The position numbers and the translations under genes are program-made. The notes beneath the pieces are model-generated. The model had not been told where the DNA came from. It saw only the letters and a list, made by a program, of their open reading frames with translations, and ran no database searches. Positions 1-64,000 of a DNA stretch of 64,000 bases are shown here, piece by piece; the stretch's first letter is position 1, and the number at the start of each line of letters is the position of its first letter. This stretch comes from Marivirga sericea. GTDB taxonomy: Bacteria > Bacteroidota > Bacteroidia > Cytophagales > Cyclobacteriaceae. The stretch covers positions 310,001 to 374,000 of the forward strand of contig NZ_FXAW01000001.1 in assembly GCF_900177665.1 (NCBI RefSeq), read 5' to 3'.

Positions 1-1
1 G

Positions 2-3000
2 AAGCACTTTTTAACCTTATTTTTATTGATACTATGCACGTTCAGTGGTATTGCCCAAGATAGGACAGTTTCCGGTGTGGTTACTGACGAAAAAGATCAA
101 CCTCTTCCCGGAGTTAATATTATGATTGTCGGAACTTCTTCAGGAACTACCACTGATTTCGATGGGAATTATAAATTGTCAGTAGATGATAATGCCGTTC
201 TCAGATATAGCTTTATTGGATATACAACGACTACTGCAAATGTTAATGGACGATCTGTGATCGACATTAAAATGCAATCAGATTTTGAATCATTGAGTGA
301 GGTTGTAGTAGTAGGTTATGGTAGTCAAAAGAAATCGGTGGCATCAGCTGCGATATCTACAGCTGACGTGGAAACCATGGAAAAAATGAGTGTTCCTAAT
401 GTTGGCAGATCTTTACAAGGCTTAGTTAATGGAGTATCTGTTAGTGGGGTTTCAGGACAACCAGGGAACAACCCAACTATTCTTATTAGAGGGGTAGGAA
501 GTAATTCAAATAACAGGCCTTTAGTTGTAATTGATGGTTTACAGACACAAGTTGAAAACTTAAATGCACTTTCTCCTAGTGATATTGAATCAATTCAGGT
601 ATTAAAAGATGCAGCTTCAACTGCTATTTATGGTACAAGAGGTGCTAATGGTGTCATAGTAGTTAAAACAAAATCAGGTAAGCCTGGTCAAATGAGTTTA
701 AATTACAATGGCTCATACTTTATCCAGTCAGCATGGGAAACACCTCAAATGTTGAACGCAGAGCAGTACGTTGATATAATTAACGAAAAATACGAAAATG
801 GTAATACTAATTTACCTTTAGGTTTTCCCGAACGAGGAACAACACCTGCTTTTGATACTGACTGGATGGACAGGCTTTTTACGGAAGGTAGTATTCAAAA
901 TCATAATTTGTCTATAAGTAAAGGTACTGAGAAAGGACATTTATTTGCTTCAATGACGTATACCGGTCAAGAAGGTATTATAGCTCCTGAAAAATCATAT
1001 TTTGATCGATTAACAGTAAGACTTAATTCTGAAACTGAAGTGACAGATTTTATTACTTTTGGACAGAATTTGGCTGTTACTGCTACAAGATCTAGTGCGA
1101 TACCTGAAAACAACGAGTTTGGAACTCCTATTGCAGATGCTATAGTCTATGATCCAATAACTCCTGTTTTTGACAATAATTCTCAATTCGGATTTGCTCA
1201 ATCTCCATTTGTGCAGAAGGAATATATTAATCCTTTCAGTAGGATATTTATCAATAATAGCGAAACTAGTTCTGAGCAGATTTTTGGAAATGCATTTTTA
1301 GAAATTCAACCGATAAGTTGGTTGAAAATAAAAACAGATTTAGGCGTCAATAGATATAGTCAAATAGTTGACAATTATTCACCGGCTTACCAATTGACCC
1401 CAGCCATTTTTAATCCTAATAGCACAGTTGGGAACCAAAGTTACAGCAATTTTAGATGGCAGTGGGAAAATTATGCTACAGCTACTAAAGAATTTGGGCT
1501 GCATAATATTGAAGCAGTTCTAGGTTCTACTGCTATCAGATTTACTGAAAAGTCTTTTGGTGCCTCTGGTCAAAACTTACCAGTTGAAGCAGTTGAAAAT
1601 GAAAGTTTAAGATATGTTAATTTAACTCCTGATTCCTCAAGAAGAGCTTATGGAGGAGCAAGTGCTCCAAGAATTAATTCAAGTATATTTTTCAGGACTT
1701 TATATAATTATGATGAAAAGTATCTAGCTACGGTTTCGTTTCGTAGAGATGGATCCTCCAACTTTGGTAGTGAATACAGATTTGTGATTTTCCCTTCTTT
1801 TTCGGCTGGATGGGTAGCTTCTGAGGAAAGTTTCTTCGCTATTCCTTTTGTTGATTTTGCGAAGCTTAGAGTTAGTTATGGATCAAACGGAAGTGATAAT
1901 ATAGGTGCTTTTAATTACACTAGTTTAGTTACATTTAATAGTACCTATCAGTTCGGTGATGCTTCAAATCAAACAATTTATTATGGTGCAGCACCAGCTA
2001 GTTTGTCGAACCCATTTGTACGATGGGAAGAGTCCAGACAGTTGGATATTGGACTAGAAACTAAACTGTTTAATAACCAGGTCTCTTTCGAACTGGATTA
2101 TTATAGGAAAGTTACTGACGGATTATTGATTGTAAATGGTGCAACTCCTATCATCGGAGGTAATAACCCAGCATTTACAAATGTAGGTCAAATTGAAAAT
2201 TCGGGTTTTGAATTTAAGGTTGACTATTTCAAGCAAGTAGGAGAGGTCGACTTTGGAATTACACTAAATGGCTCGACTCTTAAAAATATTGTTACAAGAG
2301 TCGATGGAAATGAAGGGTTTTTAAATGGTTACAACTGGCCTGTAAGAAATGCTTTTATAAGTAGAATGGAAGTGGGAGAGCCTTTATTTTATTTTAGAGG
2401 TTACCAAGCCGATGGTATTTTTAGAAATGAGGCCGAAGTTTTTAGCCATATCAACAGTGAAGGTGATTTACTGCAGCCAAATGCTAAACCTGGCGATTTA
2501 AGATATATCGATGTAAACGGTGATGGTGATATTAATCTTGATGATTGGACCAACATCGGAAAACCTTGGGCTGACTTCACTTTTGGATTGAATCTAACTG
2601 CCGACTATAAAGGATTTGATTTCAATATGTTACTTGCCGGACAGATTGGTAACCAAATTTACAGAACATTTGAACGACAAGATGTCGTAAATAACAATTA
2701 CACAACAGAATGGCTAGATCGATGGTCTGAGTCTAATCCTGATGGTTCTTATCCTAGAGTTAATACAGGTGCTGTTGACCCTGTTGCTAATAATTACAGC
2801 CCTTCTAGCTTTTACGTTGAAGACGGAGATTTTTTAAGAATTAAAAACCTACAAATAGGATATTCTTTACCAAAAAGTCTCATTGAACAGGCTAAAATCA
2901 AGAAGGCTAGAATTTATTTCTCAGTTGATAATTTATTGACACTGACCGGTTATTCCGGGTTTGATCCAGAAATAGGCGTAAATAATTATAATGTGTCTGC

Positions 3001-3070
3001 TGCAGGCATTGATAGAGGATTTTATCCTCAAACAAGAAATTATGGTGGTGGAATTCAAGTAAGCTTTTAA
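2..3070 (+). CDS. SusC/RagA-family TonB-dependent outer membrane transporter (5' partial)
   Basis: This is the outer membrane channel of a SusCD glycan uptake pair. The frame is open to the first base of the window; residues KHFLTLFLL followed by FSGIAQD look like the middle and end of a signal peptide, so only a few codons including the start are missing. A carboxypeptidase-regulatory-like domain follows (VSGVVTDEKDQPLPGVNI), then the junction SEVVVVGYG typical of SusC, a plug domain (VVIDG, IQVLKDAASTAIYGTRGANGV) and a long beta-barrel ending in a C-terminal Phe. About 1020 residues, usual for the family. Four bases separate it from the SusD gene. The downstream GH16 and GH3 enzymes point to beta-1,3-glucan (laminarin-like) oligosaccharides as substrate; that is inference from context. 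Confidence 0.95.
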   Translation, partial: KHFLTLFLLILCTFSGIAQDRTVSGVVTDEKDQPLPGVNIMIVGTSSGTTTDFDGNYKLSVDDNAVLRYSFIGYTTTTANVNGRSVIDIKMQSDFESLSEVVVVGYGSQKKSVASAAISTADVETMEKMSVPNVGRSLQGLVNGVSVSGVSGQPGNNPTILIRGVGSNSNNRPLVVIDGLQTQVENLNALSPSDIESIQVLKDAASTAIYGTRGANGVIVVKTKSGKPGQMSLNYNGSYFIQSAWETPQMLNAEQYVDIINEKYENGNTNLPLGFPERGTTPAFDTDWMDRLFTEGSIQNHNLSISKGTEKGHLFASMTYTGQEGIIAPEKSYFDRLTVRLNSETEVTDFITFGQNLAVTATRSSAIPENNEFGTPIADAIVYDPITPVFDNNSQFGFAQSPFVQKEYINPFSRIFINNSETSSEQIFGNAFLEIQPISWLKIKTDLGVNRYSQIVDNYSPAYQLTPAIFNPNSTVGNQSYSNFRWQWENYATATKEFGLHNIEAVLGSTAIRFTEKSFGASGQNLPVEAVENESLRYVNLTPDSSRRAYGGASAPRINSSIFFRTLYNYDEKYLATVSFRRDGSSNFGSEYRFVIFPSFSAGWVASEESFFAIPFVDFAKLRVSYGSNGSDNIGAFNYTSLVTFNSTYQFGDASNQTIYYGAAPASLSNPFVRWEESRQLDIGLETKLFNNQVSFELDYYRKVTDGLLIVNGATPIIGGNNPAFTNVGQIENSGFEFKVDYFKQVGEVDFGITLNGSTLKNIVTRVDGNEGFLNGYNWPVRNAFISRMEVGEPLFYFRGYQADGIFRNEAEVFSHINSEGDLLQPNAKPGDLRYIDVNGDGDINLDDWTNIGKPWADFTFGLNLTADYKGFDFNMLLAGQIGNQIYRTFERQDVVNNNYTTEWLDRWSESNPDGSYPRVNTGAVDPVANNYSPSSFYVEDGDFLRIKNLQIGYSLPKSLIEQAKIKKARIYFSVDNLLTLTGYSGFDPEIGVNNYNVSAAGIDRGFYPQTRNYGGGIQVSF

Positions 3071-3074
3071 TATT

Positions 3075-4667
3075 ATGAAATCAGTAAAATTTATTTATAT
3101 CGCAATTTTAGTAGTGTTTATTTCATCTTGTAAAGATGAATTTATTGAGACGGAACCTCAAGCTACTATCTTAGAAGACAATTATTATCAATCTGAAGAG
3201 CAAATTTTTAGAGGATTGATTGCAGCCTATGATCCTTTGCAGTGGACTTTTTCGGAAGGTGCATGGTCAAGTAGTGTCATGTTAGGAGAAATCAGATCAG
3301 ACAATGCTAATGCAGGTGGAGACCCTTCTGATGGTGATCAGCCCGGCTGGCAAGCAATCGATGACTTCCTTAGTAGCAGTTTAACGCTTGAAAGTCAAGC
3401 TTTTTGGAAGAAAGGCTGGTGGGGCGTATACAGATCAAATCTAGTAATCAATAATGATAATATTTCCTCTGAAACGGTAGATGCATTTAAGGCAGAAGCA
3501 AAATTTTTGCGAGCTTTCTATCATTTTGACATGTTCAGAACCTTCGGTCCAGTACCAATTGTAGACCATGTCATACTTGAGGATGAATATTCTACAATTG
3601 AGAGGGCCAATTTAACGGATCTCTTTGAATTTATTACCAATGATTTGGAAGAGGCCATCCCTTTATTGCAAGACTCCAAATATACAGGTTCAGAAGCTGG
3701 AAGAGTAAGTAGAACAACCGCTCAAGCTCTATTAGGTAAAGTATATTTGTACTGGGCGGATTTGGCTAATGATGATCCAAATTTATTTGACCAAGCAGCG
3801 ACCCATTTAAATAGTGTGATTACATCAGGTCAGTATCAGTTATTAGATGATTATCATCAGTTATTTGCATTTGGAGCAAAGAATACAGAAGAGTCAGTTT
3901 TCGAAATTCAATTTACGAATGCAGTTCCAGGAGATTGGGGAGGACAAGAATTCATTGATGGTAATATGATTACCCAATTAGTAGGTATTAGAGGCTTATG
4001 TAGTGATCATCCTGAATATGATGCAGGTTGGGGATTTATGTTGCCAACTGAAAGTCTAAACGCCCATTTTTTAGCCGATGATCAGTATAGAAGGAATGCA
4101 AGCATAACCAGTCCTGCTGATTTAGCTGCTGAAGGTTGCAGTGTGGATTTAGCAGAGCAAAATACCGCTGATTTTGATGGTTACTTTCAAGTTAAATATG
4201 CCAACTATAGTAGTTATACTGCTCCTAATGGTGGCGATATAAATTTACAGAAAGATCCTAATCAACCAGTAATTAGATATGCTGATGTCTTATTGATGTA
4301 TGCAGAAGCCTTAGTTAGAGGTAATGGTGCATCTGGTGATGCCATGCAATATATTGATATGGTTAGAGAAAGAGCAGTAGGTCCGGGTGATAATTCGGCT
4401 GATTTTAGAAATACACAACAATTAATGTCTCAGGAAGGCTTGACTTTGCTAGATGCAATATGGTACGAAAGAAGGGCAGAATTTGCTATTGAGGGTGATA
4501 GATGGTTTGATTTAGTCAGGTCAGGAAGATTTGAAAACAGTCTGTTTAGTGCTCAAAAGGCGGGGAACCTTGATCAATCAAGAGTTTACCTTCCAATTCC
4601 TCAGCGTGATATCGATAATACTGGAGGCTCCCTTACAGAGTACCCTTCTCCCGATTTATTTAATTAA
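3075..4667 (+). CDS. SusD/RagB-family surface glycan-binding lipoprotein
   Basis: SusD proteins form a lid over the SusC barrel and bind the glycan at the cell surface. The 530-residue product starts with a lipoprotein signal ending in the lipobox ISSC at about residue 19. The N-terminal helical region (NYYQSEEQIFRGLIAAYDPL), the TPR-like stretch AEAKFLRAFYHFDMFRTFGPVPIV and the C-terminal region DAIWYERRAEFAIEGDRWFDLVR are typical SusD landmarks. It lies 4 bases after the SusC gene and 29 bases before the next lipoprotein gene, so the three are very probably co-transcribed. Specificity cannot be read from the sequence; the neighbouring enzymes suggest laminarin. Confidence 0.95.
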   Translation: MKSVKFIYIAILVVFISSCKDEFIETEPQATILEDNYYQSEEQIFRGLIAAYDPLQWTFSEGAWSSSVMLGEIRSDNANAGGDPSDGDQPGWQAIDDFLSSSLTLESQAFWKKGWWGVYRSNLVINNDNISSETVDAFKAEAKFLRAFYHFDMFRTFGPVPIVDHVILEDEYSTIERANLTDLFEFITNDLEEAIPLLQDSKYTGSEAGRVSRTTAQALLGKVYLYWADLANDDPNLFDQAATHLNSVITSGQYQLLDDYHQLFAFGAKNTEESVFEIQFTNAVPGDWGGQEFIDGNMITQLVGIRGLCSDHPEYDAGWGFMLPTESLNAHFLADDQYRRNASITSPADLAAEGCSVDLAEQNTADFDGYFQVKYANYSSYTAPNGGDINLQKDPNQPVIRYADVLLMYAEALVRGNGASGDAMQYIDMVRERAVGPGDNSADFRNTQQLMSQEGLTLLDAIWYERRAEFAIEGDRWFDLVRSGRFENSLFSAQKAGNLDQSRVYLPIPQRDIDNTGGSLTEYPSPDLFN

Positions 4668-4696
4668 ACAGTAAAATCAATATAAATTCAACAATT

Positions 4697-6178
4697 ATGA
4701 AAAAAACAATTTATCAATTAGGATTATGGTCATTAATATTGGCCTTAGCTTTTGCCTGTGAGGATGACGCAGAGGAGGTAGGCCTCCCTACAGCTAGTTT
4801 TCAGTTTGAAGTAGGTGAAACTGATTTTTTAACGGTAACTTTTGAGAATTTCTCTCAAAATTATGAATCGTCTGAATGGAATTTTGGTGACGGTAGCGCG
4901 GTTTCTACAGAGGATAACCCCGTACACACATATGAAGCTGCTGGTACGTATGATGTAACTTTAACAGTTACTGCTGCTTCTGGTGAAACTGCTGAAAGAA
5001 CAGCGGAAGTGGAAGTAGAAGATCCAAATGCTAAGTTAACCTTGTTAGCTGGTACTGAATCAAAGACTTGGAAATTATTAAGAGAAGGAACTTCGATGTT
5101 ATTAGCTTCTGATCCAGATTTCTCTCAGATTTTTTGGCCAGGTAATCAGAATGATGGCACAAGACCATGTTTATATGATGATACTTTTACTTTTACAAGA
5201 GACGGTGCTTACATATATGATGATGGTGGTACTTTCTGGGGTGAAGATGGAGTATTTCCAAGTGAAGGGTGCTTCGAAGCAACAGCGGCTAACATGGAAA
5301 ATGTAAATGGAGACAACGTAAGTGAGTTTTTATCAGGAACACATGAATATACCTACGATGCTGCAGCCAATCAAATAACGCTTAATGGGCAAGGTGCTTG
5401 GATGGGAATCGTGGGACTAGCTACAACAGAAAAAACACCAGAGCCACAATCTTCTGTAACTTTTAACGCAATTACTGCTGCAGGTGGTGATAGTGGAGTT
5501 GATACGCTCTATATAAATTTTGACCATGACGGAACTTTCTGGGCCATCACGTATGTGTCATATGAAGATCCTTCTGTAGAGCCTGCTCTTGTGACTGAAT
5601 TTGTACCGGAAGAATGTAATCCTTTAGAAGCTGTTTCTCCAGAGATTATTTCACATACTTTTGCGTCAAATGATGCTTCTGAATGGAATTTGATGCAGCC
5701 AGTTGAATCTGGAGCAGGACTTACTTTAGGTGTTGACGACCCTACTGATGCTGCGGCAACAAAAGTCGGTCAATACACTCGGAATGCTGGTGTTGACTTT
5801 CAAGAACTACAATTCAAGCTTGATCCTGCTAACGCAATCAATTTTGAGAATATGACTACTGTTACTATGGACGTTTATTTACCTTCATCTAATGATTATT
5901 CCGGTGATTTAACGGACAACGTTTTTGTAGGTTTTGGTGCTACTGAGTGCCCACCAGATTGGTTTACGGATCAACATGAGTACCAAGAAATGGCAGTTGC
6001 TAAAGATACATGGGTAACTATAACCTTTGATTTATCTGCTCCTGATTTTGTTGGTAATGATGGTAATGGAGCTACAGTATTCGATAGAAATGATTTAGAT
6101 ATGATTTATATAGCTATCGGAGGCGCTGGTCACGGTGTTGGCGGTGAATTCTATATGAGAAACTTCAGTATTGAATAA
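4697..6178 (+). CDS. PKD-domain surface lipoprotein, probable accessory glycan-binding protein of the PUL
   Basis: A 493-residue lipoprotein (lipobox ALAFAC, Cys at about 21) occupying the place where SusE/SusF-like surface glycan-binding proteins are found. A PKD domain lies at about residues 32-108, with the hallmark WNFGDGS and HTYEAAGTYDVTLTV. The remainder is beta-rich, with a final domain (about 320-493) resembling carbohydrate-binding beta-sandwiches, ending YMRNFSIE. No catalytic motif is visible. PKD-containing proteins of similar layout are known in laminarin loci of marine Bacteroidota; binding of beta-glucan here is inferred from that and from position. A hairpin with a T-run follows the stop codon. 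Confidence 0.8.
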   Translation: MKKTIYQLGLWSLILALAFACEDDAEEVGLPTASFQFEVGETDFLTVTFENFSQNYESSEWNFGDGSAVSTEDNPVHTYEAAGTYDVTLTVTAASGETAERTAEVEVEDPNAKLTLLAGTESKTWKLLREGTSMLLASDPDFSQIFWPGNQNDGTRPCLYDDTFTFTRDGAYIYDDGGTFWGEDGVFPSEGCFEATAANMENVNGDNVSEFLSGTHEYTYDAAANQITLNGQGAWMGIVGLATTEKTPEPQSSVTFNAITAAGGDSGVDTLYINFDHDGTFWAITYVSYEDPSVEPALVTEFVPEECNPLEAVSPEIISHTFASNDASEWNLMQPVESGAGLTLGVDDPTDAAATKVGQYTRNAGVDFQELQFKLDPANAINFENMTTVTMDVYLPSSNDYSGDLTDNVFVGFGATECPPDWFTDQHEYQEMAVAKDTWVTITFDLSAPDFVGNDGNGATVFDRNDLDMIYIAIGGAGHGVGGEFYMRNFSIE

Positions 6179-6189
6179 TTTAGCTGTTT

Positions 6190-6240
6190 AAGCTGTCTAA
6201 TTTCACGTGTATTTGTGATCTTAGGCAGCTTTTTTTATTT
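6190..6240 (+). terminator. Hairpin with T-run inside the PUL operon
   Basis: An 11-base stem (6190-6200 with 6221-6231, one T-G wobble) closes over a 20-base loop and is followed by a T-rich run. It lies just after the PKD lipoprotein gene and 33 bases before the first GH16 gene, so it looks like an intrinsic terminator that would let the binding and transport genes be transcribed more strongly than the enzymes. Confidence 0.75.
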
Positions 6241-6272
6241 TTTTATTTTATTAAATATTCATCCCAAAGCAA

Positions 6273-7469
6273 ATGTTAAAACTTGTTTTTTATTCCTTTC
6301 TACTGTTAACCTTAGCAGCTTGCAAAGATACTGCCATGCAAGATGACCGTCTTCCATCTATTTCTGCCAATCCAATAACAATAGCTGAAACTGACCAGAA
6401 CCAAGAAATCACATTAGAATTAGAACTTGATAAAAGCTCTAATCAGGAAGTCATTGTAAATTTTAGTTCAGAGAACGGAACGGCATCAGCGGGCTCAGAT
6501 TTTCAGAGTATTCAAAGTCAAACGGTGACTTTTCCTCCTGGAGATTTAACCACCTCAATCACATTAATAATATTAGGCGATGAAATTAAAGAAGATGAGG
6601 AGCAATTTTTAATAATCTTAAATTCCGCTATCAACGGTTCTATTGCAACTGAAGAAATAGAAATCACTATAACAGATTCTGATACTGTAGAGCCTAGTAA
6701 CGATTATGAGGTTCCTACATCTGGCTACACCTCTCCCGATTCTTATTCAGGCTACGAACTGGTGTGGCAAGATGAATTTAATACGGAAGAGATTTCTGAC
6801 AATTGGGTTTTTGAGATAGGAACAGGCAGCAATGGTTGGGGTAACAATGAATTGCAATTTTATAGAGAGGAAAACACTTTCTTCAAAGACGGGAGTATGG
6901 TCATAGAAGCCAGAAAAGAGTCTTTTGGTGGGAGAGGGTTTACTTCTTCTCGTATTATCTCTCAAGGCAGAGCTTCTTTCAAATATGGACGAATAGACAT
7001 CAGAGCGGCTTTGCCGGAAGGACAAGGTATCTGGCCTGCCTTATGGATGTTGGGAAGTAACTTCTCCAATGTAGGCTGGCCTCGATGTGGAGAAATAGAT
7101 ATTATGGAAATGATTGGAGGAGATGGAAGAGAAAATAATGTATTCGGAACCTTGCATTGGGATAATGCCGGTTCTTATGCTTGTACTTGTGGTCAAGGAA
7201 GTGGCTATACTTTGTCAAGCGGAACATTTGCCGATGAATTTCATGTATTTAGTATTATTTGGGATGAAAATGAAATTGAGTGGCTCGTAGATAATCAGTC
7301 ATTTAAAACCATTGATATTAGTCCTGCAGATTTGTCTGAATTTAGAGAAGAGTTCTTCTTTATCTTAAATATAGCTGTAGGCGGTAACTTACCGGGCTCT
7401 CCAAATTCCTCAACTACCTTCCCGCAGCGGATGGCAATTGACTATATTAGAGTTTTTCAACAACCATAA
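6273..7469 (+). CDS. GH16 endo-beta-glucanase (laminarinase-like) lipoprotein with Calx-beta domain
   Basis: Predicted to cut internal bonds in beta-1,3-glucan at the cell surface. The 398-residue protein has a lipoprotein signal (lipobox LAAC at about residue 16), a Calx-beta-type module at about 30-138 (SSENGTASAGSDFQS, ending EIEITITDSD), a short linker and a GH16 domain at about 152-398. The catalytic signature GEIDIMEMIG gives E274 as nucleophile, D276 as helper and E279 as acid/base. WPALWMLGSN and the C-terminal MAIDYIRVFQQ are also typical of GH16. The gene is 40 bases upstream of the GH3 gene. GH16 also includes agarases, carrageenases and lichenases, but the GH3 partner and the second GH16 favour a laminarinase. 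Confidence 0.9.
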   Translation: MLKLVFYSFLLLTLAACKDTAMQDDRLPSISANPITIAETDQNQEITLELELDKSSNQEVIVNFSSENGTASAGSDFQSIQSQTVTFPPGDLTTSITLIILGDEIKEDEEQFLIILNSAINGSIATEEIEITITDSDTVEPSNDYEVPTSGYTSPDSYSGYELVWQDEFNTEEISDNWVFEIGTGSNGWGNNELQFYREENTFFKDGSMVIEARKESFGGRGFTSSRIISQGRASFKYGRIDIRAALPEGQGIWPALWMLGSNFSNVGWPRCGEIDIMEMIGGDGRENNVFGTLHWDNAGSYACTCGQGSGYTLSSGTFADEFHVFSIIWDENEIEWLVDNQSFKTIDISPADLSEFREEFFFILNIAVGGNLPGSPNSSTTFPQRMAIDYIRVFQQP

Positions 7470-7509
7470 ATTATTTAAATCGCCTATAACCATTAAATTT
7501 TAAATAAAC

Positions 7510-9798
7510 ATGACAATATTTCTACGGAAATTAATAGGTATTTCTTTTGCCTTCCTCATTATTTTTTCTTGCTCTCAGCCTGAAAAAGAAAAGTCGACAA
7601 AAAATGGAGTGGATTTAAGAGTAGATTCACTGCTTTCTTTAATGACCTTAGAAGAAAAAGTGGGTCAGTTAAATCAGTATAGTTTAGGGAGTGAATTTAC
7701 AGGCCCCGGTAATAAAAATGGACAGGATAGCATTCGTTATCGACAATTAATTTCGGGGCAAGTCGGGTCAGTCCTTAATTTGTTGGGAGCTGAGAATACG
7801 CGTAAAATGCAAGAATTAGTTGTGGAGAACACCAGACTAGGCATTCCATTATTGTTTGCCTATGATGTTATTCACGGTTATGAAACAATGTTTCCTGTCC
7901 CCTTAGCTGAAAGTAGCTCTTGGAACTTAAATTTAATGCAGAAAACAGCTCAAGCAGCCGCTGCGGAATCAGCTGCTTCAGGATTGCATTGGACTTTTGC
8001 TCCTATGATTGATGTCACAGTTGATGCCCGATGGGGTAGAGTTATGGAAGGTGCGGGAGAAGATCCTTACTTGCATGCTGAAATAGCCAAAGCAAGAATC
8101 AATGGTTTTCAAGGTGACGATTTGGGGCATAATAAAACCATAGCAGCAACAGCCAAACATTTTGCTGGATATGGATATGCCGAAAGCGGGAAGGATTATA
8201 ATTCTGTTAATATCAATCAATACGTCCTTCATAATCATATTTTGCCTCCATTCAAAGCTGCAGTTGAAGCTAATGCTGCAAGCTTTATGAATGCTTTTAA
8301 CGATATCAATGCTACTCCAGCCACTGCAAATAAATATCTACTGCAGGATATTCTTAGAGAAAAATGGAAGTATGACGGTTTAGTTGTTTCGGACTGGAAT
8401 TCAATTGGCGAATTGGTTAATCATGGAGTTAGCCAAGAGTTGAAAGATGCTGCTAAGAAAGCTGTTATAGCAGGGAGTGAAATTGATATGGAAGCCACTG
8501 CTTACGTTCAATTTTTGTCGGATCTTGTTAAAGAGGGAGAAATTGAAGAAGCTGTAATAGACAAAGCAGTTCGGCATGTACTCAAACTAAAATTTGAGCT
8601 GGGCCTTTTTGATGATCCATATAAATATTCTGATACCTCAAGGGAGAAAGAAATTGTAGGAAATCCAATTCATCATGATTTAGCAGAAGAAATTGCGAAA
8701 GAGTCAATAGTGTTATTGAAGAATGAAAATGGGTTATTACCAATTAAGGGCAGTAAAAATATAGCAGTCATAGGTCCTTTAGCTAAAGATAAGGATACAC
8801 CCTTAGGAAACTGGAGAGCGCAAGCTGTGGAAAATTCTGCAATTTCACTGTTTGAAGGGTTGGAAAATACATTACCTAATTCTGTTAATTTACAATATGC
8901 AGAAGGGGTAAAATTATCTGTTGGTCCAAATAACTTTTTCCAAGAACAAGTAATAAACGAAGATGATCGTTCAGGTTTTGAAGAAGCTAAAAACTTGGCC
9001 AAAAACTCAGGCTTGGTCATCATGGCTTTAGGAGAGACCGCCTACATGTCAGGAGAGGGCAGAAGCAGAGCAGCTATAGGTTTGCCAGGCTTACAAAAGG
9101 AGTTGTTAAAAGAAATTCATGCAATTAATCCTAACATTGTGTTGGTATTAATGAATGGAAGACCACTCGAACTCAGCTGGGAAGATGAAAATATACCCGC
9201 TATTGTAGAAGCTTGGCATTTAGGTCAAAGAGCAGGAACAGCTATCGCAGAAACCCTCACCGGAAAAAATAATCCATCTGCTAAGTTAACGATGAGTTTT
9301 CCTCGTCATGTAGGGCAGTTACCAATTTATTACAATCACAAAGTCACAGGAAGGCCTTCGACTGGCCCAGGACAGGTTTTCTATTCACATTATACAGATA
9401 TTGATAATTCGCCACTGTATCCATTTGGATATGGATTGAGCTACTCAACTTTTGAGTATGGCGAACTTGCGCTATCTGGTGAATCAATGACAGAAGATGG
9501 AACCATCACTGCATCGATTGTCATCAAAAATACCAGTGATATTGTTGGGCAGGAAATCGTTCAGCTTTACATACAGGATTTAGTGGCTGAAGAGACTCCG
9601 ATGGTGAAATCACTAAAAGCTTTTGAAAAGGTGGAGATAAAAGCAGGGGAATCTGTTAAGGTTGAGTTTAAAATAAATAAAGAAATGTTGAGCTATTATA
9701 AATCCAATGGAGAATGGACATTAGAAAAAGGCCAGTTCAGGGTATATGTCGGGAAAAATTCCACGGTAAAACAATATAAAGAATTTAAACTTAGATGA
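7510..9798 (+). CDS. bglX: GH3 beta-glucosidase (BglX-like), lipoprotein
   Basis: Exo-acting beta-glucosidase that would release glucose from the oligosaccharides made by the two GH16 enzymes. The product is 762 residues, close to E. coli BglX. A lipoprotein signal ends at FSC (Cys about 21). The GH3 N-terminal domain carries GRVMEGAGEDPYLHAEIAKA and KHFAGYGYAESGKDYN; the nucleophile is D295 in VVSDWNSIGE. The second domain holds the likely acid/base E516 in YMSGEGRSR, and a fibronectin-III-like domain closes the protein (PFGYGLSYSTFEYG, then IVIKNTSDIVGQEIVQLYI). Its stop overlaps the start of the next GH16 gene by 4 bases, indicating translational coupling. Periplasmic rather than surface placement is likely but not provable here. 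Confidence 0.93.
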   Translation: MTIFLRKLIGISFAFLIIFSCSQPEKEKSTKNGVDLRVDSLLSLMTLEEKVGQLNQYSLGSEFTGPGNKNGQDSIRYRQLISGQVGSVLNLLGAENTRKMQELVVENTRLGIPLLFAYDVIHGYETMFPVPLAESSSWNLNLMQKTAQAAAAESAASGLHWTFAPMIDVTVDARWGRVMEGAGEDPYLHAEIAKARINGFQGDDLGHNKTIAATAKHFAGYGYAESGKDYNSVNINQYVLHNHILPPFKAAVEANAASFMNAFNDINATPATANKYLLQDILREKWKYDGLVVSDWNSIGELVNHGVSQELKDAAKKAVIAGSEIDMEATAYVQFLSDLVKEGEIEEAVIDKAVRHVLKLKFELGLFDDPYKYSDTSREKEIVGNPIHHDLAEEIAKESIVLLKNENGLLPIKGSKNIAVIGPLAKDKDTPLGNWRAQAVENSAISLFEGLENTLPNSVNLQYAEGVKLSVGPNNFFQEQVINEDDRSGFEEAKNLAKNSGLVIMALGETAYMSGEGRSRAAIGLPGLQKELLKEIHAINPNIVLVLMNGRPLELSWEDENIPAIVEAWHLGQRAGTAIAETLTGKNNPSAKLTMSFPRHVGQLPIYYNHKVTGRPSTGPGQVFYSHYTDIDNSPLYPFGYGLSYSTFEYGELALSGESMTEDGTITASIVIKNTSDIVGQEIVQLYIQDLVAEETPMVKSLKAFEKVEIKAGESVKVEFKINKEMLSYYKSNGEWTLEKGQFRVYVGKNSTVKQYKEFKLR

Positions 9799-10595
9799 GA
9801 TACTTATATTTTTTCAGCTTTTTTATACTTTTTGCGCACTGTAGCGAAAAACAAGAGCAATTGATCTGGTCGGACGAATTTGATGGAGAAGGACTACCTG
9901 ATACTAAAGATTGGAACATCACCCACGGAAATGGATGTCCAGAATTTTGTGGATTTGGTAATAATGAGAAACAGTTTTACACTAAGAGTCTTGAAAATAT
10001 CCGTCAAGAAGATGGTAAATTAATGATTAAAGCATTAAAAGATGACAGCAAAGGGTATACTTCTGCCAAAGTAACAACAAAAAATAAGCACGATTGGAAA
10101 TATGGCTATATTGAAGTCAGGGCTAAACTACCAATTGGAAAAGGAGCTTGGCCCGCTATCTGGATGTTGCCTTCATTATCAGGCGATATGGAATGGCCTA
10201 GAGATGGCGAAATTGATATAATGGAGCATGTTGGCTATAATCCAGGGACTGTATATGGGACTATTCATACCGAAAGATACAATCATGTAAAGGGAACTGA
10301 AAAATCTGATTCTATTAAAATAGAAGATGCGCATAAGGAGTTTCATACCTATGCCATCCACTGGACGGATGAGAAAATAGAGTGGTTGGTAGATGATATT
10401 CCTTACCACACCGTACTCAAAAATGGAGATGGAAAAGCTGGATGGCCATTTGACGAAGAATTTCATTTGATTTTGAATTTAGCAGTAGGAGGAAATTGGG
10501 GAGGTAAATATGGAGTTGATGAGGAAAGTTTTCCGCAAGAATTTGTAATAGACTATGTTCGTATTTATTCTCAAAAGCCAGATTTTTCTCAATAA
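9795..10595 (+). CDS. GH16 laminarinase-like endo-beta-1,3-glucanase lipoprotein
   Basis: A compact 266-residue enzyme: lipoprotein signal (lipobox LFAHC, Cys about 16) followed directly by a GH16 domain. Catalytic signature GEIDIMEHVG with E139 (nucleophile), D141 and E144 (acid/base); the following GTVYGTIHTE and the aromatic stretch WPAIWMLP match classical bacterial laminarinases better than the first GH16 copy does. Start overlaps the GH3 stop (ATGA). It lacks the extra Calx-beta module of its upstream paralogue, so the two may differ in location or preferred chain length. Function from family signature is firm at the level of beta-glucanase. Confidence 0.93.
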   Translation: MRYLYFFSFFILFAHCSEKQEQLIWSDEFDGEGLPDTKDWNITHGNGCPEFCGFGNNEKQFYTKSLENIRQEDGKLMIKALKDDSKGYTSAKVTTKNKHDWKYGYIEVRAKLPIGKGAWPAIWMLPSLSGDMEWPRDGEIDIMEHVGYNPGTVYGTIHTERYNHVKGTEKSDSIKIEDAHKEFHTYAIHWTDEKIEWLVDDIPYHTVLKNGDGKAGWPFDEEFHLILNLAVGGNWGGKYGVDEESFPQEFVIDYVRIYSQKPDFSQ

Positions 10596-10646
10596 CATTA
10601 ACCTGCTAAATTGAAATTTAGCACCATCTATAAAATTTACGGCTTA

Positions 10647-10672
10647 TTGATGTCTTTACATCAATTTTTTTT
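10647..10672 (+). terminator. Rho-independent terminator after the second GH16 gene
   Basis: A 7-base stem (10647-10653 with 10658-10664), 4-base loop and a run of eight T. It sits 38 bases before the MFS sugar importer gene. A second, weaker hairpin without T-run is at 10604-10623. Either the importer has its own promoter in the short space left, or it depends on read-through. Confidence 0.75.
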
Positions 10673-10709
10673 GGTAATATAGCTGTTCACTTAAAATTAC
10701 AATTGGAAA

Positions 10710-12122
10710 ATGTCAAAGAAAGGACTTTTAATATTGATAGCTGCAGTAGCTGCCTTGGGTGGGCTATTATTTGGTTATGATACAGGTGTAATCAATGGGG
10801 CTCAATTCTATTTTAGTAAATATTTTGAATTGAATGCTGCTATGAAAGGATGGGTAGTTGGTAGCGCTCTACTGGGTTGTTTAGTTGGAGCATTGTCTGC
10901 TGGTTATATTACCACTAGAATCGGTCGAAAAGCCGCGCTGATTATTTCTGCTTCTTTATTTACGATTTCTGCTTTTGGATCTGGGCTACCAGAGTTTATG
11001 CAGCAATCCGTTACGCTTCTAGTTGTATTCAGAATAGTGGGTGGTTTAGGTATTGGTTTAGCTTCAATGGCTGCACCAACATATATTGCTGAAATATCGC
11101 CTAAAGATAAAAGAGGGATTTTAGTTTCTTTTTACCAGTTAGCAGTAGTAACTGGTTTTTTTGTGGTGTTTTTAGCCACATATTATATCGGTGAAGGAAA
11201 TTCACCTGAACAAAACATTGAATCAGGATGGAGATGGATGTTTTGGTCGGAGCTGATTCCTTGTTCTCTTTTTCTAGTTCTTACATTTTTTATTCCAAGA
11301 AGTCCGAGATGGCTAGTTCTATCGGGCAGAGAAGAGGAAGCTCTTAAAGTATTAAACACTCTACATGAAAAAGAGGAGGCTCAAAGAGAAATAGATGAAA
11401 TTAAGTTATCGCTAAAAAAAGAACGTAAGACACAATTGAAAGGGGCTTCAGCTCTTCAAAAATCAGTCTTGCCGATAATTATAATAGGTTCAGTGCTTTC
11501 ATTGCTGCAGCAGTTTACAGGAATAAACGCTGTTTTGTACTATGGCGGTGATATATTTGAAAAAGCCTTAGGTTTTACGCAAGAAGACGTTTTAGCGCAG
11601 CAGATTTTATTGGGAGCGGTAAACTTTATCTTCACCTTCTTAGCGATGTTTACCGTGGATAAACTAGGGCGAAAGCCGCTCATTTACATAGGAGCTGTTG
11701 GTATGATTTTAGGTTTTGTTTTTCTTGGTGGATCCTTATATTTTGATGCAGTAGGCCTAATATCTCTAATTGGTATTTTACTTTTTATTGGCGCATTTGC
11801 TATGAGTATGGGGCCGGTAACTTGGGTGTTATTATCAGAAATGTTTCCAAATAAAATAAGAAGTGTAGCGATGTCGATTGCTGTTGCTATACAGTGGGCT
11901 GGTAACTTTTTAGTTTCTCAATCTTTCCCTATAATAGTCGAAAGTGATGCTAACGCTAGAGGCACTGGATTTTGGAATGGTTCTTTGCCTTATGTTATTT
12001 TTATAGCATTCATAATTTTCTTGATTTTCTTTACCAAGAAATACATCATTGAAACAAAAGGGAAAAGTTTGGAACAATTGGAAGGAATTTGGGCCGAAAA
12101 ATATGGAGAAATCGAATCTTAG
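10710..12122 (+). CDS. MFS sugar porter (XylE/GLUT-like), inner membrane
   Basis: A 470-residue, 12-helix transporter of the sugar porter family, expected to import the monosaccharide (probably glucose) produced by the locus by proton or sodium symport. Landmarks: GGLLFGYDTGVINGAQ in helix 1, TTRIGRKAAL in the first cytoplasmic loop, SPRWLVLSGR after helix 6, QQFTGINAVLYYGGDIF in helix 7, VDKLGRKPL, and the C-terminal ETKGKSLEQLE. No signal peptide, as expected. It is the last gene of the PUL and is followed by a strong terminator. Sugar-porter genes are frequent members of laminarin loci in marine Bacteroidota. Confidence 0.92.
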   Translation: MSKKGLLILIAAVAALGGLLFGYDTGVINGAQFYFSKYFELNAAMKGWVVGSALLGCLVGALSAGYITTRIGRKAALIISASLFTISAFGSGLPEFMQQSVTLLVVFRIVGGLGIGLASMAAPTYIAEISPKDKRGILVSFYQLAVVTGFFVVFLATYYIGEGNSPEQNIESGWRWMFWSELIPCSLFLVLTFFIPRSPRWLVLSGREEEALKVLNTLHEKEEAQREIDEIKLSLKKERKTQLKGASALQKSVLPIIIIGSVLSLLQQFTGINAVLYYGGDIFEKALGFTQEDVLAQQILLGAVNFIFTFLAMFTVDKLGRKPLIYIGAVGMILGFVFLGGSLYFDAVGLISLIGILLFIGAFAMSMGPVTWVLLSEMFPNKIRSVAMSIAVAIQWAGNFLVSQSFPIIVESDANARGTGFWNGSLPYVIFIAFIIFLIFFTKKYIIETKGKSLEQLEGIWAEKYGEIES

Positions 12123-12151
12123 AATTTTATTTTGTTAAGTATTTTTATTGG

Positions 12152-12201
12152 GCTTGCCAATCACTGTTTTAATTAAACATATGATTGGCAAGCTTTTTTT
12201 T
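12152..12201 (+). terminator. Strong intrinsic terminator closing the beta-glucan locus
   Basis: A perfect 12-base stem (12152-12163 with 12182-12193) is followed by eight T. It marks the end of the polysaccharide utilization locus, 30 bases after the MFS stop codon. Confidence 0.9.
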
Positions 12202-12422
12202 AAATAAAAATATTATATTTTTTTAATATAGCTATGGATTCTTTCTCTTGAATTTAAGAGCTCTTATTAGATTGATCTATTGATTTTGGTAGATTAAGGG
12301 TGGATTTTCGTTCTCTCCTTAAATTGTATTATTCAAAGTAATTTAATTTAGTTGTTTTCTTGCACCAACCTTCTGGAAGGTTACTGTGTCACTAAATACA
12401 AGACAATAGGAAACCCAGAAGT

Positions 12423-12620
12423 ATGAAAAGATTTTTTTCGACATTTTTATTATTGGCAGCGGTAGCGTCAACTTTAGTAGTTAGTAATAGCTTTTACAAA
12501 CAGGACAACTCACAATTTTCTGCTCAAAACAGTAATAGCATTAAAAAATCAATTGATTTAACCGAAGCAGATGTTTATCAATCCAAAAGAAATACCGTTT
12601 ATGTTAGTTTTCCTAATTAA
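12423..12620 (+). CDS. Small secreted protein, unknown function
   Basis: A 65-residue protein of no family I recognise. It opens with a clear signal peptide (MKRFFSTFLLLAAVASTLVVSNS), leaving about 40 polar residues rich in Ser, Asn, Gln and Lys, with VYVSFPN at the C-terminus. The gene stands alone: about 220 bases of AT-rich DNA after the PUL terminator precede it, including a small dyad at 12367-12382 close upstream of the start, and 55 bases separate it from the next gene. The signal peptide and isolated position support a real gene; a role cannot be given. Confidence 0.6.
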   Translation: MKRFFSTFLLLAAVASTLVVSNSFYKQDNSQFSAQNSNSIKKSIDLTEADVYQSKRNTVYVSFPN

Positions 12621-12644
12621 CAGTTAGAAACAGAATTTCTTAAG

Positions 12645-12652
12645 TATATTTG
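12645..12652 (+). promoter_or_regulatory. Candidate Bacteroidota -7 element
   Basis: TATATTTG matches the TAnnTTTG consensus of Bacteroidota promoters and lies 24 bases before the acyltransferase start codon. No clear TTG -33 box is seen at the expected distance, so this is tentative. Confidence 0.35.
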
Positions 12653-12675
12653 AGTATTACAATAGCAATTACAAT

Positions 12676-13233
12676 ATGGGTTACTATTTTGCTCGTTTTA
12701 TACTTTGGATTGGCGGTTGGAAAGTATCCGCAAAAATACCAGAAAACACAAAGAAAGCAGTGATGATCGCTGCTCCTCACACCTCAAATTGGGATCTAGT
12801 ATGGGCAAGGGCTGCCTTTTACATTCTCAAAATACCTGTTCGCTTTACCGTCAAGAAAGAATTGCTAAAAGGTCCTTTAAAATGGCTTTTGAATGGTTTA
12901 GGTGCGATCGGCATTGACCGAAGCCACAAAAATGGAAAGAGGCAATCGATGACGGAGGCTATGGTGCAACTTTTTAATGAACGAGAAGAGTTAGTAGTCT
13001 TAGTAACTCCTGAAGGAACTCGCAGCTATCAACCAGAATGGAAGACAGGTTTTTACAGAGTAGCTGAAGGCGCTAATGTCCCTATATTCTGTGGTTATTT
13101 AGATTATAAAAATAAAATTGCTGGAGTTGGACCAAGTTTCATGGCAGAGGGAGACATGTCAGAAACCATTGAAAAAATTAAAGACTTTTATCGACCTATT
13201 CAAGGTAAATATCCGGAAAAGGGTGTTATTTGA
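12676..13233 (+). CDS. PlsC-like 1-acyl-glycerol-3-phosphate acyltransferase family protein
   Basis: A 185-residue acyltransferase of the PlsC/LPLAT fold, which transfers acyl groups to lysophospholipid-type acceptors at the inner membrane. The HX4D catalytic motif is APHTSNWD (H35, D40); the second block GIDRSHKNG and third block TPEGTRS, both involved in acceptor phosphate binding, are present. It is shorter than E. coli PlsC (245 residues) and belongs to the short group found widely in Bacteroidota. Its 3' end overlaps the convergent msrB gene by 8 bases. The exact acyl acceptor is unknown; this may be a side enzyme rather than the main PlsC. Confidence 0.85.
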
Positions 13234-13747
13234 TTTCCTTTTCCTTAAAATCTAAAGCAGCAGAGTTTAAACAATACCTCAAGCCTGTCGGTTTTGGTCC
13301 ATCTTCAAAGACATGTCCTAAATGCCCACCGCAAGTACCACAAACAACTTCGGTTCTAACCATTCCTAAGGAGCGGTCTTTTACTTCTAAAACATTCTTA
13401 TCGTTCAGTGGCTTATAAAAGCTAGGCCAGCCTGTACCACTTTCGTATTTGGTTTCAGAACTGAATAGTTTTGTTTTACATCCATTACAAACAAATGTCC
13501 CTTCTTTCTTGAAATCGTTGTATTTCCCTGTGAAAGCTCTCTCAGTGCCTGCTTCTCTAAGCACTCTATATTCTAATGGATCCAGTATTTCTTTCCACTC
13601 CGATTCCGATTTCTGAACTTCAAAGGAATGCTCTTTTAAATTTTTTTTATTTTCAGAACTGTTGTTTTGCTGCGCACAGGATTGAAAACTAAACGTCAAG
13701 ATCAACCCTAATATCCCAATATATTCCCCTAATCTAATACTTTTCAT
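13226..13747 (-). CDS. msrB: Peptide methionine (R)-S-oxide reductase MsrB, lipoprotein form
   Basis: Reduces methionine-R-sulfoxide in proteins. The 173-residue product has a lipoprotein signal with lipobox FQSC (Cys about 25), so it should act in the periplasm. The SelR domain contains the four zinc cysteines as CNGCK and CGTCGG, the block [14 protein letters not shown], and the catalytic Cys in [11 protein letters not shown]. All key residues are present. It converges on and slightly overlaps the acyltransferase gene. Confidence 0.95.
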
Positions 13748-13815
13748 TTTTGCAATTTTATATACTGTTAGCTTTTTATACTCTTTTAAATTTATAAAGT
13801 TTTGTACAATTTAAA

Positions 13816-14427
13816 TTACGGCTTTGCATATGCAAACTTTTTCAATTTGATTGGTTTAAAGTATTCATATAAACCTGAAATGGCTACAGTTCCTGCCCCA
13901 GACAGATCGACTGATCCATCTTCAGCAATCAATTTCTGATCTAAGTAAGCATGATGTATTTTTCCGACTACTAAGATGGTGCTGTTGACTGTGATTGGCA
14001 GTTCTTCTTCAAATCTCAAACCTAATTTAATCGTTGATTCTTTAACATATGGTGCGTGGAAATCATCTAGTATTTGCTTTTGAAATCCACAAGCATCAAA
14101 TTCGGATATGTTCCGATCATATTTTGCTGACGTTTGATGCGCTTTTGCAATGAAATCTTCATGCACATGATTTAAGGTATAAAAGCCAGTGCTCTTAATA
14201 TTTTCATAGGTGTGTCTATCAACAGTTGTGGGCCTCAAAATAAATCCTAAATATGGAGGATTTGCTCCAATATGAACTACAGAATTGAATATAGCTAAAT
14301 TTGAGTTTCCACTTTCATCTGTTGTCCCAATTAAATTTCCGCTTTTGAAGCCTGAAATTGTATTGAATAAGTTGCCTCTATATCTGTTTTCCATCTGGGC
14401 AATGTCTTCTTCATTAAGATGTATCAT
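13816..14427 (-). CDS. Flavin reductase-like domain protein (FMN-binding split barrel)
   Basis: A 203-residue soluble protein of the flavin reductase family, whose members bind FMN or FAD and often reduce it with NAD(P)H for a partner oxygenase. The stretch NLIGTTDESGNSNLAIFNS followed by HIGANPPYLGFILRP, then STGFYTLNHVHEDF, is the typical FMN-binding core. No partner monooxygenase is nearby. It is transcribed away from the ABC importer across a 150-base gap. Physiological substrate unknown. Confidence 0.8.
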   Translation of the reverse strand: MIHLNEEDIAQMENRYRGNLFNTISGFKSGNLIGTTDESGNSNLAIFNSVVHIGANPPYLGFILRPTTVDRHTYENIKSTGFYTLNHVHEDFIAKAHQTSAKYDRNISEFDACGFQKQILDDFHAPYVKESTIKLGLRFEEELPITVNSTILVVGKIHHAYLDQKLIAEDGSVDLSGAGTVAISGLYEYFKPIKLKKFAYAKP

Positions 14428-14503
14428 TCTTTTTAGTTACTGATTCTATTTGCAATCAAATTCATTCCTTTTTAAACATAAAGAATTTAATACTATTCGT
14501 TTG

Positions 14504-14511
14504 TAGATTTG
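14504..14511 (+). promoter_or_regulatory. Candidate Bacteroidota -7 element for the ABC importer operon
   Basis: TAGATTTG fits TAnnTTTG and lies 68 bases before the ATG chosen for the ATPase gene, leaving a leader of about 60 bases. A convincing TTG -33 box is lacking, so confidence is low. Confidence 0.35.
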
Positions 14512-14578
14512 TTTAACTAAAGTAAAAATAAAGCTCCTTTCTTTTCCAAATATCTTTTTCGGCTGTAAATTGTGGCTG

Positions 14579-15475
14579 ATGATCAACTTTCAAAATATTG
14601 AAAAGTCCTTTGGTGAGCAATTGGTATTGAAAAGTATCAACCTAGAAATTAAAAAAGGAGAGTTGATGGTGCTTTTAGGGGCTAGCGGGAGTGGTAAAAC
14701 TACAATGCTTAGAATGATCAATGGGTTAGAAAACCCTGATTTTGGCTCAATTCAAATTGCTAATAAACGTCTTGAGAATCGTCCCTTATTAGAATTAAGA
14801 AAAGAAATAGGATATGTGATTCAAAAGGTGGGACTTTTTCCACATTATTCAGTTTACGATAACGTAGCAACTATTTTAAGGTTGAAGAATGAAAAAGAGC
14901 AAGTTGTTAAAGAAAAAGTTGAAAAGTGGTTAGATAAAATTGGGCTGAGAGTGTCAGTATATGGTAGGAAATTTCCAGCAGAGCTGAGCGGAGGAGAAGC
15001 ACAAAGAATTGGTTTGGCTAGAGCTTTAGTGGCAAAACCTAAAATAATTCTTTTAGATGAGCCATTTAGTGCTTTAGACCCTATCTCAAGGTTGAAAATT
15101 AGAAATGAGTTTCGTGAAATTCAGAAAGAAGAAAAGCTAACTGCTGTAATGGTGACACATGATGTATTGGAAGCAGTGAGCATGGCTGATAGAATATGTT
15201 TACTGGCTCATGGCGAAATTCAACAAGTGGGCACTCCGCAGGAAATTATTTATAAACCGAAAAATCAATCGGTCAAGGAATTTGTGAAGGGGGATCAATT
15301 TCAAGCTGCTTTAGCCTCAGTAAGTTTACGAGAGATTATACCATTTCTTAAGGCAGATGCCCTAGAAAATCAAGACCTTGATAGTTCAGTTCTTGATTAT
15401 TTACAAGAGGCTGATAGCACCTATCATGCTATTGTGCTGAATGCGTTCTACAAATGGAAGGAGGAACTACTATGA
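14579..15475 (+). CDS. Quaternary-amine ABC importer ATPase (ProV/OpuCA-like)
   Basis: ATPase of a glycine betaine/choline/carnitine-type importer. I start at the ATG at 14579 (MINFQNIEKSFG); an in-frame TTG 9 bases earlier is less likely. 298 residues. Walker A GASGSGKTT at 34-42, Q-loop IQKVGLFPHYSV, signature LSGGEAQR, Walker B with ILLDEPFSALDP, and switch His in VMVTHDVLEA. The C-terminal extension of about 60 residues has no clear CBS pair, unlike ProV or OpuCA, so osmosensing through CBS domains is not supported. The stop overlaps the next start in ATGA. Confidence 0.9.
   Translation: MINFQNIEKSFGEQLVLKSINLEIKKGELMVLLGASGSGKTTMLRMINGLENPDFGSIQIANKRLENRPLLELRKEIGYVIQKVGLFPHYSVYDNVATILRLKNEKEQVVKEKVEKWLDKIGLRVSVYGRKFPAELSGGEAQRIGLARALVAKPKIILLDEPFSALDPISRLKIRNEFREIQKEEKLTAVMVTHDVLEAVSMADRICLLAHGEIQQVGTPQEIIYKPKNQSVKEFVKGDQFQAALASVSLREIIPFLKADALENQDLDSSVLDYLQEADSTYHAIVLNAFYKWKEELL
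15458..15464 (+). promoter_or_regulatory. Strong Shine-Dalgarno site deciding the permease start
   Basis: AAGGAGG lies 7 bases before the ATG at 15472. Such a site is unusual among the genes of this window. It is inside the end of the ATPase gene and argues for the start at 15472 rather than the in-frame ATG at 15454; it would support re-initiation after the overlapping stop. Confidence 0.7.
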
Positions 15476-17049
15476 ATTCCTTCTATGAATTTCTCTTAAA
15501 AAATAAAATGGAAGTCTTTAAGCAACTGATAGAGCATATCGAGTTGACTTTAGTTTCTTTATGTATAGCAATTTTATTAGGTGTGGCTATTGGGATTTTA
15601 ATAGCTGTTAACAAAAGATCAACCAAGACGGTTCTTACTTTAGTTAATACGATTCAAACTATCCCGAGTTTAGCTTTATTAGGCTTTCTACTGCCTTTCC
15701 TAGGGATCGGAGTAGTTCCTGCAATCATGGCACTTTTTCTGTACGCCTTACTTCCTATCGTACGAAATACCTATACTGGAATTTCCGAAGTTGATGCTTC
15801 TGTTAAGGAATCTGCCATTGCGATGGGCATGACACGATCACAAATTTTGTTTAAAGTGGAATTGCCGCTCGCTTTACCTTATGTAATGGCAGGTATTAGA
15901 ACTGCATCGGTAATCAATGTTGGGGTCGCTACTTTGAGTGCTTTTATTGCAGCAGGCGGTCTTGGTAAATTTATTCTTCAAGGGATTCAGCTGAACAATA
16001 CCAATATGATCTTGGCTGGCGCAATACCAGCCTCTTTGCTGGCTTTGTTTTTTGATGCAATTTTAGGTAAAATTCAAAGCAGTAGCACCAAGGTGATTCG
16101 TTGGTTTTCCATTATTCTCTTAGGAGGAACTTTCATATATCTCCTGATATCAGGGGTGCAAAATTTCAATAAATCTACTATAGAAAAGGATTTAATTGGG
16201 GGCTTTCCCTCAGAATTTGTTTACAGAGAAGATGGCTTAAAAGGATTATTTAAAGCATATGATTTCGAAATAAAGTATGTAGAAATGGAAATTGGCTTAA
16301 TGTATCAAGCTTTAGCTAATGGCGAGGTGGATGTTGTTAGTGGTTTTTCAACAGATGGGAGAATCAAAGCTTATAATTTGAGAACGCTTGAAGATAACCG
16401 GAATTATTTCCCTCCCTACGAAGCTGCTCCAGTTGCGAGGCAATTGATCATTAAAAAATATCCTGAAATTAAAGAATCCTTAGCTCGACTTGAAGATCGA
16501 ATCACGAATGATGAAATGACGGAAATGAATTTTAAAGTTGATGAAAGAAAGATGCAGCCTGAGGAAGTCGCTTTAGACTTTCTACTAGCAAAAGGTATTC
16601 TTTCAACTGAGCGGGAAGCGCCAGTCAAAAGAAGCGGAATCATTAAAATTGGAAGTAAAGCTTTTACTGAGAATTATATTTTAGCGCACTTATTTAAATT
16701 TGTAATAGAAGCGCATACCAATCTAAAGGTAGAACTTAAACTTGGCTTTGGTGGTACTAAATTACTGATGGATGCTATGAAAAATGATGAAATAGATCTA
16801 TATCCAGAGTACACAGGGACAGCATTATTGTTGCTTTTAGAAACTAACACTCAAGAGCGTGAATCCATAATGTCTAATCCTGAGAAAGTATATGGGTTCG
16901 TTAAAAGGGAATCGCTCAAGCAATTCGAGTTTGAATGGCTATCTACCCTGGGTTTTAATAATACATTTGCTATTTTAATGCGGTCTGAGCAAGCAGCAAA
17001 ACTTAATTTGCAAAATGTTGAAGATTTAGCAAAATATTCTCTTCAATAG
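15472..17049 (+). CDS. Quaternary-amine ABC importer permease fused to a circularly permuted substrate-binding domain
   Basis: A 525-residue membrane protein. Residues 1 to about 235 are an OpuCB/ProW-type permease: several helices, the EAA-like loop VKESAIAMGMTRSQILFKVELPLALP, and a last helix at about 209-231. The rest is a glycine betaine-type binding domain whose two halves are in reversed order: about 243-385 matches the second half of OpuCC-like proteins (FVYREDGLKGLF, GFSTDGRIKAYNLRTLED, FPPYEAAPVARQ), then about 390-525 matches their first half (IKIGSKAFTENYILAHL, YPEYTGTALL, NNTFAILMRSEQA). The halves total about 280 residues, one whole domain, so this looks permuted rather than broken. 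It would import glycine betaine, choline or a related compatible solute. Confidence 0.88.
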   Translation: MNSFYEFLLKNKMEVFKQLIEHIELTLVSLCIAILLGVAIGILIAVNKRSTKTVLTLVNTIQTIPSLALLGFLLPFLGIGVVPAIMALFLYALLPIVRNTYTGISEVDASVKESAIAMGMTRSQILFKVELPLALPYVMAGIRTASVINVGVATLSAFIAAGGLGKFILQGIQLNNTNMILAGAIPASLLALFFDAILGKIQSSSTKVIRWFSIILLGGTFIYLLISGVQNFNKSTIEKDLIGGFPSEFVYREDGLKGLFKAYDFEIKYVEMEIGLMYQALANGEVDVVSGFSTDGRIKAYNLRTLEDNRNYFPPYEAAPVARQLIIKKYPEIKESLARLEDRITNDEMTEMNFKVDERKMQPEEVALDFLLAKGILSTEREAPVKRSGIIKIGSKAFTENYILAHLFKFVIEAHTNLKVELKLGFGGTKLLMDAMKNDEIDLYPEYTGTALLLLLETNTQERESIMSNPEKVYGFVKRESLKQFEFEWLSTLGFNNTFAILMRSEQAAKLNLQNVEDLAKYSLQ

Positions 17050-17094
17050 AAAATTATGATTTCAGTGCGTTAGATTTTGCTCAGGCTAAATGGT

Positions 17095-17988
17095 TTAATT
17101 TAATTGCTGTTTTTGGTAATCTCTAGGAGAGCAGCCTATGTGTTTCTCAAATTGCAATGTAAAATAAGAAGGACTTGTATAACCCAATTGAAAACCAACA
17201 TCAGCAATGGGAGCTTCATTCCTACATAATAATAGCTTTGCTTTCTGTATTCTTTTTCCATGAATGAACTCAACCGGTGTAACACCAAGACTTTGCTTAA
17301 AGCGTCTGTAAAAAGTGGCTGGGCTCATGCAGGCTTTTGCAGCTAGTTGGCCTATCTCTATTTGAGATGTAAAATTAGCATCGATGTAGGCAATGACTTC
17401 TGATAAAGGATTATCTAACATTCGGTGCTTTGCATAACCATTAATAAGTGTTTTGTACATATTTGTTTGCAAGCAACATAATATCAGTTCCTCTATTTTA
17501 AGATCTATCCAGCGGTCCTTAAAACGTGCATCACTTTGTAAGAGATTTTGCATGCTCATAAGGTTGTTCATGACCATTTTAGCTCCATTTCCTTGATATA
17601 CTTCCAGAGGAGAAAATTGCTCGTCACTTTCTGTCAAACTTTCTATTTCTTCTGAATCGTGTAATTTATCAAAAACAGAGTAGACTTTATTTTTTGATAT
17701 TTCCATGCAAAAGCAATGTGCAGCATTTTGTGTTTTGTCAAGCGGTATTTCCACATGTGCTTCAATGGGAGCTGCTCCCATAATCACCATTTCGGGTGTC
17801 AAACTAAAGGGTTGGAGACCAGGTATACTTATATTTTTTAGTCCTCTCGCTACGTAGGCGAAAATAATATTATCAAAAGTATAATCTCGCTGGGCTTTAG
17901 TAACATCGTAGGTGATGAGTAACTGAGTATGATCAGAAGTATAAATGGCTTTTTGTGAAGTAGGGTGGCTTAAATCAATCTTATCCAT
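17095..17988 (-). CDS. AraC-family transcriptional regulator
   Basis: A 297-residue regulator with an AraC_N-type ligand/dimerization domain at about 20-175 and a C-terminal double helix-turn-helix at about 190-292 (IEIGQLAAKACMSPATFYRR, then IADVGFQLGYTSPSYFTLQF). It is transcribed divergently from the acyl-CoA ligase, aldehyde dehydrogenase and GMC dehydrogenase genes, which it most likely controls. A pair of 13-base direct repeats just upstream of its start is a good operator candidate. The inducer is unknown; an alcohol, aldehyde or acid of that pathway is the natural guess. Confidence 0.9.
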   Translation of the reverse strand: MDKIDLSHPTSQKAIYTSDHTQLLITYDVTKAQRDYTFDNIIFAYVARGLKNISIPGLQPFSLTPEMVIMGAAPIEAHVEIPLDKTQNAAHCFCMEISKNKVYSVFDKLHDSEEIESLTESDEQFSPLEVYQGNGAKMVMNNLMSMQNLLQSDARFKDRWIDLKIEELILCCLQTNMYKTLINGYAKHRMLDNPLSEVIAYIDANFTSQIEIGQLAAKACMSPATFYRRFKQSLGVTPVEFIHGKRIQKAKLLLCRNEAPIADVGFQLGYTSPSYFTLQFEKHIGCSPRDYQKQQLN

Positions 17989-18004
17989 AGCTTTTTAATT
18001 GTAG

Positions 18005-18038
18005 TGATAATATCATTATAGAATTTGATAATATCATT
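18005..18038. promoter_or_regulatory. Paired 21-base-phased repeats, candidate AraC operator
   Basis: TGATAATATCATT occurs at 18005-18017 and again at 18026-18038, exactly 21 bases apart, two turns of the helix. Each copy carries inverted arms TGAT and ATCA around a 3-base centre. The pair lies 17-50 bases upstream of the AraC start codon and about 100 bases upstream of the divergent acyl-CoA ligase gene, the arrangement expected for autoregulation plus activation. AraC proteins are known to bind direct repeats about 21 bases apart. Confidence 0.6.
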
Positions 18039-18138
18039 GGATTTAGTCTGCCTAACAAACGTTAACTTGACAAACAATATTCGTCATTTATTGTTTTGGC
18101 GACCTATTTATTCTTTAAAAAGTCTTAATATACAAATT

Positions 18139-19704
18139 ATGATTAACCTTTCTGTTATTTTAGAAGATAGTGCTCGAAAATATCCCGATAAAAATGCTTT
18201 CATTTTTATGGATAATCATTTGACTTATGCACAAATTAATGGTGCTGCTAATCAGATTGCCCATGGCTTGGTTGCAGCTGGAATTAAAAAAGGAGATAGA
18301 GTAGCATTGAGTTGCTTAAATCTACCGTATTTTCCAATGGTTTATTTCGGTATTTTGAAAGCTGGAGCTATAGTAGTGCCGCTTTCAGTCCTTTTGAAAA
18401 GAGATGAGATAGCCTACCATCTGCAGGATTCAGGTGCGAAAGCTTATTTCTGTTTTGAAGGAACCCCTGAATTACCAATGGGAACTGAAGGCAAGGCAGG
18501 TTTTGATGCATCTAATGATTGTAAAGAGCTCTATATAATCACAGGAAAACCTTCGGATCCTTCTCCAATTCAAGGTGAGAAAACGCTGGGAATGTTGATG
18601 GGTAAGCAGCCAGTAGTATTTGAAAATGTTTTAACTTCAGCGGATGATACGGCTCTAATTATCTATACTTCCGGAACCACAGGAAAACCAAAGGGAGCAG
18701 AGTTAACACATTCTAATCTTCTGCATAATGCGATGCTTTCAACTGATATAACCGATTTGGTCCATAACGATAGGCAACTAATTGTGCTCCCGCTTTTCCA
18801 CATATTTGCAATGACTGTGCTCATGAATGCAGGTCTTTACAAGGGAGCTACAAGTGTTTTATTACCAAGATTTGATGCTGAAGCAGTTTTAGGACTTATG
18901 CAACAGCATACCATTACTGTTTTTGCTGGAGTACCCACCATGTATTGGGGACTGCTTAATTACGAAAACACAAAATTTGATCTAAAGGGAATAGCAAAAA
19001 ACCTTAAAACCTGTGTTTCTGGAGGAGCTGCTTTGCCAGTGAATGTCTTAGAAAAGTTTGAGGATAAGTTTGAAGTACCTATTCTGGAGGGATATGGTAT
19101 GTCGGAAGGCTCACCTGTAGTGACCTTTAACCAAAAAGCTTTTGGGAAGAAGCCTGGCTCTGTTGGTACTCCTGTTTGGGGAGTAGAAGTAAAAGTGGTT
19201 GATGGGGAGGATAATGAAGTGCCAGTTGGTGAAAAAGGGGAGCTCATCTATAGAGGCCATAATGTGATGAAAGGCTACTTCAATAAACCGGAAGAAAATA
19301 AAGTGACTCTTAAAAATGGCTGGCTACATTCAGGTGACGTGGCAGTAAAAGACAAGGATGGTTTTTTCTTTATTGTAGACAGAACGAAAGAAATGATAAT
19401 TCGCAAAGGATTAAATGTTTACCCGCGAGAAATAGAGGAGGTAATGGTAAAGCATGAGGCTGTTTCTATGGTGGCTGTAATAGGAGTACCCGATGATGAA
19501 TCAGGGGAAGAAATTAAAGCTTGTGTGGTATTGCAAAAAGGCAAGAAGATTTCCGAGGCAGATTTGATCGCCTGGACAAAAAATAACATAGCAGCCTATA
19601 AATACCCAAGAATAATAGAATATATGGAAGCACTACCTATGAGTGCTACAGGGAAGATTCTGAAAAAAGAACTAAGTAAAGAAATAACTAAAACGATTCA
19701 TTAA
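18139..19704 (+). CDS. Medium/long-chain acyl-CoA ligase (AMP-forming), AlkK-like
   Basis: Activates a carboxylic acid with ATP and CoA to give acyl-CoA. I choose the ATG at 18139 (MINLSVILEDSARKYPDK), which begins right at the family's conserved N-terminus; the upstream 38-codon extension from a TTG would cover the regulatory region. 521 residues. The AMP-binding P-loop is IYTSGTTGKPKGAELTH; further motifs are GYGMSEGSP, LHSGDVAVKDKDGFFFIVDR and the C-terminal lysine in MSATGKILKKEL. First gene of a three-gene plus-strand cassette, 41 bases before the aldehyde dehydrogenase. Chain length cannot be told from sequence. Confidence 0.9.
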   Translation: MINLSVILEDSARKYPDKNAFIFMDNHLTYAQINGAANQIAHGLVAAGIKKGDRVALSCLNLPYFPMVYFGILKAGAIVVPLSVLLKRDEIAYHLQDSGAKAYFCFEGTPELPMGTEGKAGFDASNDCKELYIITGKPSDPSPIQGEKTLGMLMGKQPVVFENVLTSADDTALIIYTSGTTGKPKGAELTHSNLLHNAMLSTDITDLVHNDRQLIVLPLFHIFAMTVLMNAGLYKGATSVLLPRFDAEAVLGLMQQHTITVFAGVPTMYWGLLNYENTKFDLKGIAKNLKTCVSGGAALPVNVLEKFEDKFEVPILEGYGMSEGSPVVTFNQKAFGKKPGSVGTPVWGVEVKVVDGEDNEVPVGEKGELIYRGHNVMKGYFNKPEENKVTLKNGWLHSGDVAVKDKDGFFFIVDRTKEMIIRKGLNVYPREIEEVMVKHEAVSMVAVIGVPDDESGEEIKACVVLQKGKKISEADLIAWTKNNIAAYKYPRIIEYMEALPMSATGKILKKELSKEITKTIH

Positions 19705-19745
19705 TATACTCAAATAAATTTTAGTAACGACTAACTCAAAAAATT

Positions 19746-21176
19746 ATGGAAGCGACATTAGAAGCACCAGTGGAAGCAAAAATTTCCGACATTCAACGCA
19801 TTTTTGATAAACAACACGCTAACTATATGAAGGTTGGCAATACAACAGTTTCAGAACGAAAAGCTAAGCTTAAAAAATTTCATCAAGTAGTTGAGAAATA
19901 TCGCCCTCAAATCAAGGAAGCGATGTATAATGATTATCGAAAGCATCCCAGTGAAGTGGATTTAACTGAAGTATATCCAGTTACCAGCGAAATCAAACAT
20001 GCTCGCAGGAAATTAAGGAGTTGGATGGGAAAACAGCATATATCAACTCCTCTGGCTTTGTTGGGTTCAACTTCAAAAGTACATTACGAACCAAAAGGAA
20101 TGGTTTTAATCATTTCACCATGGAATTTCCCTTTTAATCTAACTTTCGGCCCTTTGGTTTCTGCTGTAGCTGCAGGGAATACTGTAATTATAAAGCCATC
20201 CGAGATGACACCACATTCTTCTGCTTTGATGGGGAAATTATTGGCTGAAGTATTTGAAGAAAATGAAGTGGCAGTAATTGAAGGAGGAAAGGATACTTCT
20301 ACCGAATTATTAGCTTTAAAATTTAACCACATATTCTTTACAGGAGCTCCTAGCATTGGTAAAATTGTGATGGCTGCAGCAGCTAAGCATCTTACCTCAG
20401 TAACCTTAGAGCTTGGTGGTAAATCACCAACCATAGTAGATGAAACAGCTGATTTGAAAATGGCAGCCCGCAGAGTAGCTTGGGGTAAATGTTTGAATAA
20501 TGGTCAGGTTTGCATTGCTCCGGATTACGTATTTGTACATGAAAGTAAAAAAGCAGAATTCGTATCTGAAGTCAATAAAGCGATCAATCATTTCTACTCA
20601 GAAAATGCTTCCGAAGAGAGTTCCTATGCTCGAATTGTCAACGAACACCATTTCAATAGAATCAAAAGCTACGTAGATGATGCGGTAAGTAAAGGAGCGA
20701 AGGTTGAACTTGGAGCTAAATTTGATGAGTCGCAGAATTACATTTCTCCTACAGTCATGACCAATGTTTCAAATGATTCGAAACTGATGACCAATGAGAT
20801 TTTCGGACCCATTATGCCAATTTTCACTTTTAAAGATGTAAATGAGGCAATCGACCAAATTAACGAGCGTGAAAAGCCATTGGCTCTGTACATTTTCAGT
20901 AAAAGCAATAAAAATATTAATCATATTTTAAAAAATACTAGAGCAGGTGGAGGCTGCATTAATCACAGTTCGGTACATTTCTTCAATACAAACTTGCCAT
21001 TTGGTGGGTCCAACAATAGCGGAATTGGTAAAGGCCACGGATTTGATGGTTTTAAAGCTTTTTCTAATGCAAGAGGTGTCTTACGCCAACACGTACCGAA
21101 TGCATTGGAACTATTGCTACCACCTTATACTAATTTCTCTCAAAAGCTGATTGACTTTACGATTAAGTACTTTTAG
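19746..21176 (+). CDS. Aldehyde dehydrogenase, class 3-like (fatty aldehyde type)
   Basis: NAD(P)-dependent oxidation of an aldehyde to the acid. 476 residues with the catalytic Cys256 in [10 protein letters not shown] and general base E222 in LELGGKSP. The length, the [15 protein letters not shown] region and the C-terminal tail with a hydrophobic end resemble class 3 / fatty aldehyde dehydrogenases rather than betaine aldehyde dehydrogenase. It lies between the acyl-CoA ligase and GMC dehydrogenase genes (41 and 17 bases), so it probably supplies acid to the ligase from aldehyde made by the dehydrogenase. Confidence 0.92.
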
Positions 21177-21193
21177 TATCTAAACTCCAAACT

Positions 21194-22786
21194 ATGACAA
21201 ATTCAGAATATGATTTTATAATTATTGGGGCAGGAGCCGCAGGTTGCGTCCTAGCTTCTCGATTATCGGAAAACGGAAAGCATAAAGTACTGATACTAGA
21301 AGCGGGAGGCAGTGATAAAAGCAATGATGTAAAGATTCCGGCTGCATTCCCCAAAACCTTTCTTTCGCCACTAGATTACAGCTATTATTCGGTTAAGATG
21401 AAGAGTATGAACAACCGCTCGGTTTATTTACCAAGGGGAAAGATGTTGGGAGGCTGTAGTAGCAATAATGCCATGATTTATATCCGTGGTCATAAAAATG
21501 ACTATGATCAGTGGAAGAAGTTAGGAAATGAGGGTTGGTCCTATGAAGAGGTGCTTCCTTACTTTAAGAAAGCCGAAAATAACGAAACAATAGCAGATGA
21601 GTATCATGGCAAAGGAGGTCCTCTTAATATCAATAATAGAAATTACACTAATCATCTATCTGATGTTTTTGTAGAAGCCGGACAAGAGCTAGGTTATTCA
21701 AAAAATGAAGATTTCAATGGAGCTGAGCAGGATGGATTCGGTTATTTTCAAGTTAACCATATTAATGGGGAAAGATGTAGTGCGGCTAGAGCTTACCTTC
21801 ACCCTGCGGAATCAAGGAATAATTTGACAGTAGAGATTCATGCTGAAGTAGAGAAAATAATTATTGAGGATAAAACGGCTAAAGGGGTTGTCTATCATCA
21901 AAATGGGGTGCGCCATGAAGTACATGCTCGTAAAGAGGTGATTTTAAGTGGTGGTGCCTACAATAGCCCAAAAGTACTAATGCTTTCAGGTGTTGGTGAT
22001 CAAGAGGAACTAAAGAAGCTGGGAATAGAAGTTAAGCACCATTCGGCTCATGTTGGTAAAAATTTGCAAGATCATATGGTATTCTTTGTAATGTTTAATA
22101 CCACTTATAAAAAGACCTTAGATGCTGCAGAACGGTTCCCTATCGTGATTAAGAACTTGGCAAACTACCTGATTTCTAAAAAAGGCCCTTTTGCAAGTAA
22201 CATAGGTGAGGCGGGAGCTTTTGTGAAATCTTCAGAGGATAAGCCAAATCCAGATGTGCAGTACCATTTCGCTCCTGCTTTTTTTGTAGAGCATGGATTG
22301 AAAAGTCCCAAAACAGGTAATGGATATTCCATAGGAGGGAAACTGTTGAATCCTAGTAGTATGGGTACAGTTTCTTTGGCGTCTAGCAATTATCAAGATA
22401 AGCCCTCGATTGACCATAATTATATGAGTACTGAAGATGATGTGAAACGTTCAATTTGGGGCTATAAACTTGCTGACAAAATAGGGAAATCAAAAGCTTT
22501 TGCTCAACATTATGGTAGTCGTTTTATACCTGATAAACCGATAGAAGATGATCAAGAGATAGAAGAATTTATTCGTAATACGGGAGAGACGCTGTATCAT
22601 CCTACATCAACTTGTCGCATGGGCAAGGAAGGCGAAGCAGTGGTAGACAATAAGTTAAAAGTCTATGGAATCGCTAATTTGCGTGTAGTAGATGCTTCGA
22701 TTATGCCGAAGATTGTTAGTGGCAATACTCAGGCACCTACCATTATGATTGCAGAAAAAGCAGCGGACCTTATTTTAGAAGAATAG
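21194..22786 (+). CDS. GMC-family FAD alcohol dehydrogenase (AlkJ / choline dehydrogenase-like)
   Basis: Oxidizes an alcohol to the aldehyde using bound FAD, usually passing electrons to the quinone pool. 530 residues. N-terminal FAD fold [21 protein letters not shown] signature 1 around [20 protein letters not shown]; signature 2 in [19 protein letters not shown]; catalytic His in [12 protein letters not shown] and the partner Asn in [16 protein letters not shown]. Sequence of this type is commonly annotated choline dehydrogenase. Its company with an acyl-CoA ligase and a class 3 aldehyde dehydrogenase suggests fatty alcohols instead, but with a betaine/choline-type importer 4 kb away choline stays possible. 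Confidence 0.9.
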
Positions 22787-22956
22787 GTCACTTCTGAATA
22801 AAGTCAACTTCTTTACTTTTTACATATGATAAAATTAAAAGATGGATGTTGCTGGGGTCTTCGAAGGAGTCTTAGTGATATCCACTTTTCATTATCCAAA
22901 AGTACTAGTTGAGAATGAATAGGTGAAAATTTGAATAATTTAATTTTGAGCAGAGT

Positions 22957-24213
22957 TTACTCTACTTTATCGACATTTTTTGGTACCTGGGTTGTAACAA
23001 TTAGTACTCCAATTCCCGCCATTATAGCACCTATTAAAAATGGTGTCAAATAGCCAAATCTAATTGAATAACCCGAGACAAAAGAGCCCAGAGATATCCC
23101 CAGACCAAAGGCCATTGTTACTACTGATAATTGCGTTCCTGTATTGCCTTTTTCTGCTAAATCTCCAGCTAACGCTAGGGAAGGGGCAAAGACCATGGCA
23201 GCACTTATACCTTGAAATGCTCGTGCCGTTATCAATTGCCAAGGTTGTGTTACCAATCCCTCAAGAAATACTATGGGTATAAGACCGACTAGGCCAATGA
23301 TGATAAATATTCTTCTTCCGAATTTATCGCTGGCTTTACCAATGATAGGCTGGGCAATAGCCAATGCCCCAATTAGCGCACTAAATTCAAGGGAAAACAT
23401 AAATGCACCTTGGGAAAGCCTTTCATTAGTTTTGGTTTCAATTGGAGCAAGTAGTGAAAAGCCAAAACTCATAACTAATGTTGCTAGCGCTAAGGCAAAT
23501 ATTGGATCTAGTATTCTCCCTTTTTCCGCGGAAGTAATTCGAATCTTCATTTTTCTGTTGCTAGGTTCGGTTTCTTCCGGATCTGAAACAAAAAAGGCTA
23601 CCAGCAAAGCACTTAGTAATGCTGCCCCAGAGGCTACTAAAAATGAAGCTACAAATCCGTTGATGGGACCTATTAAGGGCAAGTTATATGGACCGCTTTC
23701 TACCAAAACTCCACTAGCGAGAGGACCCAGTCCGAACCCGATCAATCGGAATGAGTTATAGACGCCCATATTATTACCTCGCGTCTTTTTTTGGCTTAGC
23801 TCGCTTACCAGAGCCAAGCTTGCTGTAATCGTGAAGGCTGCGGCTATTCCTTGCGCAATACGAATCACCATCAATAAATAATATGTATGAGCTAGTGAGT
23901 AGGAAAAATTTGCTAAGGTAAAAATAGCAAGCCCAAGCACTACAAAAAGCTTTCGCTTCCCTATTTTGTCGGATAGTCTTCCGGTAAACGGCTGTGAAAA
24001 ACTGGTTATCAGTCCAAATAGTCCAAGGATAAGACCTGTGATTAGGCTTTCTGTAAGTCCTAGGAATTCTCCTTTAATGCTTTCGCTTGCGATATAGAGT
24101 GGAAGTACTACGATGAGAAAAGAATTACCCATAGCGTCTGCCATTCTAGCAAATCCTAATATTACTACCCTTCTATCAGTGCCGAATATATCTTTCCTTT
24201 GTCTTTTTACCAA
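22957..24213 (-). CDS. MFS transporter, drug/metabolite exporter-like
   Basis: A 418-residue, 12-helix major facilitator. Motif A is visible twice, as FTGRLSDKIGKRKLFV after helix 2 and IIGKASDKFGRRIFII after helix 8; the helix 5 region with VLVESGPYNLP is compatible with motif C. Such proteins mostly export small hydrophobic molecules. The gene stands between the alcohol-oxidation cassette (convergent) and an NTF2-like gene on the same strand 101 bases upstream. Substrate unknown. Confidence 0.85.
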   Translation of the reverse strand: MVKRQRKDIFGTDRRVVILGFARMADAMGNSFLIVVLPLYIASESIKGEFLGLTESLITGLILGLFGLITSFSQPFTGRLSDKIGKRKLFVVLGLAIFTLANFSYSLAHTYYLLMVIRIAQGIAAAFTITASLALVSELSQKKTRGNNMGVYNSFRLIGFGLGPLASGVLVESGPYNLPLIGPINGFVASFLVASGAALLSALLVAFFVSDPEETEPSNRKMKIRITSAEKGRILDPIFALALATLVMSFGFSLLAPIETKTNERLSQGAFMFSLEFSALIGALAIAQPIIGKASDKFGRRIFIIIGLVGLIPIVFLEGLVTQPWQLITARAFQGISAAMVFAPSLALAGDLAEKGNTGTQLSVVTMAFGLGISLGSFVSGYSIRFGYLTPFLIGAIMAGIGVLIVTTQVPKNVDKVE

Positions 24214-24314
24214 TCCGAGACTTTTAATTTAGCATCTTCTATTTGTCCTGTTACGGCAGTTTTAAATAAAAGTATAGCGTATCAACAAAGAAGGTAGTTG
24301 ATGGTTTTAATTTT

Positions 24315-24785
24315 TTAAAGTCTGTTACTTTTTTCAATATACTGATCTAATTTTTTATTGGTAGTTTTCTGAATCTTGTTCTTCATGAAAGAGGTCCATC
24401 CCAGCAAATACCCAGTAAAACCCATAGCTTGTTGGGTCCATTTCCACAGGTTAAAAGTATCTATATGTTCAATTATTTTGCCATCCTCAAATTTAAAATT
24501 AGCCTCGACTGTATTTACTACTTTTCTTTTCCCGTAAAAATACTCAGCAATCCAACGAGCCTTTCCTGTGTCAGAAGCAGTATGAATGATTTCATATCTA
24601 ATTTTAATATCTCCATTTTTAGGAGTTAGTAGCATTTTCCACATCGACCGAGCTCTTGGACCTTCTAAGATCCCAAAAGCAGGATCTTGAAAAACTATAT
24701 TTTCGTGATAGCACTCTACCATTTCTTCACTTTTCCCATTTGAGAATCCAGTATAGAATTTTTTTATTAGTTCTTTATTGTTCAT
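24315..24785 (-). CDS. NTF2/SnoaL-like small protein
   Basis: A 156-residue protein of the NTF2-like superfamily (cone-shaped fold used by ketosteroid isomerases, SnoaL cyclases and many binding proteins). It begins NNKELIKKFYTGFSNG, continues with ENIVFQDPAFGILEGPRA and ends with a helical, basic tail of about 40 residues (MGFTGYLLGWTSFMKNKI). No signal peptide. The fold call is good but no activity can be assigned; no pathway partners stand next to it. Confidence 0.75.
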   Translation of the reverse strand: MNNKELIKKFYTGFSNGKSEEMVECYHENIVFQDPAFGILEGPRARSMWKMLLTPKNGDIKIRYEIIHTASDTGKARWIAEYFYGKRKVVNTVEANFKFEDGKIIEHIDTFNLWKWTQQAMGFTGYLLGWTSFMKNKIQKTTNKKLDQYIEKSNRL

Positions 24786-25107
24786 GATGCTTATTTTTTG
24801 TGGGAATTACGTTTGAAGTATTCTACTAACTTATATTTTGAACTGTCTACCCTGGCTAGAGCGTGTTTTTTTAGCCACAATGTAGCCATTATTTTCTGAT
24901 GCTGGACTTTAGATTTTCTAAAGCTTAATTGTAGCTTGATTCTTAAAGCTAAGGTTGATATTTGTTGGAGTGCATGAGAGTAAATTTTTGCTACCTACTA
25001 TTTTGTTATTTGAATTTAGAAACATCTAAAAAGTTTTTAGTGGAGGCAAAATGTCTCCAACCTTTTCATTCAAAATGGGGTCTTATATCAAACTTAATTG
25101 ATTTGCG
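24786..25107. other. Intergenic region between divergent genes
   Basis: About 320 bases, AT-rich, between the starts of the NTF2-like gene and a small lipoprotein gene. It must contain both promoters, but no clean TAnnTTTG/TTG pair was found. No RNA gene or repeat was recognised. Confidence 0.5.
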
Positions 25108-25482
25108 ATGAGAAAAATAATTGTTGCCTTTTTTCTTCTAACATGCATCTGGGCATGCGAACCAAAGGATGGAGAAATTTCAAAAGATTGCACTTATACT
25201 GCAACGGTTGTTGATCTATCAGGCATGGATGGTTGTGGTTATGTTTTTCAATTGGATAATGGCAACTACCTTGAGCCTGTCTGGCAATGGGGATGGTGTG
25301 GTACTCCTCCTTTACCCGAAGGTGCTACTGAAGACCCACTATGGAATTTCAGATTCGTAGAAGGCCAGCGGGTAAAATTAGGATATGAAGTGGCAGAACA
25401 AGGAGGAAGCATCTGTATGGTAGGAGAGCAGGTCATTATTACTTGTCTGGAAGTGATTGGAGAGGTCCCTGTTGAGCAATAA
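25108..25482 (+). CDS. Small Cys-rich lipoprotein, unknown function
   Basis: A 124-residue lipoprotein: signal ending in the lipobox IWAC, then an acidic start (EPKDGEISKDC). The mature part has several further cysteines (DGCGY, WGWCGTPPL, SICMVG, IITCLEV) that could make disulfides, and aromatic-rich beta strands. I recognise no family. It is a single-gene unit, convergent with the ribosome-protection GTPase gene 37 bases away. Confidence 0.7.
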   Translation: MRKIIVAFFLLTCIWACEPKDGEISKDCTYTATVVDLSGMDGCGYVFQLDNGNYLEPVWQWGWCGTPPLPEGATEDPLWNFRFVEGQRVKLGYEVAEQGGSICMVGEQVIITCLEVIGEVPVEQ

Positions 25483-25519
25483 AGTGTCGTTCAACCTTTA
25501 TTCTATCTGTAATTATGCT

Positions 25520-27514
25520 TCACACAGGCAATCGTTGATCAGCCTTAAATGCTCCTCGCATATGCAAAATCCACTGCGATTCATTTAGAGGTGAAACTCC
25601 CTTAAATGGTCTAATCTTATCTTCCGTAGTAGTCGTTTTTTCGTAGCCATCGAGGCTTAGTTTTAGGCGTCCTTTCCCAGAGGTGGTCGCATTAAATTTT
25701 ATGCCGTAATCAATAGCTTCTGCCACAGCAACACGTCCTTTTAATATAAAAAAATCATCATCGAAAGTCGGAGCCTCTATCTGCGCTCTCATTTGGTTGA
25801 GGTCTCCTGAAATGGGCCCCAGTAAATCTTGTTGAGCTTTGATTTCAAATGCATACATCGGTTCTAAAAGATCAGTTCCTGCGTTCTCCAAGCCTCTGAG
25901 CACACCCATAGGAGTGGCTAGTAAAAAATCACCTGGGTTAGAATGTACATTATGTTCTGAGCCTTCTATAAGAGTGATGGATAAATCCGTTACTTCATAG
26001 CCTTTAAGTCCTTGCTTTAACGACCAAGGGATGGCTCTCTTGACCTCATTGATGTATTTATTGCTTATCTCACTGGTGCGGACTTTAGAAGTAAAGGAAA
26101 TTCCACTGCCCACTGGTGCTGGATCGAGTAGGAAGGTCATAATGGCCCAGCAAGGTTTAGGCATCCAATAGCGAACATAACCTTCTGCTGACTTGGAAGG
26201 TGTTTCCTTATAAATTACTTTAGGTTTTAGGAATTCTGCCTCGATTGACCATCGCTGCACCAAGTTTTCTTTCAAAACTTCTGTTTGGATTGGGCCTAAG
26301 ATTTTGAGATGAAACTCTCGGACTTCTTTAAACCATTTAAAATCTAAAGCAGGGTCTTCAAGGTTGAGGATCTCCAATGCTTCCCCTAGTTTTTGGTAAT
26401 CCTTATCTTCAATAGCCTTTACTTCTACTCCTAAAACCGCATCACTAATCTTCGAAAATTCATCATGAAGAATTTCCGTGCCCAGTGCATCTCCAGCCTG
26501 AATGATTTCAGTAGTGCTGATAATGCCGACTTCCCCTGGTGACAATTCTGGAAATTGCGCTAAGCTGCCGAGATGTGGCTTAAAGATCTGATTAATTTTA
26601 ATTTCCTTTTCAAGTTGTTGCGAATGAATGCTGTCTTTGGTTTTTAGGAGACCGCCATAAGATTTTATGTAGGCTAATCTCCCTAATTTATCATGAAACT
26701 CTACTTTAAACACCTTGGCAGAGGCTGTTGAGAAATAGGTTTGGGGATGGGAGAGGAGCACTGTGAGATTATTTAATAAAGCTTCTATTCCTATTCCCAG
26801 TTTAGCACTTCCGAAAAGGACAGGAAAAAGTGACTTGTTTTCTATAGCTTGCTGAGCTTTTTCTAAAATACTTTCAAAATTATCCGTTTTACCTTCAAGG
26901 TATTGTTCCAAAAAAATCTCATTGCATTCGGCTAGATTTTCTAGAGAAATTTCAAGGATTGGAACTCCTAAATGACCAGCAGTATTTGTGAAAGATCTTA
27001 ATTTAGGATCATTTGCAACGGAAAGATCTGGAAAGTTCAAAGCGAAGAGCTTTGCCCTTAATTCTTCCTGAAGATCTAAAAAGACTTGCTCCGTATTGAC
27101 TCCATCGCGATCAATTTTATTAATGAAAATGATAACAGGTAGGTTTCGCTCTTTCAAGCTCTCCCATAAATTAAGGGTGTGGGCTTGCACGCCCTCCTTG
27201 GCAGAAACGACCAAAATTACCGCATCTAAGATTGAAAGAGACCGATCTACTTCAGCAGCAAAATCAATGTGGCCCGGTGTGTCCACCATTTGAAAAATAT
27301 GATTTTTCCAAGTAAAATTAACCGCTGCTGATTTGATTGAAATCCCTCGGCTTTTCTCAATCGCTAAACCATCCGTTATAGCAGAGCCTTTATCAACACT
27401 TCCTTGAGATGCTATGGCACCAGAATGATGCAATAAACACTCTGTCAGAGAGGTTTTGCCGGCATCCACATGCGCTAAAATCCCTATGGTTGTAATAGTT
27501 TTTGGAGACATCAA
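25520..27514 (-). CDS. TetM/TetQ-like ribosomal protection GTPase
   Basis: An EF-G-like translational GTPase of the ribosomal protection group, which in known members removes tetracycline from the ribosome. 664 residues, close to TetM and TetQ (about 640-660). G1 GILAHVDAGKTSLTE, G2 region EKSRGISI, G3 DTPGHIDF, G4 NKIDRDG, then the later EF-G-type domains. The N-terminal 120 residues parallel TetM closely in layout (SGAIASQGSVDKGS, SAKEGVQAHT). No mobile element or other resistance gene is adjacent, so it may be an old chromosomal copy. Actual resistance is not shown by the sequence. Confidence 0.85.
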   Translation of the reverse strand: MMSPKTITTIGILAHVDAGKTSLTECLLHHSGAIASQGSVDKGSAITDGLAIEKSRGISIKSAAVNFTWKNHIFQMVDTPGHIDFAAEVDRSLSILDAVILVVSAKEGVQAHTLNLWESLKERNLPVIIFINKIDRDGVNTEQVFLDLQEELRAKLFALNFPDLSVANDPKLRSFTNTAGHLGVPILEISLENLAECNEIFLEQYLEGKTDNFESILEKAQQAIENKSLFPVLFGSAKLGIGIEALLNNLTVLLSHPQTYFSTASAKVFKVEFHDKLGRLAYIKSYGGLLKTKDSIHSQQLEKEIKINQIFKPHLGSLAQFPELSPGEVGIISTTEIIQAGDALGTEILHDEFSKISDAVLGVEVKAIEDKDYQKLGEALEILNLEDPALDFKWFKEVREFHLKILGPIQTEVLKENLVQRWSIEAEFLKPKVIYKETPSKSAEGYVRYWMPKPCWAIMTFLLDPAPVGSGISFTSKVRTSEISNKYINEVKRAIPWSLKQGLKGYEVTDLSITLIEGSEHNVHSNPGDFLLATPMGVLRGLENAGTDLLEPMYAFEIKAQQDLLGPISGDLNQMRAQIEAPTFDDDFFILKGRVAVAEAIDYGIKFNATTSGKGRLKLSLDGYEKTTTTEDKIRPFKGVSPLNESQWILHMRGAFKADQRLPV

Positions 27515-27688
27515 TGAACAAAACTAGTAAGTTTAATAGGCTTTTTCAGGAATTAAAACACTTTTTGGGAATTTTAATAAAAAGGAAAAACATGGGGTTC
27601 ATACTTTTTTTGTGGTTTAAATACTTTGATAAAACTTTTCTGCTTGTTTTCGTGCGTGCAGATAGGTCAGATTCAGCACTAGATTAGT

Positions 27689-28234
27689 TTAGAAATTGTA
27701 GCCAATGGAAACTGCAGCTAGTGGATGAACTTCTGAAAGAAATTTTCCGGATAATTCCCGCGGTAGTTTAGAAAATATATTTGTCTCTATAATCGGGGTG
27801 AAACCTGCTCTAAATAGAAATCGACCATCAGGTTTTTGATATCTGTATCCAATTCTAGCAGATAAGAAACCATCCCAAAACCAATCAATAGCAGTATTAC
27901 CGGAATCACGAGAAGCCTCTCGAATAATCACCATGCCGACACCTGCTTCAATATGGTGGTTATTAATAGATAAAATCTCGTTAATTCCAATAGGTATCCA
28001 CACATCTCTAAAACCTATGAAAGGAGGGTAGTACGCGATTCCTATTTGTCCGGTTGTTTTAAGAAGCTCACTATTAATTAATATTCTTTCATAATTGATT
28101 GAGTATATTAATCCATGGCCACCAAGTTCCAATTGAAAATTATTCTGATAATCAAATTTTTTTGAATACTGAGCTTGAGCCGAATATAAACTTGAAAGTA
28201 TAATTACCAGAAGTAAAGGAATTAGGTTTTTCAT
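27689..28234 (-). CDS. Small outer-membrane beta-barrel-like protein
   Basis: A 181-residue protein with a signal peptide (VIILSSLYSAQAQ) and alternating polar/hydrophobic strands such as FQLELGGHGLIYSINYER and HHIEAGVGMVIIR, ending in Phe (AAVSIGYNF), as outer membrane barrels do. No specific family recognised. Transcribed alone; a 418-base gap lies upstream. Confidence 0.6.
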   Translation of the reverse strand: MKNLIPLLLVIILSSLYSAQAQYSKKFDYQNNFQLELGGHGLIYSINYERILINSELLKTTGQIGIAYYPPFIGFRDVWIPIGINEILSINNHHIEAGVGMVIIREASRDSGNTAIDWFWDGFLSARIGYRYQKPDGRFLFRAGFTPIIETNIFSKLPRELSGKFLSEVHPLAAVSIGYNF

Positions 28235-28652
28235 AAAATAAAATGTAAATAAGATTTGGTCAAATGCAATTTTCTTTCATATTGATTAAACGCTACGTGT
28301 ATCTATTTTAGTATGAATTGTTGGCATACTATTGATTCCCATTTCAAACCCTATTTCAGTTGTGATAACCCTATTTTTTTTTGTGAAAAAGGAGAATATT
28401 CCTTCAAGCTCATTTCCAAGTCCTGAATTAGCTGATTGTTTTCGTTCATAGATCTTTTCAGACTATTAAGATAAAATCCTATTAACAACCTAAGTTGTGA
28501 AAGGATGGGTAAAAAATAGCATGGTTTACTATTTGACTATATCTATGATTGATAGTCGAGGATTTCTAAAATTCGAAGGTTATACCTTTTAAGGAAGTGA
28601 ATTTACAATTTAAAGCTTAGTGCTTTTAAACTAAAAAATTTTATATTTACCT
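28235..28652. other. Intergenic region before the WD40-caspase gene
   Basis: About 420 AT-rich bases between divergent genes. A 10-base direct repeat AACCCTATTT is at 28347-28356 and 28367-28376, 20 bases apart, which could be a regulator site. No RNA gene, open reading frame or clear promoter was recognised. Confidence 0.4.
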
Positions 28653-31600
28653 ATGGCACTAGCACTTATAAGACAGGCGATCACGATTTACTCTTTAATT
28701 TTCATATTTAATGTGAGTTATAGTAAATCCCAGAGTGCTCCTCCCAGCATAGAAATTGATTCGAAAGGTCATTCTGGTAAAATTTATAATCTTTCATATA
28801 CAGCAGATGGTTCCCAACTTATATCAGTATCGGAAGATAAGAGCATAAGGGTTTGGAATACTGTTACTGGTGAGCTTATCAAAAAATATGTATCTGAAAT
28901 CAGCGATGGCTATGGTGGAACTTTTTATACGAGCAGCATTTCTCCAGATGGTAAGTTATTGGCCGTTGCAGGCTACCCGGTAGAGAGTCAAAAAGAAAAT
29001 TACATATTAATAATAGATTTAGAGGAAGGAAAACAAGTTGGCACGGCTGTAGGGCATTTTAATGTGATTCAATCACTCGATTTTAGTGGTAATGGACGAT
29101 ATTTGGCCAGCGGAGGTGATGATGGCTACATCATTATCTGGGAGCTTGAAACAAATGAAGGTGGGATGGATTTAACAAAAGTCTCCACCATTAACATGGG
29201 TACTCCTGTATCTTCTGTTTCTTTTAATAAAAAGAGCCAAGATTTAATTGTAGGCGCAGAAAGCGGAATCTTTATTTATGATCTATCAGTTATTCATGAA
29301 AATGGTGATTCTTTTCCGAATAAAAAGCTTTCCAAATACAAAGGAATTGTCAATAAAGTGAGTTGTTCTCCTGACGGCAAATATATTGCTGCTAGTACCT
29401 TTGAGAAGGAAGTATTACTCTGGCAGAATGATGGTAGTTTTATTACTGCTTTAGACGAGCAGGAAGGCATTGTTAATGCCCTTAGCTTTTCCTATGATTC
29501 TCGTATTCTGGTAACGATGGATATTGCAGGTAAAGGCATTAGCTATACACTACCTAATGCTTCTAAAATTGCAAGCTTCGATGCTCACGATAACACTGTT
29601 TTCGCAGCAGCTTTCTCACCAAAATCCTTAGAAGGCAATTATATGATAGCTACAGCTGGGGGTAATAATCATGAAATTTACATGTGGAATGCCATTAGTG
29701 GGCAATCTAAATTGAGTATCAAAAGCAAAGGAAATACGATTTGGGGCCTCGCTTTTGGTAAGGAACTTGAATTACACATTTCTACTGATCAGCGCAAAGA
29801 CAAAACTTATTCTCAAAGCTTCGATTTCAAGAGTTTTCAACTGCATGCTGAACCGATTAGTGAATCAGGAAAGCAAATTTCAAGTGTGCCAAAAATGAAA
29901 GTGTACCAAAAGGATCTTTATTCTTTGGATATTGAAAGAGGGGGCACTATTGTGAATGATCCAAGAGTGGATGGTAGGATTTTAGCTTTTACTAGTTCAA
30001 TTAATAATGAACTTATTGTTGCCAGCGATTTATCACTTAAAATGTATAATAGGGATGGGAATCTCAAAAAAATATTTAAAGGGCATAAGGGAAGCGTAAG
30101 GTCTGTTTCTGTCAGTGCCGATGGAAGATATCTTGCATCAGGCAGTGAAGACCAATCTGTGATCTTATGGAAATTGGATGAAGAAGGAGTTTTACCTAGC
30201 ATTCGGGAGGTCTTCGATGATCCTATCTGGCAAGAGTATTTCGAAAGTCTACCATTTGACTCTTTAACATACATCACCAATACCAGTGCTTGGCAGGAAA
30301 CTATTAACCTGATGAAGGATGCTAAAGATAGAAACTGGAAAGACCTCAATGAAGTCTACGAACAATTAGGTGCTGTTGCCGAACCTTTTTTAAATCTATT
30401 TATTTCTGCTGACAAAGAGTGGGTTTGCTGGGCACCAAAGGGTTATTTTAGTTGTAGTAGCGATGGTTCGCGTTATTTTGGCTGGCATATAAATAGAGGA
30501 ATAAATACGCTTGCTGATTTTTATATTGCTGAACAATATTTTGATATTCTGTACAGACCTGAAATCCTATGGAAAAGTATTGCAAAAGGAGAACGAGTTG
30601 AGGATATATTGAGAGCAGAAGGTGACGAGATTTTTGACTTGACAAAGCTAAATAGGCCTTCAGCCATCTTTTTTGAGTTAACGAAGTCTCAAATTGATTC
30701 TGCTGGTCTTGATTATCAGAGGGGTACTTATGTTTCTGAAAGTCCGACTTTATCACTAGGTGTAACCTATTATGACGGAGGGGGAGGAGTAAAGGAAATT
30801 AACATTTACCAGAATGAAAAACTCATTATTCTGGATAAAGAAGTAGAGAGCATAGGTGAAGGTAGAAAAGAGAAAAAGAGCTATGAGGTTAATTTATCTC
30901 CAGGCTTGAATAATTTTACAGTAGTTGTAAAGAATTATCAAAACACTGAATCAAGAGAAGATAAATTAAAAATCTCCTATGATGGTGTTATGGAGGCATC
31001 ATCTAACCTTCACATTATTTCTATTGGGATAAATAAGTATAAGAATTCTAAGTACAACCTGAATTATGCGTTTTCCGATGCTCAAACTTTTACCTCAACA
31101 ATTCAAAAAAATACCAGCTCACTATTTAAATCTGTCAATCTAGTAGAGATTTACGATTACGAAGCCACTAAGGATAATATTGTTTCTGCTTTTGATGCGG
31201 TAAGTAAAAAGGCCGGTATTCAAGACGTATTTATATTTTACTACGCTGGACACGGAATTATTGATGAGGAAAATGAAAGTGAATACTTCTTGGTTCCTAC
31301 GGATGTCACTAGCATTTATGGTGATTCAAAACAGCTCCAGCAAAAAGGTGTTTCTGCTTCTGATTTGAAACTGCTCTTGTCAAAAGTAAAAGCACAGAAG
31401 CAATTAATTCTTATGGATGCCTGCCATTCCGGTGGAGCCGTAGCAGCAATTACAACGCGAGCCGTGGCCTCAGAGGAAAAAGCGCTTTTTCAATTAGCAA
31501 GAGCTTCGGGTGTAGTAATGGTTGCTTCCAGTGGCTCAAAACAGTTCTCCACTGAATTTGAATCTTTAGGTCATGGAGTATTTACTTATGCTTTGCTAGA

Positions 31601-31772
31601 GGCACTGGATGGTAAAGCTGATCAGGGTGATGATAAAATAACAGTAAATGAAATTAAGCTTTATTTAGAAGAGCGGGTTCCTTTTCTAAGTAATGAGTAT
31701 GGAGGCAAAGCTCAATACCCAACTGGCTTTGTGCACGGAAATGATTTTCCGATTGGCATCGTGACAAGGTAA
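28653..31772 (+). CDS. WD40-repeat / caspase-like (peptidase C14) fusion protein
   Basis: A 1039-residue protein joining a WD40 propeller to a caspase-like protease. An N-terminal hydrophobic segment (IYSLIFIFNVSYSKSQ) looks like a signal peptide. WD40 units run from about 35 to 510, e.g. GHSGKIYNLSYTADGSQLIS and GSVRSVSVSADGRYLASGSE. After a middle region (about 510-780), the C14 domain has the dyad H867 in YYAGHGIIDE and C924 in LMDACHSGGAV. The family normally cuts after Arg or Lys (metacaspase type) or Asp. No T9SS sorting domain is visible, so it is probably periplasmic or membrane-tethered. WD40-caspase fusions are known in filamentous and gliding bacteria; their role is mostly unsettled. 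Confidence 0.9.
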   Translation: MALALIRQAITIYSLIFIFNVSYSKSQSAPPSIEIDSKGHSGKIYNLSYTADGSQLISVSEDKSIRVWNTVTGELIKKYVSEISDGYGGTFYTSSISPDGKLLAVAGYPVESQKENYILIIDLEEGKQVGTAVGHFNVIQSLDFSGNGRYLASGGDDGYIIIWELETNEGGMDLTKVSTINMGTPVSSVSFNKKSQDLIVGAESGIFIYDLSVIHENGDSFPNKKLSKYKGIVNKVSCSPDGKYIAASTFEKEVLLWQNDGSFITALDEQEGIVNALSFSYDSRILVTMDIAGKGISYTLPNASKIASFDAHDNTVFAAAFSPKSLEGNYMIATAGGNNHEIYMWNAISGQSKLSIKSKGNTIWGLAFGKELELHISTDQRKDKTYSQSFDFKSFQLHAEPISESGKQISSVPKMKVYQKDLYSLDIERGGTIVNDPRVDGRILAFTSSINNELIVASDLSLKMYNRDGNLKKIFKGHKGSVRSVSVSADGRYLASGSEDQSVILWKLDEEGVLPSIREVFDDPIWQEYFESLPFDSLTYITNTSAWQETINLMKDAKDRNWKDLNEVYEQLGAVAEPFLNLFISADKEWVCWAPKGYFSCSSDGSRYFGWHINRGINTLADFYIAEQYFDILYRPEILWKSIAKGERVEDILRAEGDEIFDLTKLNRPSAIFFELTKSQIDSAGLDYQRGTYVSESPTLSLGVTYYDGGGGVKEINIYQNEKLIILDKEVESIGEGRKEKKSYEVNLSPGLNNFTVVVKNYQNTESREDKLKISYDGVMEASSNLHIISIGINKYKNSKYNLNYAFSDAQTFTSTIQKNTSSLFKSVNLVEIYDYEATKDNIVSAFDAVSKKAGIQDVFIFYYAGHGIIDEENESEYFLVPTDVTSIYGDSKQLQQKGVSASDLKLLLSKVKAQKQLILMDACHSGGAVAAITTRAVASEEKALFQLARASGVVMVASSGSKQFSTEFESLGHGVFTYALLEALDGKADQGDDKITVNEIKLYLEERVPFLSNEYGGKAQYPTGFVHGNDFPIGIVTR

Positions 31773-31889
31773 GGGAACCGACAACACACAGCTTAACAAC
31801 TATGCGGGTAGGTCAAAACTGCATAAGTAGCGTGATTTAATTAGCTTTAAAATAAAGGTGGTTACCAAGCTCTCTTAATCGATGGTTTT

Positions 31890-33044
31890 CTATCTTTTAT
31901 TAAAAAAACCTTTGTTCCTCCTTTTGATTTTTCTCAAACGTTTCTTTTTATTGATAGATTTCCGAAGACCATTAGGTCTTTTTTTGCCAAATATTTTGAA
32001 TTTCCCAGTAGTGCCGTAACGTTTGCTTGGGTTGAGCTTTCTTAGCTTTGCACGCTTGAATCCGTTCGGCCGAATAGGACTGCCGGAGTTGTTGGTTAAA
32101 GTTTTACGCCTAAGTGCCATAGCCATCTTGGTTTGTTCAATATGGCTTGCGTTTTCGTATTTGTAACCCGTTTTTAAGAGGTCAAAGCGCAACACTATTT
32201 CATGAGTAGGATTAGCAGATGAAAACAAGCCATTTCCTATGGTCTCATATGTATATCCTAATGCTAAGCGATTATTAATAGAAATACCAGTAGAGTAGCT
32301 CCATACTTCTGAGCTACGAAAAGCTGCACCCACAGTGACAATTTCTTGAAAAGTGTAAAACATACCAGCGGACCATTGACTCCCAGTAGAAGCAAGGTTT
32401 TGATAATTAAAAACAGGTTCTAATAAATCTTTTCTTGAACGCATTGGTAACAATACCCGAAGGTAACCATTGTAAAATTGAGAGAAATCTATTCCAGTTC
32501 TTTCGGTTTCCAAAGTGCTGATTAATCTGTTAGCAGAAACTCCTACGAGAAAATAACGACTTCTATAACTAGAACCTACTGAGAAATCATAATTAGTGGA
32601 TTGACTTGCTAAGTTTGTTAAGGCAGACTCTGACAAGTCCTCAGCAAATATATTATCGAAATTCACATTTATAGTGGATAACTCTCCAGAAATACCAAAT
32701 GAAAAAGCATTATCAGCATTTAGAGGAATATGATAAGCAAGTGCCCCAGACATGTGTAGATTATTGTAAAAATTAATATTTTCAGAAAGAATACTGAAGC
32801 CTGCCCCAAATCTAGTATTCGGAATGGGAGTGTTGATACTTAAGAAATTACTATTAGGAGCCCCAGGTGTATCTTGCCAGCTTTGGTTCCTCGCTAAGGT
32901 GATAGAGCCGTGATCAATTCCTGCAAATGAGGGGTTATAGATAAATGTATTGGTAAAATTCTGAGTAAACAGCGGGATGTCTTGTGCTACTAATACTCCT
33001 GAAAAAAAGCTTAATATTAAGATGATTAGTATTTGTTTTTTCAT
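31890..33044 (-). CDS. PorP/SprF-family outer membrane protein with basic C-terminal tail
   Basis: A 384-residue member of the PorP/SprF family, T9SS-associated outer membrane barrels. Signal peptide ends near SGVLVAQD; family hallmarks are LFTQNFTNTFIYNPSFAGI and the repeated barrel strands up to IVLRFDLLKTGYKYE (about residue 300). Most family members stop there. This one goes on for about 76 residues with 30 Lys/Arg and no acidic residue (KRAKLRKLNPSKRYG, KKKRLRKIKRR). The gene is directly downstream (7 bases) of the giant adhesin gene with a type B sorting domain, the usual pairing for this family, so it probably helps secrete or anchor that protein. Confidence 0.88.
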   Translation of the reverse strand: MKKQILIILILSFFSGVLVAQDIPLFTQNFTNTFIYNPSFAGIDHGSITLARNQSWQDTPGAPNSNFLSINTPIPNTRFGAGFSILSENINFYNNLHMSGALAYHIPLNADNAFSFGISGELSTINVNFDNIFAEDLSESALTNLASQSTNYDFSVGSSYRSRYFLVGVSANRLISTLETERTGIDFSQFYNGYLRVLLPMRSRKDLLEPVFNYQNLASTGSQWSAGMFYTFQEIVTVGAAFRSSEVWSYSTGISINNRLALGYTYETIGNGLFSSANPTHEIVLRFDLLKTGYKYENASHIEQTKMAMALRRKTLTNNSGSPIRPNGFKRAKLRKLNPSKRYGTTGKFKIFGKKRPNGLRKSINKKKRLRKIKRRNKGFFNKR

Positions 33045-33051
33045 ATTCCGA

Positions 33052-36000
33052 CTATTTTACCACAGTTATTAACTGCTGCTGTTTGACTTGCATTCCAGCG
33101 AACCTAATAATCACTATGCAGACGTAATTGCCTGATTCTAGCTCAGGTCTATTAGCTATAGTGCTGGGAGTATTACTAAAAGAGGTAGATGAAAATACCA
33201 CTTTACCCCATCGGTTTAGAAGTTGCACCTGATGATCCTCATATTTCTCAATATTTTCGATATAAATAAAATCGTTTTGACCATTGTTATTAGCTGTAAT
33301 GATGTTTCCAATAGTAATAATGATCTCGGTGTTCACAATGACTGTTTGAGTCACAACATCTTCACAAGGACCATTGGAAACAGTTAAAGAAACTGTATAA
33401 TTTCCAGGGAGTTCATACGTATGCGTTGGATTTTCACTAGCAGAGGTGCTACCATCTCCAAAATCCCAGCTCCAATTATTTACCTCTCCGGTAGAAGTAC
33501 TAGTAAATTGGTATTCTAAGTCACTGAGAGGAGAAACCATAAAGCTGAAGTCTGCTGTTGCGGGGGGAGCCAAATTATATGAAATGTTTGAGGGTACGCC
33601 AACACCACAGCTATTGACACCTGCTACTGAAATTTGACCTGCATCTTGAGCCGTATAAGTAAGTTCAGGTGTATCAGTCGTCACGGATCCAGAAGGAGTT
33701 TCCCATTGGTAGCTTTCTGCACCGTTAATTGCCGATGTCGTGTAAGTAACTTCATCGCCAACACATAAATCATTAGGTCCATTAATCTCAGCAGCATCAT
33801 CTGGAGCAGACAAGACCTCTATATTGATTTCACTTGCACCTGAGCAACCATCAATGTTGACCGTATAATTTATTAATGAAATACCTATGCCTGCTACTGT
33901 AGGATCGAAAGTGCCTGCATCAGGGTCAGTAATTCCAGAGCCACTCCATTGTCCACCGCTAGGTGTTCCAATTAAAGTGATAGGCGTACTTTCCAAACAA
34001 ATTGGAGCCACTTCATCAATCGATACTTCAGGACTTTCATTAACGAGAATGGTTGTGGTTTTTACGTCTTGGCAGCTACCAACCTCAAGGGTATAGGTGA
34101 TAATATTTTCACCAATAGTTGCAGAAGTTGGATCAAAGATGCCACTAGCTTCATCAGTAATACCAGTACCGCTCCAGCTTCCGCCAGGATTTATTGCACT
34201 TAAGGTGACGGGTGCATCTCCAGAACAGAAAGGTCCCGCTGCACTGATACTCGCATCAGGTGTTTCCAATACTGTTATGTCAATACTTTCTTCATTTGAA
34301 CAGCCTAATTCCGAGATAGTGTAGGTAATCGTAAAAGTACCTACACCTGCTGTATTCGGATCAAAAGTACCAACCGTTCCATCAGTGATGCCAGTTCCAC
34401 TCCAAATTCCACCTGAAGGTGTAGCGACTAAGGAAGTCGATGCATCTGACAAACAGAATGGACCCTGTGCGTCCAAAGTGATAATGCTAACAGGATTGAC
34501 AGTAATTGTTGCAGATCCTGTAACAGCTGTTGCTGCACATCCACTTGCATCACTAGCACTTACTAAGGTGTAGGTAGTAGTTTCTGTGGGGGTTATCGCT
34601 TCGACATGTCCATTATCTATGCCTGTTAACACAACATCTGCTGCTCCATCATTATAGGTTACCTCAAAAGGACCAGTCCCGGTAAGCGTAAAAGTTAGAT
34701 CGCTAGATTCGCCTTCACAAATAGTAACATCTCCTGCAATAGCAACCGTTGGTAACGGATTGATGTTGATTGTTGCAGATCCTGCAAGAGCAGTTGCCGC
34801 ACAGCTATTTGCATCAGTTACACTCACTAAGGAGTAGGTGGTAGTGGCCGTTGGAGTTACCTGTTCTATATGTCCATTATCAATACCAGTTAATACAACA
34901 TCTGCTGCTCCATCATTGTAGGTTACATCGTAAGGACCAGTGCCGGTCAGCGTAAAGCTAAGATCGCTAGATTCTCCTTCACAAATTGTAGCATCTCCTG
35001 AAATAATAACCGTTGGTTCGGGGTTCACTATTACTGTTGCAGAACCTGTGACAGCAGTGCCTGAGCAGTTATTAGCATCAATCACACTCACCAAGGAATA
35101 GGTGGTAGTAGCTGTTGGTGTTACCGATTCTATATAACCATCATTTATACCAGTTAACACAACATCTGTTGCTCCATCACTATAGGTTACATCGTAAGGA
35201 CCAGTCCCGGTCAGCGTAAAAGTTAGATCGGTAGAAGTTCCTTCACAAATAGTAGCATCTCCTGCAATAACAACTGTTGGTACAGAGTTCACGGTTATGG
35301 TGAGCAAAGCGTCTAAAATGGTTTCGCAGGTTTGCCCTGCATCTTCACCTACCACGGTTAAAATATTATCTCCCAATATAATACCATCGACACCATCAGT
35401 TAAGGTGATAGGAGTGACTGCATTTCCTTCTGTCCAAGTTCCAAGTTCATTTCCTCTAGTGCTTAGATTCGTAAAGTTACTGTACAGCTTATAGGTAAAA
35501 GCCGTCTGAACGTTTGCACCAATGCTGAAATCAAAGGAACTCCCGTCACAAACACTTAATTGACTTGCAGTTGGTATTGCAGTCGCATCCACTAAGGGGG
35601 CATCCCCATTGATTATCCAATTATTTGGGGCTCCTGTAAGCTCATTTCTTCCTGTGGCATCACAATAAGTAAGTCCTACAGCGCCCAAGGTGATGCTGCT
35701 AGGGATGGCAGTTTCCCCTGCTCCGCCATCAATAGTTCCCCAACCCAGTAAAGTAGCTTCATAATTTGCGGTTGACATCCCCGAATTATCTAACATCTCT
35801 TCCATATCCAGCACATTTCCAATATCCCAACCTCCCAAATCTTGATCAAAAGCAGTAGCACCTCTAAACATTCCATCTTCAAAAGCACCGCTTGGCGATG
35901 CTCCCATATCCGTTACATTGCTTACATCCCAACTACCAATATCTCGATTAAAAGCAATTGCAAATGAAAACATTCCGCTCATGTTTGTTACATTACTTAC

Positions 36001-39000
36001 GTCCCATCCAGATATATCGGAATTGAAGGCCTGAGCATCTGAAAACATTTGACTCATATCTTCAGCAGCGGTTAGTGTCCAGTTTGCAATATTCCCGTTG
36101 AAAACATCTGTGGATATAAACATTCTGTCAAAGTTTACCACCGTACTCACATCCCAGTTACTTAAATCCTGGTTAAATGCATTTGCTTGTTGGAACATCC
36201 CTTCCACGGTTAAAACGCCATTCAACTTATTTGCCCATCCATCCAAAGGCTGATTAAAAGAATCTGTAAAAGCAAACATCCCACTCATGTCAGTAGCCCC
36301 GATAACATTCCACGCCTCAAGAGGAGAATTATAATCATTTGCTCCGGCAAACATCCTTACAAAATTTTCTACTAAACTCACGTCCCATATACTAATGTTC
36401 TGATTGAATGCCTCAGCTCCATCAAACATTCTTTGCATTGATGTTACTGTACTCACGTCCCAAGCGGCTATATCGCCATTAAAAACTGATGCACTTTCAA
36501 ACATGCTCTGCATTGAGCTTACTCCTGATAGGTCAGGAATATCAACAGCGTTATAGGTAAGGTTAGAACATCCTCTAAATGCTGATTCCATTGATCGCCA
36601 AGCGATATCTCCCCATTGTTCTATCGTTTGTATTTTGGCAGTGTTCGGATCAAGCTGACTAGGGTCATTGAAATATATTTGGGGAAAATTTCCCGAAATG
36701 GAAACCGTATAAGTACCAGCAGAAGCGTAAGTATGAGTGGCATCACCTGTTTGAGCTGTACTCGTATTACCATCACCCCAATCTACGTCATAAAGGTAAC
36801 CTCCTCCAAAAGTAGGTATGTTAATCGATTCGCTAGCTGTGGTCGTCCTCCAGGTGGTGATAAAGGGTGGGCCAGGGGTCCTAATCAGAACATTTCCATC
36901 TCCAGATAAATAATTACCACCAACAACTGTGGTATTTAAGAAATTATCAGAGGAAAGGGATGGATCTGCAGCTAGGTTAGAGAAGAGGCCATTAGTAGTA
37001 GCTCCTTGATTAATTTCAAAATCTTGTGGGTTATTATTGTTATGGCTTATAAACACAGACCCGGAAGAAGTGCCTCCTACTGTGGAAATGCTTGCGTTAT
37101 TACCGTTAAGATTAGAGAAAGAACCAGAGCCAATTACCTCATTTAGAGCAGTTATACTTACGTTACCACCTCCTTCAAGTGGGTATTCTGCACTTATGGT
37201 GGAAAAGTTTACTGACCCTGCAGAAGAATTTAAATCTATATTACCACTAGCACCATCACCTACTGTACAAACAGTTTCAATTTCACCTGTAGTAATGTTA
37301 CCAAGGGCACTAATTGTTAAATCACCACTTCCTGCTGAACCGCCATTTGTAATAATACCATTGGGTATTGTTACAGTTCCATCACTTGTAAGTGCTACAT
37401 CACCACCGCCATTAGTCCCACTTGTATTAATCCCTAAACCTGCTGCAAAAGTTATGTCAGCTAGTGACTGGATGATAACAGGAGCTCCGAAAGAACCAGA
37501 TGCCACAACATCTGTATTAAAAATTAAGTCCCCTACAGTACTGATTGTTATATTTCCTGCCCCTTGGGCTCCACTAACTTGAATGCTGGAGAATGTTGTT
37601 GGAGCAGCTCCGCCTGTGGTAACATTTAAATTACCAAAAATACTCCCAACACCTGGTTGCGTATTAATATCTAAGGGCTGATTGATATTACCAAAAATAT
37701 CTAAGGTGATGTTGTTTCCCTCATTAGCTGATGCTATAAGTTCTAATGGGGTAGCAGTAGAATTCAAATTCCCTGCGGTACTTGTAATTGTAATTTCTCC
37801 TGCCGTTGAAGGGAAACCAGTCGCTGAAGCATCTACTGTTCCATTTATGCTAATATCTCCGGCGGCTGTTAAGTCAATGTCGCCACCATTGTCAACGGCA
37901 GTAGTGTTTATGCCTAATCCAGCCCCAAAAGAAATCGTATTAACATCTATGAGAATATTTCCACCAGCACCGTTAGCTCCGGTAATATTAGAGTTAAGAT
38001 TTGTATTAAACACTAAGTTTGAACTGCCGATTGCAGTAAAATCTCCACCTCCATTTGTGCCATTCATATTCAGCACAGCAATAGTGGTTGTTCCTGAAGC
38101 AATATCAAGTGAGACAGATCCGCCAGCACCTCCCGTTACTCCATTTTCACTCACATTAAAAGACAAGTCGTTTAAAACCTGATTTGAGTTAATAGCTATA
38201 GAACCTCCAGCACCTCCGGATGAGGCTGAGGTAGAAACATCAAAAATTAAATTACCTACTGGTTTAGACAATGTTTGAGCATCGATAAGTATAGAACCGC
38301 CACCACCATCTCCAGTAGCTAAAAAAGAGCCTGTTATATCCACTATGTTACCTGTTATATCGATTGTATTACCATTTGCCATTGTACTCCCCGCAGAAGC
38401 ATCTACATTGCCGTTAATAGTAATATCGTTCCCTAATAAAGTAATTGGGCCCGATCCAGGTCCCCCTGTTGCTGCATCGAGAGTTCCAGTAGTAATATTA
38501 TTTGCGGACGAGATATTAATCGGCCCAGAACCACTAAAACTATCTTCTGTTGCTAAGTCACCACAAGTAATATTACCAATGAAGCTATTGAGGTTTAAGG
38601 CAGGGCCTCCCGAATTCAAATCTAATACATTAATAATTCCTCCATCAATGTCTACGCCACCACCGCCAATCCCCCCATTTGTAGAAATATTACCAGTTGC
38701 TGTAACTGTGCCGTTAACTGCATTTAGTGTTATTGCACCACCAAAATCAGTGCCTCCGCTAGAGGCAAGGCTAGTGACCGAGATATTTCCGCTTGTACTT
38801 GTGATATCAATGGCTCCGCCATTTGGCACACCATTGTTTGTAAATGCTCCTAATAAACTAACATCTCCACCTGCCGTTATATTTAGAATTCCTCCAGAAA
38901 TTAGTCCGCCATTTAGATTAAAGCCAGGAAGCGTTAAATCACCACCCACATTGAATGTGACATTTCCAGAGGCTCCTAAACCATTAGGACTGATTGTATT

Positions 39001-40917
39001 AATAGTAGTAGGGCCTATTCCAGAGGTTGTGATACTAATATCACCACCGCCTCCAGCTCCTCCAACCGTATTTATGCTTAGAGGAGTTAAAATACTTCCA
39101 GCTATAGTTAAGGTAATCGTGCTCCCGTTTTGGTCTGAAGCATTTAGACTTAGCGGGCTCGCCGAAGAATTTAAATTACCTCCAGTACTCTGGATAGAAA
39201 TAGTTCCGGCACCAAGCCCACCTCCATCGGAGTTTACAGTTCCATTTATATCTATATCTCCACCTGCAACTACATTTATATTTCCGCCAGCACCACTTGC
39301 TGCTTGAGAACTTAAGTTGTTAAACTGTATTACATTTGCAGCAATTAGATCTATTGTTCCTCCATGAGTAACAATAGATTCTGTTGACCCAGCCATAAAT
39401 CCATTTGCATTTAAAACAACAGAAATTGATTCGGAGTCTCCAGTAACTCCATCGAAGATACTTCCCTGTAAATTAATATTGTTTTCCGCATTGAGCGTAA
39501 GTGTATTACCAGCACCACTTCCATTATAATCAATATCAACCAAAAGATTAATATTACCTTGTTGAGCACCACCTGTATTGGTATTGATGGTAACATCACC
39601 GGAACCCAGTGCGCTAGTAATTAAATTAACTCCTAGCTGGGCATTATCTCCGGTTGGGTTAAAAGGAGAAGTGGTATTGATATTGGTATTTCCTCCACCC
39701 GCTACAATATCAATATTCCTTGGATCTAACAACCACTCGCCTCCATTACTACTTTCAGCGCTCACATCAGGGACGGTGCGCACGTCTAGGTTTATCTTTC
39801 CACTGGTTTCAATAAAGCCTCCTTTACCACTACCTGTTCCTTTGGCACTGAGGTTACCATATACTTGCGTAAAGTCATCCGCCCACACAATAATTCTACC
39901 GCCATCGCCATCCGCTGTGGCATTTGCTGTTATGGTAGCATTTGGGGCTATATAAGTTTTTTGCGCATTGGGTATACTCCCTTTACCTTTGAAGTCGCCA
40001 CCAATTAAAATGGTACCGCCTCCATTTGGAGCAGATGCATCCAAGTAAGCTTTTTCTCCGATTTCAACGTCACCTTTAGAGAGTATCTGTATGAGCCCAC
40101 TTGTTTTGTTGGATGTTATCTCACCAAATACTTGACTTAATCTATCTGCAAAAACTGAAACTTGAGCTCCATTTAATGCCCCTGTTACGATTAATTTTCC
40201 TTTCCCATCATTTCCTTCTAGTGCTTTGAGGTCAATATCGCCTGTAGTTCGAATAGTCTCTTTCACTTCGATCTCAGAAGCAGTTACATCTAATCCTTTA
40301 TCACCCAAGTCTAAAACCTCTGAAAAAGTGACTGTCAGAGGAGTCTTGGAAACGGGATTTGAATTGATCTTCAAATTCTGTCCAAAAGAAGCGGGCAACT
40401 TGCCAATCTCTAACTCCTTCACATTAAGTCCTGTCACAATCTCAAGCGTTTTATTTTCTGGTGACAATGTCATAGAAAATTCCTTGTTATTGCATTTAAG
40501 GATGAGAAAAGTAGCATCTTCACCAGACTCTAAACTAATATCAGTATATCCGGCAGGAATATTTATTTGTTGTACCCCAATAGCTGAAAATTTGATCCAA
40601 CTGTCCGGCACAGTTTGTAAAAGCAATTTATCTTTCGAATAACCATCTGAGTCGGAAAGCATTCCTTGATTATTGATCAAATCAGATGTTTTATGAGTAG
40701 AAAAGGCTGAACTATGAGCTAATACAGTTCCGTTAGCCAAGGTGAGTTTACTAATAGTTGATAATCGTTTAGTAGTATCAGCCCCTTGTTGTAAAATTTT
40801 CGGACTTAGTAACGTTGAGAAAAGTAAAATGAGTAATAAGACATTGTTCATAGAAGATCTAGCACCTAAGATATTAGGTTGGATGTTATTACTTTGAAAT
40901 ATAGTTTTAAGCTTCAT
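33052..40917 (-). CDS. Giant mosaic cell-surface adhesin, T9SS type B cargo
   Basis: A 2621-residue surface protein. From the N-terminus: a membrane/signal segment at about 24-42; a filamentous-haemagglutinin-like region (to about 420) with GGRIIVWADDFTQVYGNLSA and GGEWLLDPRNIDI; a long Gly/Asn/Ser-rich beta-helix region to about 1330; a PKD-like unit (VDWGDGNTS) at about 1350-1410; nine BspA-type repeats of about 25 residues (pattern MF..A.AFN.DI..WDVS.V) at about 1430-1716; three 88-residue Ig-like repeats at about 1877-2139; three further repeats of about 78 residues (SGTGITD); a PKD domain (WSWDFGDGST); and a gliding-motility-type C-terminal domain (NIITANNNGQNDFIYIENI, QLLNRWGKVVF). It probably mediates adhesion. 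It is encoded with the PorP/SprF-family gene. Confidence 0.9.
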   Translation of the reverse strand: MKLKTIFQSNNIQPNILGARSSMNNVLLLILLFSTLLSPKILQQGADTTKRLSTISKLTLANGTVLAHSSAFSTHKTSDLINNQGMLSDSDGYSKDKLLLQTVPDSWIKFSAIGVQQINIPAGYTDISLESGEDATFLILKCNNKEFSMTLSPENKTLEIVTGLNVKELEIGKLPASFGQNLKINSNPVSKTPLTVTFSEVLDLGDKGLDVTASEIEVKETIRTTGDIDLKALEGNDGKGKLIVTGALNGAQVSVFADRLSQVFGEITSNKTSGLIQILSKGDVEIGEKAYLDASAPNGGGTILIGGDFKGKGSIPNAQKTYIAPNATITANATADGDGGRIIVWADDFTQVYGNLSAKGTGSGKGGFIETSGKINLDVRTVPDVSAESSNGGEWLLDPRNIDIVAGGGNTNINTTSPFNPTGDNAQLGVNLITSALGSGDVTINTNTGGAQQGNINLLVDIDYNGSGAGNTLTLNAENNINLQGSIFDGVTGDSESISVVLNANGFMAGSTESIVTHGGTIDLIAANVIQFNNLSSQAASGAGGNINVVAGGDIDINGTVNSDGGGLGAGTISIQSTGGNLNSSASPLSLNASDQNGSTITLTIAGSILTPLSINTVGGAGGGGDISITTSGIGPTTINTISPNGLGASGNVTFNVGGDLTLPGFNLNGGLISGGILNITAGGDVSLLGAFTNNGVPNGGAIDITSTSGNISVTSLASSGGTDFGGAITLNAVNGTVTATGNISTNGGIGGGGVDIDGGIINVLDLNSGGPALNLNSFIGNITCGDLATEDSFSGSGPINISSANNITTGTLDAATGGPGSGPITLLGNDITINGNVDASAGSTMANGNTIDITGNIVDITGSFLATGDGGGGSILIDAQTLSKPVGNLIFDVSTSASSGGAGGSIAINSNQVLNDLSFNVSENGVTGGAGGSVSLDIASGTTTIAVLNMNGTNGGGDFTAIGSSNLVFNTNLNSNITGANGAGGNILIDVNTISFGAGLGINTTAVDNGGDIDLTAAGDISINGTVDASATGFPSTAGEITITSTAGNLNSTATPLELIASANEGNNITLDIFGNINQPLDINTQPGVGSIFGNLNVTTGGAAPTTFSSIQVSGAQGAGNITISTVGDLIFNTDVVASGSFGAPVIIQSLADITFAAGLGINTSGTNGGGDVALTSDGTVTIPNGIITNGGSAGSGDLTISALGNITTGEIETVCTVGDGASGNIDLNSSAGSVNFSTISAEYPLEGGGNVSITALNEVIGSGSFSNLNGNNASISTVGGTSSGSVFISHNNNNPQDFEINQGATTNGLFSNLAADPSLSSDNFLNTTVVGGNYLSGDGNVLIRTPGPPFITTWRTTTASESINIPTFGGGYLYDVDWGDGNTSTAQTGDATHTYASAGTYTVSISGNFPQIYFNDPSQLDPNTAKIQTIEQWGDIAWRSMESAFRGCSNLTYNAVDIPDLSGVSSMQSMFESASVFNGDIAAWDVSTVTSMQRMFDGAEAFNQNISIWDVSLVENFVRMFAGANDYNSPLEAWNVIGATDMSGMFAFTDSFNQPLDGWANKLNGVLTVEGMFQQANAFNQDLSNWDVSTVVNFDRMFISTDVFNGNIANWTLTAAEDMSQMFSDAQAFNSDISGWDVSNVTNMSGMFSFAIAFNRDIGSWDVSNVTDMGASPSGAFEDGMFRGATAFDQDLGGWDIGNVLDMEEMLDNSGMSTANYEATLLGWGTIDGGAGETAIPSSITLGAVGLTYCDATGRNELTGAPNNWIINGDAPLVDATAIPTASQLSVCDGSSFDFSIGANVQTAFTYKLYSNFTNLSTRGNELGTWTEGNAVTPITLTDGVDGIILGDNILTVVGEDAGQTCETILDALLTITVNSVPTVVIAGDATICEGTSTDLTFTLTGTGPYDVTYSDGATDVVLTGINDGYIESVTPTATTTYSLVSVIDANNCSGTAVTGSATVIVNPEPTVIISGDATICEGESSDLSFTLTGTGPYDVTYNDGAADVVLTGIDNGHIEQVTPTATTTYSLVSVTDANSCAATALAGSATININPLPTVAIAGDVTICEGESSDLTFTLTGTGPFEVTYNDGAADVVLTGIDNGHVEAITPTETTTYTLVSASDASGCAATAVTGSATITVNPVSIITLDAQGPFCLSDASTSLVATPSGGIWSGTGITDGTVGTFDPNTAGVGTFTITYTISELGCSNEESIDITVLETPDASISAAGPFCSGDAPVTLSAINPGGSWSGTGITDEASGIFDPTSATIGENIITYTLEVGSCQDVKTTTILVNESPEVSIDEVAPICLESTPITLIGTPSGGQWSGSGITDPDAGTFDPTVAGIGISLINYTVNIDGCSGASEINIEVLSAPDDAAEINGPNDLCVGDEVTYTTSAINGAESYQWETPSGSVTTDTPELTYTAQDAGQISVAGVNSCGVGVPSNISYNLAPPATADFSFMVSPLSDLEYQFTSTSTGEVNNWSWDFGDGSTSASENPTHTYELPGNYTVSLTVSNGPCEDVVTQTVIVNTEIIITIGNIITANNNGQNDFIYIENIEKYEDHQVQLLNRWGKVVFSSTSFSNTPSTIANRPELESGNYVCIVIIRFAGMQVKQQQLITVVK
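34494..35290 (-). repeat. Three tandem 264-base coding repeats
   Basis: Within the giant adhesin gene, three units of about 264 bases (88 residues) follow each other with very high similarity. Each contains the stretches ICEG.S.DL.FTLTGTGP and DVVLTGI..G. The likeness is also strong at the DNA level, so the units arose by recent duplication or are kept alike by recombination. Confidence 0.85.
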
Positions 40918-41533
40918 TCTGATTGCCTATTTACTTTTTTGGTGTCTCAATAATCGTTTGTAAAAAGCAATTACTTTTGCAACCAGTTGTGATTATATCC
41001 CCCTAAAAAGGAGTTTTATATAGTTCAATGCATTTAAATTATACAGTAGCATTAATGTATTTCAGTAGCACTTATTGCTGACTGTAATTTTATTTCCCTC
41101 ATTACTAAATAGCCCTTACTCTTATCCCTTTAAAGAAGAGATCATTTGTTCTATAAAAAATCTAATATTTTACCTAATAGTGATATAATCATTCATGCAA
41201 AATACAGTATTTCATTTTAAAATGATAATTTTTGCACTGTAAATCAACAGTTAAGTCTGAGATAAACAAAATTTTATAATGGAAAATTTAAATTTTTCGA
41301 TAAAAAGCTTTTCTTATCCTATTGAATTGTTTGATTTTGGCTGGTTAAGCAAGATTAGGAGGCTAATGTGCTTTGCCAATCTTTTAAGATTTTGTGATTT
41401 CCATTAGAACCTCATGCTCTAGCTTTTTAAAATTATTAAGGAAGCCAGCAGTTCTCTAAAATATTTAAGATGCAATTTTTTTGTAGTGTGCTGAGGAGGA
41501 TCAATTGCTGTTATTCCAATTTTTAAAGAGTTT
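40918..41533. other. Intergenic region upstream of the giant adhesin gene
   Basis: About 615 very AT-rich bases. An inverted repeat at 40958-40967 and 40974-40982 (TTGTAAAAAG / CTTTTGCAA) lies 41 bases before the adhesin start codon and could be an operator. Farther up, 41196-41236 is a nested dyad (TGCAAAA ... TTTTGCA around CATTTTAAAATG). An 8-base repeat CAGTAGCA occurs twice around 41045-41075. No gene or RNA recognised. Confidence 0.45.
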
Positions 41534-42250
41534 CTATACTAGAAAGTCTATTAAATTGCCTATTAAAATTATAGCTAATGTAAATGTTAGCATCCCCAAG
41601 AAATATGCAAGAAAAGCTTTCATATAGCTCGAAAACTTCTTCTTATCAAAAAACTGTGCAATGGCCCAAGTAGCATAAATAACAAATAGTATTGCGCCAA
41701 ATTGCAATACTGCTAACTGAGTCAGTCCCTCTATAATTCCAAAGAGCGCTAATATTAGCATTCCTATTCCCATTACAAAACATAAAAGAATCAGGATTTC
41801 AAAAAAATTATAACCAAATTTTTTAAATAGCACTTTTGCCCATAGTGCTATGAAAATTCCCATAATTAAATTTCCATATCCATAATTATCGGAAATCCAT
41901 CCAAAAATATACATGGCAGTTGAATTTTCAGAATCATTGTAATGGATATATCCGTCTTCAAATTGTAAAATCTGTCTAATAAGTGAATAGATTAAAGAAC
42001 ATATGATGATGAATATCACGGGTTTGACAAGTCTGTTTCTATCTTCTTTGATAAAGCTGCGGATGGTGGAGCCCGGCCGAATGAGCAATTCCCGAATGGT
42101 ATACAATATGCCTTTATCCAGGTACAAAACGCTTGTGATTTCTGTGAAGATGTACCGACCGTTAATTCTATTTAAATCAGCTTTTCTTCCACAATTTGGA
42201 CAATAATTTTGCTCTACTTCGGATTTGCAGTTTTTACAGATGCTTTTCAT
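41534..42250 (-). CDS. DUF3667-type membrane protein with zinc ribbon
   Basis: A 238-residue protein: N-terminal zinc ribbon CKNCKSEVEQNYCPNCG, a short region matching the DUF3667 pattern (LYTIRELLIRPGSTIRSFI, RNRLVKPVIF), and about five transmembrane helices. The family is common in Bacteroidota and uncharacterised. The stop-to-start gap with the 82-residue gene upstream on the same strand is 3 bases, so the two form an operon. Confidence 0.8.
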   Translation of the reverse strand: MKSICKNCKSEVEQNYCPNCGRKADLNRINGRYIFTEITSVLYLDKGILYTIRELLIRPGSTIRSFIKEDRNRLVKPVIFIIICSLIYSLIRQILQFEDGYIHYNDSENSTAMYIFGWISDNYGYGNLIMGIFIALWAKVLFKKFGYNFFEILILLCFVMGIGMLILALFGIIEGLTQLAVLQFGAILFVIYATWAIAQFFDKKKFSSYMKAFLAYFLGMLTFTLAIILIGNLIDFLV

Positions 42251-42253
42251 GCC

Positions 42254-42502
42254 TTATTTTAAATTTCTTTCCTTTAACAATTGCTCTATTTTCTTAGCTT
42301 TTTTAGAATTATTAATAAAGTGATAGGCTAACCATAATGGTATTAAAGTGAGAAAACCCCAAGTGTTTACAACAACACTATAAATAACAATACCAAAGAG
42401 GAACCCAATGATGAGAGCATTAGCAATTGGGTTGGACTTTACTTTTTTTGACTCATCTAACACTTCTTGGTCACTAAGTTCGGAGAGTTCTTTGTTTTTC
42501 AT
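42254..42502 (-). CDS. Small membrane protein, unknown function
   Basis: An 82-residue protein with a charged N-terminus (ELSELSDQEVLDESKK), two hydrophobic segments (ALIIGFLFGIVIYSVVV and WGFLTLIPLWLAY) and a basic C-terminus. The pattern QEVLDESKKVKS with two helices occurs in small Bacteroidota membrane proteins of no known role. It starts the two-gene unit with the DUF3667-type gene, 3 bases apart. Confidence 0.7.
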   Translation of the reverse strand: MKNKELSELSDQEVLDESKKVKSNPIANALIIGFLFGIVIYSVVVNTWGFLTLIPLWLAYHFINNSKKAKKIEQLLKERNLK

Positions 42503-42706
42503 AGCGTATCTTTTTGAAAGATGAAATCTATTTGCACTTTATTCAAGAGTAGGTAAAAAAGATAGTTTTAAAAGCAAGATAGTAAAAGTAGTTCTATTTA
42601 GCACTAATCATCATTATTTAGCATCACCTAGAAATTAAATGCAACTTTCTGAGGAATAGTACGATGGAAAGAAGAGTGTATGTGCAAAGGGTTTAGTTTC
42701 TACTGA

Positions 42707-43660
42707 TTACAGCAAATTACTTTGCTCAATATTGATCACCACATTAGAAGGGCAGTGTCCTTTACTTAAATCGTCCATGGCCTCTGCTGCTTCGTCAAGA
42801 GTGTAGCGTTTATGGATGATAGCATTAAATTTGCCTTCATCTAATAATTGTACAAGATAAGCTAAATCTTCTTGATCAGCTTTTGCAGAAAGGGTTTTCA
42901 TTTTCTTTCCTCCAAAAGAAAATAACCAGCCAAAGAATATGGATTTTAATACTTGACCTAGCGTACCGCCTACCATCACATATGTACCATTGGAATTTAA
43001 AATCCGTCTGTATCCTAATAAGGGATAATTTCCGTTGATGGCCAGAATTAGATCGTAACGATCGCTGCCTTTGGTGAAATCAGTCTTCGTATAATCTATT
43101 ACTTTATCCGCACCTAAATCAATGCTTTGCGCCACGTTTTTGGAGCTACATACCGCAGTTACTTTTGCACCGAAATATTTCGCCAATTGAATTGCAGAAG
43201 TTCCAACACCACCGGCACTGCCGACAATTAACACCTTTTGTCCTGCGTGGATCTTGCCCTTCTCTCGCAATGCTTGCAGAGCTGTTGTTGCAGCTACTGG
43301 TAAAGTGACAGCATCTTCAAAGGATGTATTGGCAAGTTTGAGAGTGAATGCCTTTTCGGCAGCTGCTGTGTATTCTGCTAAGCCACCAAATTTAAAATCT
43401 GTTAGATCTCCGACTACGGCATCACCCGCCTTGAACTGCCGAACATTTCTTCCCACCGATTCGATGGTTCCCGATACAGCAGATCCAAATATTTTCTTTT
43501 TTGGAATGATCCCAATTTTCAGGGAACGATAGTCTGCAGCATTTAAGGATACTGATATCACTTTTACTAATACTTCATTGACGCTAGGTATAGATTTTCC
43601 TATCTCGCTTATTCGCAGTTTGTAAGGGGAGTACTTTTTGTTATATACTACTGCTTTCAT
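42707..43660 (-). CDS. Zinc-independent quinone oxidoreductase-like MDR dehydrogenase
   Basis: An NAD(P)H-dependent oxidoreductase of the medium-chain dehydrogenase superfamily. I place the start at MKAVVYNKKY, the usual family start; an ATG three codons upstream (43669) is possible. 317 residues. GroES-like domain to about 120; nucleotide-binding motif GSAGGVGTSAIQLAK; then VCSSKNVAQSIDLGADKVIDY. No structural zinc cysteine cluster is present, as in quinone oxidoreductases. Single-gene unit. Substrate unknown. Confidence 0.85.
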   Translation of the reverse strand: MKAVVYNKKYSPYKLRISEIGKSIPSVNEVLVKVISVSLNAADYRSLKIGIIPKKKIFGSAVSGTIESVGRNVRQFKAGDAVVGDLTDFKFGGLAEYTAAAEKAFTLKLANTSFEDAVTLPVAATTALQALREKGKIHAGQKVLIVGSAGGVGTSAIQLAKYFGAKVTAVCSSKNVAQSIDLGADKVIDYTKTDFTKGSDRYDLILAINGNYPLLGYRRILNSNGTYVMVGGTLGQVLKSIFFGWLFSFGGKKMKTLSAKADQEDLAYLVQLLDEGKFNAIIHKRYTLDEAAEAMDDLSKGHCPSNVVINIEQSNLL

Positions 43661-43809
43661 CAAAGTCATATCAAATCTTAAGGTTTTTAATTATGCATCG
43701 GCTTGCTCAACATTATGCTTATAAAGATATAGTTTTTCTTAGTAAAAACTAGGGGTATTTAGTTGGGGGTAGGATGATACACTAGGAGCTCGCGAAGGAG
43801 TAAAAGTAG

Positions 43810-43839
43810 TTTTCATGCCACCTCAAGGGAGCATGAAAA
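43810..43839 (-). terminator. Hairpin after the PLP-enzyme pseudogene
   Basis: A 9-base perfect outer stem (43810-43818 with 43831-43839) just after the pseudogene stop. It is a copy of the hairpin at 47141-47170 behind the intact gene and belongs to the same duplicated block. Confidence 0.55.
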
Positions 43840-43848
43840 CTGATAGGT

Positions 43849-44223
43849 TTATAGATTAATGACTTTTTCCTTGGCGTCTTCTGAAGTAATTTGCTCCACG
43901 AAATCAGCAAATACCTTTTTATGAAGGTCAAGGTCTAAATCAGGTGATACCGATACTCGGGCAAAATAATCCTTGTTGTCTTCCTTGGTCGTTCCTTGGG
44001 TAGAAGTTGCTGGAATGGTCCAGTAGCAGCCTTTTAGCTGTCCATAGCTTACGCAGTATTTACTTTCTTCAGGGATTTCACTGTTCATCATATTGATCAG
44101 CTTGTTGTTTAAAGTGCTTTTGTAGGTTTCCCTTTCTTCATGCGTTTCACCTTTGGTTGGTAAGTCTAAGGAATACACAGAAGGAGTGAAGCCTGCTTTA
44201 GCTTATTCTTCTGAAACGAAATT
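43849..44223 (-). pseudogene. 3' fragment of a duplicated PLP-dependent enzyme gene
   Basis: This stretch repeats the last 110-125 codons of the intact gene at 47180-49060. By my count the 109 residues of the open part differ from the intact copy at 10 positions, about 91% identity. Similarity stops near 44223, so the first four fifths of the gene are missing, and an in-frame TAA at 44203-44205 replaces a leucine codon (TTA in the intact copy). A downstream open frame could still be read, but with no start context or PLP lysine it cannot be an enzyme. Confidence 0.85.
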
Positions 44224-44274
44224 GCTAATAGCCCGATATATTTTTAATTCGCAGAGGTTGAGAGAATACTATTT

Positions 44275-46845
44275 TCATTGTTTTATAAACTTCACTGTAG
44301 AAACATCATCGTCAATGGATATTTGTATTAGGTAGATACCAGCTGGAATGGAGCTTATATCGATTACATTATTTTGAACTTCGGTTTTCATCGGAACTGT
44401 TTTCGATAACTTTCCTTCTAAATTTAAAATTCTTATTTGATTAGATTCAATGATCATATCTGAATTTATTTTCAAATAATTGTTAGATGGATTAGGGAAG
44501 ATTGAGAATTTAGGTTTGTCTGCCCGATTATTTATACTCAAAATGGCAGTTACAGAAATGGTGATATTGAGAGCTTCACTGTCAATATCTCCATCGTTTA
44601 CCTTTACAGGCACCGTAAGATCACCTACAAAATCAGTATTTGGTCTTATTTGATTTTCTGTTAACTGGTAATTATCTCCCTCTAGCACAGAAAGCGAAAA
44701 ATCGTCAGGAAAATCATTATCAACATCATTTACAGTCAGATCTGAAAGTGAAACCTCCAATAATTCATCTCCCGCTATATTTGTAGGACCCTTATATGCA
44801 ACTACTACAGGAGCGTCATTAATAGGACTGACCTCAATAGTTAAATCAAAAACTGGACTATTATCTATTCCATCGTTAATTGAGATTGGTACATTAAGAA
44901 TTCCGTTAAAGTTCTCATCCGGAATTATGATATTGGTACTCACAGAATAATTGTCGCCAGATTTAACAGCAAAAGTGAAATTCTCAGGATATGTATTTTC
45001 ATCATCTACTATTAACTTATCAAGCGGAATTGATAATTCGGTATCTTCGTCAGAAATAATAGGTTCTTGTGAAAGTATAATTGGAGGAAGGTTCGCTTCA
45101 AGAATAGGGAGTTCCCAAACGCTAGAAGCAAATGTACCGGCATAAATTTTATCTGATGTCAAAATAATTTCATTGACTGCTGAATTGCCGAGCTCTCCAC
45201 TTACATGATACCATTTCTCCCTAGTTTCAGAAGTAACAAATAACCCATTTTTAGTCGCAGCATATACTTTTTTTCCTGCCATAGCAATACCGGAAATAGA
45301 GAGATACTCATTGTTTAAGAAGGCCCAACTTTCACCTAGGTTTTCACTAAATAGTAACCCTTTACTTGTTGCTGCATATAATCTATCATTTGAATAATGT
45401 AAATCGTAAGTCATATAATAGTCACCTGTAATGGAAACATCTGTCCAGTTGTGCCCTAAATCTTGAGATAAGAACATTTCACCGTTCCGAGTACTTACTA
45501 CAACTGTGTCTCCTTGCAATAAAATACTTTCATAACCAGTTTCAATATTGAGTCCATTATTTTCGCTTAAGACAAAAGTTTTAGCCGTGTCGCTTGAAAC
45601 ATATATCCCCGTGCCACCTGAGCCCAGTACGAATTTTCCATTATCAAAATCGAGGGTACTTGTCCCAAGGTCAGATATTCTGCTCCATTCAGTACCGAAA
45701 TTGGAAGAACGATAAACACCTCCGCCAGTTCCGATAAAAACGTCATCTCCCACTATTACAATATTATGAATTGACTTTGCATTTAAGGCATCTAAGCCGA
45801 AATTCATTTTAGTCCAGTTTGACTCGGTATCATAACGAAAAATACCTTGCCTTTCAGTGCCAGCAAATATGTAAGTCCCATTTGAAGCGAGTGATTCTAT
45901 CTCCAGTGCTTGAAGGCCTTGATTACTATTCACCCATTCATTTCCATTATCATAAGATGAATAGATGCCTTCAGATGTACTCATGATTATTGCATTATCT
46001 AGTAATTCAATGTCACGGACAAATTGGTCAGTTTCAGTATTTTGAACCAAAACCCAGTTCAAGCCTTCGTCTTTGGAGTAGTAGAATCTTCCCACACTAG
46101 TCGTTAAATAAATGCTATCGCCTGAAACTCCCATGTTTAAGATGGATGCATTTACGTTTAAGGTAGATTTGTTCCATGAAATACCGTCTGATGAAACAAA
46201 TATGTTTCCATTATCTCCAACAATTAATGAATTTTCTGTTGCCGTCATTGATCTAACGCCATTTGCGTCAAGGCCGGTGATTTCTATTTCTTCCCAGGAA
46301 TTTCCGCTGTTTGTACTTCTAAATAATGAACTCCCGCCAGCATAGACAGCTGATTTGAAATAAGCAAAATCTTCAAATTGTATGTCAGCAATCCCATCAC
46401 TTTTTTCAGTCCAATTTGATCCATTGTCTTCTGAATAGTAAACACCTCCATTGGCATTTCCAGCATAGATGTCATTTTCATTGACCATAAAGTTATAGAA
46501 AGTAAGGTCTTCTACTTCATTATTAATTGCTGTCCAATTTTCAGCTTCGTCTGTAGATAAGTAAATTCCATTGTTAAAAACAGAGGCATAAATTGTTCCA
46601 TTATTAGACACTAAATCATAGACTGTGCCATTAGTAGGAAGGCCTGTAGTTTTCTTTTCCCATGTTTGTCCATTGTCAATAGATTTATATACTCCTCCAT
46701 TACCTGCTGAAGCAATAAGAGTATTTTCTGTTTTTACCAATTCACCCATAAACCCTCCATATGGGCCAGAAGTTGACATCCCTTGTGAAAATAATAATGT
46801 ATACATTAGCAAGTTCAAAAGAACCAGAAGAGATACTTTTTTCAT
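44275..46845 (-). CDS. Asp-box beta-propeller surface protein with T9SS type A sorting domain
   Basis: An 856-residue secreted protein. After the signal peptide (LLMYTLLFSQG) comes a region to about 570 with roughly eleven Asp-box units of the pattern S.D.G..W, such as SIDNGQTWEKK, SEDNGSNWTEK and SQDLGHNWTDV, as in sialidase- and Vps10-type propellers. Two cadherin-like/Ig-like domains follow (SPINDAPVV between them), then a type A C-terminal sorting domain (FSIFPNPSNNYLKINS, SSIPAGIYLIQISID, ending VKFIKQ). It would be exported by T9SS and anchored or released at the surface. No catalytic residues of a sialidase were identified. It lies between the pseudogene and the intact copy of the PLP enzyme. 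Confidence 0.87.
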   Translation of the reverse strand: MKKVSLLVLLNLLMYTLLFSQGMSTSGPYGGFMGELVKTENTLIASAGNGGVYKSIDNGQTWEKKTTGLPTNGTVYDLVSNNGTIYASVFNNGIYLSTDEAENWTAINNEVEDLTFYNFMVNENDIYAGNANGGVYYSEDNGSNWTEKSDGIADIQFEDFAYFKSAVYAGGSSLFRSTNSGNSWEEIEITGLDANGVRSMTATENSLIVGDNGNIFVSSDGISWNKSTLNVNASILNMGVSGDSIYLTTSVGRFYYSKDEGLNWVLVQNTETDQFVRDIELLDNAIIMSTSEGIYSSYDNGNEWVNSNQGLQALEIESLASNGTYIFAGTERQGIFRYDTESNWTKMNFGLDALNAKSIHNIVIVGDDVFIGTGGGVYRSSNFGTEWSRISDLGTSTLDFDNGKFVLGSGGTGIYVSSDTAKTFVLSENNGLNIETGYESILLQGDTVVVSTRNGEMFLSQDLGHNWTDVSITGDYYMTYDLHYSNDRLYAATSKGLLFSENLGESWAFLNNEYLSISGIAMAGKKVYAATKNGLFVTSETREKWYHVSGELGNSAVNEIILTSDKIYAGTFASSVWELPILEANLPPIILSQEPIISDEDTELSIPLDKLIVDDENTYPENFTFAVKSGDNYSVSTNIIIPDENFNGILNVPISINDGIDNSPVFDLTIEVSPINDAPVVVAYKGPTNIAGDELLEVSLSDLTVNDVDNDFPDDFSLSVLEGDNYQLTENQIRPNTDFVGDLTVPVKVNDGDIDSEALNITISVTAILSINNRADKPKFSIFPNPSNNYLKINSDMIIESNQIRILNLEGKLSKTVPMKTEVQNNVIDISSIPAGIYLIQISIDDDVSTVKFIKQ

Positions 46846-47179
46846 GATTACGTTATTTTAATTATTTCGACTCCTCGAATATAGTATTTATTGTTGACTC
46901 AGGTATAAACAGATTTGTGCAATTTATTTTATCAGCAACTATGAATTCGAAATACCTACTTGTGAAAAGGAGCTTTTGCAGGTTCTGGAAGTAAGTAAAC
47001 TAATAATACCGTAAATATATAGATTTTTTTAGGAAAGCCTAGTGTCGATTCAAGGAAGTGGAAGGGGAGAATAGATTGAAGAATAGTTTAATACCTAGTA
47101 TCTACACCTACTAACAAACTGAGCAGAGTAAATGAAATAATTTTCATGCCACCTTCAGGTAGCATGAAAACTGATGGGT
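46846..47179. other. Intergenic region between the propeller gene and the PLP-enzyme gene
   Basis: About 330 bases. It holds the terminator of the PLP-enzyme gene at 47141-47170 and must contain the promoter of the propeller gene. TATATTCG in reverse orientation near 46877-46884 is one mismatch from TAnnTTTG. Nothing else recognised. Confidence 0.4.
47141..47170 (-). terminator. Intrinsic terminator of the PLP-enzyme gene
   Basis: A stem of 9 perfect pairs (47141-47149 with 47162-47170), extended by four more with a wobble around a TGAA loop, 10 bases past the stop codon. The following stretch on the minus strand is moderately T-rich. Confidence 0.65.
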
Positions 47180-49060
47180 TTACAGATCCATTGCTTTTTC
47201 CTTGGCGTCTTCTGAAGTAATTTGCTCAACGAAATCAGCAAATACCTTTTTATGAAGGTCAAGGTCTAAATCAGGTGATACCGATACTCGGGCAATATAA
47301 TCCTTGTCGTCTTCCTTGGTAGTTCCTTGAGTAGAAGTTGCAGGGATGGTCCAATAACAGCCTTTAAGCTGTCCATAGCTTACGCAGTATTTACTTTCTT
47401 CAGGGATTTCACTGATCATCATATTGATGAGTTTGCTGTTTAAAGCCCTTTTGTAAGTTTCTCTTTCTTCATGCGTTTCACCTTTGGTTGGTAAGTCTAA
47501 GGAGAACACAGAAGGAGTGAAGCCTGCTTTCGCTAATTCTTCTGAAACGAAATTAATTTTGGCCGTTGGCAAAGTCTCGTCAATGAAGTTGACAAACTCA
47601 CGTGTGTTTTTGTACGCATCCTTAATCCTCTGCAACATGGAAGGCATCTGTGCTGCTAAAATCTCTACTTGCAGATCGGTGGCTTCATTATCACAAAGCT
47701 TTATGTGCTTTTCAATATTGTCCATCAAGCTGGCTGCTTTTTGATTAGCCACCGTATATCCAGCCGTACATTTTCCGCCACTAGGAAATTTCGATCCGCT
47801 TACATATGATATTGTTCTGATGCCGGCAAGCACACCTTCTTCTCCACAGAATTGCACATTAGGACAGAAGGTTTGATCTAAAATGAAAACTGGATCAATG
47901 GCTTTCTCGCCTGTTGAGGTTGTGCGCTCCTTGCTTAACACATCTCTTAACTGCTCTAAATCCGGCACTTCTACTCTTGGGTTGGTCGGAATTTCAGCAA
48001 TGATATAAGGTACCGCACCTTCCTGAGCAACTTGATTCAATACTTTATCAGTGCTTTGCACCATATCGTTATCGCCATCAACAGGTAAATCCAAAATCTC
48101 TACATTACTCACACAAGCCGCTACTCGTCTGGCCTGGTCGTTAGTACCGCCATAACAGTTAGGGGGAACAATGATTTTAATGGCTTTTCCCGGGTGCTTT
48201 TGTGAGGCCTCATCAATCAGCCCCATCATGATCGCGTATTGAACGGATAATCCGCAAGAGCCTAATAGCGATTTTGAGCTGGTAGCTGTAATTTCTTGAA
48301 TGGAATTGATTACAGATTCTTTATTCTTCGCTACCATTTTTTTATCCTGTGGAGCAAAAGCTTTGCCTAACAAGAGCTTCAAAGCAGAAAAAGAATCATC
48401 CGGAGTCATTGAAATGGTTTCTCTTCTTCTCACATGTTGGACTTCCGATATGTAGGCTTCATTTGATGTACCGTTGACCAAAAGAATACTTCCTAATTCC
48501 TCATGACTATTGATGGAAAAGTCAATATTAGGGTTAAGTTCAAATTTACTGAAATCATCTGACGATGAAATGTAAATAGTAGTGCCTTCAAATTCAGGGA
48601 TATCTCCTGAATCGGATACCTGCTTTAATTCAAATTGGTATTCGTACACTCTCTCTACCGTATCTGCATCAAAAAAAGTGGGTAATTCTCCTCTATAAGC
48701 GATCAGGGTATTTTTCTTTTCAAAATGGTTTTTTCTTAATACCGCTAAAACTGGGATCGTCTGTGACGAAAAGCTGATGACATTATCGGCTTTGGTTTCA
48801 TTCAATTTGGCTATGGCCCATTCCAATACAGAAGATAAAGGATGACCTAAACGAATGTAGTCAAAAGCTGTAGGTAATTCACTAAGTGCTACAGTGTCAG
48901 AATTTTGAACGGCATATAAACTTTCAAAACGCTCTAAAAATTCAGTTTTCGCTAATTCTTCATTGTAAATATCAAGTCGATGTGTGGTAAGCTTCAACCA
49001 ATCTGTTGGCATATTTCCTACTACATCTTCTATAAATTTCAGCACTTTAGTATCCTTCAT
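47180..49060 (-). CDS. Cys/Met metabolism PLP-dependent enzyme with long N-terminal domain
   Basis: A 626-residue protein whose C-terminal about 400 residues belong to the cystathionine gamma-synthase/lyase fold (PLP-dependent). The region TISYVSGSKFPSGGKCTAGY probably carries the PLP lysine; VPPNCYGGTNDQARRV and IIAEIPTNPRVEVPD are matching blocks. The N-terminal about 220 residues are extra, like the extended cystathionine gamma-synthases of fungi. The reaction (gamma-replacement, lyase or other) cannot be decided. It is a single-gene unit with its own terminator, and it is the parent of the 3' fragment at 43849-44223. Confidence 0.8.
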   Translation of the reverse strand: MKDTKVLKFIEDVVGNMPTDWLKLTTHRLDIYNEELAKTEFLERFESLYAVQNSDTVALSELPTAFDYIRLGHPLSSVLEWAIAKLNETKADNVISFSSQTIPVLAVLRKNHFEKKNTLIAYRGELPTFFDADTVERVYEYQFELKQVSDSGDIPEFEGTTIYISSSDDFSKFELNPNIDFSINSHEELGSILLVNGTSNEAYISEVQHVRRRETISMTPDDSFSALKLLLGKAFAPQDKKMVAKNKESVINSIQEITATSSKSLLGSCGLSVQYAIMMGLIDEASQKHPGKAIKIIVPPNCYGGTNDQARRVAACVSNVEILDLPVDGDNDMVQSTDKVLNQVAQEGAVPYIIAEIPTNPRVEVPDLEQLRDVLSKERTTSTGEKAIDPVFILDQTFCPNVQFCGEEGVLAGIRTISYVSGSKFPSGGKCTAGYTVANQKAASLMDNIEKHIKLCDNEATDLQVEILAAQMPSMLQRIKDAYKNTREFVNFIDETLPTAKINFVSEELAKAGFTPSVFSLDLPTKGETHEERETYKRALNSKLINMMISEIPEESKYCVSYGQLKGCYWTIPATSTQGTTKEDDKDYIARVSVSPDLDLDLHKKVFADFVEQITSEDAKEKAMDL

Positions 49061-49650
49061 AATTTTATCTTTTCAATAGATTCTTAACCGCTTTAATGAC
49101 TAAATGTTACGCCAGATTGAGATCATAGAGCAATAGTCATTCCCATAACATTTACTCCTTTTCATCCAAGCGAGCGCTAAATTAGGCAAGGCTAATGGTT
49201 CCAGCAAAAATTCGTGGGATTAATAGGTATCAGCAGAGTGTCGAAGGGTAGATAGTCAAAGCGAAAGTTCAATGTCTTGTAATAAGTTCGGACAGGTCCT
49301 GTAGGACACTTGAACCAGTCAGGGAATAATGGGTCCCGCATCATGCTATGGTTACCCTGTATTATTTGCAAATTCTATAAGGAAAGCTTTTAGTTTTCAT
49401 GTAAGGAGAAAGATTTTCATTTTATAAATAATGCTTGATTAGAACGAGCGGGCAGGAGGACAAACCTGTCTGCTGCAGGCAGGAATGCGGGCCGGAAGAG
49501 CATGAGTGTTGGAGCATATTTTTGTGTTGACTTTTTGTTTCTTTTTTGTCTAAGAAAAAAGAAAGTAAAAACAGATTTGGGAATGGAAATAAGTGTGAAG
49601 AGAAACGGCAATGCAGATAATGTATTTAAGTCGAAATTTTAGTATTTAAA
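49061..49650. other. Intergenic region with a GC-rich hairpin segment, possible dispersed repeat
   Basis: About 590 bases with no convincing gene. The part from about 49440 to 49510 is clearly richer in G+C than its surroundings and holds a stem at 49465-49471 with 49477-49483. A perfect 10-base stem (49538-49547 with 49555-49564, TTTCTTTTTT arms) follows. A 12-base palindrome GTCCTGTAGGAC sits near 49294-49309. A 64-codon frame crosses the segment, but I take it as spurious. The make-up resembles dispersed intergenic elements of Bacteroidota; only one copy is in this window. Confidence 0.4.
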
Positions 49651-49983
49651 CTAAAAACCTGATTTCTTCTTCTTAACCTTCGGCATCGGCAATTCTTCAA
49701 CCGAAACCCTCACCAATTCGCTCAACCATCCGCTGTCTTCAATTTTATCTTCAATTAAAAAGCTAGGCTTTGCCCCCGGGTAAGGGGGGTCTTCTACTAC
49801 ATCTCCAATAAATTCACGACCGGCCTTGGTAGGTTTTAAGAATAATTTATTGTTACAAATGAGGCCAAATATCTTCGAATCGGAAAAGATGCCATACTCT
49901 CCGAACATCTTTTTAGCCTTGATTTCTCCTGCATTCTCGATTTGTTCCACTATATAATCTACAAATTTTTGATCGGTTGCCAT
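49651..49983 (-). CDS. TfoX N-terminal domain protein
   Basis: A 110-residue protein consisting of the TfoX/Sxy N-terminal domain only: AGEIKAKKMFGEYGIFSDSKIFG, ICNNKLFLKPT. The basic C-terminus (PKVKKKKSGF) is unusual. In gammaproteobacteria the two-domain TfoX controls competence; the single-domain relatives in Bacteroidota have no known function. Next to the esterase lipoprotein gene on the same strand, 35 bases downstream of it, so possibly co-transcribed. Confidence 0.8.
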   Translation of the reverse strand: MATDQKFVDYIVEQIENAGEIKAKKMFGEYGIFSDSKIFGLICNNKLFLKPTKAGREFIGDVVEDPPYPGAKPSFLIEDKIEDSGWLSELVRVSVEELPMPKVKKKKSGF

Positions 49984-50018
49984 GGGTTTAGTGATTAGGT
50001 TAAATTTTATAATTCATG

Positions 50019-51746
50019 CTATTCTTTATACCTCCAACTACTTAAATTAGCTCCTTCTGGGGCGCTCTCATTAATTCGATTCATAATCTTATCTACATAC
50101 ATCGTGTTGTAGCGCAATCTGGAGATGTGATTTGGGTTTTCCTGATCGCCATTCCAGCAATGTTCGGCTCTGTCTCCATAATCGACTTCTCCATCATAGT
50201 AAGGATCAGTGGTGCTTTCCAGAAACTCTTCCATCAGATATACAGCATTATTGAGGTAATAATTATCCATATCACCACAGTAGATGTTAATTTTCCCTTG
50301 CAGTTGGGGGCCTAATTCTTCCCAATCTCTTTCGAGTATATATCGTAAATCATAATTCTCTTTCCAATACTGCGCAACTTCAGCGTTGATATCACCAGTC
50401 TTTTTATCCCAAATACGAACTGGATAGCCATCTTCTCCCTGAGGTGAGTAAGTAGCTTCCCAAATGTCAAATTGCTGACCAGATCGAGACTTATCGCCAA
50501 GTGCTAATTCTTTATGGTTAGCATCTTTCATATAAGAGTTTACTGCCCCTAGATAATCACGATGAGCAGGAATAGGGACTTGCTTGTGTTCACTTTCGTA
50601 ATAATAAGCATTGTCGTATTCATATAAATCAACTAAGCAATACGCACGGAAATCTATTGGGTCAGGACATGCTGCAAAGGCGCCATTATATTCATCTGGA
50701 TACATCACTTGCACGGCCAATGCTTCCCAGCCGCCTGTTGACCCACCGTAAAGAAAGCGCGACCAACCTTCACCGATTCCTCTAAATTGTTCCTCTATGT
50801 GAGGAATCAGTTCGTAGGTTATGGCGTCACCATAAGGTCCCTGACTTGCTGAATTGACCGCGTAGGAATCATCATAATAAGGAGTAGGATGCTGTATTTC
50901 AATGATAATAAAGCGCGGGAAATCATCACTTATCCATTGCAGATATTGATTATAAGCTTCCTGCTGCTGAATGATATTGTAGCCTTCCACATCGAATCTT
51001 TCGGAGTACTCCGGGTCCATGGTGGAGTCTGGAGGAGTTGTTCTAAACCCACCGAAATCAGAGGGGTAGTGGCCATGAAAGACCATTAGAGGGTAGTTTG
51101 CCTCTGGATGTTCATCAAAGCCTTTTGGCAAGAGCACATGCGCTCCGAGATAAGTATCCCTTCCCCAAAACTCACTTAAGCGCTCACTTTTTATTTTAAT
51201 ATGCTTGATCCATTTGGTGTCTTCCGGCTCCTCAATAGGAGGGATGATCTGATCCATTACAATGGAAAAATTTGCCGATTGATTATTTGGAGGGATAGTT
51301 ATTTTTTTCGGACTGCTATAGATATTGCCTGGCGATCGATTCCACTGCTGTCCTTCACCATTGTCCATTGGAAGTTTTACCGTATGCCCAGTAGCCAGAT
51401 TGAAGGTTTCATAGGTGTGCAATAATGCCTGCACCCAGTAATCACCAGGCTCTAAATCATTAAGGTTTTCGATCGGATAGCCAAATTGTTCAGCATTGAA
51501 GACTACAGCTTGACTAGCTGCCATCGCATCAACATTTTGACCGTAAACGAGCTGTGTATTGGGTCCGTCATTTATTTGGAAACGTGGTTCTTGAGAATCA
51601 TCTGTGGAAAGCAATAACAATAGTCTACCATCTTTTGCTTCTTCAGAGACTTGATCACTAAACGAAACTTCAAAAGTGAGGGTGGCTGGGTCTGGCTGAC
51701 AAGCAACACAACAAAGTGTTATTAAAAGAATTGTGAGTTTTTTCAT
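50019..51746 (-). CDS. Esterase-like alpha/beta hydrolase lipoprotein
   Basis: A 575-residue lipoprotein (lipobox CVAC, Cys about 16) with an N-terminal beta domain to about 170 and an alpha/beta hydrolase of the putative-esterase (esterase D-like) group. LMVFHGHYPSDFGGF gives the oxyanion strand and RFLYGGSTGGWEALAVQV (near residue 335) the nucleophile elbow GGSTG with the catalytic Ser. A His near the C-terminus (AEHCWNGDQ) is the candidate third member of the triad. It may remove acyl or feruloyl-type esters from polymers or act on siderophores; the sequence does not choose between these. Confidence 0.78.
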   Translation of the reverse strand: MKKLTILLITLCCVACQPDPATLTFEVSFSDQVSEEAKDGRLLLLLSTDDSQEPRFQINDGPNTQLVYGQNVDAMAASQAVVFNAEQFGYPIENLNDLEPGDYWVQALLHTYETFNLATGHTVKLPMDNGEGQQWNRSPGNIYSSPKKITIPPNNQSANFSIVMDQIIPPIEEPEDTKWIKHIKIKSERLSEFWGRDTYLGAHVLLPKGFDEHPEANYPLMVFHGHYPSDFGGFRTTPPDSTMDPEYSERFDVEGYNIIQQQEAYNQYLQWISDDFPRFIIIEIQHPTPYYDDSYAVNSASQGPYGDAITYELIPHIEEQFRGIGEGWSRFLYGGSTGGWEALAVQVMYPDEYNGAFAACPDPIDFRAYCLVDLYEYDNAYYYESEHKQVPIPAHRDYLGAVNSYMKDANHKELALGDKSRSGQQFDIWEATYSPQGEDGYPVRIWDKKTGDINAEVAQYWKENYDLRYILERDWEELGPQLQGKINIYCGDMDNYYLNNAVYLMEEFLESTTDPYYDGEVDYGDRAEHCWNGDQENPNHISRLRYNTMYVDKIMNRINESAPEGANLSSWRYKE

Positions 51747-51833
51747 AGAGATGATTTTTTACAGTAACAAGATACTGATAATCATCGAAATTTTGCTAGT
51801 TCCCCCATTTCTATTTAAATAGGTTTTACCTAT

Positions 51834-52460
51834 CTAATTATTTGGCTCTTCTTTTACCTTCCGCATCTCTTCAGCAATGCTGATAGAACTAGAGTCTCCA
51901 TTTTTTTTCAATTCTGATGTAATGGTACGATAATCTGTTTCATCATGCTTTTGGGAAAGTTTATATGCGGCTTGAACTTCCTTGATCTTAATTGAAAATC
52001 CCACAACTCCATTTATTTGCTGCAATGTTTTGCTTGACATTTTGTCAACAGAAACCGGATTTGCTGAATTTTGCTCGTATTTATCAACCAGTTTTTTCAT
52101 CGCTTCAAATAATTCCTCTCCTTCGATTATTTTGATGGTTCCATATACATGCACTGCAATATAATTCCATGTAGGAACATCCTCTTTTTGGTACCAGGAA
52201 GATGAAATGTAACTGTGAGGCCCATTGAAAATGGCCAATACTTCTGCCTTTTCCGTAAAGTTTTTTGCTTGAGGATTCCGTTTGGCAATATGGCCTACTA
52301 AAACGTCTTCGCCATTTTCATCCTTATCAAGCTCCATAGGAATATGAGTGCCTGAAATTTTACCATCAACTTGATTGATGAGAATCCCAAAACTGTTTGC
52401 CTTTAGAAACTCTTTTACTTCTTCAATATTTTCGTTTTTATAACTCTCTGGTATGTACAT
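51834..52460 (-). CDS. PaiB-like FMN-binding protein
   Basis: A 208-residue protein of the PaiB/FMN-binding split-barrel family (in Bacillus annotated as transcriptional repressor/protease synthase regulator). Typical start MYIPESYKNENIEEVKEFLK; further blocks GTHIPMELDKDENG, LAIFNGPHSYISSSWY and VPTWNYIAVHVYG. The name as transcriptional regulator is historical; no helix-turn-helix is present and heme- or flavin-linked roles are possible. It lies 39 bases after the DUF1573 gene on the same strand. Confidence 0.85.
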   Translation of the reverse strand: MYIPESYKNENIEEVKEFLKANSFGILINQVDGKISGTHIPMELDKDENGEDVLVGHIAKRNPQAKNFTEKAEVLAIFNGPHSYISSSWYQKEDVPTWNYIAVHVYGTIKIIEGEELFEAMKKLVDKYEQNSANPVSVDKMSSKTLQQINGVVGFSIKIKEVQAAYKLSQKHDETDYRTITSELKKNGDSSSISIAEEMRKVKEEPNN

Positions 52461-52499
52461 TAAAATTGAATTAAGTGTATTATCATCATATGGTTAAAC

Positions 52500-53603
52500 C
52501 TACTTATCCCTTACATAAGCTTTAATAATCAAATCCTGATTCGGTGCAGTTGGGTCATTGGAGAATACAGTTATGCGTTTGATTTGTGTGCCTCTTCTTC
52601 CTTTTGAATCAAATTTGATTTTAATCTGACCCAGTTCACCAGGCGCATATTCCATTTTTTCAAGTTCAGACACTGTACATCCGCAGGTCGTTTTTGTCTT
52701 TCTTATCTTTAGCGCTTCCTTGCCAGAGTTTGTAAACTGAAAAGTATGTGATACCGTATCGCCCTCATTCAAATGTCCGAAATCATATTCCGAAGTTTCA
52801 AATTCGATGTGCGGTGCCTTGGCTAATTCTTCCTCAGTCATAGGAGGGAAATACTCGTTAATAGTAGCAATTACATTAAGCGATTTATTACTCTTTTCTA
52901 CTTCGTCAGTAAAAAATGTAAGCGGATCATTCATAAAACCTAGGTCAGCTCTTATTTTTGGCAAATAGGTGATCTCAATTTCCCCAGATTTTTTCGGTGG
53001 AATTATAGCAGGTAATTTTGTTACTTTAATGAAGTCTGCAGATACAAATCGATCTAAAACGGTTATAGTATCTTCTGATTGATTATAGAGCTCAATTAAT
53101 TTACTAACGGGCTTTTCGTTTGTAATATTCCCGAAGTTGATGAATTTACTTTTAAGTCTAATTCCACCCAATGCTGTATTGTATTCGTCTTCTATGCTTT
53201 TTGGCTTCGGCTCTACATAACCTGAAATGCGTAAGAGTTTGGTCGAAGGCTCTCCTGAGGTGGTGATGGTTACCGTTTTGGCGAATTTACCCGGTCGGTT
53301 TAAGGGATTATAAGCTACTTCGACTTTTCCAGTATCCCCAGGCATTAAGGCTTCTTTTTCCCAGAAAGGAGTTGTGCAACCGCAGGAAGCTCTTACAGAC
53401 GTTAGCTTTATGGAATCACTGCCAGAGTTAATGAATTTGAAAGTGTGTTTAGCTATACCGCTTACTTCTTCAATAGTACCGAAGTTATGGCTTTCTTCCA
53501 TAAATGTGATTTTAGCACTATTATTTTGTGCAAATACTGCAATGTGGAAAAAAAATAAAAAAACAATCACAGGCGTACTTTTAAACAAATGGATATTCTT
53601 CAT
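52500..53603 (-). CDS. DUF1573-domain exported protein
   Basis: A 367-residue exported protein with DUF1573 (ASH/HYDIN-like immunoglobulin) repeats. I start at the ATG at 53603, which opens directly into a signal peptide (FKSTPVIVFLFFFHIAVFAQ); an upstream in-frame ATG adds 11 basic residues. The hallmark SCGCTTPFW and TTCGCTVSE blocks, each after HTF.F.NSG, mark two DUF1573 units flanking a middle domain. Very common in Bacteroidota, periplasmic or surface, function unknown. Confidence 0.85.
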   Translation of the reverse strand: MKNIHLFKSTPVIVFLFFFHIAVFAQNNSAKITFMEESHNFGTIEEVSGIAKHTFKFINSGSDSIKLTSVRASCGCTTPFWEKEALMPGDTGKVEVAYNPLNRPGKFAKTVTITTSGEPSTKLLRISGYVEPKPKSIEDEYNTALGGIRLKSKFINFGNITNEKPVSKLIELYNQSEDTITVLDRFVSADFIKVTKLPAIIPPKKSGEIEITYLPKIRADLGFMNDPLTFFTDEVEKSNKSLNVIATINEYFPPMTEEELAKAPHIEFETSEYDFGHLNEGDTVSHTFQFTNSGKEALKIRKTKTTCGCTVSELEKMEYAPGELGQIKIKFDSKGRRGTQIKRITVFSNDPTAPNQDLIIKAYVRDK

Positions 53604-53625
53604 AAATTCGTTTTTTTGTTTCAAG

Positions 53626-53633
53626 CGAAGATA
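53626..53633 (-). promoter_or_regulatory. Candidate -7 element of the DUF1573 gene
   Basis: Read on the minus strand, TATCTTCG is one mismatch from TAnnTTTG and lies 22 bases before the chosen start at 53603, supporting that start over the upstream ATG at 53636, which it would exclude from the mRNA. No clear -33 box. Confidence 0.35.
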
Positions 53634-53733
53634 CATAATTCTTTATTTGTTGAGTGGTGCGCTGCCATAGATTTTTAACTTTTACAAAATAAGAAGATCT
53701 GATATTAATTACATTTTATAGATTCAATTAAAT

Positions 53734-54120
53734 ATGCCTTACAAGAATTTAAGTTTATTGGTTTTGCGATTAGCAGGTGGACTCATGATGTTAACGCATG
53801 GCTATCCTAAATTTATGAAGTTGCTAAGCGGTGATTTTAGTTTTGCTGACCCTATTGGATTAGGAGAAGAAGTAAGTCTAGTTGCTACCGTTTTTGCTGA
53901 ATTTGTCTGCTCAATTTTAGTAGCTTTAGGACTCTACACTCGTTTGGCCAGTGTTCCTATTTTGTTCACAATGTTAATTGCTGCTTTGGTAGTGCATAGT
54001 GGAGATCCTTTCGGACGGCAGGAGCTAGGCTTATTGTACGCGGCAGTATTTTCTGTAACGGCTTTGAATGGCGGTGGGAGTTTTAGTTTAGATAAAATTA
54101 TCAGAAAGAAAAATATTTAA
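53734..54120 (+). CDS. DoxX-family membrane protein
   Basis: A 128-residue protein with four helices and the DoxX start NLSLLVLRLAGGLMMLTHGYPK; GLGEEVSLVATVFAEFVCSILVALGLYTRLA is typical. DoxX proteins sit in the inner membrane and have been linked to thiosulfate oxidation or redox stress in some organisms, but most are uncharacterised. One base separates its stop from trpS, so they are co-transcribed. Confidence 0.87.
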   Translation: MPYKNLSLLVLRLAGGLMMLTHGYPKFMKLLSGDFSFADPIGLGEEVSLVATVFAEFVCSILVALGLYTRLASVPILFTMLIAALVVHSGDPFGRQELGLLYAAVFSVTALNGGGSFSLDKIIRKKNI

Positions 54121-54121
54121 G

Positions 54122-55090
54122 ATGTCAAGAATTTTAACAGGTATTCAAAGTTCCGGAAAACCACATTTAGGTAATTTGTTAGGCGCTATTATTCCAGCGA
54201 TCAAATTATCACAAGATCCAAAAAATGAAAGCTTCTTTTTTATTGCCGATCTGCATTCACTAACAACAATAAAAGATGCTGAAGTAAGAAAGGAGAATGT
54301 TAATGCAGTAGCCGCTGCATGGTTGGCATTTGGTTTTGATACGGATCAAAACTTGTTTTACAGACAATCAAAAGTGCCGCAGGTAACGGAGCTTAACTGG
54401 TATATGAGTTGTTATACGCCATTCCCGATGTTGGCCAATGCACATTCATTTAAAGATAAATCTGATCGTTTGGCAGATGTAAATGCAGGTCTTTTTACGT
54501 ATCCTGTATTGATGGCCTGTGATATCATCTTATATGATGCAGATATTGTTCCTGTAGGAAAAGATCAAAAGCAACATCTTGAAATGACTCGTGATATTGC
54601 CAGTGCTTTCAATCACCGCTACGGAGATGTATTTGTTTTGCCAGAAGCAAGAATAGATGAGCAAAGCATGACTATTCCCGGCACGGATGGAGAGAAGATG
54701 AGCAAATCTTATGGTAATACTATTGATATTTTTCAGCCTGATAAAAAGCTCAGGAAAAATGTGATGAAGATTGTGACGGATAGCACGCCAATGGAGGAGC
54801 CTAAAAATCCGGATACCTGCAATGTTTACAATATTTATAAATTACTAGGCTCCGAAGAGCAGATTGCAGAAATGCGTAAAAATTATGAAGGTGGTAATTA
54901 TGGTTATGGGCATGCCAAGCAGGCGCTCTATGAATTGATTGTAGAGAAATACGCAAAGGAGCGTGAATTATATAATCATTATATGGAGAACTTAGATGAG
55001 CTCCACGAGAAACTGGAAAAAGGTGAGGCAAAGGCAGCGTCAATTGCAGATAAAACCTTAGGAAGAGTAAGAAAAGTGTTGGGATATTAA
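54122..55090 (+). CDS. trpS: Tryptophanyl-tRNA synthetase
   Basis: Charges tRNA(Trp) with tryptophan. 322 residues, normal for the bacterial enzyme. The class I HIGH motif is GKPHLGNLLGA near the N-terminus and the KMSKS motif is GEKMSKSYGN at about residue 195. The active-site region ACDIILYDADIVPVGKDQKQHLE is intact. Follows the DoxX gene by one base. Confidence 0.97.
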   Translation: MSRILTGIQSSGKPHLGNLLGAIIPAIKLSQDPKNESFFFIADLHSLTTIKDAEVRKENVNAVAAAWLAFGFDTDQNLFYRQSKVPQVTELNWYMSCYTPFPMLANAHSFKDKSDRLADVNAGLFTYPVLMACDIILYDADIVPVGKDQKQHLEMTRDIASAFNHRYGDVFVLPEARIDEQSMTIPGTDGEKMSKSYGNTIDIFQPDKKLRKNVMKIVTDSTPMEEPKNPDTCNVYNIYKLLGSEEQIAEMRKNYEGGNYGYGHAKQALYELIVEKYAKERELYNHYMENLDELHEKLEKGEAKAASIADKTLGRVRKVLGY

Positions 55091-55095
55091 AGGAG

Positions 55096-55223
55096 AATCT
55101 AGAGTCTAGATTCTAGAACCAAGATGAGTATTGTTGTCCAAAATAATCTACGTATATAATAGGAAGGTTTTAATTAAACTCTTTCTAAAATCATAAATCC
55201 AAAGTCTAGAATCTAGATTCTAG
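55096..55223. repeat. Pair of TCTAGA-rich palindromic repeats between trpS and tex
   Basis: Two related palindromic blocks, 55096-55118 and 55203-55223, flank about 85 bases. The second contains a perfect 18-base palindrome at 55206-55223 (CTAGAATCTAGATTCTAG), and the first is largely its inverse, so the blocks can pair with each other or fold alone. The first starts 6 bases after the trpS stop and could end transcription without a T-run; the second ends 17 bases before the tex start. Confidence 0.65.
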
Positions 55224-55240
55224 CATCTTAAATCTAAAAT

Positions 55241-57487
55241 ATGGATCACATTATTAAAATTGCAGGGGAACTCAATGCGCGTCCCCAACAGGTTAAAGCA
55301 GTAATAGAATTATTAGATGGTGGTGCCACGGTGCCGTTCATCTCCCGATATAGAAAAGAAATGACGGGAAGTTTAGATGAGGTAGCTGTGGCGGATGTGC
55401 GTGATCGACTGCAGCAATTACGCGATTTGGATAAAAGGAGAGAGGCGATCTTGAAGTCTATTAAAGAGCAAGAGAAGTTAACGCCTGAGTTGGAAAAAGA
55501 GATAAATGCAGCCGAAACGATGTCCAAGCTAGAGGATATCTACCTTCCATATAAACCCAAGAGAAGAACAAAGGCAACGATTGCAAGAGAAAAAGGCTTG
55601 GAGCCCTTAGCCAAGCTTATTTTTGAACAAGGTAATTCTGATTTGCAATTAGAAGCTGCAAAGTTCATAGATGAAGAAAAGGAAGTGGCTGATGTGGAAG
55701 CTGCCTTACAAGGAGCTCGAGATATTATAGCGGAATGGGCCAATGAAAATGCTGAAGTAAGAGCAGATATTCGTGATCTTTTTCTTAAGAAAGGAAAGTT
55801 CCGCTCGAAAGTTTTAAGTGGAAAAGAAACTGAAGGTCAGAAGTACAAAGATTATTTCGAATGGGAGGAAGACGTTAAAACGGCACCTTCTCACAGAATC
55901 TTAGCCATGCGAAGAGCAGAAAAAGAGATGATTTTGATGCTGGATATTAGCCCTGAGGAGGAAGATGCCACTTTCATTATGGAAAAGCATTTTGTGAAAG
56001 CAGATACTGAAGCTGGCCAACAAGTAAAACAGGCGGTAACCGATGCCTATAAAAGGTTGCTAAAGCCCAGCATGGAAACGGAAATCCGGATTTTCACTAA
56101 GAAGAAAGCGGATGAGGAAGCTATCAAAGTGTTTTCTGACAATTTAAGACAATTGCTATTAGCTGCTCCTATGGGCCAGAAAAATGTAATGGCAGTAGAT
56201 CCGGGATTTAGAACAGGTTGTAAAATGGTCTGTTTAGATAGACAAGGGAAATTGTTATTTAATGAGGCGATCTATCCTCATGAACCACAGCGTCAAACGG
56301 CTAAAGCAGCAGCACTGATTTTACAATTAGTAGAGAAATACAATGTGGAGGCTATCGCGATTGGGAATGGTACTGCAGGACGTGAGACGGAGAAATTTAT
56401 AAATTCAATTGGTTTGCCTCAGTCGGTCACTGTTGTTATGGTGAATGAGAGTGGTGCTTCTGTATATTCCGCTTCAGAAGTAGCGAGAGAAGAATTTAAA
56501 GAATATGATTTGACCGTAAGAGGTGCTGTATCAATTGGTCGAAGGTTGATGGATCCATTAGCTGAATTAGTGAAGATTGATGCTAAATCAATAGGAGTGG
56601 GGCAATACCAGCATGATGTAGACCAGAATTTATTGAAAGCTGGACTGGATGACACCGTAGTCAGTTGTGTGAATAATGTAGGGGTAGAGTTGAATACGGC
56701 TAGTAAGCAATTGTTGACCTATGTTTCCGGTTTGGGCCCTTCTATTGCTGAAAATATTGTCAAGTACAGAGATGAAAATGGTGCATTTAAAAGTAAAGAA
56801 GAACTTAAAAAAGTCCCACGTTTAGGGGATAAAGCTTTTGAACAAGCAGCAGGTTTCTTGCGGATTAGTGATGCTAAAAATCCGCTGGATAGCAGTGCGG
56901 TTCACCCTGAAAGTTATGCTTTGGTGAATAAAATGGCAAAAGATGTTCAAGCCTCTATCACCGATTTGATGGGAAGCAAAGAATTGCGAGAGAAATTGGA
57001 CATGAAGCAATATGTAACCGAAACAGTTGGGCTTCCAACTTTGCAAGATATTATGCAAGAGTTAGCGAAACCAGGTCGTGATCCTCGTGAGCAGTTTGAA
57101 GCTTTTTCTTTTACAGAAGGGGTAAATGAAGTGAAAGATCTTCATGTAGGCATGAAATTGCCTGGTATTGTTACTAATATTACCAATTTTGGAGCTTTCG
57201 TTGATGTAGGAGTTCACCAAGATGGATTAGTTCATGTTAGCCATATTGCAGATAAATTTGTGAGTAATCCTGCTGAAGTGGTTAATGTAGCCCAAAAGGT
57301 GGAAGTAACGGTTATGGAGGTTGACACTGCGAGAAAACGAATTTCACTTTCTATGAAGAAGGATCCATTCAAGCAGCAGTCTAAAGAAGAAAAGCCTAAA
57401 GGTAAATTCAAGCGAAAAGCTGAGGAGAAAGCTCCTGAAGGAGATTTACAAGCTAAGTTAGCAGCTTTGAAAGGAAAATTTGGATGA
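55241..57487 (+). CDS. tex: Tex-family RNA-binding transcription accessory protein
   Basis: A 748-residue Tex protein, which binds nucleic acid and acts in transcription. N-terminal helical part (GELNARPQQVKAVIELLDGG, VPFISRYRKE), an RNase H-like YqgF domain (MAVDPGFRTGCKMVCLDRQG, AIGNGTAGRETEKFI), a helix-hairpin-helix region (YVSGLGPSIAENIVKYRDENG) and a C-terminal S1 domain (LPGIVTNITNFGAFVDVGVH). The C-terminus is Lys-rich. Length and domain order are standard. Confidence 0.96.
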   Translation: MDHIIKIAGELNARPQQVKAVIELLDGGATVPFISRYRKEMTGSLDEVAVADVRDRLQQLRDLDKRREAILKSIKEQEKLTPELEKEINAAETMSKLEDIYLPYKPKRRTKATIAREKGLEPLAKLIFEQGNSDLQLEAAKFIDEEKEVADVEAALQGARDIIAEWANENAEVRADIRDLFLKKGKFRSKVLSGKETEGQKYKDYFEWEEDVKTAPSHRILAMRRAEKEMILMLDISPEEEDATFIMEKHFVKADTEAGQQVKQAVTDAYKRLLKPSMETEIRIFTKKKADEEAIKVFSDNLRQLLLAAPMGQKNVMAVDPGFRTGCKMVCLDRQGKLLFNEAIYPHEPQRQTAKAAALILQLVEKYNVEAIAIGNGTAGRETEKFINSIGLPQSVTVVMVNESGASVYSASEVAREEFKEYDLTVRGAVSIGRRLMDPLAELVKIDAKSIGVGQYQHDVDQNLLKAGLDDTVVSCVNNVGVELNTASKQLLTYVSGLGPSIAENIVKYRDENGAFKSKEELKKVPRLGDKAFEQAAGFLRISDAKNPLDSSAVHPESYALVNKMAKDVQASITDLMGSKELREKLDMKQYVTETVGLPTLQDIMQELAKPGRDPREQFEAFSFTEGVNEVKDLHVGMKLPGIVTNITNFGAFVDVGVHQDGLVHVSHIADKFVSNPAEVVNVAQKVEVTVMEVDTARKRISLSMKKDPFKQQSKEEKPKGKFKRKAEEKAPEGDLQAKLAALKGKFG

Positions 57488-57496
57488 TCATTAAGT

Positions 57497-57527
57497 GCCT
57501 ATTCTTAAGAAGGATAGGCCTTTTTTT
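57497..57527 (+). terminator. Intrinsic terminator of tex
   Basis: A stem of about 10 pairs (57497-57506 with 57510-57519, one wobble) is followed by a run of seven T, 9 bases after the tex stop. The T-run touches the end of the convergent phosphatase gene. Confidence 0.85.
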
Positions 57528-59562
57528 AAATTCTTATACCAGCTATAGAAATATCGTCAGTTTGTTCATGTTCTCCTTTCCAATCCAAAATCGATTTTCG
57601 CAACTGAGCTCTTTGTTCAGTAAAAGGGCGTAATTTAATTTCATCGAGTAAAGCCATTAATTTTTTACGCATGAACTTTTTATTTTCAGCCCCACCAAAC
57701 TGATCAACAAAGCCATCACTATAAATGTAGATTTGCATATCCTGCTTCACCTTCAGTGTGATATTTCTTGCTTTTTTATCAAAAGAATCCACCATGCCGC
57801 CAATGGAAAATCGCTGTCCCTTGATCAATTCCCAGTTATCGTCTTGAAAAACAATAAGATCCATACTAGCTCCTGCAAAATTAACTTCTTGTCTTTGTTG
57901 ATCGAAACACAATAGTGCGATATCTAAACCGTCATTAGAGGAGTTCTCTTTGTATTGAAGGCTATTCAATACAGATCTATCTAATATTTTTAATATTTCA
58001 GCACAATCTTCAATTCCTTGCTGATTTACAATGCTGTTTAGTAGATCATTTGCCATTACCGTCATAAATGCTCCGGGAATCCCATGACCGGTGCAATCGG
58101 CCAAGGCAAAGTACGTTTTATGTTTTCTTTGAGCAAACCAATAGAAATCTCCACTAACAATGGATTTGGGCAAATACAGCATGAAAAATTCGTTAAATGC
58201 AGATTTTACGCTCTTGAGGTCTGGTAAAATCGCTCTTTGTATATTCTGCGCATATTTAATACTATTGGTAGTATCTGCTGTTGCTTCTTCAAGTGCTAGT
58301 TTCTGAGCAATTATACTATCTCTTTGCGCTTCAATTTCGTCTCGATTTTCTTGAATTTCAGCTTTTTGGAGATTGATTTCATCGTTTTTGAGCTTTAGTA
58401 GTCGATGTGCTCTGTTTTTTATATTATAACGATTATAACTGATCAAAGCCAATACTGCTAATAAAATACCGAGCACAATCAAAAAATAATTTGAGTTCTC
58501 TCTTCTTATTAATTGTAGTCCTGTAATCTCTGCTTTGGTTTTTAATAGTTGTATCTCTTTTTCTTTTGAATCTATTTCGAAATTCTTTTCTAATTGAGAT
58601 ACTTTTGCTGTAAAGTCTTGATTAAAAATTGAGTCGTTTAATTTTTTATATTTTTTATAGGCTAATAAGGACTGTTTATATTGCTGCTTAAGCTCATAGA
58701 TAGTGGAAAGCCCGTTATAAGAACTTTTCAGGACTTCAATGGCTTTTACCTCTGCCCCCGAACTGATGGCTCTTTTGAAGTATTTTTCTGCCTGTGCAAA
58801 TTCTTCCTTCTTCAAATAGCTTTCAGCCAAACTTTTTTCTATGTAAGCTTTATCATAATTTTTTTGACCTGTAGGAACTGCAAGCAGGGCTCTTTCGATG
58901 TAGTAAACTGCTGAATCTACATCTCCGTAATCTTTATGATATACTCCGATATTATGCAAGGAATTGTAAATTCCTACAGTGTATTCAAAGTCTTTATCAA
59001 TTTTGTACGAAGCCCTGAAGTATTTGATTGCTTTCTCAGGAAGCTCTCTTTTCATAAACAGAAGACCGAGATTACTCATCGTATTTGAAATTCCTAAAGA
59101 ATCTGAAAATTCTTCTTTTATCTTTAATGACTGCTGATAATATTCCGCTGCTCTATCTAGTCTGCCTATTTCCTCAAAAATGATTCCTACATTATTCATA
59201 GCTCTCGATAATGCTTGAGGGCTTTGTCGATCCTTCTCCATTTTTAGGACCTGCAGAAAGTAATTAAGCGTTTTCTCGTAATCTCCTAAGCCGTAATATG
59301 CTATTCCTAAGTTATTAAGGAACTGTGTCTCTGCTAGCTTATCAGTCTTTTTCTGAGCAAGCTCCAGACCCTTTGTTCCATATAATATTGCTTGGGAAGG
59401 ATCTGATGTACTGAATGAATAAAGTAGCTCTTTGTAGATTTGAAGCTTGCTACTATCATGGAGGTTTGTTTCTAACAGATTCCGAAGACTATCTGTGCTT
59501 TGTTCGCCATATAATATATGGGAGCTCACAAAAAGTAATAAGATGAATATTCTATGCACCAT
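57526..59562 (-). CDS. TPR sensor with SpoIIE-type PP2C phosphatase domain
   Basis: A 678-residue membrane signalling protein. Signal peptide at 1-19, about six TPR repeats at 25-310 (e.g. AIYFLNNLGIAYYGLGDYE-like units with NNLG and Y.LGDYEK), a helix pair, one transmembrane segment (YFLIVLGILLAVLALISY, about 354-372), a coiled coil to about 430 and a SpoIIE/PP2C phosphatase domain (ADCTGHGIPGAFMTVMAND with its metal-binding Asp, and IYSDGFVDQFGG). The TPR part would face the periplasm and the phosphatase the cytoplasm, controlling an anti-sigma-antagonist or other phosphoprotein. Such proteins are common in Bacteroidota; no partner gene is adjacent. Confidence 0.87.
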   Translation of the reverse strand: MVHRIFILLLFVSSHILYGEQSTDSLRNLLETNLHDSSKLQIYKELLYSFSTSDPSQAILYGTKGLELAQKKTDKLAETQFLNNLGIAYYGLGDYEKTLNYFLQVLKMEKDRQSPQALSRAMNNVGIIFEEIGRLDRAAEYYQQSLKIKEEFSDSLGISNTMSNLGLLFMKRELPEKAIKYFRASYKIDKDFEYTVGIYNSLHNIGVYHKDYGDVDSAVYYIERALLAVPTGQKNYDKAYIEKSLAESYLKKEEFAQAEKYFKRAISSGAEVKAIEVLKSSYNGLSTIYELKQQYKQSLLAYKKYKKLNDSIFNQDFTAKVSQLEKNFEIDSKEKEIQLLKTKAEITGLQLIRRENSNYFLIVLGILLAVLALISYNRYNIKNRAHRLLKLKNDEINLQKAEIQENRDEIEAQRDSIIAQKLALEEATADTTNSIKYAQNIQRAILPDLKSVKSAFNEFFMLYLPKSIVSGDFYWFAQRKHKTYFALADCTGHGIPGAFMTVMANDLLNSIVNQQGIEDCAEILKILDRSVLNSLQYKENSSNDGLDIALLCFDQQRQEVNFAGASMDLIVFQDDNWELIKGQRFSIGGMVDSFDKKARNITLKVKQDMQIYIYSDGFVDQFGGAENKKFMRKKLMALLDEIKLRPFTEQRAQLRKSILDWKGEHEQTDDISIAGIRI

Positions 59563-59663
59563 TTAGTTAAATAAAAACTTCATGGAATAAGGTATTATAA
59601 AAACACAACCGAAACAATAAAAAGAAGCAGGTTTTTAATAATTTTTGGTCTGATACCAGAGAA

Positions 59664-60407
59664 TCAATTCTCTGGATACCAATTTCTTAACCTTACCTCA
59701 ATATTATCATTTTTATCATTGACCAATGATTTGAATTTCTCTACATCTGCTAAGCCACCTTGACCTCTGAAGTGAAAAGGGTAAATGATTGCAGGCTTAA
59801 AATCTAGTACTGCATCAGCTGCTTTGTCGACTGACATTGTATATGGTAAATTCATGCAAACGAAAGCTACATCTATATTTTTAAGTGCTCGCATTTCCGG
59901 AATATCTTCTGTATCGCCAGAGATATAGATTGTTTTATCAGCAATACTTAATAAATAGCCATTTCCTCTACCTTTTGGGTGTCTAGTTTCTGCATCTACT
60001 GGAAGATTGTACATCGGTATAGCTTTTATGTCTATCCCATTGAGAGAAGTGCTTTTATCATTATCGAGGACTTCTATTTCATCATTATTGATGCCCTCCA
60101 TTTGCTTGGCTACTGCTTCAGGAACTATAAAATGGGAATTAGTAGTATTTAAGGCTTTAAGTGTTTCTGTATTTAAATGATCACCATGTATATCGGTAAT
60201 CAGAATTAAATCAGCATCGTTTAGTCCTTTAAAACCTTCTGCACCACCATAAGGATCAACATAAATGGTTATGTCATTGTATTCAATAGCTAGAGTTCCA
60301 TGAAGGATTGGATGGATTTTAATTTCAGCACTTTTGGTTTTGATAATATCTTGTGCAAAGGCGCTAGAGCTAAACAGAGCGAAAATAAAGACTAATATTT
60401 TTTTCAT
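59664..60407 (-). CDS. Exported metallo-beta-lactamase-fold hydrolase (UlaG-like)
   Basis: A 247-residue protein with signal peptide (FIFALFSSSAFAQ) and a metallo-beta-lactamase fold. Metal-binding motif ITDIHGDHLN, which lacks the first His of the classic HxHxDH, followed by YISGDTEDIPEM (bridging Asp) and IYPFHFRGQGG (last His). It resembles the UlaG/lactonase-like group. Periplasmic. Substrate unknown. Same strand as the SIMPL gene, 65 bases downstream of it. Confidence 0.85.
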   Translation of the reverse strand: MKKILVFIFALFSSSAFAQDIIKTKSAEIKIHPILHGTLAIEYNDITIYVDPYGGAEGFKGLNDADLILITDIHGDHLNTETLKALNTTNSHFIVPEAVAKQMEGINNDEIEVLDNDKSTSLNGIDIKAIPMYNLPVDAETRHPKGRGNGYLLSIADKTIYISGDTEDIPEMRALKNIDVAFVCMNLPYTMSVDKAADAVLDFKPAIIYPFHFRGQGGLADVEKFKSLVNDKNDNIEVRLRNWYPEN

Positions 60408-60472
60408 AGGTATAATTTTAATGATATAAACCTAGCTAGTCAGGAAAAGTTAAACCATTCATCAAATAAAAA

Positions 60473-61180
60473 TCAATCCTCCAACTGATAATCGATAGTG
60501 GAAACCACTCTGACATTTTTAATATGTGGAGTATTACTATCTAGATCATTAATCGTGAAAAGTCCTTGTTGTGCATTTCTAATTTTCCCCACTTTTGAAT
60601 TTGAGTCTTCTGCAAACTTTTCAGCTACTTCCCTCGCATTCTTGGTTGCTTCTTCTATCATTTCTGGTTTCAAACTATTGAGAGATGAAAAACTGTATTC
60701 AATTGGTCTCCAGGTATTTTTCGAACCAATTATAATGCCTTCAGAAAGGAGATCTAATGAGGAAGATAAGGCATTTTGCAGTAGAGCGATATTCTCGGTT
60801 CTTACAGTAAAATCAGATTTAGCAATGTAGCGGAATTCCTGATAGTTATTGTTACTGTAAGCATTGGCTTTCACGTCTTCAATATTAATGCTTCCCTGTT
60901 GTAATTCCGTTTGGTCAAATCCCTGCGCGATGAAAAACTGATATACGATTTTATTCTGTTTTTCAATAGTGGATTTTATGTCTGCTAGATCATTTCCAGT
61001 AATGGTAATATTCAATGGCCATACTGCCAGATCAGCATTTACTGTTCTTTCAGATAAACCTTTAACTCTAACAGATCTATCGTAAGCTTTCCCTGTCTTT
61101 ATAGTATTTCCTATCCAAAAACCAGCCAAGGCGACAGAGAAAGCTAATATGGTAGCTGCTATCCAATAATTATGTTTCAT
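60473..61180 (-). CDS. SIMPL-domain (DUF541) membrane-anchored protein
   Basis: A 235-residue protein with one N-terminal membrane anchor (WIAATILAFSVALAGFWIG) and a SIMPL/DUF541 domain: SVRVKGLSERTVNADLAVW, then NARE.AEKFAEDSNSKVG. Members are periplasmic and of unsettled role (envelope, oxidative stress). 34 bases downstream of the flavoprotein gene on the same strand, so likely co-transcribed. Confidence 0.88.
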   Translation of the reverse strand: MKHNYWIAATILAFSVALAGFWIGNTIKTGKAYDRSVRVKGLSERTVNADLAVWPLNITITGNDLADIKSTIEKQNKIVYQFFIAQGFDQTELQQGSINIEDVKANAYSNNNYQEFRYIAKSDFTVRTENIALLQNALSSSLDLLSEGIIIGSKNTWRPIEYSFSSLNSLKPEMIEEATKNAREVAEKFAEDSNSKVGKIRNAQQGLFTINDLDSNTPHIKNVRVVSTIDYQLED

Positions 61181-61214
61181 TTTGACTTGAATTAAATGGT
61201 AACATTTTGAATAA

Positions 61215-62699
61215 TTAAAACATCACTCTTTCTTTTTTATTGCAATCATAACAATAACAATTCACTTTATCTTTTAGTAAACCAGATTTTAGAATTGATT
61301 TACCCAATAATGCCCTCACTGATTCCTGGATTCCTTCTGTGATACTTGGGTGAGGGTGTACACATTCGGCTAATTCTTCTATTCCTTTTTCCATGCTAAT
61401 TAGCAAAGCTACGGCTTGAATGGCGGCAGAAGCTTGTTCACCTACTACCCGCATTCCTAAAATCTGCATTTCATCATCATCAGTCACTAGTAATTTGATA
61501 AAGCCTTGTGTATTTCTCTTGGCCACCGCTCTGGCAATGGTTGAATAGTCCGTTGTGACGACTTTATAATTGAGTCCCTTTGCTTGAGCAGTTTTTTCAT
61601 TATACCCAACACCAGCAACTTCCGGATTGAGAAACATAATCGTACTGATATTTTCGTAGACGAGTTTTCTCTTAGGGGATCCATAGATTTTTTCAACCGC
61701 ATACCTTCCTTCCAACTCACCCACATTTACCAAATTAATGTCAGCGGTAATATCGCCCACTGCGTAAATATTTTTTACTGAAGTATTAGTATCGTGATCT
61801 TCCACACCTCTTTTTCCCATTTTAATAGGCACAGCCTCCTTCCATATCTTCTCATAATTTGGTACTCTTCCTACAGAGACGAGTGCTTTATCGACTTCAA
61901 AGGTTTCTTGATGACCATCTGAGAAATTGAGCGTGTACCGAACTTTTCCATTTTCCCTTTCCATTCTGGACAGAGAAGAATTTCGATGGATATGTACTCC
62001 TTGCGCCTCTAAGTTCTTTTCAATTACTGCCACTACATCAGCATCTTCAAAAGGCAAAATGCTGTCTCCTTTGTCAATCAAATAGACTTTAGTTTGCCCG
62101 AAGCCTGAGAATATAGTGGCATACTCACAGCCAATCACACCAGCACCCACTATGACCATACTTTCAGGAAAATCCTCCATTTGTTCGATTCCGTCACTAG
62201 TGAGGATGTATTTTTCATCGATTGGAATATTGGGTAAAAATCGAGGACGGCTTCCAGTGGCTATAATAATATAATCGGTCTCAAAGGCCAAGCGTTCGTC
62301 TAGTGTTTCTATCTCCACAAGATGCTCGCTTATTATAGAAGCTTCACCTTCTATAAAATCAATATAAGTAGCATATTTTGGATTGTTTTGTAATTCTTGG
62401 AGATGACTATCTAATAGATGCACTCTTTCCTGTACAGCATTTTGAACTTCTACTTGTATTTCTTTCCAAACTGCTTTCGGTGGCTCTAAGTGATACCTGT
62501 CTAAGTTCTTTCGAAACGCCAACATATCTCTTGAAAGCTCCCACAGGGTTTTAGAAGATAAGGCCCCATTGGTAATGCCAGCACCCCCTAAAGTACTTTT
62601 TTCGATTAGTAAGGTTTTCTTTTTTAAATCTATTGCCCGCATTGCAGCAGCGTATCCCGAAGGACCTGCTCCAATGATCACTAAATCATAATGCTTCAT
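61215..62699 (-). CDS. Lipoamide dehydrogenase/transhydrogenase-like flavoprotein lacking the redox disulfide
   Basis: A 494-residue FAD/NAD(P) oxidoreductase of the dihydrolipoamide dehydrogenase family. FAD motif VIIGAGPSGYAAAMRA, NAD motif VIVGAGVIGCEYATIF, second FAD region NIYAVGDITAD, and the dimer-interface motif HPHPSITE. The active site normally reads GG.C....C..SK; here it is GGAGITNGALSSK, with G41 and A46 in place of the two cysteines. The C-terminus carries an added cysteine group, CYCYDC at 481-486. It resembles soluble transhydrogenase (one Cys kept) more than Lpd but fits neither fully. Reaction uncertain: NAD(P)H transhydrogenase or a quinone/other reductase. Confidence 0.82.
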   Translation of the reverse strand: MKHYDLVIIGAGPSGYAAAMRAIDLKKKTLLIEKSTLGGAGITNGALSSKTLWELSRDMLAFRKNLDRYHLEPPKAVWKEIQVEVQNAVQERVHLLDSHLQELQNNPKYATYIDFIEGEASIISEHLVEIETLDERLAFETDYIIIATGSRPRFLPNIPIDEKYILTSDGIEQMEDFPESMVIVGAGVIGCEYATIFSGFGQTKVYLIDKGDSILPFEDADVVAVIEKNLEAQGVHIHRNSSLSRMERENGKVRYTLNFSDGHQETFEVDKALVSVGRVPNYEKIWKEAVPIKMGKRGVEDHDTNTSVKNIYAVGDITADINLVNVGELEGRYAVEKIYGSPKRKLVYENISTIMFLNPEVAGVGYNEKTAQAKGLNYKVVTTDYSTIARAVAKRNTQGFIKLLVTDDDEMQILGMRVVGEQASAAIQAVALLISMEKGIEELAECVHPHPSITEGIQESVRALLGKSILKSGLLKDKVNCYCYDCNKKERVMF

Positions 62700-62797
62700 A
62701 AGCGTGAATTAATTATAAAGCAATATAAAAATTTATTAAGATTAATAAGGATATAGGAGCGTTAAAGGTAGTACGAGGCGCCTCTTAAAAAGTAGCC

Positions 62798-63448
62798 TCA
62801 TTCATATAGTTTGTGCAGCTTTTCCGTTTTATTAATCATTTCTTTACTTCCGACAAAAACCGCCCACATCGCCAATGATAAAATCCCTAATAAGATTGCC
62901 GTCCAAATTGGACTCACTAACTCTAAATAGAGATATCGAAAGTTGAAGACAATGGAAGCCATTATTGGAATGATCCCATAAGACATTCTAAAGCTTAAAT
63001 ACGACTTCAGATATTTTTTTGACCTTTGCTCTCTAAAAGCATAAACCAAAGTGAAGACACAAAATCCGAGTATTCCACCAAGTATGATCCCATCAAAGTT
63101 GATAGGGAATTGTTTCGATAAAAGGTGTACAAGAACACCAATCAGTATCGGTATCAAAATCTTACGAGAAAGTAGAATCTCTTTAGCAGCTGCCCAATAG
63201 GAGCGCCAAAGTTCCTTATTGAGTCGGCTTGTAATGGCTTCCTCGACCTCAGCAAACCCATAAACCCCAAATGATCGATGCACTTCATTAAATGCCCCCT
63301 CTAAGCTTATTTTTGGTTTTTCCTCCATTTTATCTTCAATTGCAGAAGCTACATGATCGATTATTTCATATTGGACATCCGTATGGGTGAAACCTCTTTT
63401 GGAGATCCATGATTTTATTTGGGCTATTTGTTCGGATGATAATTTCAT
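62798..63448 (-). CDS. Membrane protein with N-terminal soluble helical domain, unknown function
   Basis: A 216-residue protein. The first 85 residues are soluble and helical (EQIAQIKSWISKRGFTHTDV, EIIDHVASAIEDKMEE), followed by four hydrophobic helices (ILIPILIGVLVHLL and others) and a short charged tail. Similar proteins are frequent in Bacteroidota without a known role. Its start overlaps the stop of the upstream membrane protein gene by 4 bases, so the two are translated together. Confidence 0.75.
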   Translation of the reverse strand: MKLSSEQIAQIKSWISKRGFTHTDVQYEIIDHVASAIEDKMEEKPKISLEGAFNEVHRSFGVYGFAEVEEAITSRLNKELWRSYWAAAKEILLSRKILIPILIGVLVHLLSKQFPINFDGIILGGILGFCVFTLVYAFREQRSKKYLKSYLSFRMSYGIIPIMASIVFNFRYLYLELVSPIWTAILLGILSLAMWAVFVGSKEMINKTEKLHKLYE

Positions 63449-64000
63449 AAGTATTGGATTCTGATTTTGCTTTTAAATACTTTAAGACCAATGTAGCCAA
63501 CTATGAGAAAAATCATCAAAAAGGCGAATGGTACTAATGGATAATTTTCATAAAAAACTACTCTTTCTTGGTAGGGTTCCAAAAAGAATACTGGTAGGAT
63601 CGTGCTCAAATTTAAAATTGAGGTTGGCAAAATAAGAAAATGTGTAGTTGCACTTAAATGAGCAGAATTAAGTCTTTTGCCTCCATATTTTTTCAATCTA
63701 GACAGCACATAACCATAAGTTGGTATTCCAATTGAAAAAAACGTAAGTGGGATTAGGATCCACCAAAAAATAATATCCATCGGAAGTGTCTCTATAAGTG
63801 TAAAGCCTAAAAAGATAATGGCTAGTGTGGAAATAATTTGTGGCCATCTCCAAAATTTTTTAAATTCTGAAACATAAATCTTATTCACCGACTTTATGGT
63901 TTTACCCACTAGGTTTCTATTAATACTGACAAGCTTGTAATAGTCAAATTCTTTATCTAAATCTTGTAAAGTTTGTTCGAAGCTTTTTTCTCCGTTCTCA
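63445..64000 (-). CDS. Membrane protein, unknown function (5' partial at window end)
   Basis: The frame is open from the stop at 63445 to the last base of the window; a GTG at 63909 is not a convincing start because in-frame coding continues upstream (FEQTLQDLDKEFDYYKLVS). The visible part has a charged, helical N-terminal portion and four hydrophobic segments (IISTLAIIFLGFTLI, IFWWILIPLTFFSIGI, others). It overlaps the next gene by 4 bases (ATGA). The two may form one membrane unit; no family recognised. Confidence 0.75.
   Translation of the reverse strand, partial: ENGEKSFEQTLQDLDKEFDYYKLVSINRNLVGKTIKSVNKIYVSEFKKFWRWPQIISTLAIIFLGFTLIETLPMDIIFWWILIPLTFFSIGIPTYGYVLSRLKKYGGKRLNSAHLSATTHFLILPTSILNLSTILPVFFLEPYQERVVFYENYPLVPFAFLMIFLIVGYIGLKVFKSKIRIQYL

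Follow-up and report, generated by a model that had tools for sequence, protein, structure and literature searches.

A permease-fused cluster F-III binding domain with its halves in reversed order in Marivirga sericea and other Bacteroidota

The DNA analysed here is a stretch of 64,000 nucleotides from Marivirga sericea (contig NZ_FXAW01000001.1), referred to below as the window. It contains two adjacent genes for an ABC importer, one for the ATPase and one in which the transmembrane permease domain (TMD) is fused to a C-terminal binding domain of the ProX/OpuCC/EgtUC type (cluster F-III). The halves of this binding domain stand in reversed order: the second half (H2) follows the permease, and the first half (H1) ends the chain. 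The system is a cluster F-III importer rewired to the OpuAC layout. We interpret it as a two-gene quaternary-ammonium ABC importer whose fused F-III domain was circularly permuted to H2-H1, and we assign this reading a probability of roughly 0.85. Its parts are located in the window as follows:

14579..15475, plus strand: ATPase subunit gene of the importer, ABC_tran (Pfam PF00005, 1.4e-36; 298 aa from the ATG at 14579)
15472..17049, plus strand: permease fused to a circularly permuted binding domain (open reading frame, Pfam, PDB-sequence matches and genome scan)
15580..16068, plus strand: transmembrane permease domain, BPD_transp_1 (aa 43-205 of the 531-aa reading; Pfam 9.1e-26)
16087..16173, plus strand: further helix leading to the binding domain (residues 206-234 of the 525-aa model; AlphaFold2 secondary structure)
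16180..16584, plus strand: H2, the second half of the binding domain, first in the chain (PF04069 positions 113-255; Pfam and genome scan)
16585..16641, plus strand: linker from the old C terminus to the old N terminus (19-codon gap between the PF04069 pieces; pLDDT of the block 77-88)
16642..17043, plus strand: H1, the first half of the binding domain, last in the chain (PF04069 positions 3-113; genome scan)

The fusion gene lies in a complete open reading frame (15454-17049, plus strand) that gives 531 aa from the ATG at 15454. The likelier start is the ATG at 15472, for a product of 525 aa; this codon overlaps the end of the ATPase gene, whose stop lies at 15475. By analogy with EgtUBC and OpuA, the helix at residues 206-234 would serve as a membrane anchor; the linker that follows it in the AlphaFold2 model has about 7 residues and a pLDDT of about 60. 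In the 301-aa reading of the ATPase, Pfam (E 0.001) matched only ABC_tran and AAA_21, with no match to a CBS domain. An ATPase-like ORF on the same strand accompanies the permuted fusion at 98 of the 109 loci described below, mostly abutting or overlapping the fusion gene, and none was present within the stretch fetched at the remaining 11. Divergent from the importer operon, the minus strand at 13226-14427 carries a SelR-type (MsrB-like) methionine sulfoxide reductase and a flavin reductase-like gene. Elsewhere in the window are a 1039-aa protein in which WD40 repeats precede a caspase-like domain (Peptidase_C14; 28653-31772, plus strand), a giant 2621-aa protein that matches DUF285 and PKD and carries a CHU_C type IX secretion signal (33052-40917, minus strand) and a 575-aa ORF with no Pfam match at 1e-5 (50019-51746, minus strand).

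The reversed order is evident from the Pfam match to PF04069 (OpuAC), which scored 186.4 bits against a cut-off of 21.2 and fell into two stretches. The best of these aligns aa 243-377 of the 531-aa reading with profile positions 113-255, and positions 3-113 are matched after it. Proteins of known structure give the same inversion. A phmmer search with residues 240-531 against PDB sequences listed 34 chains up to E 10, 27 of which are ProX, OpuCC, OpuBC, EgtUC or OsmF-type proteins or sensors built from them; B. subtilis OpuAC (E 0.026) and chance matches make up the remaining seven. With the query in its natural order, each of the 27 chains aligned in two or three stretches, and the best stretch aligned a front half with a back half, whether the front half came from the query or from the chain; for three of these chains the inverted pairing was checked residue by residue. 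When the halves were put in canonical order, 23 of the 27 chains aligned in one stretch, and the remaining four are sensors carrying an inserted fluorescent protein. A. fulgidus ProX (1sw1), for example, matched in two stretches in the natural order (E 3e-41) and over query residues 5-280 and chain residues 8-274 after reordering (E 9.9e-45), while the E value for EgtUC (9o5f) went from 9.4e-49 to 6.3e-52. A canonical haloarchaeal relative (locus L155), used as a control, aligned in one stretch with 25 of the 27 chains. The single-stretch matches obtained after reordering, together with this control, show that the binding domain is complete and permuted. The first-pass annotation was thus correct in stating that the domain reads second half first and that its pieces together make one complete betaine-type domain joined to the permease, and the separate alignment of the two segments to OpuCC-like proteins that it proposed does pair opposite halves. 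It had also named a case that would undo this reading, namely that homologous loci carry a second, complete binding-protein gene and both halves here are remnants. For M. sericea we reject this case, as no other PF04069 protein was found (E 0.01) in the genome, whose listed completeness is 99.97%. The matched solved members of cluster F-III have the order H1-H2; because the order here is H2-H1, we count the fusion as a variant of the cluster rather than as an ordinary member.

AlphaFold2 predicted the full chain with a mean pLDDT of 91.3 and a pTM of 0.78 (56-row alignment) and the binding domain alone with a pLDDT of 93.9 and a pTM of 0.91 (42-row alignment). In the latter model the permuted chain closes into one two-lobe domain, as the first-pass annotation had anticipated. 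This closure of a single chain, along with the fact that the two pieces sum to one domain, argues against H2 and H1 belonging to different binding domains, whether as remnants of a tandem pair or through an interchain domain swap in a dimer. Such an arrangement would suit a transporter that is expected to be a dimer, and tandem binding domains do exist, as in GlnPQ (PMC8025302); however, no ORF with extra halves was seen among those scanned at 144 loci, and we regard this explanation as very improbable.

Structural comparison separates the topology of the domain from its sequence kinship. Foldseek alignments of the predicted domain with F-III structures were limited to about 140 columns (35-41% identity, mostly 1.3-3.4 A), and those with B. 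subtilis OpuAC covered the entire domain (14-16% identity, TM-score 0.56-0.60, rmsd 5.4-5.9). Other whole-length alignments were poorer than those with OpuAC; they include one with canonical AfProX (3mam; 323 columns, rmsd 7.3, TM-score 0.40), which spans the whole length because H1 and H2 resemble each other. In VIA-align, four OpuAC entries scored Z 19.3, 18.6, 18.3 and 18.1 and the next entry scored 10.5; the other type II folds, at 10.5 and below, are taken to reflect general likeness, and F-III entries were absent among the 50 matches listed for the domain. The best OpuAC entry, 2b4m (Z 19.3, rmsd 3.9, 246/264 residues), aligned in sequence order from end to end (model 6..289 to chain 12..272), so that the superposition on OpuAC suggested by the first-pass annotation covers the whole domain. 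The full chain aligned likewise with L. lactis OpuA (7ahh_A; Z 25.1, rmsd 4.5, 377 residues, model 11..519), and the row after OpuA covers the permease alone (205 residues). These end-to-end alignments with OpuAC and OpuA, at 14-20% identity, combined with the F-III sequence matches, point to a domain that has OpuAC topology and ProX/OpuCC/EgtUC sequence. The circular permutation that relates OpuAC to the ProX proteins has already been published (PMC2395249, section 11), as the first-pass annotation had noted. It had further singled out the tethering of a permuted domain to the permease; the fusion is real, but its layout has a precedent in L. lactis OpuA (7ahh_A). Relative to unpermuted fusions, the lobes would be placed differently toward the channel.

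The position of the cut can be mapped on EgtUC, where residue 364 is the last of H1 and residue 370 the first of H2. Lobe D1 of EgtUC comprises residues 232-331 and 445-503, and lobe D2 comprises residues 341-432 (PMC9732360); the cut therefore falls inside D2. The alignment places it about 25 residues beyond the first linker of EgtUC, within lobe 2, and not at the first hinge crossing between the lobes, where it had initially been placed. On the same mapping, the new termini are both in D2 and the old termini are both in D1; a short linker, roughly 14-19 residues long, connects the latter. With its new termini in lobe 2, the domain would be held by the anchor helix through lobe 2 and not lobe 1.

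The residues of the cation cage and the carboxylate site were retained across the permutation in an alignment of 108 permuted rows. Tyr453, Asn503, Tyr322, Glu254 and Thr435 are invariant, and Lys402 and Arg258 are kept in 106 rows. Tyr or Phe occupies position 505 in 103 rows and position 298 in 98, the other 10 having Ser at 298. The M. sericea protein has the Tyr/Phe cage and Asn/Asp base of cluster F-III in this alignment (Y453, F505, F298, Y322 and N503), with Phe at positions 298 and 505, where AfProX and most permuted relatives have Tyr, and Asn503 at the position of AfProX Asp109. These departures from AfProX, like the rows with Ser at 298, count against our reading. The cage of OpuAC, in contrast, is built of Trp (PMC9732360, PMC10087775), and Tyr, Phe and Asn are found here instead. 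We also considered an ergothioneine importer like EgtU, which is marked by G244 and F293 (PMC9732360). The residues at these positions are F404 and Y453, which match A. fulgidus ProX; ergothioneine is thus an unlikely ligand. As judged from the sequence, the system is probably an importer for a quaternary amine, and our best guess for its ligand is a compound of the glycine betaine, choline or carnitine type.

The permuted order is common among related bacteria. Among 59 genomes (M. sericea and its relatives), 30 had some match to the fusion and 18 had near-full-length matches, that is, permuted ones; across 296 genomes of the phylum, 68 had some match (1e-12) and 15, M. sericea included, had near-full-length ones. 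A survey of domain order in homologues, as proposed in the first-pass annotation, identified the H2-H1 fusion (TMD-H2-H1) in 109 ORFs from 144 domain-scanned loci, along with 17 ORFs of the order H1-H2-TMD and three of the order TMD-H1-H2, the rest being single or broken parts. These 144 loci hold repeats and near-copies (L111, L118 and L124 repeat genomes already sampled, and L032 and L010 are apparently one contig). As 80 of them are the best 80 of 586 matches, the true spread is wider than counted. The permuted order occurs in Cytophagaceae, Spirosomataceae, Hymenobacteraceae, Chitinophagaceae, Sphingobacteriaceae, Lewinellaceae and Haliscomenobacteraceae, in isolate and metagenome assemblies alike and with open reading frames. 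Because so many relatives in the same phylum keep it, this order is apparently a working design and not a mistake. Misassembly is ruled out by the 109 ORFs that share the order, and we give next to no credence to a frameshift or a decaying gene: a few relatives do appear frame-broken (L094, L101, L103 and L105), but the order is common to both types of assembly from several families, the frames are open and the pocket is conserved. Outside Bacteroidota, the best 80 of 586 matches included one copy only, L094, which has a frame break and lies on a contig labelled as a Verrucomicrobia MAG; it is possibly mis-binned or decaying.

Two fused layouts were seen in Bacteroidota, TMD-H2-H1 and H1-H2-TMD, and among the loci scanned TMD-H1-H2 was confined to Bacillota, Fusobacteriota and one cyanobacterium. 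The five canonical C-terminal fusions examined (L140, L141, L143, L162 and L163) are all TMD-H1-H2. The H1-H2-TMD proteins, with a canonical domain ahead of the permease, come from Bacteroidota (L021, L022 and L126-L139) and a Gemmatimonadetes MAG (L110); in the match tables of the 59- and 296-genome surveys they never occur together with the permuted fusion in one genome. Three matches in which the permease alignment extends to residue 288-297 (H58-H60) were considered as partial permutations and rejected, as L162 and L163 are canonical TMD-H1-H2 fusions and L159 has separate genes for permease and binding protein; we attribute the run-on to the resemblance between H1 and H2. No free-standing permuted domain was seen in the scanned loci (L019 is cut by the contig end and L105 has a frame break), and the ORFs of the 144 loci included no duplication intermediate (H1-H2-H1 or longer). 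In 260 plasmid records searched at E 1e-20, no location reached 80% coverage of the query, and none of the 14 records that were domain-scanned had the permuted order. We recognised no published permuted F-III fusion in the literature searched, which is a weak negative, with subscription papers mostly beyond reach.

Phylogenetic trees bring the permuted proteins together. In a tree of the binding domain, which had no outside root, the 28 permuted rows included (of 108) form one group with SH-aLRT 96. A careful tree of the permease domain comprised 48 rows, with 16 of 103 permuted, 9 of 17 H1-H2-TMD and 5 of 10 outgroup sequences; its 16 permuted rows also form one group (87/93). The outgroup consists of more distant permeases, taken as ProW/OpuAB-type from their distance (31-35% identity) and their neighbours, with a binding-protein-like ORF at 8 of the 10 loci. 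Repeat fetches (L111, L118 and L124) and loci with a weak permease match (L023-L030) were left out of all trees, the broken permuted copies L094 and L105 and the unrelated permease L156_755 were dropped from both the careful and a quick permease tree, and L161_3591, L157_4309, L160_4058, L157_2890 and L155_1102 were dropped before the careful tree for their long branches. In the careful tree the permuted family is nested within the F-III systems: it shares a branch supported at 95/88 with canonical systems from Bacillota, Pseudomonadota, Fusobacteriota and other phyla. On this basis a second, independent permutation, arisen within F-III in Bacteroidota, is likely. We grade it no higher because a constraint under which all remaining F-III rows form a group without the permuted family was 4.68 log units worse and was not rejected (AU p 0.188), and it was even better than the quick permease tree (78 rows, 28 of 103 permuted), by 22.8 log units (p 0.793). 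Grouping all non-permuted F-III rows raised the likelihood of the quick tree by these 22.8 units, which marks that tree as unreliable, and the long outgroup branch (2.02) makes the root unsure either way.

The same AU results suit an inherited order, in which the family would stand at the base of F-III and keep the OpuAC-type order, and the canonical ProX/OpuCC order would have come later. The nearly equal ends of model and chain in the OpuAC alignment fit it as well. The nested position in the careful tree and its 95/88 branch speak against it, as do the low identity to OpuAC (14-17%) and the Tyr/Phe cage in place of Trp, and we consider it unlikely. Equally doubtful is the reading that the permuted family, with F-III sequence in OpuAC order and a basal place in F-III, is a living link between the two topologies and shows that betaine-binding domains changed their order while joined to the permease.

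In our preferred reading, a permutation within F-III, the fusion protein would be both the membrane subunit and the capture subunit for a quaternary-ammonium solute of the glycine betaine, choline and carnitine class. The transporter would be assembled from two copies of the ATPase and two of the fusion chain, which ends in one complete two-lobed F-III domain of the order H2-H1. The permutation perhaps took place in an ancestor of the Bacteroidota family, when a tandem duplication was followed by loss of the outer halves. The domain would thereby have arrived at the topology of OpuAC and of the L. lactis OpuA fusion, probably starting from another sequence lineage. Each binding domain of OpuA is tethered by an anchor helix with an 11-residue linker (PMC11065425). 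By analogy, two binding domains per transporter would lie near the docking site, and the attachment through lobe 2 may alter the permease copy that a given lobe contacts.

This appears to be a second natural permutation in one fold family, and it has been kept across many Bacteroidota families; it offers a natural test of how far capture domains tolerate re-wiring. With permease identity of roughly 40-55% among TMD-H1-H2, H1-H2-TMD, separate-gene and TMD-H2-H1 relatives, the role of the tethered lobe in docking and transport can be asked directly across the four layouts. Since one Pfam name covers both orders, plain domain annotation may well hide permutations.

Among known systems, EgtUBC (S. 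pneumoniae EgtU) and other cluster F-III fusions share with the M. sericea protein the family of the binding halves, the C-terminal fusion and the cage positions. OpuF is another cluster F-III fusion of permease and binding domain. The five canonical C-terminal fusions read TMD-H1-H2, whereas the protein described here reads TMD-H2-H1, and the helix of EgtUBC enters lobe 1, whereas the helix here enters lobe 2. The Bacteroidota H1-H2-TMD fusions belong to the same family and are also single chains, but with a canonical domain ahead of the permease. A. fulgidus ProX, OpuBC and OpuCC share sequence and pocket positions with the permuted domain, but they are free proteins of canonical order. Conversely, B. 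subtilis OpuAC has the same topology at a binding-domain identity of only 14-17%, and L. lactis OpuA (OpuABC) has both the same topology and the same layout of permease, anchor helix and binding domain; these proteins differ in their Trp cage, and the OpuA ATPase differs in carrying CBS domains. The Treponema protein Tp0684 (MglB-2) is a naturally circularly permuted, membrane-tethered sugar-binding protein (PMC4990184), a natural permutation like the one described here, but of another fold class (type I, cluster B) and in a lipoprotein.
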